In this document: positions 1-44,721 of the stretch, in pieces
How the letters are laid out: the number at the start of each line of letters is the position of its first letter
Position numbering within the stretch: the stretch's first letter is position 1
IMG/VR virus record: IMGVR_UViG_3300042465_002641
Coordinates: 1 to 44,721 of that record
Direction: 5' to 3' (one strand)
Source: a virus
DNA length: 44,721 nt
The notes under the pieces: model-generated
What the model saw: only the letters and a program-made list of their open reading frames with translations
The model's database searches: none
Told to the model about the DNA's origin: nothing
Made by a program: the position numbers and the translations under genes

Positions 1-141
1 AAGTGGTTTACATATATTGTAGCAACCTCTGTCGGTATTGTAGTTTTCTCTTTGGTCGCAATGCTCGCCAAAAATTTATTTACAAAGAGACCCAAGGCCA
101 TTGACAGTGAACCTTCGACCAGCAAAGTAGATGGTGACTAA
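1..141 (+). CDS. C-terminal part of a membrane protein (5' end missing)
   Basis: An open frame enters at base 1 and stops at TAA 139-141, giving 46 residues. It has one strong hydrophobic helix (about residues 4-24, rich in V, I, A and L), then a basic stretch (KNLFTKRPK) and a short acidic/serine tail. This is the usual look of a membrane-protein C terminus. It has no start codon of its own near the edge. The reading frame that leaves the window at 44721 ends in a hydrophobic stretch. One extra base at the junction (completing AT to ATG) would join the two into one lipoprotein with three membrane segments. The natural reading is therefore the tail of the lysis-cassette lipoprotein gene at 44168. 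The join is inference; the open frame and the hydrophobic helix are seen directly. Confidence 0.6.
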   Translation, partial: KWFTYIVATSVGIVVFSLVAMLAKNLFTKRPKAIDSEPSTSKVDGD

Positions 142-229
142 GGCTAGTGCAGGTGCGTGTTGTTGCGTGTGTGAGACTAGCCTTTGGAAGCGGACTACCC
201 TCCTACTGACCTGCTAGTAGGGCTAGTCC
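140..229. terminator. Twin hairpins between convergent operons
   Basis: Two inverted repeats fill the gap between convergent genes. The first is a perfect 9-bp stem, AAGGCTAGT (140-148) with ACTAGCCTT (176-184). The second runs 192-229, with GGACTA and CCCT pairing to AGGG and TAGTCC around one bulge. Neither is followed by a clear T-run, so intrinsic termination is inferred from position: the end of the rightward late operon meets the end of the leftward operon here. Confidence 0.5.
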
Positions 230-235
230 CATTTC

Positions 236-562
236 TCATTCATCATCATCCGTCCAAATGTCCCCCCAAGTGTCGAGGCTTTCAGATTGCCGTTGCAAGA
301 TGGGCTTAGGGTCGGGCATGTAGGCGAGAGACCGTTCCGTATTGAAGTCAACCATCTCTTCCGCTTGGTCCAGCGACAGCCCGTCTTTAATGCTGAAGCA
401 CTGGACAACAGTGTCATAGTCGTAGATGACTCCACCAGTTGCCGCATCCTTGCCAACGATAGCAGAGTCAAGCCACAATCTAGGCTCAAGCATCGTGCAT
501 CCTTTGTAGAGTTGGTCATTGTCCTTAAGTTCGGCCTTACTTAGTTTTCTTGGAGTTAACAT
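236..562 (-). CDS. Conserved-type phage hypothetical protein, acidic C-terminus
   Basis: A 108-residue protein that I cannot assign a function. The first residues are basic (MLTPRKLSK), the middle has a pattern seen in small phage proteins (W-L-D-S-A-I-V-G, then YDYD, then a DFNTERSL stretch near residue 75), and it ends in a run of acidic residues (WTDDDE). It is the last gene of the leftward operon. Its start overlaps the end of the upstream gene by 26 bases, so translation is probably coupled. There is no recognisable SD; the bases before ATG are ACTATC. No membrane segment or signal peptide is visible. The real-gene call rests on operon position, length and protein-like composition. Confidence 0.7.
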   Translation of the reverse strand: MLTPRKLSKAELKDNDQLYKGCTMLEPRLWLDSAIVGKDAATGGVIYDYDTVVQCFSIKDGLSLDQAEEMVDFNTERSLAYMPDPKPILQRQSESLDTWGDIWTDDDE

Positions 563-791
563 GATAGTGCATTACTGGGTAGATTCTAGTTCCAGATTTG
601 ATATTAAATGTCTTAGTAGTAATCTTTTCTGGATACTTTTCGATAGTTCTTTTTAGCATCTTTTGACAGTGCTGATGCGTTCTTCTTATTTCTTTTGCGT
701 ACTGCTTTGCTGTGAACCACCCCTTTGGAGGTGTCTCTACTAGCCCCTCTTGAACCATGCTTTGAAGCAGGTCTAGGTCTCTTTTTTTCAT
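537..791 (-). CDS. Small basic protein, possible winged-helix DNA binder
   Basis: An 84-residue, lysine-rich protein. Its start shares an ATGA with the stop of the metallophosphoesterase upstream (788-791), a clear coupling arrangement that fixes the start. The order GWFTAKQYAKE, then a basic helix ending in a leucine (MLKR), then a short strand and a closing HYHV looks like a helix-turn-helix with a wing. That DNA-binding reading is an inference from pattern, not a firm family match. The neighbours (phosphoesterase, annealing protein, helicase loader) place it in DNA metabolism or early regulation. It could equally be a structural or adaptor mini-protein. Confidence 0.65.
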   Translation of the reverse strand: MKKRDLDLLQSMVQEGLVETPPKGWFTAKQYAKEIRRTHQHCQKMLKRTIEKYPEKITTKTFNIKSGTRIYPVMHYHVNSKKTK

Positions 792-1528
792 AGGTCAGCG
801 TGTGAGAAGATGAACTCATCTCCGACTTTATGTGCTTGCCACACTTTCCAGTCAGAACCTTGTACAAATCCATATAGCCATCCCGAACCCCAGCGGCTAG
901 TAGCGAGTCTATTCTTTGCGTATCCCATCTCTCCCTTGAGGCACAAACATCCTCCAGAGAAACCCACTGCTCCTCCGTGCTTCCTCGCACAGACTTGTTC
1001 AATTCGATGTATGTGTCCCATGAGGACTGCACCTTTGGGTTCACAATAGTGACGGGCATGCTCTTCCACTGCGTTAATTCCGCAGGTGTAGCCATGGACG
1101 GTCTTGATTGGTCCCAGAGTGTGTACGCCCTCATCGGCATGGTAAGGATAGATTTTACGACATCCATGCTTCTTGAGATGATTCTTGATATCAGTGTCCA
1201 ACTGAATGCAATAGTCTTGGATAAGACCGTTGGTTGAACCGTCAATAATTTGGCTGAGTCTATCTTCGTGGTTTCCATAATGAAAAATAGTAGGCTTGAA
1301 TCTAGAGATGAAGTCCATCCCTGCCTTTACATCAGCGGCAAGGGATTCATTCTCCTCTTTTCCAGAGGCTCCCTTTCTTAGGCTTCGAAAATCAAAGCAG
1401 TCACCCAAGTGAATACGCTCGTCTGGGCGAAACTCCTTGATGAACTGGAACAGTTTTTGGGCAACTTCTGGGTCCACCTTGTCCCCGTGGTTGTCTCCAA
1501 CAGCGATGAATTTGATGCGTTTTTTCAT
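788..1528 (-). CDS. Calcineurin-like metallophosphoesterase
   Basis: Metal-dependent phosphoesterase of the calcineurin-like superfamily, 246 residues from the chosen start. All the signature blocks are present in order: GDNHGD near the N terminus (first Asp and His metal ligands), GDCFDF about 30 residues later, GNHED near residue 87, then HGY and GHIH in the C-terminal half. These ligands build a two-metal site that hydrolyses phosphomono- or diesters; the substrate here is unknown (nucleotide, RNA/DNA end or protein phosphate). I chose ATG 1528, not the GTG 15 bases upstream, because its ATGA overlaps the upstream stop and because the first strand (KKRIKFIAVGD) then begins naturally. It sits in the leftward DNA-metabolism operon, where such enzymes are common in phages. 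Confidence 0.93.
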   Translation of the reverse strand: MKKRIKFIAVGDNHGDKVDPEVAQKLFQFIKEFRPDERIHLGDCFDFRSLRKGASGKEENESLAADVKAGMDFISRFKPTIFHYGNHEDRLSQIIDGSTNGLIQDYCIQLDTDIKNHLKKHGCRKIYPYHADEGVHTLGPIKTVHGYTCGINAVEEHARHYCEPKGAVLMGHIHRIEQVCARKHGGAVGFSGGCLCLKGEMGYAKNRLATSRWGSGWLYGFVQGSDWKVWQAHKVGDEFIFSHADL

Positions 1529-1647
1529 TTGATTAGAGTCCACTTGTTACGAGCAAACAGTTCCTTCCACATGTTGGCAACCTTAAGTCCATGTGTAAGT
1601 ATAACCTTCTTCTCGTGTGGCGTGAGTTGTTTGAGTGCTGGTCTCAT
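1525..1647 (-). CDS. 40-residue basic protein
   Basis: A short frame reading MRPALKQL...KWTLIK, 40 residues, strongly basic and probably helical. Two placements argue that it is translated: its ATG lies 10 bases after the stop of the upstream gene, and its TGA forms an ATGA overlap with the metallophosphoesterase start. The frame is open further upstream (to an ATG at 1734), but that would overlap the upstream HTH gene by 77 bases, so the shorter form is preferred. No family is recognised. It may simply carry ribosomes from one gene to the next. Confidence 0.5.
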   Translation of the reverse strand: MRPALKQLTPHEKKVILTHGLKVANMWKELFARNKWTLIK

Positions 1648-1657
1648 GAGTTCTGGC

Positions 1658-1948
1658 CTACGCTTTTGCTTCACGACTTTTAAGTATTTTGCTAACAAAT
1701 TTGTACTGCTTGGATTCTGGCTCAAGAAGGTCAAGGTACTCCCTTACTCCTTGCACAGTCAATTTTTCCAGAAAACGGTACTCGTCCAATTGGTATTTGG
1801 ACACCAGAGGCTTAAAGCCATGACGCTTGCGAATCTTGACTAGGCTCGATGCCTTGCAGTCATACCGCAGTGCGGCTTCCTTGGCGGTCAGCCCGTCCAG
1901 CAATGCGAGCCTGTAGATGGCTCTCAGACTGAGTTTAGTCGCACACAT
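1658..1948 (-). CDS. Helix-turn-helix protein
   Basis: A 96-residue basic protein. Residues about 10-45 (LALLDGLTAKEAALRYDCK followed by SSLVKIRKRHGF) have the spacing of a homeodomain-like or sigma region-4-like helix-turn-helix: hydrophobic helix, a turn after DG, the TAKEAA helix and a basic recognition helix. The C-terminal half is helical and charged (REYLDLLEPESKQYK). A role as a transcription regulator or DNA-binding accessory is therefore likely; the target is unknown. It is one candidate for binding the 23-bp repeats at 13137-13192 (pure inference). It starts 3 bases after the preceding frame. Confidence 0.65.
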   Translation of the reverse strand: MCATKLSLRAIYRLALLDGLTAKEAALRYDCKASSLVKIRKRHGFKPLVSKYQLDEYRFLEKLTVQGVREYLDLLEPESKQYKFVSKILKSREAKA

Positions 1949-1951
1949 GGC

Positions 1952-2228
1952 CTAGTCCCTCACCCGTACGCTGACGGGCATCTCTGAGGTTTCCTTGCGT
2001 AGGTACGCCAGTATGTCCTCCGCTTCCTGTAGGGTCAGCATGATGTATCGTTGCTTGCCCCCCTTTTTCGCCCAGCCCACTAAATAGGCCAGACGACTGT
2101 CCACTTTCAAAACGCTTCTTTTCGCTTTCATAGAAGTTAAGGAGGTTAGCCAATACTTGGACATCCATTCCAAGCATCATGGCACAACCTCGTAGGGTGT
2201 TGCTTTTTGGGTTGTTGTGATTGTACAT
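1952..2228 (-). CDS. Small protein split between two frames (apparent +1 frameshift)
   Basis: Two overlapping frames each look protein-like in only one half. From ATG 2228, immediately after the tRNA, one frame gives a sensible N-terminal half (NTLRGCAMMLGMDVQVLANL, then YESEKKRF). Its C-terminal half becomes Gly/Thr-rich and shadow-like and stops at 1935. The other frame, with stop at 1952, gives a sensible C-terminal half (LAYLVGWAKKGG, then RYIMLTLQEAEDILAYL). Joining them around 2100 with a +1 shift makes one protein of about 92 residues. Either this is a programmed or sequencing frameshift, or the second frame is a 59-residue gene from an internal ATG at 2131. Function unknown. Confidence 0.45.
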
Positions 2229-2234
2229 GGTAAA

Positions 2235-2306
2235 TTGCCCCGCTTGGAATCGAACCAAGACTAGGCGGGTAGAAACCGCCTGTTCTATCCGTTAAACTAC
2301 AGGGCA
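2235..2306 (-). tRNA. tRNA-Arg (anticodon TCT)
   Basis: The minus strand folds as a full cloverleaf: acceptor TGCCCTG with CGGGGCA (one T-G pair), D stem GTTT/GAAC with one G-T pair, anticodon stem GGCGG/CCGCC around loop TTTCTAC (anticodon TCT, reading AGA and probably AGG), a 5-base variable loop, and T stem CTTGG/CCAAG around TTCGATT. CCA is not encoded. It lies between the Erf-like gene and the frameshifted small gene, within the leftward operon. Confidence 0.92.
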
Positions 2307-2312
2307 GAAACC

Positions 2313-3011
2313 TTAGAACGGGCCGTCCTCTGGCTCAGAGGAAGACTTGATGGCAAGAAGAGCCTGTGCGGACTTCTTGAGGAGCAAGTCCTTGGGGTTG
2401 ACCTTACCAGTCTTTTCCCACGGCTTAGGCTCCCAAGTGTTAGCCCAATACTGAAGGTCACCCATAGGCAGGTTGTTCAGCGTAGTACCCTTGTTTTTAC
2501 CGAACGGGACAGGCAGGTCAAAGTTCGGTTCACCGCTAGAGGCAGGAGCCGAATAGGCAGGAGCCGCAGACGGATTAGGGATGAACTTACCGTAGCCAGA
2601 GGAAGGAGCAGGAACGGCAGACTGAGCATCGTCATCAGCCGTAGCGATACCTGCAACGGAGGCCAAAGAATAGCGTCTGATGTACGAGATGATAGAGCCA
2701 GCCTTTTGACCGTCCATCTTTTCGTCCTGTCGGATAAGGCAGTCGGATTCAAGCGAGCCGCCATCCGTGTGGATGACGATGGTGCGAACGCCTACAGTAT
2801 CAGAGGAGCCGATGGGACACTGAACAATAGCAAGACCGTGCTTTGCGAACACAGGCTTAATTTGCTTCAAATGAGCCGATAGGCTGGCATAGGAATTTTT
2901 ATGGAATGGGTTGGTGGAATCCGCTTGGACATCTTCAAGTTCAGAAATCGCAAGTACTAGGGACTTGCAGAGTGCGGACTGACGGTCTTCGAACGACATA
3001 TCGGTGGACAT
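2313..3011 (-). CDS. Erf-family single-strand annealing protein
   Basis: A 232-residue recombination protein. The N-terminal half carries the Erf pattern: NSYASLSAHLKQIKP near residue 39, AKHGLAI near 56, then GSIISYIRRYSL at 105-116 and a DDDA block at 126-129. Erf-like proteins bind single-stranded DNA and anneal complementary strands, here probably partnering the RecE-like nuclease of the same operon. After a Pro/Ala/Ser-rich linker (130-165), residues 167-190 (VPFGKNKGTTLNNLP...LQYW) resemble the small PFGK-type domain found at the end of some exonucleases. The last residues (EPEDGPF) look like the acidic tip of SSB proteins, which recruits partners. ATG 3011 lies 3 bases after the upstream stop; a second ATG 12 bases downstream is possible. 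Confidence 0.9.
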   Translation of the reverse strand: MSTDMSFEDRQSALCKSLVLAISELEDVQADSTNPFHKNSYASLSAHLKQIKPVFAKHGLAIVQCPIGSSDTVGVRTIVIHTDGGSLESDCLIRQDEKMDGQKAGSIISYIRRYSLASVAGIATADDDAQSAVPAPSSGYGKFIPNPSAAPAYSAPASSGEPNFDLPVPFGKNKGTTLNNLPMGDLQYWANTWEPKPWEKTGKVNPKDLLLKKSAQALLAIKSSSEPEDGPF

Positions 3012-3014
3012 AAA

Positions 3015-3215
3015 TTAGGCGGTGTAGGGCTTGCGGATTTGTTCAATGCTTTCGACATTGATACGCTTTACTTTGCCATCGTCCGCTCGGTAGGTGTAGT
3101 AATTGTACTTGGATACCTTGACGGGCTTGAGCAAGCGAGCCATGCGACCATCTGGAAGCAAGACATACTTACTGGCGTTGATTACTGCATACTGTTCTGT
3201 ATTGTTGTTATTCAT
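3015..3215 (-). CDS. Small hypothetical protein
   Basis: A 66-residue basic protein that I do not recognise. It looks like a compact beta-rich domain: short strands such as YVLLPDGRMARLLKPVKVS, then YYTYRADDGKVKRI. The N terminus is asparagine-rich (MNNNNTEQ). It overlaps the end of the upstream gene by 8 bases and is followed directly by the Erf-like gene, so it is co-transcribed with recombination functions. No membrane segment, signal or catalytic motif is visible. Confidence 0.65.
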   Translation of the reverse strand: MNNNNTEQYAVINASKYVLLPDGRMARLLKPVKVSKYNYYTYRADDGKVKRINVESIEQIRKPYTA

Positions 3216-3420
3216 GGTGGGAAGAAATGGTGAATGTGTCCGCTTTCAGTGCCTTGTCAACAAGGGCTTTTCGGAAAAAAATTTTAGTTGCGTGTGCGTG
3301 ACGCTTGTCGAGGTCACTAACACAAGAGAGCATTTCGTCAAGTTGCATCTCGTTCAAATCGTAATGCAGTTTAATGTAGCGATATTTGTTCTCCCAATAT
3401 TCTGCGGTATTATTTTCCAT
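3208..3420 (-). CDS. Small helical hypothetical protein
   Basis: A 70-residue protein, mostly predicted alpha-helical by eye (EYWENKYRYIKLHYDLNEMQ, then a second charged helix ending KALVDKALKA). Its start overlaps the end of the lysozyme-like gene by 11 bases and its end overlaps the next gene by 8, matching the tight packing of the operon. I do not recognise a family. A small adaptor or inhibitor role would fit, but nothing in the sequence shows it. Confidence 0.6.
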   Translation of the reverse strand: MENNTAEYWENKYRYIKLHYDLNEMQLDEMLSCVSDLDKRHAHATKIFFRKALVDKALKADTFTISSHHE

Positions 3421-3859
3421 AGTAGTGGGTCACGAAACGAGACACGCCCTTTCGCTTGACGCTAGGAGCACTTGAGATTCTAAAGCCGATTCTCTTAGCA
3501 CCACTGAATCCCATGGTGTACATGAGATATAGGACTTCTGGAGTAGGTCTTCTGCTGGTAAGAGATTCATATTTTCCAGCAAGCCACTTAAGGTAGGTCG
3601 AGGCCATTTCCCGTGCAACCCCTTCTTGTAGGGCTGAAGAATGCGGAAGTTTTTGCAAGCCAGCCTTTTGTCGTATTTCGTTAATGTGCTCCCATGTTGA
3701 GTCATAAATTTGGTAATGCGACAGCGAGCGTCCATTATCCCCAACCAGTAAGACCCCTCTAGTTTCTGCCCAAGAGACAGAATCGAGGGTCTTTGTAAGG
3801 TCGTATGCATGGGCGGCATGCGTAAGCACGAGTAGTGCAATGACATTAGGAAGCCCCAT
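3410..3859 (-). CDS. Secreted lysozyme/transglycosylase-like muralytic enzyme
   Basis: A 149-residue protein with a clear Sec signal peptide: hydrophobic core about residues 5-15 and a likely cut after AHA at residue 18. The mature part has the lytic-transglycosylase pattern: a Glu in SWAETRG (Glu32, likely catalytic), followed by VGDNGRSLSHYQI and a Trp-containing helix, and a C-terminal YLKWL...PTPEVLY...GFSGAK block. It should cut peptidoglycan in the periplasm. I chose ATG 3859, which overlaps the helicase-loader gene by 14 bases; the longer open frame would erase the signal peptide. It lies in the DNA-replication operon, far from the holin, which is unusual for an endolysin. It could be the true Sec-exported endolysin or an enzyme with another cell-wall role. 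Confidence 0.78.
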   Translation of the reverse strand: MGLPNVIALLVLTHAAHAYDLTKTLDSVSWAETRGVLLVGDNGRSLSHYQIYDSTWEHINEIRQKAGLQKLPHSSALQEGVAREMASTYLKWLAGKYESLTSRRPTPEVLYLMYTMGFSGAKRIGFRISSAPSVKRKGVSRFVTHYYGK

Positions 3860-4535
3860 AGATTTTGAAGTAATCCTTGATTCTTCGGATGATAGCCGCA
3901 CCAGTCTCAGTGTTCTGGAATCGGTCACTGAGGCCAGAGCCGTTATAATTCGTGGTGATGATTGTAGCCCTCTCGTTGGCTGTACGCTCATCGATGATGG
4001 CGAACAGGTCAGACTCCATGCGAGCGGTCAGACGCTCCTTGCCAAGGTCATCAATGACCAGCACGGCACGGTTGATGAGGGTGTCCAGAACCTCCCCATG
4101 GTTCTGGTTGGCAAAGCCACCCTCAATCTTCTGCTCCAGCCTACGCATCGTGATGAACTCACAGTGCTTGGGGAAAGCATTCATCCAAGCCATGTTGAAC
4201 AGCCTCCATGCGGCACGGGTCTTTCCCGTACCTGTGATGCCATGGAGCAGGATGCTCTGCGTGGTGTTGGGCGTGTACTCAGCAATGGCCTTCTGCATCG
4301 AAGCAGACAACTGCTTGTCCACAGTATGCAGGAAGGCACTGGGAGTCTCTGGGTGGACAGCCGAAAATCTCCAGCCGTGCTTTTCAAACACTTCCAGATA
4401 CTTGTACGGATACTCGTGATGCTCCTTGGTAGGGAAGCAGTCTAGGCAGACATTTACATAGGGCTTGAACTTGCCGCTATTGCCATCCCAGACGGGTACT
4501 GCGGGTTGCTTACAGTGAATGCACTTAGAAGCCAT
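3846..4535 (-). CDS. DnaC/IstB-like AAA+ helicase loader with N-terminal zinc finger
   Basis: 229 residues from ATG 4535, which overlaps the upstream gene by 11 bases. The N terminus has two Cys pairs (C5/C8 and C30/C33) that should hold zinc. The AAA+ core follows: Walker A GITGTGKT (99-106), Walker B LVIDDLG (159-165), a TTN sensor (194-196) and an RRI block near the end (217-219) that may hold the arginine finger. Proteins of this family load the replicative helicase onto DNA with an initiator partner; the partner here is probably the winged-helix protein encoded directly upstream. A longer open frame exists, but its N-terminal extension is low-complexity and lies inside the neighbouring gene, so it is rejected. 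Confidence 0.92.
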   Translation of the reverse strand: MASKCIHCKQPAVPVWDGNSGKFKPYVNVCLDCFPTKEHHEYPYKYLEVFEKHGWRFSAVHPETPSAFLHTVDKQLSASMQKAIAEYTPNTTQSILLHGITGTGKTRAAWRLFNMAWMNAFPKHCEFITMRRLEQKIEGGFANQNHGEVLDTLINRAVLVIDDLGKERLTARMESDLFAIIDERTANERATIITTNYNGSGLSDRFQNTETGAAIIRRIKDYFKIYGAS

Positions 4536-5181
4536 TGGCGTGGTCTTGTGATGTGAGTGTGGGTTTAGTCTTGGCGTTGTTTCCGTTAACCACGAAAACG
4601 CCCTGCCATCCAAAAGCAATGCTCTTGTTGATGGATGCGACAGAATTTTCCTCGCTGTTCCAAGAGGCGAACAGGGCCAACTGCTCACGGACTGTCGTAG
4701 GCTTCATGGGCTTCTTGATTTCCTTTCGATACCCTACCCACTTCTCCCAAGCCAACTTAAAAGCCTCTCCGTAAGGAAGAACTACTGTATTGATATCCTC
4801 TTTTTTATCTTCTTTTCTATATGGGGGAACTTTACTTCCCTCCCCCCGTGCAACTGGCTTCACCCCCTCCGTGCAATTTTTTTCCTCCCCAGCCTTGAGC
4901 AGGGCCACACGGGCTACCGTGTGCAGGTAGCGTACGGAGCCTTGGGCGTTGGAATGCACCACACGGGTGATGACCCCTGCGTCTAGCAGGTCACCTACGA
5001 TGTTCTTCACCTGCCGCTCAGAGACCCCTAGGATGCGTCCTAGGTAGCCATTGGAGGCGTAGCACCCGTCCTCCCCGTCCAGACCGTCAATGATGCCATA
5101 GGCCATCTTAGCGGTCACGGACAGGTTCTCATGCTCCAAAATTTCTTTAGGGAGCCAGACACCAGTGAACTTAGGGTTCAT
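4525..5181 (-). CDS. Winged-helix replication initiator-like protein
   Basis: A 218-residue two-domain protein. Residues 5-75 form a winged helix of the phage replication-protein type (FTGVWLPKEIL, then YASNGYLGRILGVSERQV with a recognition helix, then LLDAGVITRV). A charged linker follows (about 95-130). The C-terminal domain (AWEKWVGYRKEIKKPM, then INKSIAFGWQGVFV) resembles the tail of DnaD-like or replisome-organiser proteins, which contacts the helicase loader. Its TGATG overlap with the exonuclease gene and 11-base overlap with the loader gene support joint action. It likely recognises the phage origin; the 23-bp repeats at 13137-13192 are one candidate site. The exact family is not certain. 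Confidence 0.82.
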   Translation of the reverse strand: MNPKFTGVWLPKEILEHENLSVTAKMAYGIIDGLDGEDGCYASNGYLGRILGVSERQVKNIVGDLLDAGVITRVVHSNAQGSVRYLHTVARVALLKAGEEKNCTEGVKPVARGEGSKVPPYRKEDKKEDINTVVLPYGEAFKLAWEKWVGYRKEIKKPMKPTTVREQLALFASWNSEENSVASINKSIAFGWQGVFVVNGNNAKTKPTLTSQDHANGF

Positions 5182-5960
5182 CAGATTCGTAGGCTAGAGA
5201 TGACAGAGTCATTCAGACCCCGCCACGCATTGTGCGTCTGGCAGTGGCTGTACTCAGTCAGCAGGAGACGAACCTTGTCCTTACACTGCTTGAGCAGTTC
5301 TGGAGCCATGGCATGCACCGCCACACCGTACGGGGCTTCCTTCTCGACTACGATGAACGAGAACTTGAACTCTTTCTGGTAGTGAGCGTCAGCCAGCAGT
5401 GCGTAGAACCCTGCCTGTAGCCAGTATAGACTGTCCTGCATCGCATAGGTAAACGAAGTGTGGTCTGCACTCTTACCCGTGGTCTTGATGTCTGCCAAGA
5501 TGCCACACGGGACGCAGATGAGGTCGAGTTTGCCCTTGCAGGTAACGCCCTCAACAAGGTCAGCAATAATCACCTGCTCCTTGTCGCACTTGCCCATAAT
5601 CTTCACAGCAGTCGGATGATTAGAGATAGCGTTCACACAGCCTTCAACGATGGCACGGGACTCGCCCTTCAGCACCATCTTGCCAGCACTGGCTTCAACG
5701 AACTCGTTGTAACGCAACTTGTCTTCGGTCTTGCGTCTGTCCAGACCAAGAGGAGCGTACGCTACGCTCTTGTGGAAGTTGTTAGGCTCAAGCAGAAGCG
5801 TGTGTACGGCAGTACCGATACGCATTTCTTCAGACTCTTCGGGTTGCTCTTGATGCTTAAAGTGCAAAGGCGATTTGTAGAACGCCTTGAACTTGGATGC
5901 ATTGAGGTGAGGGAGAGAGCGGTATTCTTTCTCCGTGATGTTTAGGACTTGTGTGTTCAT
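5181..5960 (-). CDS. RecE/exonuclease VIII-like PD-(D/E)xK nuclease
   Basis: A 259-residue nuclease that should resect double-stranded DNA ends to leave single strands for annealing. The N-terminal pattern (LNASKFKAFYKSPLHF) and GTAVHTLLLEP (49-59, with His53) are typical of the RecE-like/DUF3799 group. The catalytic core follows: KGKLDLI with Asp146, then ADIKTT with Asp157 and Lys159, then a Q-A-G-F-Y helix. Membership of the lambda-exonuclease fold follows from these motifs. It overlaps the RusA-like gene by 4 bases and the replication protein by 3. With the Erf-like annealer it makes a two-component recombination system. Confidence 0.92.
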   Translation of the reverse strand: MNTQVLNITEKEYRSLPHLNASKFKAFYKSPLHFKHQEQPEESEEMRIGTAVHTLLLEPNNFHKSVAYAPLGLDRRKTEDKLRYNEFVEASAGKMVLKGESRAIVEGCVNAISNHPTAVKIMGKCDKEQVIIADLVEGVTCKGKLDLICVPCGILADIKTTGKSADHTSFTYAMQDSLYWLQAGFYALLADAHYQKEFKFSFIVVEKEAPYGVAVHAMAPELLKQCKDKVRLLLTEYSHCQTHNAWRGLNDSVISSLRI

Positions 5961-6412
5961 TGTTGTGTTGTGTTTTTGAATAGCACCTGCACCGAGGGTT
6001 CGATGCTCCAGTACTTCTCAATGGTTATGCTCCAGACCTGTGAGTCGTCAAGCCAGTATCCGTGAGTTGTGAACAAGTCCAAAATGACCTTAACAGCGTT
6101 GTCGCAGTCTGGCTTGGTCGTTTTTACAATTGTTTTACACTTGTGAATCTTTTTTAACAGGTACTTGGGTGGGCTGTAAAGCAACTTGATGTGAACCTGT
6201 ACTGGCCCCTCCATAGGGTGCTGGGGCTTGGACTCAGCCACCCAAGGCTCAAAGGTACGCATCCATCCCTTAATCTTGCTGTTCTTCATCTTGCCCACAA
6301 ACATCTTGCCTGTGCGGGACTTTAGGACTCTTAGAGCCGCTTGGTGAGTGCTTGTAGGCGGTTCATGGGGGATTACCAGCCAAGTTTCTGTTTGACCTAG
6401 GAAGTCGTGCAT
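5957..6412 (-). CDS. RusA-like Holliday junction resolvase
   Basis: A 151-residue protein, first gene of the leftward operon. The RusA signature is clear: KPDCDN at 100-105 (Asp102, Asp104), Lys108, then a helix and LDDSQV at 121-126 (Asp122/Asp123). These acidic residues bind the metal that cuts four-way junctions; the protein normally works as a dimer. The N-terminal strand (ETWLVIPHEPPT) and the middle VHIKLLYSPP strand also fit the fold. The start codon ATG 6412 is only 5 bases from the divergent GTG at 6418, so its promoter must lie inside the neighbouring coding region. It would resolve recombination intermediates before packaging. Confidence 0.93.
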   Translation of the reverse strand: MHDFLGQTETWLVIPHEPPTSTHQAALRVLKSRTGKMFVGKMKNSKIKGWMRTFEPWVAESKPQHPMEGPVQVHIKLLYSPPKYLLKKIHKCKTIVKTTKPDCDNAVKVILDLFTTHGYWLDDSQVWSITIEKYWSIEPSVQVLFKNTTQQ

Positions 6413-6417
6413 ATTAT

Positions 6418-6879
6418 GTGTTAACCATGGAATACGAATCCAAGTATGAGCGTGTCAAGTCCGATTCAAAAGAAGGCAATCAAGAAAAACTTGACCCAGA
6501 AAAACGGGAGAAGATTGAATGGATGACCAAGGAGGGTCACACCCAGAAGGAGATTTCTGAAGAAGTTAAGGTCTCCAGCCATACCGTGGTAGCCGTACGC
6601 CAGCAGATGGGTGACTCTGACATTGACATCGGCAGTTACAAGAAGCAGACCGCTGACCTGTTTAAGAAGATTGTCATGAAGGGTGCTCACAGGCTCAACT
6701 CAGAAATTGATGACATCCCGATTGGCATGATGCCCGTATCTTTGGCTATTCTTATTGACAAGATTGCTGTTCTCCAAGACCAGCCCACAGTAATCGTAGA
6801 GAGCAGACTCAAAATCTCTCACGAACATCTGAATAAAATGCTTTCGGGTGAAATCATTGATTTGCCAGACGAGAAATAA
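6418..6879 (+). CDS. Helix-turn-helix protein, possible regulator or small terminase
   Basis: A 153-residue protein starting at GTG 6418 or, as I prefer, ATG 6427, which has AACC in front like other starts here. The N-terminal part is very charged. Residues about 29-62 form a helix-turn-helix (EWMTKEGHTQKEISEEVKVS, then HTVVAVRQQ). The C-terminal half is helical (ADLFKKIVMKGAHRLN, then a leucine/isoleucine-rich helix near LAILIDKIAVL) and probably oligomerises. This N-terminal HTH plus C-terminal helical layout occurs in phage regulators and also in small terminase subunits. No other small terminase is recognisable in the window, so that role is open. It is the first gene on the rightward side and is followed by a GGAAAT/ATTTCC hairpin. 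Confidence 0.75.
   Translation: MLTMEYESKYERVKSDSKEGNQEKLDPEKREKIEWMTKEGHTQKEISEEVKVSSHTVVAVRQQMGDSDIDIGSYKKQTADLFKKIVMKGAHRLNSEIDDIPIGMMPVSLAILIDKIAVLQDQPTVIVESRLKISHEHLNKMLSGEIIDLPDEK
6429..6458 (-). promoter_or_regulatory. Candidate promoter of the leftward operon
   Basis: On the minus strand there is a perfect TTGACA (6458-6453), an 18-bp spacer and a poor -10 (TATTCC, 6434-6429). It sits 17 bases before the RusA-like start codon, inside the beginning of the divergent gene. The -35 match is exact and the position is right, but the -10 matches only three consensus bases. Confidence 0.35.
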
Positions 6880-7008
6880 TTTTGCCACAAAAGGGAAATT
6901 CGCTAAAAATTTCCATGAAAAGGCGATTCAGCCAAACTGATTAGCCTAGTTTTGGTGAGCGATGGGCAGACTTATGTCGGCTGACCCCATACCACAACCA
7001 TGGCCCCG

Positions 7009-7035
7009 TTGCACTACAGGGAACCATGGTATACT
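7009..7035 (+). promoter_or_regulatory. Promoter, copy 1 of a three-copy family
   Basis: TTGCAC (7009-7014), 15-bp spacer, TATACT (7030-7035), with TGG directly before the -10 (extended -10). Bases around it match the copies at 10545 and 12647. The predicted transcript starts near 7042, begins with a small GCG-AAA-CGC hairpin and has a leader of about 60 bases ending in a CAA-rich stretch before ATG 7105. Confidence 0.65.
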
Positions 7036-7104
7036 AGTTGTGGCGAAACGCACCGAACCCACCACGGGCTAGGGCGGCTTGACCCACATCCAAACAACAA
7101 CAAC

Positions 7105-7752
7105 ATGAAAGAAGAAGAAGTAAGTGCATTCCTTAATCTGATGCACACCACGCACAACATCAGCATCACCTTCACGCCCATAGGCGAGAAGCGTGTTGAT
7201 GCAAATGCAAACGCACCCGCTCCTGCTATCACGGAAGAGCGAGTGCTTGAACTAATCCGTGAGCATACCGCCACTGCAAGTGACGCACTCAAAGACACAA
7301 TCAACGAAGCATTAGAGGAGCATGACTTCTCCGATGCGATTGAATCCGCAGTCGATGACGCAATCTCCAGCAAAGATTGGGACTACGAACTGCGTGATGC
7401 AGTTGATTGGGACCGTGTCGCTGAAAAGGTCGTGGACAAGTTGGACTGGGAGACTGCTCTCTCTGACAACAATGTTCTCACCAGCAACGACATTGATGTC
7501 GATGACATCATGCTAAAGTCCGAGGAACTTAACGAAGACGAAATCGTTAAACAAGCAGACCTCGCTGACCGAGTTTCAAACGAACTCAAGCGTGACTGGT
7601 TCGCCACGATGCTCGCTGATGAGATTAAGAAGTATGTCCTAGAAAAACAACTTCCGACTCTCGTTGCCAAGGCAATTCATCAACTGTTTGTCCGTGCGTC
7701 TGACTTCGCTGTTGAAGTTAAGAAGAACGATGAAACTTCTAACCTTCAATAA
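7105..7752 (+). CDS. Acidic helical hypothetical protein
   Basis: 215 residues, very acidic. After a short N-terminal region (FLNLMHTTHNISITFTPIG) and an Ala/Pro/Asn linker it is a long series of charged helices with many Asp/Glu and few Cys or Gly. No catalytic motif, signal or membrane segment is seen. I chose ATG 7105, not an upstream ATG at 7000, because the longer frame would run through the promoter, and because ATG 7105 follows the leader CCAAACAACAACAAC. An acidic rod-like protein made early could be a DNA mimic or a scaffold for host factors; that is only a guess from charge. Its end overlaps the next gene by 23 bases. Confidence 0.7.
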   Translation: MKEEEVSAFLNLMHTTHNISITFTPIGEKRVDANANAPAPAITEERVLELIREHTATASDALKDTINEALEEHDFSDAIESAVDDAISSKDWDYELRDAVDWDRVAEKVVDKLDWETALSDNNVLTSNDIDVDDIMLKSEELNEDEIVKQADLADRVSNELKRDWFATMLADEIKKYVLEKQLPTLVAKAIHQLFVRASDFAVEVKKNDETSNLQ

Positions 7753-8482
7753 CGCAAAGACAGTCAAGGGCAACAAAGCAGGATGGCGTACCGCAATAAT
7801 GTATCTGGCTCCGTCAGATGCATCGGGCGTTATCAACACATGCAAGTTTGCGACACGAGAGTGTCGCAGACTTTGTCTGTACAACTCTGGTCATTCTCTC
7901 GTGTTCAAATCAATCAATGCCGCTCGTGTTAAGCGAACGGTGTTCTTGTCTGAGCAACGGGATAAATTCCTAGAACAACTGAAGCGTGAAATCAAGAATC
8001 ACATTGCGACCAGTAAGAAGCACCACCTCAAGCCTTGTGTGCGACTTAATGGTACGAGTGACATCTTCGACAAGCACTTCCAATCTGTGATAGACACATT
8101 CCACGAAACTCAATTCTACGATTACACAAAGGATTATCGCAGAATGGAAAGTTTCATGCACCAGAAGCGGCGGCGTAATGGATTCCCAGAACGCTACCAC
8201 TTAACCTTCTCTCACTCAGAAGGTCGCTTGCTTAACAGCCTAAGCGTACTGGAGCAGGGATACAATGTCGCAGTAGTCTTTGCGTGTAAGCGTGAAGAAG
8301 AACTTCCACTGACTTGGAAGGGATACAAAGTACTTGATGGTGACATCAACGACCTTCGATTCCTAGACCCGCATCTCGATAACAACGAGAGAGGGTTTGT
8401 CATAGGACTTCGTAGCAAAGGCCATGCTACGAAAGCCGAATCTAAACTAGGAGCCTTCATCAACCCAAACCAAAATACATAA
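7730..8482 (+). CDS. GP88-family protein with N-terminal Cys cluster
   Basis: 250 residues from ATG 7730. The pattern matches the phage family known as gene product 88: an N-terminal NTCKFATRECRRLCLYNSG block (Cys38, Cys45, Cys49), a stretch on recruited Lys/Arg helices, then CVRLNGTSDI, then YDYTK and HLTFSHSE in the central part, and a C-terminal VFACKREEELP...GDINDLRF. The family has no settled function. The Cys cluster could bind a metal or an iron-sulphur centre (inference). It overlaps the acidic protein gene by 23 bases, so the two are co-translated. A longer open frame upstream is rejected because it lies inside the preceding gene. Confidence 0.75.
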   Translation: MKLLTFNNAKTVKGNKAGWRTAIMYLAPSDASGVINTCKFATRECRRLCLYNSGHSLVFKSINAARVKRTVFLSEQRDKFLEQLKREIKNHIATSKKHHLKPCVRLNGTSDIFDKHFQSVIDTFHETQFYDYTKDYRRMESFMHQKRRRNGFPERYHLTFSHSEGRLLNSLSVLEQGYNVAVVFACKREEELPLTWKGYKVLDGDINDLRFLDPHLDNNERGFVIGLRSKGHATKAESKLGAFINPNQNT

Positions 8483-8487
8483 CCAAC

Positions 8488-8829
8488 ATGTCAGACGATA
8501 TCAATATGGTCAGCACGACCTATACGGATGTAACTATCCGAGTGCGTATGCGAGCATCGTTCGCCAACAACGGCAACGATGATGTAGTAGATAGCGGTTT
8601 CCTCAGTGGGAACCTTAAACTGAAACAGAAAGTACATCAGTGGCTCACTAATCCAGACCACTGGAGCATCATGCTGACTCCCGAATCACACGGGCCTACG
8701 CATGACCTCGTGTACCTATGCGAGAACACCATCATCGATGAAATCGATGTCCAAGTAACACGAGTGGTAGACGAACATCCCATGTTGTTCCAAAGCCGCC
8801 TCGATAACGAAGGAGAAGACATCGTATGA
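8488..8829 (+). CDS. Hypothetical protein, beta-rich
   Basis: 113 residues with no recognised family. The alternating pattern (TDVTIRVRMRASF, later IDEIDVQVTRVV) suggests a small beta-sheet domain with acidic ends. ATG 8488 is preceded by ATAACCAAC, in line with the AC-rich leaders of this block. Its stop shares an ATGA with the next start, so the two genes are coupled. It may act with the following 185-residue protein; no more can be said. Confidence 0.65.
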   Translation: MSDDINMVSTTYTDVTIRVRMRASFANNGNDDVVDSGFLSGNLKLKQKVHQWLTNPDHWSIMLTPESHGPTHDLVYLCENTIIDEIDVQVTRVVDEHPMLFQSRLDNEGEDIV

Positions 8830-9383
8830 GTCTCGATTGGCATCTCCCGTGTGGTGAAGACACGGCTAAGCATCACGGCAAGGAACTTCCTCATGAGCAC
8901 TTCCAATACATCGACCACGAGGGCGAGAAGTGCAACTGGGTTGAAGCAACTTGCTTAGTGTGGACTCAGTTGTCGTTGCAATACGACACCTGCAATAATC
9001 CTCTCAATGAAGACAACTTCAAAGAGGCCCACCGCAGACTTGTGATTCTCAACGACCTTGAATGGACCAACACATTCCATGTCGATGGAGAGAGACATCG
9101 CCTCAAGCCTACAGACTTAATCAATCTGTGGGGACTGTGGACCAATGTTTCACACAAGTCCAAGCGTGAGTGGAATGATTGGCTCATCAAGGCTCTGTCT
9201 CGTAGTGCGGGTGACAAACTATCGTCATTCGTTCGCAACCACGATGACAGCGAATTGTACGCCAACATGCCGCTGTGGGATGCAGTCAAAACGATTGCAG
9301 ATGCCGAGGCAACTAAGCCTCGTTTTTATGACTCAACTGTCCGCAAGGACAAACCTTCCGAAGGCAATCAAGCCAACGGGTAA
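8826..9383 (+). CDS. Hypothetical protein, Trp/His-rich
   Basis: 185 residues, soluble, unusually rich in Trp and His (for example DWHLPCGEDTAKHH near the start, then CNWVEATCLVWTQL and LINLWGLWTNVSH). Start fixed by an ATGA overlap with the upstream gene. The C terminus is charged and probably disordered (KDKPSEGNQANG). The clustered His, Cys and Asp near the N terminus could bind a metal, but no known motif is evident. It lies between the GP88-like and DUF932 genes and is probably expressed early with them. Confidence 0.65.
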   Translation: MSLDWHLPCGEDTAKHHGKELPHEHFQYIDHEGEKCNWVEATCLVWTQLSLQYDTCNNPLNEDNFKEAHRRLVILNDLEWTNTFHVDGERHRLKPTDLINLWGLWTNVSHKSKREWNDWLIKALSRSAGDKLSSFVRNHDDSELYANMPLWDAVKTIADAEATKPRFYDSTVRKDKPSEGNQANG

Positions 9384-9405
9384 CCCAAGACCAAACAACA
9401 ACACC

Positions 9406-10368
9406 ATGAGCCACGCTCACAATAAAAACATCGGGGGTAACTCCCCTGTGTCCGCTAAGGACACGCTCCGCACGAACCACGAAAACCTGCTCACGCAGTA
9501 CTTCGATGGCATCGAATCCACCAGCAACAATCCACACTTCACAGTCTCGCAAGAGCCGCTGTTCACTCGTGATGGAGCACCAACTCAATACTGGTGCAAT
9601 CGCAGAGACGACAACGGGTATGTTGTCGGCAATGTTAGTGACCATTACACTATCATCCAACACGGAGACCTGTTAGCCAAGACCAAGCAAGCGTTTGCCT
9701 TGCAAGGCTTGGACAACTGGAAGGAAGAAAGTGTCGTGTGGAATCACGGTGCTCGCATGGCTACGACTTACACCTTCGGCAATTATGTCCGAAGAGTTAA
9801 GGCTAACACCATGAAGCGTGGTGATGATGTCGCATTGCGTATTAGCGTACGCAATTCCCATGACGGTTCATCGCAGGCTCGTTTCAATGTTGGCATGCTT
9901 CGTTTGATTTGCTCAAACGGCATGACTGCATTGGAGAATGAAATCTCTGCTAACAAACGACACAAGGGAAACATCAACCTTGAGTTCCTATCGCTTGGCG
10001 TTGCCCAAGCGGTGACTCAGTTTGAGAAGTCTCTTGAGTTGTTTGGTGCTCTGGCAAATCGTGTCATCCTTCAGCGTCAAGGCGAAGTCATCTTGCAGTC
10101 TCTCGTTCACCGCAAGGTAATGAGCGAACGCTTCTACAAAGAAGTATCGCAAGTCTGGAATCGCCCATCGTACGAAGAAGATACGGGTCGCAACATGTAC
10201 AATCTGTACAACGCCATCACGGAGCGAATCACTCGCCACTATGATGACCGAGGACAGGTTGAAGTGAGCGACCGAATCAACCAAGCATCGCTACAGTCTC
10301 TCAGTCGATTGACCTTCGACGAAGAGTTCTTCGCCAACACCCAGAAAAATACGCCAGCACTGAACTGA
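9406..10368 (+). CDS. DUF932 phage/plasmid protein
   Basis: 320 residues from ATG 9406, chosen because it follows the leader CCAAACAACAACACC; the longer open frame upstream lies inside the previous gene. The sequence has the layout of DUF932 proteins, which are widespread on phages and plasmids: NGYVVGNVSDHYTIIQHGD about 70 residues in, then GARMATTYTFGN, then RISVRNSHDGSSQARFNVG, then LRLICSNGMT. Their biochemical role is not established; a link to mobile-element replication or host takeover is often supposed. The C-terminal third is helical. A 25-residue membrane micro-protein begins 1 base after its stop. Confidence 0.8.
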   Translation: MSHAHNKNIGGNSPVSAKDTLRTNHENLLTQYFDGIESTSNNPHFTVSQEPLFTRDGAPTQYWCNRRDDNGYVVGNVSDHYTIIQHGDLLAKTKQAFALQGLDNWKEESVVWNHGARMATTYTFGNYVRRVKANTMKRGDDVALRISVRNSHDGSSQARFNVGMLRLICSNGMTALENEISANKRHKGNINLEFLSLGVAQAVTQFEKSLELFGALANRVILQRQGEVILQSLVHRKVMSERFYKEVSQVWNRPSYEEDTGRNMYNLYNAITERITRHYDDRGQVEVSDRINQASLQSLSRLTFDEEFFANTQKNTPALN

Positions 10369-10369
10369 G

Positions 10370-10447
10370 ATGTCTCTCGTAGACATTGTTGGTGCGGTCA
10401 CCGCATTGATTGTCCTAGTCGCAGTAATATCTGACGACAAAAGATAA
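10370..10447 (+). CDS. 25-residue single-helix membrane micro-protein
   Basis: ATG 10370 begins 1 base after the DUF932 stop and the frame ends at TAA 10445. The peptide is one hydrophobic helix (IVGAVTALIVLVAVI) between a short N terminus with one Asp and a charged tail (SDDKR). It should insert in the inner membrane with a single crossing. Two similar micro-frames occur in the same block (12421 and 12918), which makes chance less likely. Function unknown; lysis timing, exclusion of other phages or a toxin-like role are possibilities. Confidence 0.45.
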   Translation: MSLVDIVGAVTALIVLVAVISDDKR

Positions 10448-10506
10448 TTTTTGTAGAGGCTATTCAGCGTGTCGTGAATGTGGAACGCTTTATGCGACAC
10501 CCCACT

Positions 10507-10521
10507 GAAGCGACACGCTTC
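10507..10521 (+). terminator. GAAGCG/CGCTTC hairpin, possible terminator
   Basis: A perfect 6-bp stem GAAGCG-ACA-CGCTTC, followed by a pyrimidine-rich run (TCCTTTCC). The 3' arm can also pair with AGCGTGTCG at 10466-10474 (partner CGACACGCT 10511-10519, 9 bp), so two folds compete. It lies after the DUF932/micro-protein unit and directly before promoter copy 2, the right place to end upstream transcripts. Confidence 0.45.
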
Positions 10522-10544
10522 TCCTTTCCGCAATGGTGAACCCA

Positions 10545-10571
10545 TTGCACATACCAGAACACTGGTATAAT
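10545..10571 (+). promoter_or_regulatory. Promoter, copy 2 (best match)
   Basis: TTGCAC (10545-10550), 15-bp spacer ending CTGG, consensus TATAAT (10566-10571). The 13 bases before and within the -35 (TGAACCCATTGCA) are identical to copy 3. The leader of about 75 bases holds a GCCA/TGGC hairpin and ends with CCAAACAACAACACC before ATG 10652. Confidence 0.75.
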
Positions 10572-10651
10572 TAATTTGCTGGAGCGAGTGACCAAGCCAA
10601 CTACTGGCAAGGCACAATGCAAAGGCGAAACCAAAACCAAACAACAACACC

Positions 10652-11188
10652 ATGAGCAATGCTCATTCCAACGGCAAGTCGCTGGCCGATAACAGCGAGG
10701 TCAACAACAACACGGGCGAAGTTTCTTCTTCGCCTACGCTCATCTGGAATGTTCCGATGAGCACCTACGCTGAAACGATTTCCATCGTGCTCAGCAAAAC
10801 CGAAGTCAGCACCACCGAGTACAGCCGCAACATGGATGACTGCGAGACGCAGGTCTTCTCTGGCTCTGCAAAGTTCCTGCACTGCATGCAGGAAATCTGC
10901 CGTACCGAAGCCATCAACACCAAGCACGAGGTCACCAACCGCAAGTGCTTGTGGCGTGTCACGCTGGTCAATGCCGATGGTCGGCAGAACTACGAGGTCC
11001 GTGACTTCGCTTCCTTCATGTCTCTCGTTGCCCTTGAAATCGGCACGATGGTCGTGAAGTGCGGCAAGAATCTCGACCACTGGTGGAAGGCCAAGGATGA
11101 CCATGACTCCATCATCCTCGCTTCGTTCGCTGAACAGATTCTCGAAGTCCAGCCCTTCTTGAACTCCAAGAAGAAGGACAACGCCTAA
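10652..11188 (+). CDS. Hypothetical protein
   Basis: 178 residues, unrecognised. The N terminus (about 1-30) is Asn/Ser-rich and likely disordered; it begins MSNAHSNGKS, reminiscent of MSHAHNKNIG in the DUF932 protein, perhaps because both start regions share ancestry. The rest looks like a mixed alpha/beta domain (TYAETISIVLSKTEVSTTEY, then KCLWRVTLVNADG). It ends in a Lys-rich tail. It is the first gene after promoter copy 2, with the CAA-type leader, so it should be strongly expressed early. No catalytic motif is visible. Confidence 0.7.
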   Translation: MSNAHSNGKSLADNSEVNNNTGEVSSSPTLIWNVPMSTYAETISIVLSKTEVSTTEYSRNMDDCETQVFSGSAKFLHCMQEICRTEAINTKHEVTNRKCLWRVTLVNADGRQNYEVRDFASFMSLVALEIGTMVVKCGKNLDHWWKAKDDHDSIILASFAEQILEVQPFLNSKKKDNA

Positions 11189-11203
11189 TCTATACGCATG
11201 AAT

Positions 11204-11226
11204 GCAGAAGGTCCGACCCCTTCTGC
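11204..11226 (+). other. Perfect 8-bp RNA hairpin between genes
   Basis: GCAGAAGG (11204-11211) pairs exactly with CCTTCTGC (11219-11226) around a 7-base loop. There is no T-run after it, so it is more likely an RNA stability or processing element, or a weak terminator, than a standard terminator. It also argues against starting the next gene at ATG 11198, whose codons would run through the stem. Confidence 0.5.
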
Positions 11227-11269
11227 ACGATTGCATCTACAAAACAACAGCGTCCAGAGACAATTCACC

Positions 11270-11536
11270 ATGAAAGCAATCATCGGAATCAACATGGAAC
11301 CTATCGACCCTCCTGCTGGTATCAGCAAGCCGTTCGATGTTTTCACTGTTAATGTATACACGGAACCCAGTGGTGTTATCAAAGACACCTATGAGTTCGA
11401 CACTAAGATGGAGGCTCACAACTTCGTCCTTGGTTTCATGCAAGCAATCGAGTTCACGCACAAGAAATGGGCAATCGGTATGCGTGATAAGCAAGGTTTG
11501 CTTGAAGACACGATTACTAACAACGACACGCTCTAA
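11270..11536 (+). CDS. Small hypothetical protein
   Basis: 88 residues from ATG 11270 (MKAIIGINMEPID), preceded by TTCACC and, further up, an ACAAAACAACAG stretch like the other leaders. An ATG at 11198 would add 24 residues of poor composition across the hairpin, so it is not favoured. The protein looks like a small alpha/beta domain: strands FDVFTVNVYTEP and the helix KMEAHNFVLGFMQAIE. It has no Cys, signal or membrane segment. Function unknown. It lies upstream of a basic and a zinc-ribbon-like gene. Confidence 0.6.
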   Translation: MKAIIGINMEPIDPPAGISKPFDVFTVNVYTEPSGVIKDTYEFDTKMEAHNFVLGFMQAIEFTHKKWAIGMRDKQGLLEDTITNNDTL

Positions 11537-11541
11537 TCTTT

Positions 11542-11811
11542 ATGCCACACAAGATTCAACTGCCTCCCATTCACAACATGGCTGAAATGCGTGACCGCTT
11601 GAAGATGCGAGCAAAGTTGGAAGCGTTAGCGGCTCCCTTCCGCAAACCGAAGCACGATGCTCGTGGCACATACATTCGTTCTAAGCACACACGACAACTC
11701 ATGAGCCTTGCCCATAAGGCTCGCTGGGCCAAGTGGCGAGCAGAACGAGACAAGCGTAATGCCAAGTCTTCCAAGACTGTCGTAATCACCATCACCATCA
11801 CGCTGTCATGA
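11542..11811 (+). CDS. Small, strongly basic protein
   Basis: 89 residues with a high Arg/Lys content. It seems to be two basic helices (MAEMRDRLKMRAKLEALA and KARWAKWRAERDKRNAK) ending in a Thr/Ile-rich strand (VVITITITLS). A nucleic-acid-binding role would fit the charge, but no motif proves it. Its stop overlaps the next start in an ATGA. An internal Met at residue 13 is an alternative start. Confidence 0.55.
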   Translation: MPHKIQLPPIHNMAEMRDRLKMRAKLEALAAPFRKPKHDARGTYIRSKHTRQLMSLAHKARWAKWRAERDKRNAKSSKTVVITITITLS

Positions 11812-12026
11812 GCAAATGCAACTGTGGTAGCGGCATAGAATCGTTCTGGTACTTCGATGGTCATTGCATCGAACTGTTCAAGGGTTGCCCCAAGTGTGAG
11901 GCAAATAAGTACAAGAAGTACCGACCAGACATCAAGACACAGTATCAGTGCGAAGAAACTATCGAACCAGAACCAGAAGTTCGCATGGTCAATCGTCTGA
12001 TGCAATGGGAGAACGATAACCAGTAA
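11808..12026 (+). CDS. Small Cys-rich, zinc-ribbon-like protein
   Basis: 72 residues. Cys occur as CNC near the N terminus (C4, C6), a single Cys near 20, CPKC in the middle and another single Cys near 48, which is enough for one zinc site. The C-terminal third is acidic, then ends in a short helix (MVNRLMQWENDNQ). Coupled by ATGA to the basic protein upstream, so the two may act together on RNA, DNA or a host polymerase. The zinc reading is inference from Cys spacing; the family is not recognised. Confidence 0.6.
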   Translation: MSKCNCGSGIESFWYFDGHCIELFKGCPKCEANKYKKYRPDIKTQYQCEETIEPEPEVRMVNRLMQWENDNQ

Positions 12027-12120
12027 TCAATTTCCGAGGAGTGTGAACAGCCGCCCAAACAACTAGGCTTAGTAACACTTCAAGGACAAACAACACGCAA
12101 CAAACAACAACAACACACAC

Positions 12121-12396
12121 ATGGCAAAGAAGAAGAATGACCCAGTATCCACTGAACGCATCGCAGAGTTGGTCGCTCTGCTTGAAATCCCCGCAACAGT
12201 TACCACCTATCCTTGGATAGCGTTGACTGGAAGAGACAACATCATGTTCGACATCAGTTCAGCAAGCAAGGCATGGAAGTATGTTGATGTAGGAGTATCC
12301 AATCGGATTTTCTCCATCGTCAACTCTCACTGCCAGTCTTCTGACGAAGTTGACGCATTGCTCAACGCCATCTCCGCAGACGGACAAGACGAATAA
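12121..12396 (+). CDS. Small acidic hypothetical protein
   Basis: 91 residues. The basic start (MAKKKNDPVS) is followed by a helix (ERIAELVALLEIP), a beta-like middle with two Trp, and an acidic helical end (SSDEVDALLNAISADGQDE). Its leader is the longest CAA-rich one of the block: AACAAACAACAACAACACAC directly before ATG. No motif, signal or membrane segment. Probably an early soluble protein of unknown role. Confidence 0.62.
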   Translation: MAKKKNDPVSTERIAELVALLEIPATVTTYPWIALTGRDNIMFDISSASKAWKYVDVGVSNRIFSIVNSHCQSSDEVDALLNAISADGQDE

Positions 12397-12420
12397 CCAT
12401 TACCCGAAGGGTAAAAAATT

Positions 12421-12513
12421 ATGCGATATCTTGAGTTCCCCCTCGTGGTTGCGACCATCATCGCAGTCATCTACACCATCGTAGAGTTCTACGACTGGCT
12501 CTGGTTCTACTAA
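12421..12513 (+). CDS. 30-residue single-helix membrane micro-protein
   Basis: ATG 12421 to TAA 12511. The peptide begins MRYLEF, has one hydrophobic helix (PLVVATIIAVIYTIV) and ends in an aromatic, acidic tail (EFYDWLWFY), an interface-loving sequence. A perfect TTACCC-GAA-GGGTAA hairpin lies just upstream (from about 12399), which could control its translation. It belongs to the same class as the micro-proteins at 10370 and 12918. Function unknown; too short for family assignment. Confidence 0.45.
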   Translation: MRYLEFPLVVATIIAVIYTIVEFYDWLWFY

Positions 12514-12520
12514 CACTAAC

Positions 12521-12659
12521 CCTGTATATGCAAAGAGTTGAAAAAAATCGTGTGCCGAGGCAACTAAGCACACGCACACACGCACATGCACACGCAACAC
12601 GCAATGCATAACGCAATGCACAATGCGTAGCACAAGCGTGAACCCATTGCATATACAGG
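12521..12659. repeat. Inverted repeat around an ACGC-rich tract
   Basis: CCTGTATATGCAA (12521-12533) is the exact reverse complement of TTGCATATACAGG (12647-12659), which is the -35 part of promoter copy 3. Similarity extends toward the -10 on the minus strand (TGT then TAGTAG). Between the arms is a low-complexity tract of ACGC/GCACAC repeats, including two copies of ACGCAATGCA. The left arm may be a decayed leftward promoter that would make RNA antisense to 12421-12513. Confidence 0.6.
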
Positions 12660-12673
12660 AACAGTGGTAATAT
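12647..12673 (+). promoter_or_regulatory. Promoter, copy 3
   Basis: TTGCAT (12647-12652), 15-bp spacer ending GTGG, TAATAT (12668-12673). Shares TGAACCCATTGCA and the GGTAAT region with copy 2. The predicted transcript begins near 12680 with a TGCC-GAAA-GGCA hairpin (GNRA-type loop) and has a short leader before ATG 12706. Confidence 0.65.
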
Positions 12674-12705
12674 ATACCTGCCGAAAGGCACAACCCAACA
12701 CAACC

Positions 12706-12918
12706 ATGCCCAAACCCAAGAACCCCAACGCCCAGACCATCAAGAACATCCGCAAGGCAACCGCCGTGTACATCTACACGATGCGGAAGCCGAGCAAGTC
12801 CCAGTGGTTCCCCGATATCGAATCCAAGCACGCTGACGGCACCGAGTACACGCTCGCTGAAACGCAGGTCGCTTGCATGGACGCTATCGACCAGTGCAAC
12901 GCCAAGTTCGCCAAGTAA
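12706..12918 (+). CDS. Small basic hypothetical protein
   Basis: 70 residues from ATG 12706 (MPKPKNPNAQ), which follows CACAACC. An upstream ATG at 12664 lies inside the promoter and is rejected. The N terminus is basic and Pro/Asn-rich; the middle has a strand (TAVYIYTMRKP) and the C-terminal part a helix with two Cys (VACMDAIDQCNAKFAK). Unrecognised. It is the only sizeable gene under promoter copy 3, and its TAATG overlap couples it to the 19-residue micro-protein. Confidence 0.6.
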   Translation: MPKPKNPNAQTIKNIRKATAVYIYTMRKPSKSQWFPDIESKHADGTEYTLAETQVACMDAIDQCNAKFAK

Positions 12919-12977
12919 TGCTGGCGGCCTTCACGATGCTCGTGATTGTTGCCCTGCTGTACAGCAAAGGCGATTAG
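12918..12977 (+). CDS. 19-residue single-helix membrane micro-protein
   Basis: ATG 12918 overlaps the previous stop (TAATG), and the frame stops at TAG 12975. The peptide is nearly all hydrophobic helix (AAFTMLVIVALLY) with a short charged tail (SKGD). The coupled start supports real translation despite its size. Third member of the micro-protein group of this block; function unknown. Confidence 0.4.
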   Translation: MLAAFTMLVIVALLYSKGD

Positions 12978-12989
12978 TCTACGGCACTG

Positions 12990-13042
12990 CTAGAAGAACA
13001 AGGCTCCTCTCGCCCACGGGCGGGGGGATGCCTTCCTTCTAG
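12990..13042 (+). other. Long imperfect hairpin in the control region
   Basis: CTAGAAGAACAAGGC (12990-13004) pairs with GCCTTCCTTCTAG (13030-13042) with a 2-base bulge; the inner part adds CGCCC/GGGCG. A second weaker inverted repeat follows (CCCTTC..CTGAC near 13048-13060 with GTCAGAAGGGG near 13099-13109, then CTTTTT). Together these could end early transcription ahead of the late genes. The stretch 12978-13251 holds no convincing gene. Confidence 0.45.
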
Positions 13043-13136
13043 GGTTCCCTTCGTCTGACGGGTTCACATGTACACACCTTTTCTCTAAAAAAACAGTGTC
13101 AGAAGGGGCTTTTTGCTTGATTTTGGGAAAGTGGGT

Positions 13137-13192
13137 GGGGGTGTAATTTTTTACACTGGGGGGGTGTAATGAATTTCCCTAGGGGGGTGTAA
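13137..13192 (+). repeat. Three GGGGGTGTAA direct repeats, exactly 23 bp apart
   Basis: The 10-bp core GGGGGTGTAA occurs at 13137-13146, 13160-13169 and 13183-13192, with constant 23-bp period; the second and third also share ATTTCCC after the core. The first copy lies in a palindrome, GTGTAA-TTTT-TTACAC. A constant period near two helical turns indicates one protein binding the same DNA face. Either origin iterons or activator sites would fit. Confidence 0.75.
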
Positions 13193-13206
13193 CAGATTTC
13201 CCCCAA

Positions 13207-13212
13207 TAGAAT
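13207..13212 (+). promoter_or_regulatory. Candidate late promoter -10 (TAGAAT)
   Basis: TAGAAT lies 14 bases after the third GGGGGTGTAA repeat and about 40 bases before ATG 13252. There is no good -35; the third repeat sits roughly in that place, as in activator-dependent promoters. Inferred from position only. Confidence 0.3.
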
Positions 13213-13251
13213 AGTCTCATAGAAAAGAGGATAGAGATACAGGGTTGACAT

Positions 13252-13761
13252 ATGAGTTCATTGGGGTTCGCTAAGGAAATGAAGACCGAGAAGGAGTTAA
13301 ATTCCGAGTATGGCTGGGACATTTCCGAGATGAAGAGCGTCCGAAAGGAGATTGTTAGTTTAAATCAACAGGAGTTATGGACACGCATTGAGTCAAAGAA
13401 GCCCGTACATCTGCGGACTGTAGTGTGGACTGACTTCGGGGTTGAATACCTTAAGGCTTGGTTTGCTGGGATTAAGGAAGCGGACAAGATTGTTGCGTAT
13501 CTTGGTGACTTCCCAGAAGAGTCGGGCCGCCTTGAGGAGATGGTTGTGCATAACGATGCACGAGACCTGTGGAATAGTGAGTGGGTAGGTAAGGTTACCA
13601 AAAACTGGTTTCCAAATACCCACCTAATGGAGGTTCAGCACGATAACGGTACATGCGTTATGGTAATCTGCCGCAATTCAAAGTTGTACAGACTTGGAGA
13701 TAAGGTTTTAGTTGACTCCAAGAGAGCGAGTCATTATGTCAGAAACGGAGCACTTAAATAA
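13252..13761 (+). CDS. Hypothetical protein, first gene of the late operon
   Basis: 169 residues, charged and soluble, unrecognised. The N-terminal half is helical (EMKTEKELNSEYGWDISEMK, then VRKEIVSLNQQELW); the middle looks like mixed alpha/beta (TVVWTDFGVEYLKAWFAGIK); the C-terminal part is strand-like (MEVQHDNGTCVMVICR) and basic. The start ATG follows AGGGTTGACAT; no proper SD. As the first gene after the 23-bp repeats it could be a late regulator or a packaging factor such as a small terminase, but no motif confirms either. Confidence 0.65.
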   Translation: MSSLGFAKEMKTEKELNSEYGWDISEMKSVRKEIVSLNQQELWTRIESKKPVHLRTVVWTDFGVEYLKAWFAGIKEADKIVAYLGDFPEESGRLEEMVVHNDARDLWNSEWVGKVTKNWFPNTHLMEVQHDNGTCVMVICRNSKLYRLGDKVLVDSKRASHYVRNGALK

Positions 13762-13763
13762 TC

Positions 13764-14273
13764 ATGGCACTAGTTTCTAACCCACTTTTAAATATCGGTC
13801 CTTCTCCTTGGAGAAGCCAGCCTATCATTGAACCTTCTGTTGCGGCTGGTATGTATCAGCCAGATGATGGCGGTGTTGCTTACTATAACGAAATGACTGG
13901 TGGCGGTTACCCCGATGACCCTAGAGTTTTTTCGGGTCAATACAGAGATAACCCCTTTGGTACTCCTGCTCCTGCTCCTTCGTTTGGAAACTATCCCTCT
14001 GACATGCAGATGGGTCCAGCCTACGAGAATGGAGTCTATGGCGAAGGTCAGACTGAGTTTGCTGGCCCCAACAAGAACAAAATGCTTCCTAAGTTTGACC
14101 CTTATAGTGGTGCGGATTGGATGCGTGGCCTTGGCCTGTTTGCAAAAGGTGCTATTATGGGCAAGCCAGAAACCGCTGGTCCTAAACCGACCACTTCCGA
14201 AAGCGGCAAGGATGTATCCAAAGAATCAACTTTTGACCAGAAAGACTACTGGGGCTGGCTTTTTAATTCCTAA
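13764..14273 (+). CDS. Gly/Pro-rich hypothetical protein
   Basis: 169 residues of low complexity: rich in Gly, Pro, Tyr and Asn (for example YYNEMTGGGYPDDPR, then TPAPAPSFGNYP), with few hydrophobic blocks except near GADWMRGLGLFAKGAI. Such unstructured proteins in front of head genes are often virion-associated or internal, but no family is recognised. It starts 2 bases after the upstream stop and ends 2 bases before the next ATG, so it is firmly part of the late operon. Confidence 0.6.
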   Translation: MALVSNPLLNIGPSPWRSQPIIEPSVAAGMYQPDDGGVAYYNEMTGGGYPDDPRVFSGQYRDNPFGTPAPAPSFGNYPSDMQMGPAYENGVYGEGQTEFAGPNKNKMLPKFDPYSGADWMRGLGLFAKGAIMGKPETAGPKPTTSESGKDVSKESTFDQKDYWGWLFNS

Positions 14274-14275
14274 TT

Positions 14276-14401
14276 ATGAATCCCAATACACTTAATAAGT
14301 TTAAGAACCTCAAAAAGGGCAAGAAGAATGAGCAACCCAAAAAGAAGGGTGGCAAAGGTTGTTCCTGTGGTAAGCCCAAGTGCAACTGCGGGAAGTATTG
14401 A
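14276..14401 (+). CDS. 41-residue Lys-rich protein with CxC pairs
   Basis: ATG 14276 (2 bases after the preceding stop) to TGA 14399. The first 28 residues are very basic (LNKFKNLKKGKKNEQPKKK) and the end has two CxC pairs in CSCGKPKCNCGKY, a compact possible metal site. A second frame from ATG 14328 overlaps its second half. The spacing to the upstream gene supports translation; function unknown, perhaps a nucleic-acid-binding virion peptide. Confidence 0.5.
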   Translation: MNPNTLNKFKNLKKGKKNEQPKKKGGKGCSCGKPKCNCGKY

Positions 14402-14495
14402 CCCAGACGAGGACGAGGAAGAAGAGTATAATCCTATGGACTATATCTGGTTTACAAAATTTGAGCCGTGCGTTTCTAAAGAAACGCAGAGATAA
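14328..14495 (+). CDS. 55-residue protein in an overlapping frame
   Basis: ATG 14328 (inside the previous frame) to TAA 14493. It has a basic, Val-rich first half (RRVAKVVPVVSPS), a strongly acidic run (DPDEDEEEE) and a Tyr/Trp-containing end. It could be an out-of-frame gene nested with the 41-residue gene, or the two could be one product through a frameshift. The acidic tail after a basic start reads like a real protein rather than noise, but support is limited. The stop lies 1 base before tRNA-Thr. Confidence 0.4.
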   Translation: MSNPKRRVAKVVPVVSPSATAGSIDPDEDEEEEYNPMDYIWFTKFEPCVSKETQR

Positions 14496-14496
14496 C

Positions 14497-14572
14497 GCCA
14501 CTGTAACTCAATCGGCAGAGTATCTCTTTTGTAAAGAGAAGGTTGTCGGTTCAATTCCGTCCAGTGGCCCCA
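14497..14572 (+). tRNA. tRNA-Thr (anticodon TGT), CCA encoded
   Basis: Perfect acceptor stem GCCACTG/CAGTGGC, D arm ACTC/GAGT, anticodon stem TCTCT/AGAGA around loop TTTGTAA (anticodon TGT, reading ACA), T arm GTCGG/CCGTC around TTCAATT with one T-T mismatch, then C and an encoded CCA (14570-14572). Total 76 bases. It sits inside the late operon, next to an HNH endonuclease gene. Confidence 0.9.
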
Positions 14573-14580
14573 CTTTAGTA

Positions 14581-14617
14581 CCACCCCGCCCTCTTAACAA
14601 TGGTTTCTCTGGGGTGG
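14581..14617 (+). other. CCACCCC/GGGGTGG hairpin after the tRNA
   Basis: A perfect 7-bp GC-rich stem (14581-14587 with 14611-14617) around a 23-base loop, between the tRNA and the HNH gene. No T-run follows. It could mark the tRNA 3' processing region or limit HNH expression. Confidence 0.45.
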
Positions 14618-14631
14618 TCGTATTAACACCA

Positions 14632-15021
14632 ATGAGCGAAGAAGAAGTCTGGAAACCAATCCAAATCAAGCAGTTTGAAGGGCTGTACGAAATCTCCAGC
14701 CACGGGGAGGTTAGGTCTACCCCTAAAACGACATCAGATGGTCGTAGAATCAAAGCCAAGGTGCTTAAAAAGGGTAAGAATGGGGGAGGGTACTACAATG
14801 TTACGCTGTGCAATGATGGATTTAGGCACACGATTGTCGTTCATAAACTGGTAGCCATCCATTTTGAAAAGATTTTCCACAACGAACATGCTATTGACAA
14901 TCTGCAAATCAACCACATTGATGGTAACAAATTAAATAACAAGGCTGAGAATCTGGAATCGTGTACCCCTAGCGAGAACTTGCTCCACGCAGTACGGATG
15001 GGCCTTAGAACTTACAAATAA
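14632..15021 (+). CDS. HNH homing-type endonuclease with NUMOD4 domain
   Basis: 129 residues from ATG 14632. The N-terminal EEVWKPIQIKQFEGLYEISS, then HGEVRS, is the NUMOD4 DNA-binding module that precedes phage HNH nucleases. The C-terminal part carries the HNH core: HKLVAIHF, then LQINHIDGNKLNN and NLESCTPSENL. The enzyme should nick or cut DNA at one site and may spread itself, since it is a freestanding gene between structural genes. The longer open frame upstream runs through the tRNA and is rejected. The stop TAA is followed directly by the next ATG (15022). Confidence 0.92.
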   Translation: MSEEEVWKPIQIKQFEGLYEISSHGEVRSTPKTTSDGRRIKAKVLKKGKNGGGYYNVTLCNDGFRHTIVVHKLVAIHFEKIFHNEHAIDNLQINHIDGNKLNNKAENLESCTPSENLLHAVRMGLRTYK

Positions 15022-17028
15022 ATGGCTGACGCTCCCAAAGAAACTAACGCAGAAAAGATTGCTAGGCTAAGAGAAGAGATTGAACTCAAGAAACTTGAGG
15101 CTGAACAGGCTAAATTAACAAAAACGCCCCCAGTTAAGGCCGCAAAAGAGGCCGTCAAGGAAGGTGCGTCTAAAGTTGGTAGCGGTCTTGCTAAGGGTGG
15201 CAAAGCCACTGGAAGTTTTATTGCAAAACAGGCTGGTTTTGGGGCGAAGGTTCCCAACCCAGTTACTGGAAGACTGGAAACCCCTCCCAGTTTTCTTGAA
15301 AAAGGACTTCAAACGCTTTCTGATGTGGCTGGTTGGTTTGGCAAAAAGGCCGCAGAAAAAGTTGCAATGGCAAATGCAAAAACTGCGAGCGAAAAGGTTG
15401 TGCTAGGAATGACGGAACAGCAAAGAATCCAAAAAGGAGTTGAAGATGCAAAAAGAGCCAGAGCCGTACAAGAAGCAATTGCTGACCAAGCAAAAACCCA
15501 AAGACTTAATACACCTAGTCCCAATCTAGATGTTGGCCCAGACAAGAAAGTTGTTGTTAGCAAAAGAGGAGTACAGGCTGTTGTGCCAAAAGACACTCCA
15601 GATATTACCGTAAGAGACCCACTTGATGCCAGAGTTAATCGTTTTAAACTTAAACTTGAAGGGTATGTTAATGAAAACTCTGCTGTTGTTCGTAGCGGAA
15701 ACAAGCCTACAATCAAACAGGTTGCTCTTGATGCCGCTAAACTTAAGGCAAGTGGTGGTGCGGCTGGTGGAATTCTTGCGGAAGATTTTATTCTAAAAGG
15801 ACTTAATCGTTCTGGCCTGTTTACGGCAGATGAAGTTCCTCTTGTTGCCAAAAGCATCCTTGAAGACAAAGGACTCAGAACGAAACTGACAGACAGCCAA
15901 CTTTTTAGTGGCATTGATAGACCTCCGACTAGAGTGTCTGGCGGTGCTCCTGTTCCAATTACATTTAGAGATGGTAGAGTAGTTCCTGTTTACAGTGGTG
16001 CTCCTCCAGAAGGAAAAGCCCCAAGTCTAAGAAATGTTACCAATGTCGAAACGGGCGTTGAGACGCTTGCTGAACAGAGAGTTGGAAGAACAGGTCTTAA
16101 GCCAGAGTTTCCTGTCAAGTCTGGGGAAAAGCCAAACACTGATGTGGCGGTAGTTTTAGCAAAAAGAAAAGCGGATAGAGAAGCCGCATCTCTTGCTGAA
16201 ATTGAATCGGAGCGTGTTGAAAGAGCCAGAGTACAGGCTCTTAAGGACGAGATTAAACTTAAACTTGAAAAAGGTGGTGCATCGCCTGTTGCCGACCTCA
16301 GTCAGTCGCCTACCTCCCTCGCAAGAGCCGCTGAAAGAGCAAGAATTGAAGCCCTTTACCAATCTGGTGGTCTTAGTCCAGAACAAGAAATTGAATACAA
16401 GCGAATGCTTGCTATTGAAGAAGCCAGAGCCAAAGCCGCTGGTGGTGCGACTAAACCCGTAGACCCTTATGCTGAAGGTCGTGAGTTTGACCGCAGACTT
16501 GCTAGGTTTAAAAACCAGCCTCAACCTTTGAATACGGCAACATCTGGAAAGCCTGTTAATCTTGCTTCTCCTGCACAGGCTGAACTTGCCGCTAAGGAGG
16601 CGGCGGCGGCTAGAAGAGGTGGAATCCTTGGAAACACTCAGTGGGTCAGAGGTGCTGGTAGGCTTGGTTTGCAAGCCCTTGGTGTTACTCCCGACTTCAT
16701 GACTGGTGTCATGTTTGGCAAGCAGGGTTCTGCCATCAGTTCTGAAGGTCGTGTCTTACTTCCGAGCGAAATGGTTGAAGTTTCTGGCATGAATATGCCT
16801 AAGGAAAGCCTAGACATCATGACAAGAATGCACCCAGACAATGCGGCAAACCATCCAGAAATCAGACACAAGGATAGATTTAAGTTTAATCCTGCTTGGT
16901 ACAACAATGACCCGTATGAAGCCTTTAAGTTGGATTACAGCAACGATATTGCTGGCCCGAAACCTTCTTGGGCTACTGGAGTTGAAGCACCGCAAGGGTT
17001 CACTGACATGATTAACAGTCAGCGTTAA
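15022..17028 (+). CDS. Large Lys/Ala/Glu-rich protein upstream of terminase
   Basis: 668 residues. It starts with a coiled-coil-like helix (EKIARLREEIELKKLEAEQA), followed by a long Lys/Ala/Val-rich part of low complexity, another charged helix region (about 380-470), and a more ordered C terminus from about residue 535 (GNTQWVRGAGRLGLQALG, then DFMTGVMFGK). No enzyme motif is found. By position just before the large terminase it may be a minor head or internal protein; the family is not recognised. Its stop overlaps the terminase start (TAATG). Confidence 0.65.
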   Translation: MADAPKETNAEKIARLREEIELKKLEAEQAKLTKTPPVKAAKEAVKEGASKVGSGLAKGGKATGSFIAKQAGFGAKVPNPVTGRLETPPSFLEKGLQTLSDVAGWFGKKAAEKVAMANAKTASEKVVLGMTEQQRIQKGVEDAKRARAVQEAIADQAKTQRLNTPSPNLDVGPDKKVVVSKRGVQAVVPKDTPDITVRDPLDARVNRFKLKLEGYVNENSAVVRSGNKPTIKQVALDAAKLKASGGAAGGILAEDFILKGLNRSGLFTADEVPLVAKSILEDKGLRTKLTDSQLFSGIDRPPTRVSGGAPVPITFRDGRVVPVYSGAPPEGKAPSLRNVTNVETGVETLAEQRVGRTGLKPEFPVKSGEKPNTDVAVVLAKRKADREAASLAEIESERVERARVQALKDEIKLKLEKGGASPVADLSQSPTSLARAAERARIEALYQSGGLSPEQEIEYKRMLAIEEARAKAAGGATKPVDPYAEGREFDRRLARFKNQPQPLNTATSGKPVNLASPAQAELAAKEAAAARRGGILGNTQWVRGAGRLGLQALGVTPDFMTGVMFGKQGSAISSEGRVLLPSEMVEVSGMNMPKESLDIMTRMHPDNAANHPEIRHKDRFKFNPAWYNNDPYEAFKLDYSNDIAGPKPSWATGVEAPQGFTDMINSQR

Positions 17029-18638
17029 TGGACCAACTTGAATCCTACAAGCCAACCCCACATCCAGTAGTTAAACTGCCAGATGTGAAGGGGCTTGTAG
17101 AAAAGTTTGGCACTGAAAAGGCCATCGAGATTCTACAACTTAGAGAAGACAAGATTCTAGCCGAAAAACTGGACCCTTACCGCCATGGATTTGAGCCTTG
17201 GCATTGGAAAGAGGCTGATGGAATCCTAAAAGAGAAACAGGAAATCCTTGTTCTTGGTGGTAATCGTGCTGGTAAAACAGAATGGGCCGCTAAGCGTCTT
17301 ATTCAAACGCTTGTAAACAAGGACAAAGCAATGGTCTGGTGCTTGCACACGACTCACCAGTCCAGCATTCAGATGCAACAAAATGTTGTCTACAAATACC
17401 TGCCGCCCGAACTAAAAATTGCAAAAAAGACTAAGATTACGAATGTTTCGTACTCCCAGAAGAACGGTTTCAGCGATAACACATTTATTCTTCCGAATGG
17501 TTCTCAGTGCGTGTTCATGAACTACGCTCAGAAGAAAGATGTCATTGAAGGTGGCGAATGTGACCTCATTTGGTGCGATGAACTTGTGCCTCTGGACTGG
17601 ATTGACACCCTCCGATACCGTGTTGTGACCCGCAGAGGCAAACTCGTAATCACTTTTACCCCAATCCAAGGTTATTCACAGGTCGTTAAGGACTATGTGG
17701 CTGGTTGCAGATTCACAAAATCATTAAAAGCCGACCTGCTTGACGAAAACTCCGTACATGTTAACGGTGTAAAGCGTGGAGATATGCCATTTACGGCAGA
17801 TTGCCATAGAGCAAACGCAGGAATTGCGTGGTTTCACTCTGTTCTTAATGTTTACTCGCCTTTTGACGAGATGAAGAAGACCTTGATGGGTCGAAACAAC
17901 CACGAAATCAAGATTCGTGCTTACGGATACGCAGAAAACACGGTTGGCTCACAATTCCCAAGATTTGGAGATAATTCAATTGTTAAACATGACCAAATTC
18001 CAGAAGAAGGCACGAATTACATGGTCGTTGACCCTGCTGGAGCACGAAACTGGTTCATGCTTTGGCTTCGTGTTTCGAAAGAAGGTAAAATCTTCGTTTA
18101 CAGAGAGTTTCCAGATATGTCTCTTGGTGAATGGGCATTGCCTTCTGACAAGCCAGATGGAAAAGAGGGCGTTGCCCAGAGAAACGGTGCTGGAATGGGG
18201 CTGGATGAGATTAAGGCCACTATCAGACGACTGGAAGGAGAAGAGGAAATTGCGGAGAGATATATTGACCCTCGTGCTGGTGCGACTCAAGCCGTAGGTA
18301 AGGATGGTGGTACTTCCCTTATGGAATTGCTGGATGACGGAGACGACCCTATTTACTTTGCCCCTGCCGCTGGCGTGGCTATCGAGCAAGGCGTGTCGAT
18401 TATCAATGACTGGTTCTCTTACGACCTGTCTCAGCCGCTTAGTCCAATCAATGAGCCAAAGTTGTTCATTTCGGACAAATGCCAAAACCTTATCTACTGC
18501 CTAAAGGAGTGGACTGGTGCAGATGGCGAAAAGGGTGCGACAAAAGACCCTATTGACTGTTTGAGATATCTTGCTGTGATGTCTCCAGTTCACATTGGCA
18601 ACGACTACAGCCCTTTAAACAAACCATTTATTTACTAA
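17028..18638 (+). CDS. terL: Large terminase subunit (packaging ATPase-nuclease)
   Basis: 536 residues. The ATPase has Walker A GGNRAGKT (77-84), a Walker B region CDLIWCDEL near 178-186, and the coupling strand VITFTPIQG near 205-214. The C-terminal RNase-H-like nuclease shows acidic metal ligands at VVDPAGARNWF near 336, YIDPRAG near 418 and DPIDCLRYLAV near 508-520. It should drive DNA into the prohead and cut the genome. TAATG overlap with the upstream gene fixes the start. No small subunit is clearly recognisable; 6418 or 13252 are the best candidates. Confidence 0.95.
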   Translation: MDQLESYKPTPHPVVKLPDVKGLVEKFGTEKAIEILQLREDKILAEKLDPYRHGFEPWHWKEADGILKEKQEILVLGGNRAGKTEWAAKRLIQTLVNKDKAMVWCLHTTHQSSIQMQQNVVYKYLPPELKIAKKTKITNVSYSQKNGFSDNTFILPNGSQCVFMNYAQKKDVIEGGECDLIWCDELVPLDWIDTLRYRVVTRRGKLVITFTPIQGYSQVVKDYVAGCRFTKSLKADLLDENSVHVNGVKRGDMPFTADCHRANAGIAWFHSVLNVYSPFDEMKKTLMGRNNHEIKIRAYGYAENTVGSQFPRFGDNSIVKHDQIPEEGTNYMVVDPAGARNWFMLWLRVSKEGKIFVYREFPDMSLGEWALPSDKPDGKEGVAQRNGAGMGLDEIKATIRRLEGEEEIAERYIDPRAGATQAVGKDGGTSLMELLDDGDDPIYFAPAAGVAIEQGVSIINDWFSYDLSQPLSPINEPKLFISDKCQNLIYCLKEWTGADGEKGATKDPIDCLRYLAVMSPVHIGNDYSPLNKPFIY

Positions 18639-18639
18639 A

Positions 18640-20823
18640 ATGAACCTTTACAACCCTTCCATGAATTCAAATGGAGACCCTCTGGTTAACGCCAGCGAAG
18701 AACCGAACATTCTGGCTTTGCACGATGAACTGCAAAGATGTTTCTATCATGGAGCCAATGCGGCTGAACTTAGTGCCAACGATGACCTTCGCTATTGCCG
18801 ATGGGATGGTCAGTCCGTAGATGGCAGAAAGCACTCTACTGGGAAGCCAGAAGACGAGCCAGCCATGCCGTTTGAAGGTGCTTCTGATGTGAGAATCAGA
18901 CTTATTGACAGAGTTATTAACGAACAGGTGGCAATGTTGATGAACTCGCTCAAGTTGGCTAAACTTGGTGTGAGCGGAAGAACTGCCGATGATGCGGCTT
19001 ACGCTTCTGGCATGACTGCCTTGATTGGTCACATTACCAACAGGCTTAGAACAGAAATGAGACGGGAAACCGAACTGCTTTGTCAGTACGGCAACCAGTA
19101 TGGATGGTCTGCAATGTATGTTGGCTGGGAACAGCAAGTTGGCCTTAGAGAGCAAAAGACTAACATGGTTGAAGTCCTTCAGATGGCTAGTACTGAAAAT
19201 GGTGCTGGTGAACTGATTCAGATGCTCCCCGAATACATCCTAAATCCTCAGACCGAGGACATGGCTGTCGGTATTCTTAAGCAAAAACTTTCGACCATTA
19301 AAGAGGCTGACATTCGTAAGATGGTTAAGGACTTGAGAGAGTTTGGCGTATCGACCACCTTTGAAGAAACGATTACAAAGAACCTTCCGTGCGTTACCGC
19401 TTTGAAGCCGTTTGATGAAATCAGTTTCCCGCCAGAAACGATTGAATTCCAGAAGGCTAGAGTTGTTTTCAGAAGAATGTTCATGAATGAAGTCGAACTT
19501 CGTTCGATGGAGCGAAATGAAGGCTGGGATAGCAAGGCTATCGATGAAGCAGTAAACACGGCTGGCAAGATGTCTTGGTACAATGACCCAAACATCGTCC
19601 CCAGAGCCAACATGCTGGATACCTACGAATTTAGAGGCAACCACTTGATTGAAGTGTGCTACGCTTACACTAGACAGATTAACAGCGATGGTGTGCCTCA
19701 TATCTACTACACTGCCTTCTGCCCGAACGCATCCAGCCAGACTTACTTTAAGCACGAAAAACTTGGATACGCTCACGGCAATTATCCGTTCGTAATCTAC
19801 CGCAGAGAAAACATCAGAAAGAACATTGCTGAGTCTAGAGGCATCCCCGAAATCTTGATGACTGAACAGGCCGAACTTAAGGGCCAGCACGACTCAATGA
19901 GAGACCGTACTGCCTTTGAGACGGTTCCTCCCATCATGGTTAAGAGACGAATCCAAGGTATTGGTCGAATTGGCCCTGCTCAGCAGTTGCCAGTCTCTAG
20001 CCCAGACGATTACAGATTCATGGACCCGCCCAAGGGAACTCCCAACCTTGCCCAAATGGTTATCCAGCAGGTTGAGTCTAACGCTGGCAGATATTTTGGT
20101 CTTACTTCTGGCATGCAAGACCCAACGGTTCCTGCTCCGTACGCTCAGATGCTTCAGCAGGTTGCCACAGACAACTGGCTTACAACCATCTCTGAAGTGT
20201 ACACACAGTTGCTTCAATTGAGCCTTCAATATCTTGCGGCTGAAGAAATTGAGAGAATTACTAACATTTCGATTCCTCAGAACATGTCGGACATTGCCAA
20301 CCAGTTCGACTATGAACTCAAGTTTGACATTCGTAATCTTTATGTCGATTTCGTCATGGAGAAACTGACCGCAATTAATCAGTCTATCCTTCCGATGGAT
20401 GTTGGCGGTGTTATTGACAGAAACAAACTGATTGCGATTGCTATGAATGCGATTGCTCCAGATATGGCAAAGGAAGTCATTATCGACCAAGCCACGGCTT
20501 CTCAGAAGATGTTCAAGGAAGTGCAAACGGACATTGCTCTCATGATTCTTGGCAACGAGGCTCAGTATGTCGAAAACGACCCTACGGCTCAGACCAAGAT
20601 GCAGTATGTACAGGACATCATGTCGAAGAACCCTGTAGCCCAACAGGCCGCACAGACAAATCCGACATTCCAGATGATTTTCCAGAATTACATCAAAAAC
20701 CTCCAGATGAGTGTCAGCCAGCAACAGAACAAGCAGATTGGGCGTATTGGGGTCTCTCCGCTTGCTGACAAACTAGCCCAAGAGTCTATAATGCCTCCTA
20801 CTTCCAATGAAACCAGTGTATAA
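18640..20823 (+). CDS. Portal protein
   Basis: 727 residues, directly after the terminase by 1 base and before the scaffold/capsid genes. The N-terminal region has a pattern typical of portals in this position (DLRYCRWDGQSVDGRK, then PFEGASDVRIRLIDRVI); the central part is mixed, and the C-terminal third is helical and Gln-rich (QAAQTNPTFQMIFQNY). It should form the dodecameric ring for DNA entry and exit. The family call rests on synteny plus this pattern, which fits portals of short-tailed phages. The end overlaps the next gene by 17 bases. Confidence 0.88.
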   Translation: MNLYNPSMNSNGDPLVNASEEPNILALHDELQRCFYHGANAAELSANDDLRYCRWDGQSVDGRKHSTGKPEDEPAMPFEGASDVRIRLIDRVINEQVAMLMNSLKLAKLGVSGRTADDAAYASGMTALIGHITNRLRTEMRRETELLCQYGNQYGWSAMYVGWEQQVGLREQKTNMVEVLQMASTENGAGELIQMLPEYILNPQTEDMAVGILKQKLSTIKEADIRKMVKDLREFGVSTTFEETITKNLPCVTALKPFDEISFPPETIEFQKARVVFRRMFMNEVELRSMERNEGWDSKAIDEAVNTAGKMSWYNDPNIVPRANMLDTYEFRGNHLIEVCYAYTRQINSDGVPHIYYTAFCPNASSQTYFKHEKLGYAHGNYPFVIYRRENIRKNIAESRGIPEILMTEQAELKGQHDSMRDRTAFETVPPIMVKRRIQGIGRIGPAQQLPVSSPDDYRFMDPPKGTPNLAQMVIQQVESNAGRYFGLTSGMQDPTVPAPYAQMLQQVATDNWLTTISEVYTQLLQLSLQYLAAEEIERITNISIPQNMSDIANQFDYELKFDIRNLYVDFVMEKLTAINQSILPMDVGGVIDRNKLIAIAMNAIAPDMAKEVIIDQATASQKMFKEVQTDIALMILGNEAQYVENDPTAQTKMQYVQDIMSKNPVAQQAAQTNPTFQMIFQNYIKNLQMSVSQQQNKQIGRIGVSPLADKLAQESIMPPTSNETSV

Positions 20824-21073
20824 CCCCGAACCCCTCGCTTTTGAGGGCAAAAACGACATTTGGACCCAGATTATGCTGGTTGTTGACTTAAACATCAAAT
20901 CAGAGGTAGATGAGGCTCTCAGCATTGAATTGGAGGGCGAAAAGCGAGCGTTTCAGTGCGGACGGGCTTCTTGCATCAAAGACTTCAAGCGTATGTTGCT
21001 AGAAATCAGAAAAGAGGCTATGGATAGAAAAAATGTCAACTGGACCACTGACGAAGAGTTGAATTCGCTTTAA
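20807..21073 (+). CDS. Small hypothetical protein between portal and scaffold
   Basis: 88 residues, unrecognised. It reads as a helical domain (DIWTQIMLVVDLNIKSEVDE) with one Cys pair (CGRASC) and a charged C-terminal helix (KRMLLEIRKEAMDRKNV). It overlaps the portal gene by 17 bases, so it is translated from the late mRNA. Its stop codon lies inside the first arm of a set of alternative hairpins that precede the scaffold gene. Confidence 0.65.
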   Translation: MKPVYNPEPLAFEGKNDIWTQIMLVVDLNIKSEVDEALSIELEGEKRAFQCGRASCIKDFKRMLLEIRKEAMDRKNVNWTTDEELNSL

Positions 21074-21118
21074 TAACACGAAACGCTATTAAAGTGAATA
21101 ACGCTTGACTTTAATAAC
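21068..21118 (+). promoter_or_regulatory. Alternating hairpin element before the scaffold gene
   Basis: Arm A CTTTAATAAC (21068-21077) and arm C (21109-21118) are identical; arm B GCTATTAAAG (21085-21094) can pair with either, with one mismatch each. Only one of the two hairpins can form at a time. Arm A contains the stop codon of the upstream gene, so ribosome occupancy there would favour B:C. A long AT-rich leader (21119-21186) follows. Confidence 0.5.
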
Positions 21119-21186
21119 GCCAAACTTACGGTAACTTTGTTTTCCTTGTTTTCTCAAAACACTGTAAAGTCCAAGCAGACTTGAGA

Positions 21187-22179
21187 ATGCTAAATAATCT
21201 CATGAATACAGATAAAAACAGCGATAACGACAACGCTGAGTCGCAAGACGAAAATGTCGTGAATGAGGGTATCGGCCCTCTTACAACGGAACGCCTTGCG
21301 GATATTCTCCGTAGGGATTTTGACCCCTCCGAACAAGGTCAGACGGACACTGCCGAGTCCGATAGTAATCAAGCAGAAGACTATGAAGGGGACGGTGAGC
21401 CACAGGCCACCGAAACTGAAGATAGCGAAGAGGTTCATTCACAGGACGAAGAAGATGGAGAGGACAGGGGTCTTTCTAAGGGGGTCAAGAAGCGAATTGA
21501 TAAGTTGGTGTCTAAGCGTAGGGAAGCCGAAGCCGAGATTACCAAACTCAAGGAAGAACTTGAAACCGCTAGAAATCAGAAGACAGCCTCTGATGCAGTG
21601 ATTCCTATCAAGGATAGCCCGTACAGTCATGTCAACAGCGTTGCCGAAATCGAGGGCGAAGTCTCTCAAGCAAGGTCTGTTCGTAGATGGTGCGAGGAAC
21701 ATTCTGATGGATACACAGTAACAGGTGCTGACGGCAATGAGACCTACTACAGCCCAGAAGAAGTAAAGCAAATCAAGTTAAATGCTATTGACGCACTTGA
21801 GGAGCACCTTCCGAAGCGGATGCAGTATATCAGAGCCAAGGATAACTTCGAAAACCTTGCCGAAAAGGAGTATGGTGTTGTTTGGAAGAAAGATGTAGAC
21901 ACTCGTGAGAAGCAGATTGCTCTCCAGTTTCTCAAGGCTTTTCCAGAGATTACCCGCTTCCCAGACTACAAGATGGTTATTGGTGATTACATCGCTGGCG
22001 TTAAAGCCCGTGAAGGTAAGTCCTCCAAGACCGTTGCGAAGGCTCCCCATAATCCAAGACCGAGTGGGTCGGCTCCTAAATCCAACAGTATGAGCAAACT
22101 GAAGGAAACCGAAAACCGTTACAAAGCCAATGGCAATAACGAAGACCTCAAGGACATTCTGCTTAAAAAGTTCCTATAA
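21187..22179 (+). CDS. Scaffold-like protein
   Basis: 330 residues from ATG 21187 (ATG 21202 is also possible). The first 95 residues are strongly acidic and likely disordered, followed by a basic coiled coil (KRIDKLVSKRREAEAEITKL, then ELETARNQK) and a helical C-terminal half with a basic end (SMSKLKETENRYKAN). Acidic, helical, just before the capsid gene: this is the usual profile of a head scaffold that guides capsid assembly and leaves before maturation. No protease domain is seen. The role is inferred from position and composition. Confidence 0.82.
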   Translation: MLNNLMNTDKNSDNDNAESQDENVVNEGIGPLTTERLADILRRDFDPSEQGQTDTAESDSNQAEDYEGDGEPQATETEDSEEVHSQDEEDGEDRGLSKGVKKRIDKLVSKRREAEAEITKLKEELETARNQKTASDAVIPIKDSPYSHVNSVAEIEGEVSQARSVRRWCEEHSDGYTVTGADGNETYYSPEEVKQIKLNAIDALEEHLPKRMQYIRAKDNFENLAEKEYGVVWKKDVDTREKQIALQFLKAFPEITRFPDYKMVIGDYIAGVKAREGKSSKTVAKAPHNPRPSGSAPKSNSMSKLKETENRYKANGNNEDLKDILLKKFL

Positions 22180-22188
22180 TTCACGAAC

Positions 22189-23283
22189 ATGCCTATTCTT
22201 ACAGAACCTAATATCTCAAGCGGTAAGCGAGAAGACCTCGCTGACCTTATCTCCCTCGTTGACTCCAGAGACACCCCCTTCACCTCCATGGCGAAGAAGG
22301 GTTCCAAACCTGGAAATACGCACTTCCGCTGGCAGGTTGACCAGTTGCCCTCCGTTAAGTCGGGTGGTATCGTTGACGGTACTGATGTCAATGTCACGAC
22401 TGATGTCGAAAACTATGTCAAGGACACTGTTGGCGGTACGACCAAGCAGTACAGACACGAACTGTCGATGCATCCCCAGATGTTCCGCAGAACTGTCCGT
22501 GTGTCCCCGATGTCTCTCGACCTCACTAACATCGCTGGCGTTAAGGATGAACTTGCGAACAATGTCGCTAAGTCCATCAAGATGCTGAAGCGTGATATTG
22601 AAGTCACTCTCTGCGGCTCGCAGGGTGCTCAGCAGGACAACGGTACGCTCCCGTACCTTACCCGTGGTCTCGACAAGTATCTTGCCGTCCGTGGTGCTAC
22701 TGCCGCTAACATCGCTGGTGGTGCTTCTGCTAATCCTGCCGATTTCGGTACGGTTGCACAGGATGCCTACTTCGCTGTCCCGACTGACTTCCAGATGCCG
22801 AAGGAACAGTTCCTCTATGGTACGGTTGGTAACGACCTTACTGAAGAGAACATCCAGAACCTTCTGACTGGCCTCTACGAACAGACTGGTACGAGCAAGG
22901 AATATGACGCTCTCGTTGGCACTCGTTGCAAGCGTGGCTTCACTAACCTTGTCTTCACGACTGGCTCCTCTGGCTCGACTGAGACCCGTAACGCTGTCCG
23001 CACCTTCAACCGTAACGCTGAAGACTCCACCTACACCTCCACGGTGCAGGTCTTCGAAGGCGACTTCGGTAGACTCAAGTTGCACTCTTCGACTTGGCTG
23101 AAGAACAAGTTCGTTGGCTATGTGATTCCGTTCGACATGGTCGAAGTCCGCTACGGTGGACAGGTTGCACAGGTCAGAGAACTGCCCGACTTCGGTGGCG
23201 GTCCTGCTCGTACGGTTGAAGCGGTTCTGGGTCTCGTTATCCATAACCCCCTCGCCTTCGGCAAACTCGACTTCACTGCCTAA
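22189..23283 (+). CDS. Major capsid protein (SU10/DUF5309-like, HK97 fold)
   Basis: 364 residues. The N terminus (SSGKREDLADLISLVDSRDTPF, then a Trp-containing strand HFRWQVDQLP) and the middle (VSPMSLDLTNIAGVKDELAN, then a helix KSIKMLKRDIEVTLC) follow the DUF5309/SU10-type major capsid pattern. Its codon use looks more even and C-rich than in the neighbouring genes, which fits very high expression. It forms the head shell. ATG 22189 follows CACGAAC. The family call is from remembered pattern; position (after scaffold) strongly supports it. Confidence 0.92.
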   Translation: MPILTEPNISSGKREDLADLISLVDSRDTPFTSMAKKGSKPGNTHFRWQVDQLPSVKSGGIVDGTDVNVTTDVENYVKDTVGGTTKQYRHELSMHPQMFRRTVRVSPMSLDLTNIAGVKDELANNVAKSIKMLKRDIEVTLCGSQGAQQDNGTLPYLTRGLDKYLAVRGATAANIAGGASANPADFGTVAQDAYFAVPTDFQMPKEQFLYGTVGNDLTEENIQNLLTGLYEQTGTSKEYDALVGTRCKRGFTNLVFTTGSSGSTETRNAVRTFNRNAEDSTYTSTVQVFEGDFGRLKLHSSTWLKNKFVGYVIPFDMVEVRYGGQVAQVRELPDFGGGPARTVEAVLGLVIHNPLAFGKLDFTA

Positions 23284-23652
23284 GTGTCAGACAACATCAT
23301 CCAGCACCTGTCTGAGGTAATTCCCGACCATCTCCGCAAGGGGGTGCAAGAGGAACTGCTTCGTGGTTGGAAGATGGAGGAAACTCAAGCAAAGCATCAA
23401 GCAAGACAACTTGGTGCTTTTTATCACCAAAACGATGCTAAAAACATCGAAGGAATGGGGAGGCTGGTGGGGGAAATCCCTACCGCCTCTTACCATTACT
23501 GGGGCAAGAGACTGGGCTACGACTGCTGGAAGGATGACGAATTTGTCCGTGAGTTTTTCCGTGACAATCCCGAATGTGCTGTTAAGAACTATGTGAAGAA
23601 CGCTTCTATCAATGGGGCTATCTTTACCGCTGATGGGCATCTAATGCAATGA
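23284..23652 (+). CDS. Hypothetical protein after capsid
   Basis: 122 residues starting at GTG 23284, the base right after the capsid stop. Helical, with many aromatic residues (TASYHYWGKRLGYDCWKDDE). Overlaps the connector gene by 4 bases at its end. In other phages this slot holds a small connector or head-completion protein, but no such family is evident here. No membrane segment or signal. Confidence 0.65.
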   Translation: MSDNIIQHLSEVIPDHLRKGVQEELLRGWKMEETQAKHQARQLGAFYHQNDAKNIEGMGRLVGEIPTASYHYWGKRLGYDCWKDDEFVREFFRDNPECAVKNYVKNASINGAIFTADGHLMQ

Positions 23653-24404
23653 GAACCGTAGACTTTTCCAGAATCCTCTTTGACTCTATTCAACTCTGCG
23701 GACTTGACCGAGACGAGGTCAACGATGCAACATTTTCTCAGATTAGAGACCTTGCAAACATGCGTCTCAAGTCGGCTTGGGAGTACGATGCGTTCCCCCA
23801 AGTTATCAAGTTTAGTGAAATCACTATACTTACGGATGCTAATAGCACTCCTTACTTTAATCTACCCTCCGATTGCGGGGAGATTCTTTCACTTTGGTCG
23901 GCAAACCCTGTAAACACGACAAGAAACAATCAGTTAACCTTTTTGCTTAACGATGAGCGTGTCTACCTTACTACAAATAGAAGCGGCACGGTTTGGGCAG
24001 AGTATAAGATTAAGGTTCCAGAACTCTTTGGTGAGGCTTGGGACCAGCCAATCGAGTTTAAGGTAGGCTCACAGGCTTACTTTGACTCTGGCTCCTTGAG
24101 TGGCGTGTATAAGCCAGTTAAAGGAAAGCCATACATTGGTAACTTTTACAACTGTAAGGTAAACAATGTCAATAAGCGTCCGTCCGAACATCCAGATGAA
24201 TGGGAAATTGTAAAGATTCCGTATATCTTTGCTCCTTATGTGACTAGGGCGGTTTACGCTGATTTCCTTCGTTCTGAAGGACAGGTCGATGCGGCTAGAG
24301 TTGCAGAGGCTGAAGCCCAAGCGTTCCTAGGCGAAGAAATTGATAAGATTGCTCGACAGCAGGGCCAAATTCGTAGAATTAACTTCATTAACCCATATTC
24401 CTAA
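23649..24404 (+). CDS. Tail adaptor/tubular A-like connector protein
   Basis: 251 residues. The helical N-terminal part (FSRILFDSIQLCGLDRDEVN, then FSQIRDLANMRLKSAWEYD) followed by a strand-rich middle and a helical C terminus (EAEAQAFLGEEIDKIARQQ) is the layout of the adaptor that binds below the portal in short-tailed phages (T7 gp11 type). Position between capsid and nozzle genes agrees. Sequence-level family match is not certain. It overlaps both neighbours (ATGA with upstream, TAATG with downstream). Confidence 0.72.
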   Translation: MRTVDFSRILFDSIQLCGLDRDEVNDATFSQIRDLANMRLKSAWEYDAFPQVIKFSEITILTDANSTPYFNLPSDCGEILSLWSANPVNTTRNNQLTFLLNDERVYLTTNRSGTVWAEYKIKVPELFGEAWDQPIEFKVGSQAYFDSGSLSGVYKPVKGKPYIGNFYNCKVNNVNKRPSEHPDEWEIVKIPYIFAPYVTRAVYADFLRSEGQVDAARVAEAEAQAFLGEEIDKIARQQGQIRRINFINPYS

Positions 24405-24700
24405 TGTCCAATATTGCTTTTTCATCCCCTTTCCTTAGAAAGTTCATCCATGACGACCTTACGGTTGGCACGAATTGGGTTGTTGCCCTTCCTGCCGCTA
24501 TCGCTCCCCAGCGTAGAATCGTTACTCTTATTCAGAACAAGAGCGACACGACCAACCTTTATGTTGCTCTGAACGAGACCTCTACCGAAGGCATTCTTAT
24601 CCCTATCAAGTCCAATATTTCTTTAGACAATTACAACGGAGTAATCCGTGTTAAGTCTGACGGTTCTGTTACTGCCCATATTGCCTACGCTACGGCTTAA
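24404..24700 (+). CDS. Small beta-rich virion-type protein
   Basis: 98 residues, mostly beta by eye (RRIVTLIQNKSDTTNLYVAL, then a strand ILIPIKSNISLDN and VIRVKSDGSVTAHIAYA). Small all-beta proteins in this place are often head or tail decoration proteins. TAATG overlaps at both ends put it in a translational chain between connector and the Cys-rich repeat protein, so it might attach that protein to the virion. No family recognised. Confidence 0.6.
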   Translation: MSNIAFSSPFLRKFIHDDLTVGTNWVVALPAAIAPQRRIVTLIQNKSDTTNLYVALNETSTEGILIPIKSNISLDNYNGVIRVKSDGSVTAHIAYATA

Positions 24701-26673
24701 TGCTTAACGCCCTCTTCAGAAATAATGGCTGGGTCATTTCTGTAGGAAAGGGCTTAGGGTCGGTATTGTTTCCTTGTCCGATTGCTGGTCAGTTTCTAAG
24801 AAACGCTCAGTCTGGAAACGGAATTAATTGGTCTGGTTGCGGCAATTATGGCTACAATGATACTAGCCTTGCCTATTATGATGTTTACACTGACGGTAAC
24901 TGTGGTGAGTATTCTACTCTTACTGGAAGTTGGCACAGACCTGCTGGCGATGTTCTTTACAACACTGGCTGTTGCCAAGTCATTTGGGATGGAAGTTATT
25001 ACTATGTAAACGACAACTGCAATCCTTGCGGTCAAGCCAACACTGAAACTGGAAACACGAGGGTCGTTAATGTTTCTGAAATTTACTGGGAAGGTTGTAA
25101 TTCAAGCGGCTATTTTAGCACTTCATACGACACCGAAATAGAGTATCACGATGGATACTGTGGTACTTTCTGGGAATACTTTAATACTGTTTGGGCTGAA
25201 GATGGGGCAACAATTTACAATTACAATAATTGTTGTTATGTTTACTACGATATTAGCGACTATCCTTACTACTATGTGCAGGATAATTGCAGTGGGAACT
25301 GCGAAGACCCTTACCTTCACGATGGGGAAGACCACTGGTGGTATGATGGTTGCAATTGGTGGTACACCCCCCCCTGTACCGATGCTGGACCTACTGGAAA
25401 TGTAAGAGATGTAGACCATCAGTATGTTTACTGGTCTGGTTGCGGAAACGATGGACAGTTCCTTATTACATACAACACTGAAGAAGAGTACCATGACGGT
25501 GCGTGCGGCTATTATTGGTCTTGGGTTAGCACTTGGAATGCAATGAATGGCGATGTTATTTACGACAGTGGTTGTTGCCAAGTTGTGTACGATTCTGTGA
25601 TGGGATACAATGTAAACGACAACTGTGGAAACCCTTGCACCAGTTCTGGAACTCCAACTGGAGCGTCTAACCTAATTTACGAATATACCATGCTGTGGTA
25701 TGGTTGCGGAACCTCTGGAAACTTCGTTTACGAAAATGAAATCTCTTACGAATACCATGATGGAGCATGCGGATTTTATTGGGATACTGTTCGATGGTGG
25801 GCACAAGATGGTGGAGTAACCGTTATTTACGATAACGGCTGTTGCCAAGTTATCTACAATTCTCCCGACAATTATTCTGTATTTGACAATTGTACCGAAC
25901 CGCCGCCTCCTTGCCCAGAGGCCAGTACGCCTACTGGAAACACTAGCACTGGAAGTTACTCTAACCTTAATTGGGATGGTTGCGGAACCTCTGGAGAATT
26001 TGCTTATTCGTATTCTGGAAACTCAACTGAATACCATGACGGAAATTGCTCTACCTATTGGGTAACTGATTCTTCGTGGGAAGCAAACAGTGGAGAAATG
26101 ATTTATGACGGTGGTTGCTGTACCGTTACCTATAGCCAATATGGCAGTTACAGCGTAAACGACAACTGTGGAGAGCCTCCTCCTCCCGACTACCCTTCTG
26201 CTGGAACGGTACTGTTTTCCTCTTCTTCCCCTGTAACGCAGGACATTACGGTTGATGGATATGACATGGAAGGTTCTTTCCAGTCCGTATTTGCCAGCGT
26301 CAACATTGCAAACACTTGGAGTAATGAGATTGCAGACGGCTTTGGTGGCTCAACATTTGAGTCTGGAACAGACTATGTGCTTGACGGTAGTACCGTATAC
26401 GACCCCTCAATTGGTGCTATCAGACTCCTTGACTGGTATCTGACTGACGGTGGCGGCTCTTACAGCGGTCAACTTCAAGTTGGCCTAGATGTCACCCCTT
26501 GGGTCATGTCTGGACAGGGTGCTATTCCTAGCGGAACCTCCTTCCTTGACAAATTCTCAGAAGGGTACATCATTTTTGAATCCAACGAATTTTGGAACGG
26601 AGATGCGAATGTAAAGACTCGTGTCGAATACCAGAACGGAGGAGGCTACATTACTACTACAATTACATTTTAA
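24700..26673 (+). CDS. Cys/Tyr/Trp-rich tandem-repeat virion protein, likely adhesin
   Basis: 657 residues with five tandem units of about 90 residues (near residues 40-112, 118-225, 226-312, 313-402, 403-495). Each has the same skeleton: W-x-GCG, then EYHDGxCGxYW, then an Ala/Gly turn, IYDxGCCQV, and a closing VNDNC, with five or more Cys at fixed places. The second unit has a 22-residue insert. A Pro-rich joint (EPPPPD) leads to a Cys-poor, beta-rich C-terminal domain (about 500-657). Such Cys-stabilised, aromatic-rich repeats would suit a surface-exposed receptor-binding fibre. I know no family for the repeat. Neighbours are connector and tail genes. Confidence 0.75.
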   Translation: MLNALFRNNGWVISVGKGLGSVLFPCPIAGQFLRNAQSGNGINWSGCGNYGYNDTSLAYYDVYTDGNCGEYSTLTGSWHRPAGDVLYNTGCCQVIWDGSYYYVNDNCNPCGQANTETGNTRVVNVSEIYWEGCNSSGYFSTSYDTEIEYHDGYCGTFWEYFNTVWAEDGATIYNYNNCCYVYYDISDYPYYYVQDNCSGNCEDPYLHDGEDHWWYDGCNWWYTPPCTDAGPTGNVRDVDHQYVYWSGCGNDGQFLITYNTEEEYHDGACGYYWSWVSTWNAMNGDVIYDSGCCQVVYDSVMGYNVNDNCGNPCTSSGTPTGASNLIYEYTMLWYGCGTSGNFVYENEISYEYHDGACGFYWDTVRWWAQDGGVTVIYDNGCCQVIYNSPDNYSVFDNCTEPPPPCPEASTPTGNTSTGSYSNLNWDGCGTSGEFAYSYSGNSTEYHDGNCSTYWVTDSSWEANSGEMIYDGGCCTVTYSQYGSYSVNDNCGEPPPPDYPSAGTVLFSSSSPVTQDITVDGYDMEGSFQSVFASVNIANTWSNEIADGFGGSTFESGTDYVLDGSTVYDPSIGAIRLLDWYLTDGGGSYSGQLQVGLDVTPWVMSGQGAIPSGTSFLDKFSEGYIIFESNEFWNGDANVKTRVEYQNGGGYITTTITF

Positions 26674-26675
26674 CC

Positions 26676-26882
26676 ATGAGCACAATTAAGAAAGAATTCG
26701 TTATCCCGAAGGGCTGGAACGCCCTTTATAACCCTGTTGAAAAGAAGGTCTATGTTTGCCGTGAATTTCCCCATGGCGGCAAGGCCAACTCGGTGCTTAG
26801 TCTGATTACTAAGCCTACGAAGGCTGAACTTCTTACTGCGTTTACCGAACTGGAACTTACTTGGACCGAACCTACCGCCTAA
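26676..26882 (+). CDS. Small hypothetical protein after the repeat protein
   Basis: 68 residues from ATG 26676 (MSTIKKEFVIPKGW), preceded by TTTTAACC. A longer frame starting inside the repeat gene is rejected. Likely a small beta domain (WNALYNPVEKKVYVCREFP) ending in an acidic helix and Thr/Glu tail. No family recognised. It may be a chaperone or attachment partner for the repeat protein, since chaperones often follow fibre genes (inference from position). Confidence 0.58.
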   Translation: MSTIKKEFVIPKGWNALYNPVEKKVYVCREFPHGGKANSVLSLITKPTKAELLTAFTELELTWTEPTA

Positions 26883-26888
26883 CATGAA

Positions 26889-28769
26889 ATGGCAGATTCT
26901 CTTAACAGTATCAGAAAAAAGCAAGGCGACTTTCAGTTTCTGTCTATCGACACTCGGAGCAACGGTACGGCTCTTAAAGAGGGTATGTTACAAGATGGCA
27001 GAAACATTCGTCTTGAACTACAGTCACTGGAAACAAGAAAAGGACTAAAGCAGTTCTTTTCGGACACAATCAAGGGGATTGTCCTCCCTGTCGCTGGCTC
27101 TTCGATTATTGCGTCTGGGGTAAGGGTAAAGCGTGACGGGACAGAGGAAATTGTCATTGTCGTAGAAGACGGGCTTTTCCTGTACGATATGAACTCTGGC
27201 TCGCCCCTCAGTTCTAAGTACAATTTCCCGACTGGAAGAAAGGCTATTGCTGGACAGACGCAGGTACTTCAAGCAGTCAACAATATCTACATCCTGCGTG
27301 GGGAGTCGGAGTTGTTTCGTGAAGGCGTGTCAAAGCATGTAAATGTTGGCAACGGCAACTACGACATAGTTGTTACTACAAACCTTGGTCATCAAGTTGC
27401 AGTTGGCACTGAAGTCATCCTTGAGTCTGAGCACGAAGAAATGAGCGGGTCTTTTGTGGTTAAATCTGTTCAGTCATCTAATCAGTTTACGGTATCGAGC
27501 AACTTCAACTCTAATCACCTTAGCGACCATCCAGTTCTTGTGTGCAAGGGTCGTGCTCCTCTTATCTTTAACGGGTCTTCAGTTACAGTAACTAGACAGG
27601 GAAGAATTGATGGCAGTATCAATGGAAACTCTCAGCATTGCGATTTTCCTCCGACTTCTAACGGTATCTACTTTAGAAACAGACTATACCTTAAGTACAG
27701 CCGTGATGAAATTGCTGTATCATATTACCTTCCCAACGAAACAGGAGACTGGGAATTCGACCTTAGCATTCAAGCCTTCCAGATTAACGCTGGTGACGAG
27801 CAGGAAATCGTAGGGTTCTACCCATGGAGTGGGAATAAGGTTCTCGTTCTGAAGACCAACAGCATTTACGAGGCCATCATTTCGGACAATACCACAAGCC
27901 CAGAGATTGTCCTTAAGGATACTACCATTAAGGCTCTTACCAACGACATTGGGTGCGTGGCTGAGCGTTCTATGGGCAATGTTTCTGGCTCCGTGTTCTT
28001 TCTTTCTGGGGCTGGCGTGTTTGCCCTTGAGCCGCAGATTGATGTACAACTGATTGCCAACACTTTCCCCCTATCGCAAAACATTCAAAAGTATGTTGAA
28101 CTAATTGATGTAAACAATTCACACAAGGCGGTAGGTCAAATCTTTGCTGGCAGATACTACTTGTCTGTTCCAATTGTCCTTGATGGGGTAAGTAGAATTA
28201 GCGTATTCGTATACAATCTTAACAACAAGAATTGGGAGTCTGTTGACACTTATCCTATTGGATTCAACATCGACAATATCTTGGTAGCCAGATTTGGTAG
28301 CCAGAGAAAACTCTTCTTCCTAGACAATAAGAATGGCCTGTTTCTTGCAGAAGAACTTGATGTTGACCAATTTGGCAAAACAACTGGGGCTAAAACTTTG
28401 GTACAGTGGCTTCCGTTTTACCTAAACGAGTACGAGTTTGCCTATAGCAATATTCAAATGTTTGCTAAAACAAGACAAATGGACTTTGGAACGCTTCAGC
28501 AGAAGAGGTTTGTTTCTTGCGAGTTTTACGCAAATTACGGGCTTGAGGGGGCAATCAAAGTTACCGCAAACACGATTAACCCAGATACCACTTATATGGC
28601 TGATATTTCTACTGCCTCGTTTGGTGAAGAACTTACTAGAGCCTTCCCCTTGCGTAAAAAGGGAACTGCTATTGAATTCGAATTGACTTCGTTGCAAGGC
28701 AGACCAAGCATTTACTCTATCGTGACCGAGGCTACTGCTGATGGTCGAGACCTAAGAAGCGAAAAATAA
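26889..28769 (+). CDS. Nozzle/tail tubular B-like protein
   Basis: 626 residues, nearly all beta strands with many paired YL-, VFxSG-like turns. The N-terminal region (GTALKEGMLQDGRNIRLELQ, then LETRKGLKQF) matches the common opening of short-tail nozzle proteins, where strands of a propeller begin after an N-terminal arm. It should form the hexameric tube below the adaptor (T7 gp12 type). Placement after the connector and before the collar-domain fibre agrees. Family identification is from layout and this N-terminal pattern, not from a search. Confidence 0.75.
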   Translation: MADSLNSIRKKQGDFQFLSIDTRSNGTALKEGMLQDGRNIRLELQSLETRKGLKQFFSDTIKGIVLPVAGSSIIASGVRVKRDGTEEIVIVVEDGLFLYDMNSGSPLSSKYNFPTGRKAIAGQTQVLQAVNNIYILRGESELFREGVSKHVNVGNGNYDIVVTTNLGHQVAVGTEVILESEHEEMSGSFVVKSVQSSNQFTVSSNFNSNHLSDHPVLVCKGRAPLIFNGSSVTVTRQGRIDGSINGNSQHCDFPPTSNGIYFRNRLYLKYSRDEIAVSYYLPNETGDWEFDLSIQAFQINAGDEQEIVGFYPWSGNKVLVLKTNSIYEAIISDNTTSPEIVLKDTTIKALTNDIGCVAERSMGNVSGSVFFLSGAGVFALEPQIDVQLIANTFPLSQNIQKYVELIDVNNSHKAVGQIFAGRYYLSVPIVLDGVSRISVFVYNLNNKNWESVDTYPIGFNIDNILVARFGSQRKLFFLDNKNGLFLAEELDVDQFGKTTGAKTLVQWLPFYLNEYEFAYSNIQMFAKTRQMDFGTLQQKRFVSCEFYANYGLEGAIKVTANTINPDTTYMADISTASFGEELTRAFPLRKKGTAIEFELTSLQGRPSIYSIVTEATADGRDLRSEK

Positions 28770-28770
28770 C

Positions 28771-29448
28771 ATGGGACAAATTACAAGCGGCTGGACATAC
28801 GAACCTAGTGGTATCAAATCTGAAGTTACGGCTGAAAACCTTAACGCACATGTCAATAATGCTCAACTTGTTGGTGGAGCCATTGACGAACAAGATACAA
28901 ATTCGCTTACGGCTGATACCGATAACCTGTTGATTACCAAGGGTGGTACTATTTTTAGACAGACTAAAGGTCAGTTTACGCATACTATTAACGCAAACAC
29001 GGTTAATGCTGTAAATCTTAATGGTGGTGCGATGGTTCCTATTGGCGGTATTATTATGTGGAGCGGCACAGAGGCGGCTCTTCCTGCTAACTGGAAAGTT
29101 TGCGATGGTACTAACGGTACTCCAGACCTTCGTGGAAAATTTGTCAGAGGTGGCAATGTTGCCAATCCGTCTGGCACTACTGGTGGTGCTGATTCTACGA
29201 CCCTTACTGGTCTGATGGTTCCAGAACACCAGCATCAATTCCGAATCAGACAGTTAGACTATATTGAAATTTTTGGAAGTTCGACTCTTACGGTTTGGGA
29301 TGTTTACCCTCAGTGGGATGAAAACCCTATTGTTAATACTCAAACTAGACTAACTGGCCCTGCCTCTGTTGGTGGAAATACCAACCCAACTCCAGTTCCG
29401 ACTGTTCCTGCTTTCTACGCCCTCGCATACATCATGCGAGTTTCCTAA
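28771..29448 (+). CDS. Tail fibre with phage tail-collar domain
   Basis: 225 residues. The N-terminal half is beta-rich and probably trimeric (GQFTHTINANTVNAVNLNG). The collar motif is clear at about residues 90-130: PIGGIIMWSGTEAALPANWK, then CDGTNGTPDLRGKFVRGG. The end (PTVPAFYALAYIMRV) closes in the usual way. Collar domains cap fibres or bind receptors. It begins 1 base after the nozzle gene. With the Cys-repeat protein it gives the phage two possible receptor-binding parts. Confidence 0.88.
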   Translation: MGQITSGWTYEPSGIKSEVTAENLNAHVNNAQLVGGAIDEQDTNSLTADTDNLLITKGGTIFRQTKGQFTHTINANTVNAVNLNGGAMVPIGGIIMWSGTEAALPANWKVCDGTNGTPDLRGKFVRGGNVANPSGTTGGADSTTLTGLMVPEHQHQFRIRQLDYIEIFGSSTLTVWDVYPQWDENPIVNTQTRLTGPASVGGNTNPTPVPTVPAFYALAYIMRVS

Positions 29449-29472
29449 CACCAAAATGAGACTTTTTAACTA

Positions 29473-30321
29473 ATGGGACTTGGTTCACTTATCGGTGGCT
29501 TCATGTCGAAGCCCAAAGATATGCCCCTTCCGAAAACTTACGGAGAGGTTGGCAATCAGAATATCGACATGCAGGAAGGCTGGCAACAGAACTATCTGGA
29601 TGCCGAGTCTAAATGGAGACCGCAATGGCAGAGACTCAATGAGTCCACCCTTGGCGGTCAGTTATTTGGTGGTCAAGGTAACGCTGGTTACCTTAGCATG
29701 ATTGGACAAGGCCAGCAGGGCAGTCTTGGAATGCAGGAGTCCTATGGTGCTGGTCAACTTGGAATGATGAGCCGCCTACAGGGTGGTGCTCGTGATGCGT
29801 ACGCAACTCCGCTGATGCGGTCTACCCAAGAGCAGATGTACAACCAAGGCATGCAGTTTGCCTCTGGTCAGTTGAGTGCTCAAGACAGATTTCAAGCAGG
29901 TCAGACTGCAAACATGGCTATGGCTGGTAGAGGTCTTACTGGAAGACAGGGCGTAGCCGCTAATGTGCTTGGCAACTACAATCTTTCACAGGACAGAATC
30001 ATGCAGGGCCAGAAGATGCTTCAAGGCGTTTTCAGCAATGAGGCTGGAATGGCTGACAATATTGCTGGGCTTACGCTTAGCGGAAGCAAGCAGATGGACT
30101 ATACGCAGGGTCTCTTTGGAAATGCGGCCAAGTCTCTTGGCTCCTACAATACTGGCATCTTTAACCCCGAATCTGAGCGTGGCTTCTCGCAGGATGCGGC
30201 CCGTTACAAGGCTGACATTGCCAATAGACTTGCTAAACAGCAGTGGAAGGCTGGCATGTGGAAGGAAGCGGGAGGCATGATTGATGATGGCATTAGTTAT
30301 GCCAGCGGAGGATTCGCCTAA
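29473..30321 (+). CDS. Gly/Gln/Met-rich internal virion-like protein
   Basis: 282 residues. A short N-terminal Gly stretch (GLGSLIGGFMSK) is followed by a long helical, Gln/Met-rich region (MIGQGQQGSLGMQESYGAGQ, then MGQFASGQLSA-like repeats) with few charges. This profile resembles the small internal core proteins of T7-like phages that form the ejection channel. It precedes two large virion-type proteins, as internal proteins do. Its stop overlaps the next start (TAATG). The role is inference. Confidence 0.65.
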   Translation: MGLGSLIGGFMSKPKDMPLPKTYGEVGNQNIDMQEGWQQNYLDAESKWRPQWQRLNESTLGGQLFGGQGNAGYLSMIGQGQQGSLGMQESYGAGQLGMMSRLQGGARDAYATPLMRSTQEQMYNQGMQFASGQLSAQDRFQAGQTANMAMAGRGLTGRQGVAANVLGNYNLSQDRIMQGQKMLQGVFSNEAGMADNIAGLTLSGSKQMDYTQGLFGNAAKSLGSYNTGIFNPESERGFSQDAARYKADIANRLAKQQWKAGMWKEAGGMIDDGISYASGGFA

Positions 30322-32369
30322 TGGCTGAGTCATACATCGACCCTAATCTGCTTGGTTGGCAGAAGGATAATGTCAACAAGTCCCTTGAGAGTTTCCAACA
30401 GCATACTGCTGACCTAAAGGCTCGTAGGGAGAAGTACGAAAAGTCTAACGAAGACCGCCAGCGTTTAATTGGCGTAGCCGAAGGTCTTGCCGAGCACTTT
30501 GCCCCGCAAGGCGAAGCGGCTCCGTCCTACATTCACAAGTTCCTTAAGAAGGCAGAGACCAATGGTGGTGTCCACCAGATGTCTACTGTCGAGATTGGTA
30601 AGTTCCTTGGGATGCATGGTACTGTTGAAAAACAGAGGGACATGGACATTGGCATGAAGGACAAGGAAAGCGTCATTGCTCTTCGTGAGGCTCAGACCAG
30701 AGGTGCTAATGCTACTACTGCGGCTACTCTTGGTGGAGAAAAGCGTGTTACCGATGAAACCAAGAGAGCGGATGCCCTCAGAGACTTCCTCCAGCAAACC
30801 TCAATGGAGGACATTGGAACTCCTACTAGGCAGGTTACTACCCCTACTGGCGTTGGTGTTCAAAATGTTAAGTTTAGAGACCCTAGAACTGGGCAGGAGA
30901 TTGCTATTGACCAGTCTGCTTATTCCGAAATTGGCCTTGATGAAAATGGTCAAGTAATCGACAAGGATGCCTTCTCGTATGCGTCCAGCCTTACGGCAAC
31001 TGAACTTGCTTCAATTACTGGTGCTTACATTGAGCCGAACGCAGATGTAAACATTAACGCTGAAGTCGATGCTAGTCGTGCCAGATGGAGAGATGTGATG
31101 GGCATGGAGCCAGAATCAATCTTTGATAAGGGTGGTGCTAGAAAAGAAGTCAGAGGTGCTGATGGTTCGATGAGACCAGAACCTAGCCCTCACGAAAACC
31201 ATGCAAGGCTGATTCGGGCCATTAATCATAATCCCAAACTTTTCCCGAATGGAGTTCCTGCTACATACAAGGGTAGAAATGTTGCACAAGGTTACTCTGC
31301 ATCTGGACGGGGAAGAAAAACTACGCTTACGGTTGATGAAGCAGATGCTCTTCAAGAGTTCGTAGTTGATACACTTGAGTCAAAGGGGTACTCAGATTTG
31401 GCTACAGTTGGCAGGTTAGTCCGTGGTCACCGAGAGATTGCTAAGGCTGAACAAGCCAACGCACTGATGTTTGAGAAGAAGATGATTCTCGAAACAACGG
31501 ATAAGGTTATTGATGACCAAGCCGAACTGGCTTCTATCAGATACGACAAGGTTGCCGCCAGATGGAAGGCTCAGAACCTACCCCCGCCCATGCCTAAGGC
31601 CGCATACATTGCCGCCAGCGTCCCAGAACTTACACGAGTAATTCCTCAAGTTGACGAGTTCGGTAGAGCCACTGGTGCGGTTAAGACATTTGTTAAACTT
31701 GGAGACACTTGGAAGGATGTTACTGCTGAAAAGACTATGCCTTCTGCTGTTGATTCTTGGAAGAATACGGAAGCCCAAGGCAAGGAAAACATGCTTAACT
31801 TTAACGGTCAATACGGCTCTATTGTTATCAATGGCAGAGCAACCGCATTTGACGAAAAGGGTGTGTCCGACCTTTCGGACGCTCTTAACGACATGGATGC
31901 GTTTAATGAAAACATGGACCTGCTTAAGGAACTGTACAGTAAGCACAACTTTGTTGAGAGACTTAATCCTACAAGTGCTGTCCGTGCTCAAATCAAGGGT
32001 CTTATTGGAAGAACCCAGCCCATGATTCGAAAGATTATTCTTGGTACTGGTGTTGTTACCGAGCCAGACCAATCCAGACTTAATGCTTTGTTTAGAGACC
32101 CAGACTCATTTGAGACTTGGTTTAACGACCCAGCCAATATTGCAGAGTTTGAAGCAACCAAGGGAGTGCTTGAACAGAAAGCCATTGCGTTGCTTAATAA
32201 GCACAAGGTTGTTCAGCCAGACGGAAAGCGTGGCTTTATGGTTGGGGGTAAAGGCAACAAGGGTAAGGCTAAAGCCCTTGAACTGCTGGCAGTTAACGAA
32301 AGAGGTTATAAGTTGACTCCAGCAGATGTTGCAGTCATCAAGGAATATAACCCTTCTTTCGGACAATGA
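30321..32369 (+). CDS. Large helical internal virion/ejection protein
   Basis: 682 residues, strongly helical with coiled-coil parts (ESFQQHTADLKARREKYEKS) and a mixed charged middle. No lysozyme, protease or other enzyme motif is visible. It starts by TAATG from the previous gene and ends by ATGA overlap into the giant ORF, so three consecutive putative ejection proteins are translationally linked. T7-like phages carry such internal proteins here; sequence similarity to a known one is not claimed. Confidence 0.65.
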   Translation: MAESYIDPNLLGWQKDNVNKSLESFQQHTADLKARREKYEKSNEDRQRLIGVAEGLAEHFAPQGEAAPSYIHKFLKKAETNGGVHQMSTVEIGKFLGMHGTVEKQRDMDIGMKDKESVIALREAQTRGANATTAATLGGEKRVTDETKRADALRDFLQQTSMEDIGTPTRQVTTPTGVGVQNVKFRDPRTGQEIAIDQSAYSEIGLDENGQVIDKDAFSYASSLTATELASITGAYIEPNADVNINAEVDASRARWRDVMGMEPESIFDKGGARKEVRGADGSMRPEPSPHENHARLIRAINHNPKLFPNGVPATYKGRNVAQGYSASGRGRKTTLTVDEADALQEFVVDTLESKGYSDLATVGRLVRGHREIAKAEQANALMFEKKMILETTDKVIDDQAELASIRYDKVAARWKAQNLPPPMPKAAYIAASVPELTRVIPQVDEFGRATGAVKTFVKLGDTWKDVTAEKTMPSAVDSWKNTEAQGKENMLNFNGQYGSIVINGRATAFDEKGVSDLSDALNDMDAFNENMDLLKELYSKHNFVERLNPTSAVRAQIKGLIGRTQPMIRKIILGTGVVTEPDQSRLNALFRDPDSFETWFNDPANIAEFEATKGVLEQKAIALLNKHKVVQPDGKRGFMVGGKGNKGKAKALELLAVNERGYKLTPADVAVIKEYNPSFGQ

Positions 32370-35300
32370 ACAAGTCTTTCTACTACGACAACGCTGAATC
32401 TTTAGGTAAAATTCAACAGGATTTACTGTTTCTAGATACTGTAAAAGACCCGCTTAAAAACCCATATTCTGTTGCGGCTACGGAAGCGGCTAAGCCAGAA
32501 GAAGACATCCTTACAAAGGGTGAGCGTGAGGCTTACCTTATCTCTAATTATGCCAAGCGTGGCTATGTTCCCACCAAGGAAGGCCATGATGCTTACGAGG
32601 CTTACAGAAAGGCTACCGACCCTAATGGTTGGGCTATTCTTTGGGATGCGGCTAAGCATGCAACTAGTACGGTCATTGGCGGTGCTTATGACATGGTTGC
32701 TTCGGGAGATATTCTAAATCCAATTACTACTGCTGGCACACTTGCCGAAGGCACTGGTCGTGGTACGAGATACTTTACCTCCATGGTCGATACGATTAAG
32801 TACGACCCGTCTAACCCTATCAACAGATACCTGTTTTCGCAGGGAGATTCTGACCAGAGATATGCTGACTTCCAGAAGGGTCTGGCCTTCCAGCGTGAGA
32901 CTGGAGAGATTGAAGAAAATGGATACTGGGTTCCCAAGAAGGACTGGGATATCGAAGGTTGGAAAGTTAAGTCTTATAACGAACAAGGCGTGGCGGCGGC
33001 TGAGATGTTCCTTGACCCTTCCATTCTGGCCCCAGAACTGAAAATTGGTCAGTTCTTTGCTAAGTCTATGATTGGACACACCATTGCATCTGCCGCTACT
33101 AGAGTCGCAGTCAAGGGTGCTTCTATTGCTGAGAAGGTTGCCATGGGGACCGAGAAGACCATGGGTCAACTTTCGAGAACTGCACAGGGACTCTTTGAGT
33201 ACCCTGCTCAGAAGTTGGCTGATTTTTCTGGGGTTGAAACTCTTACTACTTCTAGCGGCAAGATTATCGCCAAGGATTCAATTGTCCGTTCTTCGTCCAT
33301 GGCCCTTGGTGGTGCGGCTTACATGACGCAGATTCCTTTCCTTTCTCCAGTTGCTGGCGTTTGGCTTGGCTCTAAGGTTATGGAGATTGGTGCTAAGACT
33401 GTCGCAGAAGCGATGGCTCACTCCAAGGCATCTTCTTACCTTACGATTGCTGACAGACTGGCGTACCAGAGCACAGACCCTGCTGTCCGTGCTATTGGCG
33501 GCATGGCAATGAGAATGAACGGATTCACCGATTGGGCTACGCAGGGAGTTAAGTCTACCTTCCATGGCTCGATGTATGGTGGTGCGTTCGGATTTGCCAT
33601 GGGTGGCGAAGAAGGATTCTACAGCGGTGTTGGTACTGGTATCGGCCTTGCTGGCTCCTTCCACATGCTTGGCGGTGCTTATGGCATTGTTGGCAATAGA
33701 ACAGAAAGACAAATTCAAAACGCTCAGAAGCACTTTGCCTATGTGGCTGAAGGCTTTGACGAAGCCAAGCGTGTCGGGGTCAACAGACTGCTCCAGAATA
33801 TTGAAGATGTGTATGGACAGGAAAAAATGTTTAGAACGATGGCAAATATTGCCGCCACTGAACGCCTTAACAAGAACGGTAGAAACCTCATCCTTACTAC
33901 TGAGCAGATTAGAACTCTCCTTGGGGAGTCCCCAGAATGGAGCGAGTATCAGAAGTTGATGAAAGACCCTCAGTTTGGTGGCTACACTACCAGACGCTCT
34001 GACACTGGAGAAATCGTTACGCTCATCAACGCAGACTATGCCGCTCATTCTGCGGTCACTGGAGAACTGTTCCACTCTGCGTTGCTTCAGCGTTATGGTC
34101 AGTCCATGAAGGAGAACATCGTCAAGAACATGCTTGGCACTGTAGATTCTGACGGGTTCCTCTACAAGATGTCCCCAGAGTCTCGCATTAAACTGCTTGA
34201 AGACTTTAGAGACGGATACCTTGAACTGGATTCCGCTACTGGAGATGCATCCCAGAGACAAATGCTCCCCATCTTTAACGATGCCATTGAGCGTGTTCGC
34301 AAAGGTGAGCGTCCAGAAACCCTTTACCCTATCTTCGAAGAGTTCGCTGAAGCCTACTTCAATCGATGGGTTGAAGATAAGCCAATTGACTATCTGCTTA
34401 GAGGCAATAGCCCCCTAGAGGCTGTCTTTGATGGTGCTAAGAAGATGGTGAGAGGTCTTATGTCTGGAGACGCAGACCAGATTGGCGGCAGAATTCAGTT
34501 CAAGTCTGGTCAGCCAGAAGGATTCTTCCTCAATTCCAAGGGCAAGAGAGTTGTCATTCCCGAAATGGACAGAGCGATGGCTATGCTCGTCCGTGAGATG
34601 AAGCGTGACCCAGATGCACTTGAAGGATTCCCCATTCGTGACAACGCAAACCCTCACCACATCATGCTCAAGGAAGCAGAGCACCTGTTTACCCGTGATG
34701 AATCTGGCAAGATGGTCCTCAAGAGCGAAGAGCAAATCGACAAAGAAAACACCAAGGCTTTCTCTGGACTCCTAGCGGCTCACCAGAGACTAAAGCCAGA
34801 AGACAAGGGTCTCAGATTCGTGGCTATCCAAGAGGGTGGTGCTAGAGTTGAAGGTTCCTATGCTCCTAAGAGCAAGAAGGTCTCTGAACTTGAAGCGGAA
34901 GCAAAGGCTGTCGAGAAGGCTATTAAACAGCGTAAGGCTAGACTGCTGGGCGAAGCCGCTAAGATTGCTAAACTTTCTGAGAAGGAGAAGCGTCAACTTG
35001 TAAAGGATAGAGACCTTGAGGCTACTAACGAAGTTGAATATCTTAAGGAAGCCTCTGAAGTTGAGGGTATTGCCGAGTACAGAATCGAAGGCTACATGAC
35101 CGACAAGGAGGCCGCACTGTTCACCGAATACCTTCCTAAGTATGTAGTTCAGAAGATGCTCAAGTTGAACCGTGTCATCCACCAGAAGGGTGCTGATGGC
35201 AACAATGTCCTACGCTTTGATTACAAGGGCAAGGACGAGCAGAAGTTTAAGTTTACACAGGAGTCGGGAAGAAACACTGGTGCTGGTAACGAACGCCATC

Positions 35301-38300
35301 AAGGCAGAGTTAAGACCAGAGATGTTATTCCTTACGAGATGGTCCTTAAGTTTGAGCGTCAGAAACTTACCAAGGCACTGCGTGAAGAGTTCGAAATTGA
35401 CGACAAGGATATTAAGTACCTCGTTGGAAAGCCTGTTCTTATCGTGGAAGGCATCGACATGAAGGCTCTGGACCGCAGAGTGCGGTACGCTTTCAACCAC
35501 ATGCGTAGGCACGATGCTCCTCGCTCCATCAGTTCTGCCACGGTAAAGATGCATTACGAATCGGAAGAAGAGATTCACCACGACATCAAGCGTCTGTTTG
35601 CTAATTACAGTCTTGGTGACCACGCCATGGCTGGTGCTGACTTCTTTGGTGGCGGTGCTGAAGGCAGAGCCAAGCGAGAAATCATCAATGGCATTATCGG
35701 TGCTCGCCCTTACAAAGGTATGGACCCTGCTACCATGCAGGAGAAGGGGTTCCACTATGCTCCCGACCTCCAGCAGGTTGGCGGTCAGAAGGGTACTGAA
35801 GGCGGTCCGCTCAATGAAGCGTTCATGGTCTTTACTAGATTCCGTGTTGACCGAATCCTTGACCAGCCCAAGCACCTGCACGGTGAAGGCTTCTACTACA
35901 ACCACAAGAACGCCCACCCGCTTAACAAGGGCAACTTCGCCCCTGCTTCTAAGTCCCTAAGAGACCATACGGGCAGAGTGCTTAGCCAGTCCGAAAGACT
36001 GTTGCAGGATGAGACTACATTCAAGAGTCCCAGCGGTGAGCCTTACAGACTGTTCACCAGCGAAAACGAGGGCGGTGTTCACTACGCTTGGTTTGATGAA
36101 GAGGGAGCCACGGCTACCCACAAGGACCATACTCAAGGATACCTTACCCTTAAGGCTGACGAAGTCTTAGACCTTATCGGTACTGAGGTTCAATCCGTCA
36201 AGGAACTGGACAAGGGGTTCATGCGTTCCATTTCTGACATGGGATACAAGGCTGTCGTTATTAGAACGGCTGACCAAAACAGAGTCGTTGCTTTTACTGA
36301 TTTCCAAAACTTCAGACAGACAGATGTCTCTGCGGCTGATTTTATCACTGGAAACTTTGCTGGCAGAAGCAGAAGCATTGCTGAAAGAACCAGAGAGAGA
36401 CTTGGCCTTACATCTGGAGGTACTCCTGCCCCTGCGGCTGGCAAGCCTATGACTATGGCTGAGCGTACCAGAGCCAGACTTAAGGTTACTGAACCAGCAT
36501 TAAAGCCTGTTATGGACCAAAAGGTCTTCCAAGCACACAGGGACAAAACGGAAGCACACTTTAGAGCGGTTGCTATTTTTGAAACCTTTAGAAGTGGAAT
36601 TAAGAAGGGACAAGGTCTTGCATTCTTTAATCAAGATACTCCTACATTAAAATCCCACCCTTCGTATCAGCAGTTTCAGACTCTTGTTTCAAAACTTAAT
36701 CCAGAAGTCAGAAAGCAAACGAATGCTCTCTTGCTTGAGATGGCAGATGAATACTACAGAATCAATTCCGAACGAGAAAAGGGAATCGTTCTGCCAGAAC
36801 GCATTGCTGAAAGAAACGCTTCCAAAAAATTGGATGAAGTAAATCAGTTGATGACTAAGGAAGGTCTTACTGACAAAGAGAAGAGAACCGACCCAAGATA
36901 TACAAAAGCGTTCTCAGAATGGAACACCGCAAACGAAGCAAAGAAGGTGGCAGAATCTGGCATTATCTTTAAAGACCCGTTCAAGACTGTATACGAAAAG
37001 TACGAAAAACTCCGAGATACTCTTGCTGATGAGCAGGAGGCTTATGTCAATTCTACAAGAAGGGCTACTGATGTTGAAGAAGGTGCGGCCTCTGCCGAAA
37101 TCAAGGTAGAGGTTGGCAAGGACATCACTACCGAGATTGCCGCCAAGACCTTTACGCCAGAACAACAGGCAAGAATCAATCGTTCGATGGCCCAAAGAAA
37201 GGGTCTCCTTGACGATAGACAGTTCTGGATTGATGTCAGAAAAGAAACCGCTACCGTCAGAGACGGGTTCGTCAAACAGATGGCTCAGTTCCCAGAGTTC
37301 AAGGGATGGACTGAAGCAGAAATCTATCGTTCTACCTACAATAGCATCTTCGGCAAGGATGCCTCTGTCTCTATCACCAAGGGAGGCAAGGTGTCCTTCG
37401 GTGTTATCCAGTCCCTCTCTCCCTCTGAGTACCACTCCTACAGAGAGCGTGGCGTACTGCCCCGTGACATCAAGCAGAGAACCGTAGCCGACATTGACCT
37501 TGCTCTTCTAGAGAACTGGAAGCGTAGCCATGCCCTTAAGAAGGGGCTTGAGAAGGTTCGTGCCGACCAGAAGTTGTCCCGTGACAGACGCATTAAAGCC
37601 GAGGAAAGATACAACAAAGAACTGGAGACCATCAGAAACGAACTGATTCAGATGCTGGCATCCTACAAGTTGTTTGATGTTGCTGACGAAGTCCTTGGTG
37701 CTGTTCAAAGCACATCCAAAAAGTGGGTTGAAGAAAAGAAGATGATGAGCGGTGAAGAGGCTGGCTGGACCCCCGCCAGAAAGATTGACCCTAACACCAC
37801 TCCTAAGTCTTGGGAAATCTCCCATGACAACTCTGTCACCTTTGAACTGCTTAGTGAAATGTATCCCGAACTGGGACGCACGGACCCTCTGACTGTTCAA
37901 GAGGCACTTAGTAATCCTAAGATTAATGCTCTAAGACAGCAGATGGGCCTTAACGCATTTAAGGACACCCTTGAGTTCTTCAACAAGTACAACCTTGAGG
38001 AACACGCCAAACTCAAGAAGTCCGCACAGGAAGACCTTGCCCTTTACATCAAGGAAAAGGAGAAGATTGATTACGACATTAAGGCCGCTGAGTCTCGCTC
38101 TAAGAAGTTTGATACCACAGAACTCAGAGCAAAGAGCAACGAACTAGCCAGCAAGATTCTCAAGAAACAGAGCGAGAAAGACCCCATCATTGACAGATGG
38201 ACTAACCAAGACTTCATTGAAAAGTCCGTTTTCGAAATCCTGCAACTTGAGCCAGACCAGAGAGGCGAACTCATTGAATCTGTTCGTGCTCAACTGGCTG

Positions 38301-41300
38301 AAGGTGGCGGCAAGTTGGTCGGTGTGTTTGATGAAACCCTTGTTAGAAATGGCGTTACCGCACCCAAGGAAGCCCTTGGCAAGGTTACAACCCAGCGTGA
38401 TGTAGCAGACCCTAACACCAGAACAATCGACCCTAATGACAACGGTAGCAAGTACCGTGATGCCATGGACGAGGCGTACAGAGTCCTACAGACCTCTATC
38501 AAGAAGGATGGGGTTAGAACCCCGTTGCAGAAGTACGCTGTGCTGATGCAGTCGCTTGCTAGAAATTACAAAAAGAACAGCAAGAACCCAGCGATTAAAC
38601 AGAAACTCAATCAACTTGAGCAGATGTTCAAGGAGACCGAGCAGGTAACCGATGTCAGACTTAAGGCGGCTTACGCTAAGATGCTCGACTACGGCTTTGT
38701 TTCTATGAGTTGGTCTGGTGATGACAATCTTCAGACACTCCCTGCGACTGGTCACTACACCAAGATGGTTCCGTCTACGCCCAAGAAGATTGGCAACGAT
38801 TTCAATAAACTAAAAGAGACAAAAGGAATCAAATTCGTCAAGCAGAAGGTCGTGTTCCGTTCGTCTGACACGACAAAGGTTTCTAACCTTGAACTACAAA
38901 AGGCCGTAGAGACCGCCAGAAAACGCTTCTCGCATCTCTTTGAAGACGAGACTGATGACTTCATTGTCACAGCCGCAAGCAAGGATGGTGGCATGCGTGG
39001 CATTGCCGTTGACAGAACTATCGAAGGTGGCCCTACAAATTTCTACCTTACTGGTGAAGCCAAGACTATCCGCAAGTGGCTGGAATTCCAGAAACTGCGT
39101 GACGGTCAAGAGGAAGCCACTGACGCTAGAGTTGTCTACATCGACAAGGAGCCTAAGTATGTCCTTGCCCGTGGTCTGGACTCCAATGAAGTCCTCTACA
39201 TCCCCTACGATGAGATGATGATGCACGGGGAAGAGAAGACCCTTAAGGCTATCCAAGGCAAAACCATCTTTTGGTCTCGTGACTCCGTTGTTGAAGGCAA
39301 ATCTAAGTACAGAAAGTTTAGCAGTCTCGACCAATTGCTCGATGAGGTTAAACACTTTGAGGTTATCAGAGAGGCTACCCATGGGGACAGCGTTAAGCAG
39401 TACGGTGCGTACAAGGCTAACGGTTTCCATATCAATGGTAAGTTCTTCAAGACAATGGAAGATGCCAAGAGATTGGCTACCATTGACGCACAGGATAGCC
39501 ACGCTTACGAGTTGGTGTTCCAGACTGCTACCAGACTAGACAAGGATGCCTATGTAGCCGCCCTTGCGATGATTCAGTCTAACACTGGCATCCAGTACAC
39601 TGAGGCTCTCAAGGAAGCCACTGGATTCCAGCAGGTTAAGAAGACCTTCATTGATAACCCGAACTACAATCCCAACATGCCTTCTGGCAAGGGGTTCAAT
39701 CAGCGTAAAATCCCTCAGACATTTAATGTCTCTGGGTCTAACCGCCCAACCGAGTTCAAGAAACTGGCAGTGTACCGTGCTGGCAACCTGCTGTTGGTCA
39801 CCTCAGACAACATGAGAGATGTGCTTACGAGACTTGAACCAGAGTCCAAGGTTCCGACCAAGGGCGGCAGAGCCAAGAACATTGAAGCCATTGCCAGAGA
39901 ATCACAGGGCGATTTCAACAGGTCCAAGAAGGCTATTGGAGACCTCTACAGAATCGTGAAGGACGACAACGGTGAGATGGCTGGCGTTGAATGGGTCAAG
40001 CACTACGACAACCCCTCGCAGGTTTCTGAAATGCTGGACAAGATGAACGATGCTGAGTTTATCGACATTGATACTACCCTCGACTTCCACACTCGTTTGA
40101 CCAAGCAGATGAAAGGACTGCTGTCTGCTAACTTCATGAAGGAGAAGCGTAAGATTTGGGAAGTTCTTTCCAAGAACCCAGACAAGATTGCTAAGATTAA
40201 AGAAAGACTTCGTGAAATTGACAAAACTTACGAACAGGCTCTCATCGAAAGAGGTCTAAAAAACGCAGACAAGAAGACGATTGCTAGAGAAATCACTAGA
40301 CTTAATGAGGCTCTAAACGAGAACACTGATTCTTTTGACCAGCACTTGCTTTATCTGGCTACCGAAGGTGTTCTGACAAAGCACAAAGAAACTGTTGATT
40401 TGCTAGTTGGAGAAGGAAAGCCGTTCGATACTTTTGAAGAACTTCAACAGGCTGAACAGGATGTATTCGATGCTAGAAAGCCTTTGCTTGGTGAACTAAA
40501 AACCAAGAACGAACAGCACGAATCTGGTCGTACAATTACTCAGTCTGAGATTATTGCTTCTGTTGATGAACTTGTCAGAATTTCTGCAAACTCTTCAAAG
40601 CACCTAGAGACATTAGACATTATGACTGGTGACGGTCTGGGTTTTTCAGATGAAGTTGAAGCATTGTATAGAGAAGGAAACTTTCTCTACAGACAGTTGT
40701 GGGCCGCTAAGGGCGGCAGTGACAAGGTTCTTTCTGGAGTTGATGCGTTTGAAATTGCCGACAAGGGAATGGGAAGTAACAAAAAGAGTAAGGTAATGTC
40801 CAAGCAGGAACTTAGAGACTACCAGAAGGAAACCCGTAGAATTGAAAAGAATGTTCCCCAGAAAGAAGAAGATGTTCCGCTTGGCACTGTTGAGCAGATG
40901 ATGGCTGAGAGCATTGGTGTTGGTAACAAAGAAAATGGAGACAAGACTCCTCGCTACATTCCTCGTTCTGAAGCAGTCCTTGATAAGTTCGGCAATCCCA
41001 CCGAAGAATTTGCTGAAAAGGAATCGTTTGTGTCAACAAGAGAGTACCTCCGTAGATTCAGACTTCTGCTCTCCGACCTTGCTGACACTCACAAGAAGTT
41101 TGGAGACCCTACATCCTTGGATAAACTGGACCTCAAGACTATCCTTGAGACGGATGCCTCGTTGCTTCCTCTCAAAGACAGTGACGGCTCTCTTAGCAGA
41201 GAAGAAGTCATCAGAAAGATGGCAGAAAGCGTCACCAATGGTGAAGAATTCATTGCCTCCTATCTTCAATCTCCCGAAGCCAAGAAGTTCAAGGAGACCG

Positions 41301-43876
41301 TAGACTTCCTGTCTATTGCAGAAAAGGACTACATTGAAGCCCTGTCTGAGAACAGAATCAAAGCCGCTTTGATGGCGGCAATTGATGGAAGCGACAGAGT
41401 TGAGAGAGCGAACTTTGGTGCGATGAAAATTGAGGAGCAGTACAATCCTTTATTCACGACCAGAAGAGCCAACATTGATACTGCCTTCTCTAAACTACCA
41501 GAAGACTTGAAGCCAGAGTACATGAAGTATGTCGTTGCTCTGAAGGAAAGAATGGACGGATTTAGAGCGTCAGAACTTGAGCGTGTTCAAGCCGAACTGG
41601 CTACCATCACTGAAGTCGCAAAGGAGTTTGGCTTTACTGACCCTAACTCAAAGACCGCTGGTCTGATTAAACTGTGGCAAGAGCAGGGCTTTAAGACAGA
41701 CCCTCTTAAGCAATTCAAGAATGGTGGCAGAGAAAGCCAAATCTTCCCGTCCGTATTCTCCGAGTTCCATCCTAGCCCAGAGGAAAGAAAGAGTGCTGAG
41801 TCGTACACCAAGTACGAATCCAGACAAACTCAAACCCGTGTTGCCGACTCGTCCGAGCAAGGCTTCCGCTATGGTAGCAATGTCGGTGGCTTCACTACGA
41901 CAAACCCGATTGTCGCTGAAGTCATCCGTGCTGAAGATGTCAGACAGAAGTTCTTGGGCCTTAGAGGCGTTCGTGAGATTGACCTTTTTGGTGCGGCCTT
42001 GGCTAGAAAGGGCCAGATTGAAACTGCTGTTCAGCAGGGTGGCACTGCCAATCCTATCAAGATTGATGCTGAAGGTTACGCTCTGATGAAGGCTTACTTC
42101 CCAGATACGATTAAAGACCTGCAACTTGAAATCACCGCCAAGTTTGGTGCTGAAGAGAAACTTGCCGCCGCTGGCTACGCAAGACAGGTCCGTGAGGCTA
42201 AGGCCAAGACGGACATGCAGTTGAACGGAACGATGCTTGATAAGACATTCGCCCTGTTCCTTGGTGAACTGGCTGTAAAGGATGATGTCATTCAGCATGC
42301 TGTCGCTGTCATTGGCAGTAAGGAAAGACTGGCTGAACTCATGCGTCCAGAAAACCTTAAGCCCGATGGCAAAATCGACTTGAGCAAACTGAATCTGGAA
42401 GAACTGGATTTCGCATTCCACTTGCTTGGTCAAGTCAACGACCCTCAGTACAGACGAAAGGTCTCCGTAACCGAACTGGTCGAGAACCCTCTCTACAGAG
42501 AGAGCATGCTTGAAGCGTTCAGCAGAAACAACGGTGAAAACTTGCAGTCCAAGTTTGGAGACGACTGGGAGACTGCCGCCAGATTCTTGGCCCACGGAAC
42601 TAAGGGCAAGGTCCAGATGGTTAACGATATCGTTTCCAAGTTGGAGTTTGACCGAACCGAAGGCAGAGCAAGACAAGCGGCTGAGAACAAGGCTGTCATT
42701 GAGGCCAGCACCACAGAGAAGTTCAAGCGTGATGCTCTTGCTAAGGTAAGCAAGGATGCCCTTGAAGCCACCAAAACCCTGTTCCTTGAACTGGCACAGA
42801 CCGATGTAGCCATCAAGTCCTTCAAGCGTAATGTTGAAGGCTTCTGGAATAGCAGACCGCAAGCCAGAGACAATGTGCTGTCTATTGATGACGGCCTTAA
42901 ACTGCTGGCTCCTAACAACGAGTATGGTAACGCTGTGATTGGTGCTGACGGCAAGACCTTGATGGTCCCTGTTGCCGACCCTAAGGAAGCCCTGTTCCGT
43001 ACCCCTAACGGCATGTTCCATGCCTTCAAGCAAGGCTCCTCTTACAAGTTGTTCTTCGCTGGCTACAAGTCTGCTGATGGTCTGGTTGACCTTAAGGCTT
43101 CCCACATCATGACTGCCCCCGACCTCCAGAGATTGCAGGTTGGTATCAGAATGTACCACGATGACATCAAGAGAGTCGAACTCATGGCTAAGTCCCAGAA
43201 CGCCCCTGCGTCCTTGACTGGCAACGAGGTCGCTTCCTTCACAGGCTCCTTCCTTGAGACGCATGGCAACGCACTCTCCCCAGAAGCATACAAGATGCTT
43301 GAGTCTAACCTCGCTGAGATTGGCAGATACCCAGACACAACATGGCTTGGCAATGAGGAGACAGGCAACAAGAGACAGATTGTTATCTACCCTAACAGCG
43401 AGACTTGGAACAGACTTCACGACAGCGGTGAGTACATCAAGAGCAAGGGTGTTTGGTATAAAGACCCAAGAATTGCTGTTGCCGAAGAGAGACTGTCTAG
43501 AGCCAAACTTGAACTGGCATCACAAGATGTTGGTCCTACCATCACGCAAGAGGTAAAGCCTAGCGACATCCTTGCTGGAACCCCTGCGGTTACCCAACAT
43601 TCCAGACCAGAGAATGATGCCCGTTCTGCCTCTATCTCTAGCAAGACAACGATGAGCGTAATCGAAGAGGGACCAATCTTCCATGGCAAGGGAACCGACC
43701 CTGTCATGAACGACTGGACTGCCCTGTCGAACGCAGAGGGCTATGTAATCCTAAGAGAACAGAACCGAACGGCTGGCGGCTGGAAGACAGAGTTCAGAGT
43801 CTTCTTCCCTAGCGGTCTACTGGCTGGAATTGAAAGCACGGAGGAGGACGCTGTGTCTCGCATGTTCGATGAATGA
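32366..43876 (+). CDS. Giant 3836-residue virion/ejection protein
   Basis: One uninterrupted frame of 11.5 kb, 26% of the window. The N-terminal part (to about 450) has Ala/Gly-rich amphipathic segments (for example AFGFAMGGEEGFYSGVGTGI) that could enter membranes. Around residue 560 an AHSAVTGELFHS block resembles a metallopeptidase HExxH site with the first His replaced by Gly. The middle and end are long charged helices with scattered folded parts, such as GYKAVVIRTADQNRVVAF near 1295, and a small C-terminal domain (GWKTEFRVFFPSG). A duplicated AERTRxRL motif flanks a Pro/Ala linker near 1345-1375. Coupled by ATGA to the upstream gene. It is probably ejected into the cell, like large internal proteins of other short-tailed phages. 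No polymerase motif was seen. Confidence 0.75.
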   Translation: MNKSFYYDNAESLGKIQQDLLFLDTVKDPLKNPYSVAATEAAKPEEDILTKGEREAYLISNYAKRGYVPTKEGHDAYEAYRKATDPNGWAILWDAAKHATSTVIGGAYDMVASGDILNPITTAGTLAEGTGRGTRYFTSMVDTIKYDPSNPINRYLFSQGDSDQRYADFQKGLAFQRETGEIEENGYWVPKKDWDIEGWKVKSYNEQGVAAAEMFLDPSILAPELKIGQFFAKSMIGHTIASAATRVAVKGASIAEKVAMGTEKTMGQLSRTAQGLFEYPAQKLADFSGVETLTTSSGKIIAKDSIVRSSSMALGGAAYMTQIPFLSPVAGVWLGSKVMEIGAKTVAEAMAHSKASSYLTIADRLAYQSTDPAVRAIGGMAMRMNGFTDWATQGVKSTFHGSMYGGAFGFAMGGEEGFYSGVGTGIGLAGSFHMLGGAYGIVGNRTERQIQNAQKHFAYVAEGFDEAKRVGVNRLLQNIEDVYGQEKMFRTMANIAATERLNKNGRNLILTTEQIRTLLGESPEWSEYQKLMKDPQFGGYTTRRSDTGEIVTLINADYAAHSAVTGELFHSALLQRYGQSMKENIVKNMLGTVDSDGFLYKMSPESRIKLLEDFRDGYLELDSATGDASQRQMLPIFNDAIERVRKGERPETLYPIFEEFAEAYFNRWVEDKPIDYLLRGNSPLEAVFDGAKKMVRGLMSGDADQIGGRIQFKSGQPEGFFLNSKGKRVVIPEMDRAMAMLVREMKRDPDALEGFPIRDNANPHHIMLKEAEHLFTRDESGKMVLKSEEQIDKENTKAFSGLLAAHQRLKPEDKGLRFVAIQEGGARVEGSYAPKSKKVSELEAEAKAVEKAIKQRKARLLGEAAKIAKLSEKEKRQLVKDRDLEATNEVEYLKEASEVEGIAEYRIEGYMTDKEAALFTEYLPKYVVQKMLKLNRVIHQKGADGNNVLRFDYKGKDEQKFKFTQESGRNTGAGNERHQGRVKTRDVIPYEMVLKFERQKLTKALREEFEIDDKDIKYLVGKPVLIVEGIDMKALDRRVRYAFNHMRRHDAPRSISSATVKMHYESEEEIHHDIKRLFANYSLGDHAMAGADFFGGGAEGRAKREIINGIIGARPYKGMDPATMQEKGFHYAPDLQQVGGQKGTEGGPLNEAFMVFTRFRVDRILDQPKHLHGEGFYYNHKNAHPLNKGNFAPASKSLRDHTGRVLSQSERLLQDETTFKSPSGEPYRLFTSENEGGVHYAWFDEEGATATHKDHTQGYLTLKADEVLDLIGTEVQSVKELDKGFMRSISDMGYKAVVIRTADQNRVVAFTDFQNFRQTDVSAADFITGNFAGRSRSIAERTRERLGLTSGGTPAPAAGKPMTMAERTRARLKVTEPALKPVMDQKVFQAHRDKTEAHFRAVAIFETFRSGIKKGQGLAFFNQDTPTLKSHPSYQQFQTLVSKLNPEVRKQTNALLLEMADEYYRINSEREKGIVLPERIAERNASKKLDEVNQLMTKEGLTDKEKRTDPRYTKAFSEWNTANEAKKVAESGIIFKDPFKTVYEKYEKLRDTLADEQEAYVNSTRRATDVEEGAASAEIKVEVGKDITTEIAAKTFTPEQQARINRSMAQRKGLLDDRQFWIDVRKETATVRDGFVKQMAQFPEFKGWTEAEIYRSTYNSIFGKDASVSITKGGKVSFGVIQSLSPSEYHSYRERGVLPRDIKQRTVADIDLALLENWKRSHALKKGLEKVRADQKLSRDRRIKAEERYNKELETIRNELIQMLASYKLFDVADEVLGAVQSTSKKWVEEKKMMSGEEAGWTPARKIDPNTTPKSWEISHDNSVTFELLSEMYPELGRTDPLTVQEALSNPKINALRQQMGLNAFKDTLEFFNKYNLEEHAKLKKSAQEDLALYIKEKEKIDYDIKAAESRSKKFDTTELRAKSNELASKILKKQSEKDPIIDRWTNQDFIEKSVFEILQLEPDQRGELIESVRAQLAEGGGKLVGVFDETLVRNGVTAPKEALGKVTTQRDVADPNTRTIDPNDNGSKYRDAMDEAYRVLQTSIKKDGVRTPLQKYAVLMQSLARNYKKNSKNPAIKQKLNQLEQMFKETEQVTDVRLKAAYAKMLDYGFVSMSWSGDDNLQTLPATGHYTKMVPSTPKKIGNDFNKLKETKGIKFVKQKVVFRSSDTTKVSNLELQKAVETARKRFSHLFEDETDDFIVTAASKDGGMRGIAVDRTIEGGPTNFYLTGEAKTIRKWLEFQKLRDGQEEATDARVVYIDKEPKYVLARGLDSNEVLYIPYDEMMMHGEEKTLKAIQGKTIFWSRDSVVEGKSKYRKFSSLDQLLDEVKHFEVIREATHGDSVKQYGAYKANGFHINGKFFKTMEDAKRLATIDAQDSHAYELVFQTATRLDKDAYVAALAMIQSNTGIQYTEALKEATGFQQVKKTFIDNPNYNPNMPSGKGFNQRKIPQTFNVSGSNRPTEFKKLAVYRAGNLLLVTSDNMRDVLTRLEPESKVPTKGGRAKNIEAIARESQGDFNRSKKAIGDLYRIVKDDNGEMAGVEWVKHYDNPSQVSEMLDKMNDAEFIDIDTTLDFHTRLTKQMKGLLSANFMKEKRKIWEVLSKNPDKIAKIKERLREIDKTYEQALIERGLKNADKKTIAREITRLNEALNENTDSFDQHLLYLATEGVLTKHKETVDLLVGEGKPFDTFEELQQAEQDVFDARKPLLGELKTKNEQHESGRTITQSEIIASVDELVRISANSSKHLETLDIMTGDGLGFSDEVEALYREGNFLYRQLWAAKGGSDKVLSGVDAFEIADKGMGSNKKSKVMSKQELRDYQKETRRIEKNVPQKEEDVPLGTVEQMMAESIGVGNKENGDKTPRYIPRSEAVLDKFGNPTEEFAEKESFVSTREYLRRFRLLLSDLADTHKKFGDPTSLDKLDLKTILETDASLLPLKDSDGSLSREEVIRKMAESVTNGEEFIASYLQSPEAKKFKETVDFLSIAEKDYIEALSENRIKAALMAAIDGSDRVERANFGAMKIEEQYNPLFTTRRANIDTAFSKLPEDLKPEYMKYVVALKERMDGFRASELERVQAELATITEVAKEFGFTDPNSKTAGLIKLWQEQGFKTDPLKQFKNGGRESQIFPSVFSEFHPSPEERKSAESYTKYESRQTQTRVADSSEQGFRYGSNVGGFTTTNPIVAEVIRAEDVRQKFLGLRGVREIDLFGAALARKGQIETAVQQGGTANPIKIDAEGYALMKAYFPDTIKDLQLEITAKFGAEEKLAAAGYARQVREAKAKTDMQLNGTMLDKTFALFLGELAVKDDVIQHAVAVIGSKERLAELMRPENLKPDGKIDLSKLNLEELDFAFHLLGQVNDPQYRRKVSVTELVENPLYRESMLEAFSRNNGENLQSKFGDDWETAARFLAHGTKGKVQMVNDIVSKLEFDRTEGRARQAAENKAVIEASTTEKFKRDALAKVSKDALEATKTLFLELAQTDVAIKSFKRNVEGFWNSRPQARDNVLSIDDGLKLLAPNNEYGNAVIGADGKTLMVPVADPKEALFRTPNGMFHAFKQGSSYKLFFAGYKSADGLVDLKASHIMTAPDLQRLQVGIRMYHDDIKRVELMAKSQNAPASLTGNEVASFTGSFLETHGNALSPEAYKMLESNLAEIGRYPDTTWLGNEETGNKRQIVIYPNSETWNRLHDSGEYIKSKGVWYKDPRIAVAEERLSRAKLELASQDVGPTITQEVKPSDILAGTPAVTQHSRPENDARSASISSKTTMSVIEEGPIFHGKGTDPVMNDWTALSNAEGYVILREQNRTAGGWKTEFRVFFPSGLLAGIESTEEDAVSRMFDE

Positions 43877-44171
43877 TAAAGGACTACAGGAAATCGTGAC
43901 TGAATTCGTTAAGGGTGGCTGGATTGTAGCAGTCCTTGGTGCAATGGGAGCCAGTGCCAGACTAATGCTTTCGCCTACAAAACACCATTGGGTTGTATGG
44001 GTTAAGAAGATTACCGCTGGTGGCATCGTAGGTGTGCTTACCTACTTTGCACTTTACCCAATTGATATCGACCCAATGTACAAGGCCGTGATGTTCAGCA
44101 TCAGCGGGGCTATTGCCTCAGAACTTGTAGAGTTTGTTACCTCAAAATTAGTCCACAGATTCCTTAAATGA
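43869..44171 (+). CDS. Holin (three-helix type)
   Basis: 100 residues from ATG 43869, which overlaps the giant ORF by 8 bases; the longer open frame adds a Cys/Arg-rich stretch from inside the giant gene and is rejected. Three hydrophobic segments: GGWIVAVLGAMGASARLML, then a helix starting near HHWVVWV (ITAGGIVGVLTYFALYP), then AVMFSISGAIASELVEFV. The G-A-M-G-A-S-A-R pattern after the first segment is common in LydA-like phage holins. It would open the inner membrane at lysis. Next gene is a lipoprotein, forming a lysis cassette. Confidence 0.85.
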   Translation: MNDKGLQEIVTEFVKGGWIVAVLGAMGASARLMLSPTKHHWVVWVKKITAGGIVGVLTYFALYPIDIDPMYKAVMFSISGAIASELVEFVTSKLVHRFLK

Positions 44172-44721
44172 GATTACTAATTCTATCACTGCTCCTATGC
44201 GGATGCAGTACCGCACCCAAACCAGCCCCCCTACCAATTGAGCCGCAAACAAAAGAGAAGGACCAGTACATCACGAAAGTCGAGTCTGTCGTATCTGACT
44301 CTGCTTCTGCCCTTACTGCTGTCGTTCCTGTCCTCGATAAAGGAACTGTCAGAGAAGTTGTCGAAGCCCAAGTGACACGCCTCTCTGGCATCGCTAAGCC
44401 TTCAGTGGCTAAGGTTGAGGAGTTTACCCGCATCATCAAACAGAACGACACCAAGGCCGTAGAGAAGGACAAGAAGGAAGCATCTAAAGTAGACGAAGAA
44501 ACGACTGCACTGTACGCTATGGTAGAGCAGAAAGATTTTGAGATAGCGGAGGCTCATGCTAGGGCTGACGCTGAGTTTAAGCAGAAGGTGTTATGGCAGT
44601 TTAGTACGGCTGGCCTAGGACTGTTTATCGTTGGTGTAATGGTGACTGCGTTTACTCCTTTAAAGAAGTCTGGTGCTATTGTGATGGGCGGTGGTGCAAT
44701 TGCTATGGCATCGCTGTGGAT
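44168..44721 (+). CDS. Lipoprotein with membrane segments, lysis cassette (3' end cut)
   Basis: ATG 44168 overlaps the holin stop (ATGA). The signal peptide MRLLILSLLLCGC has a lipobox with Cys13 as the lipidated residue, followed by a Pro-rich stretch. A long charged, coiled-coil-like part follows (about 45-150). The C-terminal part turns hydrophobic: STAGLGLFIVGVMVTAF and GAIVMGGGAIAMASLW. The frame is still open at base 44721 after 184 codons plus two bases. It probably ends in the fragment at 1-141, which adds a third membrane helix. Lipoproteins next to holins often act as spanins, but three hydrophobic segments are unusual for a spanin; the role is uncertain. Confidence 0.75.
   Translation, partial: MRLLILSLLLCGCSTAPKPAPLPIEPQTKEKDQYITKVESVVSDSASALTAVVPVLDKGTVREVVEAQVTRLSGIAKPSVAKVEEFTRIIKQNDTKAVEKDKKEASKVDEETTALYAMVEQKDFEIAEAHARADAEFKQKVLWQFSTAGLGLFIVGVMVTAFTPLKKSGAIVMGGGAIAMASLW

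Follow-up and report, generated by a model that had tools for sequence, protein, structure and literature searches.

Tandem six-cysteine units in a probable tail-fibre or adhesin protein of a tailed phage

The reading frame at positions 24700-26673 (+ strand) of the window, a 44.7-kb virus record, predicts a 657 aa protein with 32 Cys that is probably a modular, disulphide-clipped tail fibre or adhesin of the virion. It represents a new family of repeats at a familiar type of site, the variable fibre/adhesin slot. The chief interest lies in its strict six-Cys pattern and in the apparent exchange of a single module between near-identical phages. The window also encodes an SU10-type major capsid protein (E 7.3e-37), which identifies the virus as a tailed phage.

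Repeat architecture of the Cys-rich protein

The start of the reading frame overlaps the final base of the stop codon of the preceding gene, and the protein was defined from the frame, its composition and relatives on contigs L001/L002, L006, L007 and L093. Five units of 82-88 aa with six Cys each span residues 26-490, preceded by a conserved Cys-free N-terminal segment (24700-24774, residues 1-25; 0.81-0.99 nucleotide identity) that may be an attachment part. Unit 1 is located at 24775-25020 (residues 26-107), unit 2 at 25027-25290 (residues 110-197), unit 3, the unit used for structure prediction, at 25375-25626 (residues 226-309), unit 4 at 25636-25893 (residues 313-398) and unit 5 at 25912-26169 (residues 405-490), all on the + strand. 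The linker between units 2 and 3 (25291-25374, +) is 28 residues long in the window versus 3-4 residues in relatives, and alignment with these shows an insert unique to the window that includes two extra Cys, C201 and C218.

The tandem repeat reported in the first-pass annotation is real. A profile constructed from the units of other phages only, with the window's own units excluded, recovered units 1 to 5 with scores of 95.7, 80.4, 100.9, 76.8 and 103.8 bits (431.6 in total), and the maximum obtained with 1,000 shuffled versions of the window protein was -0.7 bits. Compared pairwise, the window units score 113-224, against a shuffle maximum of 84. The number of units was therefore given correctly, but the repeat had been drawn over the complete reading frame, the remainder of which lies outside the Cys units. 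Among the shared motifs, EYHDG-CG-YW does not extend to unit 1, which has VYTDGNCGEY. The GC, DGxC, CC and DNC elements are present as described, but the Cys of the linker had been overlooked and there are six Cys per unit.

Cysteine pattern and predicted disulphides

Cys accounts for 4.87% of this protein and for 0.75% of the other listed proteins of the window. Six Cys are found at fixed positions (C1, C23, C44, C67, C68 and C84) in all 16 units of the window, L002, L006 and L007, where C1 is the Cys of the Pro-rich linker and is assigned to the unit that follows (e.g. PPCPDAG in L002). The four proteins contain 32, 18, 24 and 24 Cys, respectively, with exactly six per unit, and the only Cys outside the units are the pair in the window's linker insert. 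When L093 is included, all Cys of the five proteins fall in even sets, save for a half unit cut by the end of the L093 contig. L093 has two full units with six Cys, and a last unit with four, in which C1 and C44 are both gone and DGxCG has become DGMGG. Random loss of two of the six Cys would remove exactly this pair with a chance of 1 in 15, and the joint loss, seen once, is supportive of a C1-C44 pairing, though not conclusive.

An AlphaFold model of the unit, predicted from a 16-row alignment, is all beta with a pLDDT of 94.4, and Cys pairing was read from the limits of its strands rather than from distances. Strands 5-22 and 25-40 are separated by a two-residue turn, and an antiparallel hairpin of these strands would oppose residues whose numbers sum to about 47, placing C1 beside C44. 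The last hairpin (68-73 with 77-82) would set C84 beside C67, and C23 would then pair with the remaining Cys of CC. The most likely arrangement is three disulphides per unit, linking C1 to C44, C23 to one of the CC pair and C84 to the other.

Both disulphides and metal sites had been suggested for the fixed Cys. The parity of the Cys, their paired loss and the strand register favour disulphides, because C1 and C44 are lost together and lie side by side in the AlphaFold register. An even, conserved number of Cys per module and loss in pairs (seen once) is the pattern of a disulphide-stabilised repeat protein. Binding of zinc or an iron-sulphur centre would account for the conservation of CC and the single Cys, as well as that of Asp at DG and DN, but is very unlikely, as the unit alignments include no conserved His and no CxxC or HxxC knuckle of a zinc-ribbon or metal-site domain within the unit, and the other four Cys are intact after the joint loss of C1 and C44. 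In addition, C84 and the next linker Cys are adjacent in L093 but up to 7 residues apart elsewhere, a variation that speaks against a metal knuckle and also against a constant bond between neighbouring units. The metal-site reading was rejected because of this spacing and the paired loss.

Cys-free unit and C-terminal cap

The last 167 residues (491-657) contain no Cys. The first 80 of these, corresponding to a degenerate unit at 26170-26409 (+; about residues 491-570) in which ADGxGG replaces DGxCG, match the unit in identical register in a profile-profile comparison (E 6.4e-6, probability 85%). The match was also found before L093 was added (P 0.0011), and single-sequence scores between the Cys-free tail and the unit were equalled by 0-16 of 2,000 shuffles. 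A Cys-free version of the unit fold thus seems to exist, which would make the Cys a reinforcement. The final 87 residues (26410-26670, +; residues 571-657) align as a conserved cap, and the terminus NVKTRVEYQNGGGYITTTITF is kept in all five proteins, with one N-to-S change in L002.

Relatives and exchange of units

A scan of 2.9 million viral contigs detected the gene in five further contigs, L001, L002, L006, L007 and L093. A sixth, L008/L030, breaks off within the gene, with residues 1-74 identical to those of the window. As had been anticipated, the number of units differs between related phages, with five in the window, three in L001 and L002, which encode an identical protein, and four in each of L006 and L007. 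L093 is cut by the contig start and retains a half unit plus three, i.e. at least 3.5 units. Among nine virus records searched, some of which are fragments, the unit was found in five and not in those of L012, L017, L019 and L096. No relative was found by tblastn in named phages or plasmids, and no member was detected by protein patterns in bacterial and archaeal genomes. In the same genomes, the DNA pattern for W-GC-...-Y-DG-C gave chance matches only, the best scoring 19 bits in a 52-aa frame, compared with 51-437 bits for true members.

L006 and L007 are 98-100% identical in the adaptor, the 98-aa gene, the N-terminus and unit 1, 97-98% identical in unit 3, the cap and the nozzle, and 90.8% identical in the Cys-free unit. 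Unit 2 is only 76.9% identical, the drop starting and stopping near the unit borders, and unit 2 of L007 is closer to unit 2 of L002 (84.8% identity). Likewise, unit 1 of the window shares 93.9% identity with unit 1 of L002 (dS 0.17), and identity between the two is 69-78% in units 2-3 and in the adaptor, 98-aa and nozzle genes. The patterns in both pairs are as would be expected of recombination of whole units. The difference between L006 and L007, being confined to a whole unit, would suit recombination better than a diversity-generating retroelement.

Comparison with known families and folds

The Cys-rich protein has no family match above chance in Pfam, NCBIfam or PHROG, and a sequence search of the PDB gave no match, so that the units match no named family, as first supposed. 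No known fibre family was matched in these databases or among named phages. A fold search of the PDB with the unit model returned no match below E 0.86. The full-length AlphaFold model has a pLDDT of 40, too low for use, and no trimer or shaft was seen.

In BFVD, the unit fold matches A0A6J5MSM5 (E 2.4e-4, probability 1.00, 34% identity), A0A6J5QNF1 (E 0.036, probability 0.98) and A0A6J5NUZ5 (E 0.074, probability 0.96), the last of which is named a collagen triple helix repeat protein. These are uncharacterised proteins of uncultured Caudovirales phages, and only such proteins were found to share the unit's predicted fold. A weak match to A0A514DCQ8 (E 0.27, probability 0.69), a fragment from a Leviviridae sp. 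RNA phage, is likely due to chance.

The fibre slot and its neighbouring genes

The slot is bounded on the left by an adaptor-like gene (23649-24404, +), which has a weak SU10_adaptor match below the Pfam cutoff, and on the right by a gene for a 626 aa nozzle-like tail protein (26889-28769, +), assigned from its position and from weak tail/virion PHROG matches of its homologues. A Cys-free 98-aa gene (24404-24700, +) directly upstream of the Cys-rich gene is part of the same slot in the reading frame list and slot comparison. Directly downstream is a small gene of 68 aa (26676-26882, +) with no Pfam match, which follows the Cys-rich gene in the window, L002, L006 and L007; in relatives with a classic fibre, the slot is too short for a counterpart. 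Folding of the Pam3 fibre requires a chaperone (PMC9608196), and on this analogy our guess is that the small gene may encode a fibre-assembly helper.

Relatives were located by capsid and nozzle for comparison of the slot. The L012 slot protein matches tail-fibre PHROGs (E 3.8e-16), those of L017 and L013 do so more weakly, and fibre-like sequences occupy the same slot in L014, L019 and L095-L100. Two of these slot-mates have weak fibritin matches, and the best matches of the slot-mates are to tail-fibre families. The Cys-rich gene thus belongs to the tail gene cluster and occupies the position taken by fibre genes in relatives. The tail-fibre slot-mates in the lineage (L012, L013 and L017; PHROGs 4209, 22682, 25848, 25379 and 8443) share its variable length and content but differ from the window protein in being without Cys-rich units.

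A second fibre-type gene with a tail collar domain is present at 28771-29448 in the window, 13448-14260 in L002, 12787-13830 in L012 and 14420-15505 in L017. It differs in length and C-terminal sequence among relatives, which suggests two variable fibre loci in the lineage.

Proposed function

From the gene position and the tail-fibre genes in the slot of relatives, we infer that the protein is located in the virion and binds a receptor. Beyond the N-terminus, a variable number of all-beta units of about 85 aa would be followed by one Cys-free copy of the unit and the conserved cap. Three disulphides would clip each Cys unit and stiffen the modules; their formation would take place after lysis or under oxidising conditions. 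Recombination between phages may alter both the number and the identity of the units, so that fibres would vary in length or in the surface that binds, within a slot occupied by another fibre gene in relatives. Gain, loss or swapping of modules would probably change which cells the phage can grip, and it is through variable, recombining parts of their fibres that phages keep up with changing hosts.

Two other roles were considered. The protein might be a virion decoration or a neck/collar appendage, whisker-like or capsid-bound, with modules that loosely hold surface glycans or particles, in which case the collar-domain protein encoded at 28771-29448 would be the real receptor binder. This is unlikely though not negligible; the downstream fibre-type gene with its tail-collar match and the fibritin matches of two slot-mates are in its favour, but slot-mates match tail-fibre families best and recombination of whole modules, although no proof, is characteristic of receptor-binding proteins. 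A protein that is not part of the virion, but released at lysis or displayed on the infected cell, for instance as a binder blocking rivals or debris, is extremely unlikely. Disulphides would suit work outside the cell, but the gene is part of a compact structural operon, with the adaptor-like and nozzle-like genes on either side, its slot-mates are fibre proteins, and no obvious signal peptide was seen by eye.

For the tail fibre or adhesin, near-identical phages would exchange single modules, which appear reliant on disulphides despite assembly in the cytoplasm. Phage particles are built in a cytoplasm that is usually held to be reducing. Disulphides are reported in the tail hubs of crAss001 (PMC10172136) and, for Pam3, between the fibres and the baseplate, as cited in PMC11821841. 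In both cases, as proposed here, the tail or fibre parts of a tailed-phage virion carry disulphides (PMC10172136; PMC11821841), but the bonds described there join proteins or subunits, whereas those predicted in the window lie within each repeated module. The earlier statement that disulphides are uncommon in phages is tempered by these precedents, though a fibre-slot protein with three disulphides in each of its modules would remain unusual.

Whether the six-Cys, three-disulphide beta-modules are a new family of exchangeable phage-fibre building blocks, with single oxidised modules added, deleted and swapped, is evenly balanced. On that reading they would parallel the disulphide-rich repeat adhesins of cells. 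Testable questions arise on the timing of bond formation, on whether the host is oxidising and on whether host range depends on how many modules, or which, a fibre contains. The module could also serve protein engineering as a stable scaffold.

Additional features of the window

The genes from 28771 to 43876 contain one Cys in about 5,000 aa. The late virion-region genes at 29473-30321, 30321-32369 and 32366-43876 are almost Cys-free, and the last predicts a protein of 3,836 aa with no Cys and no PHROG match. An HNH endonuclease reading frame (14380-15021) overlaps a tRNA-Thr gene (14497-14572) near its start, and translation of the endonuclease probably begins downstream of the tRNA gene.
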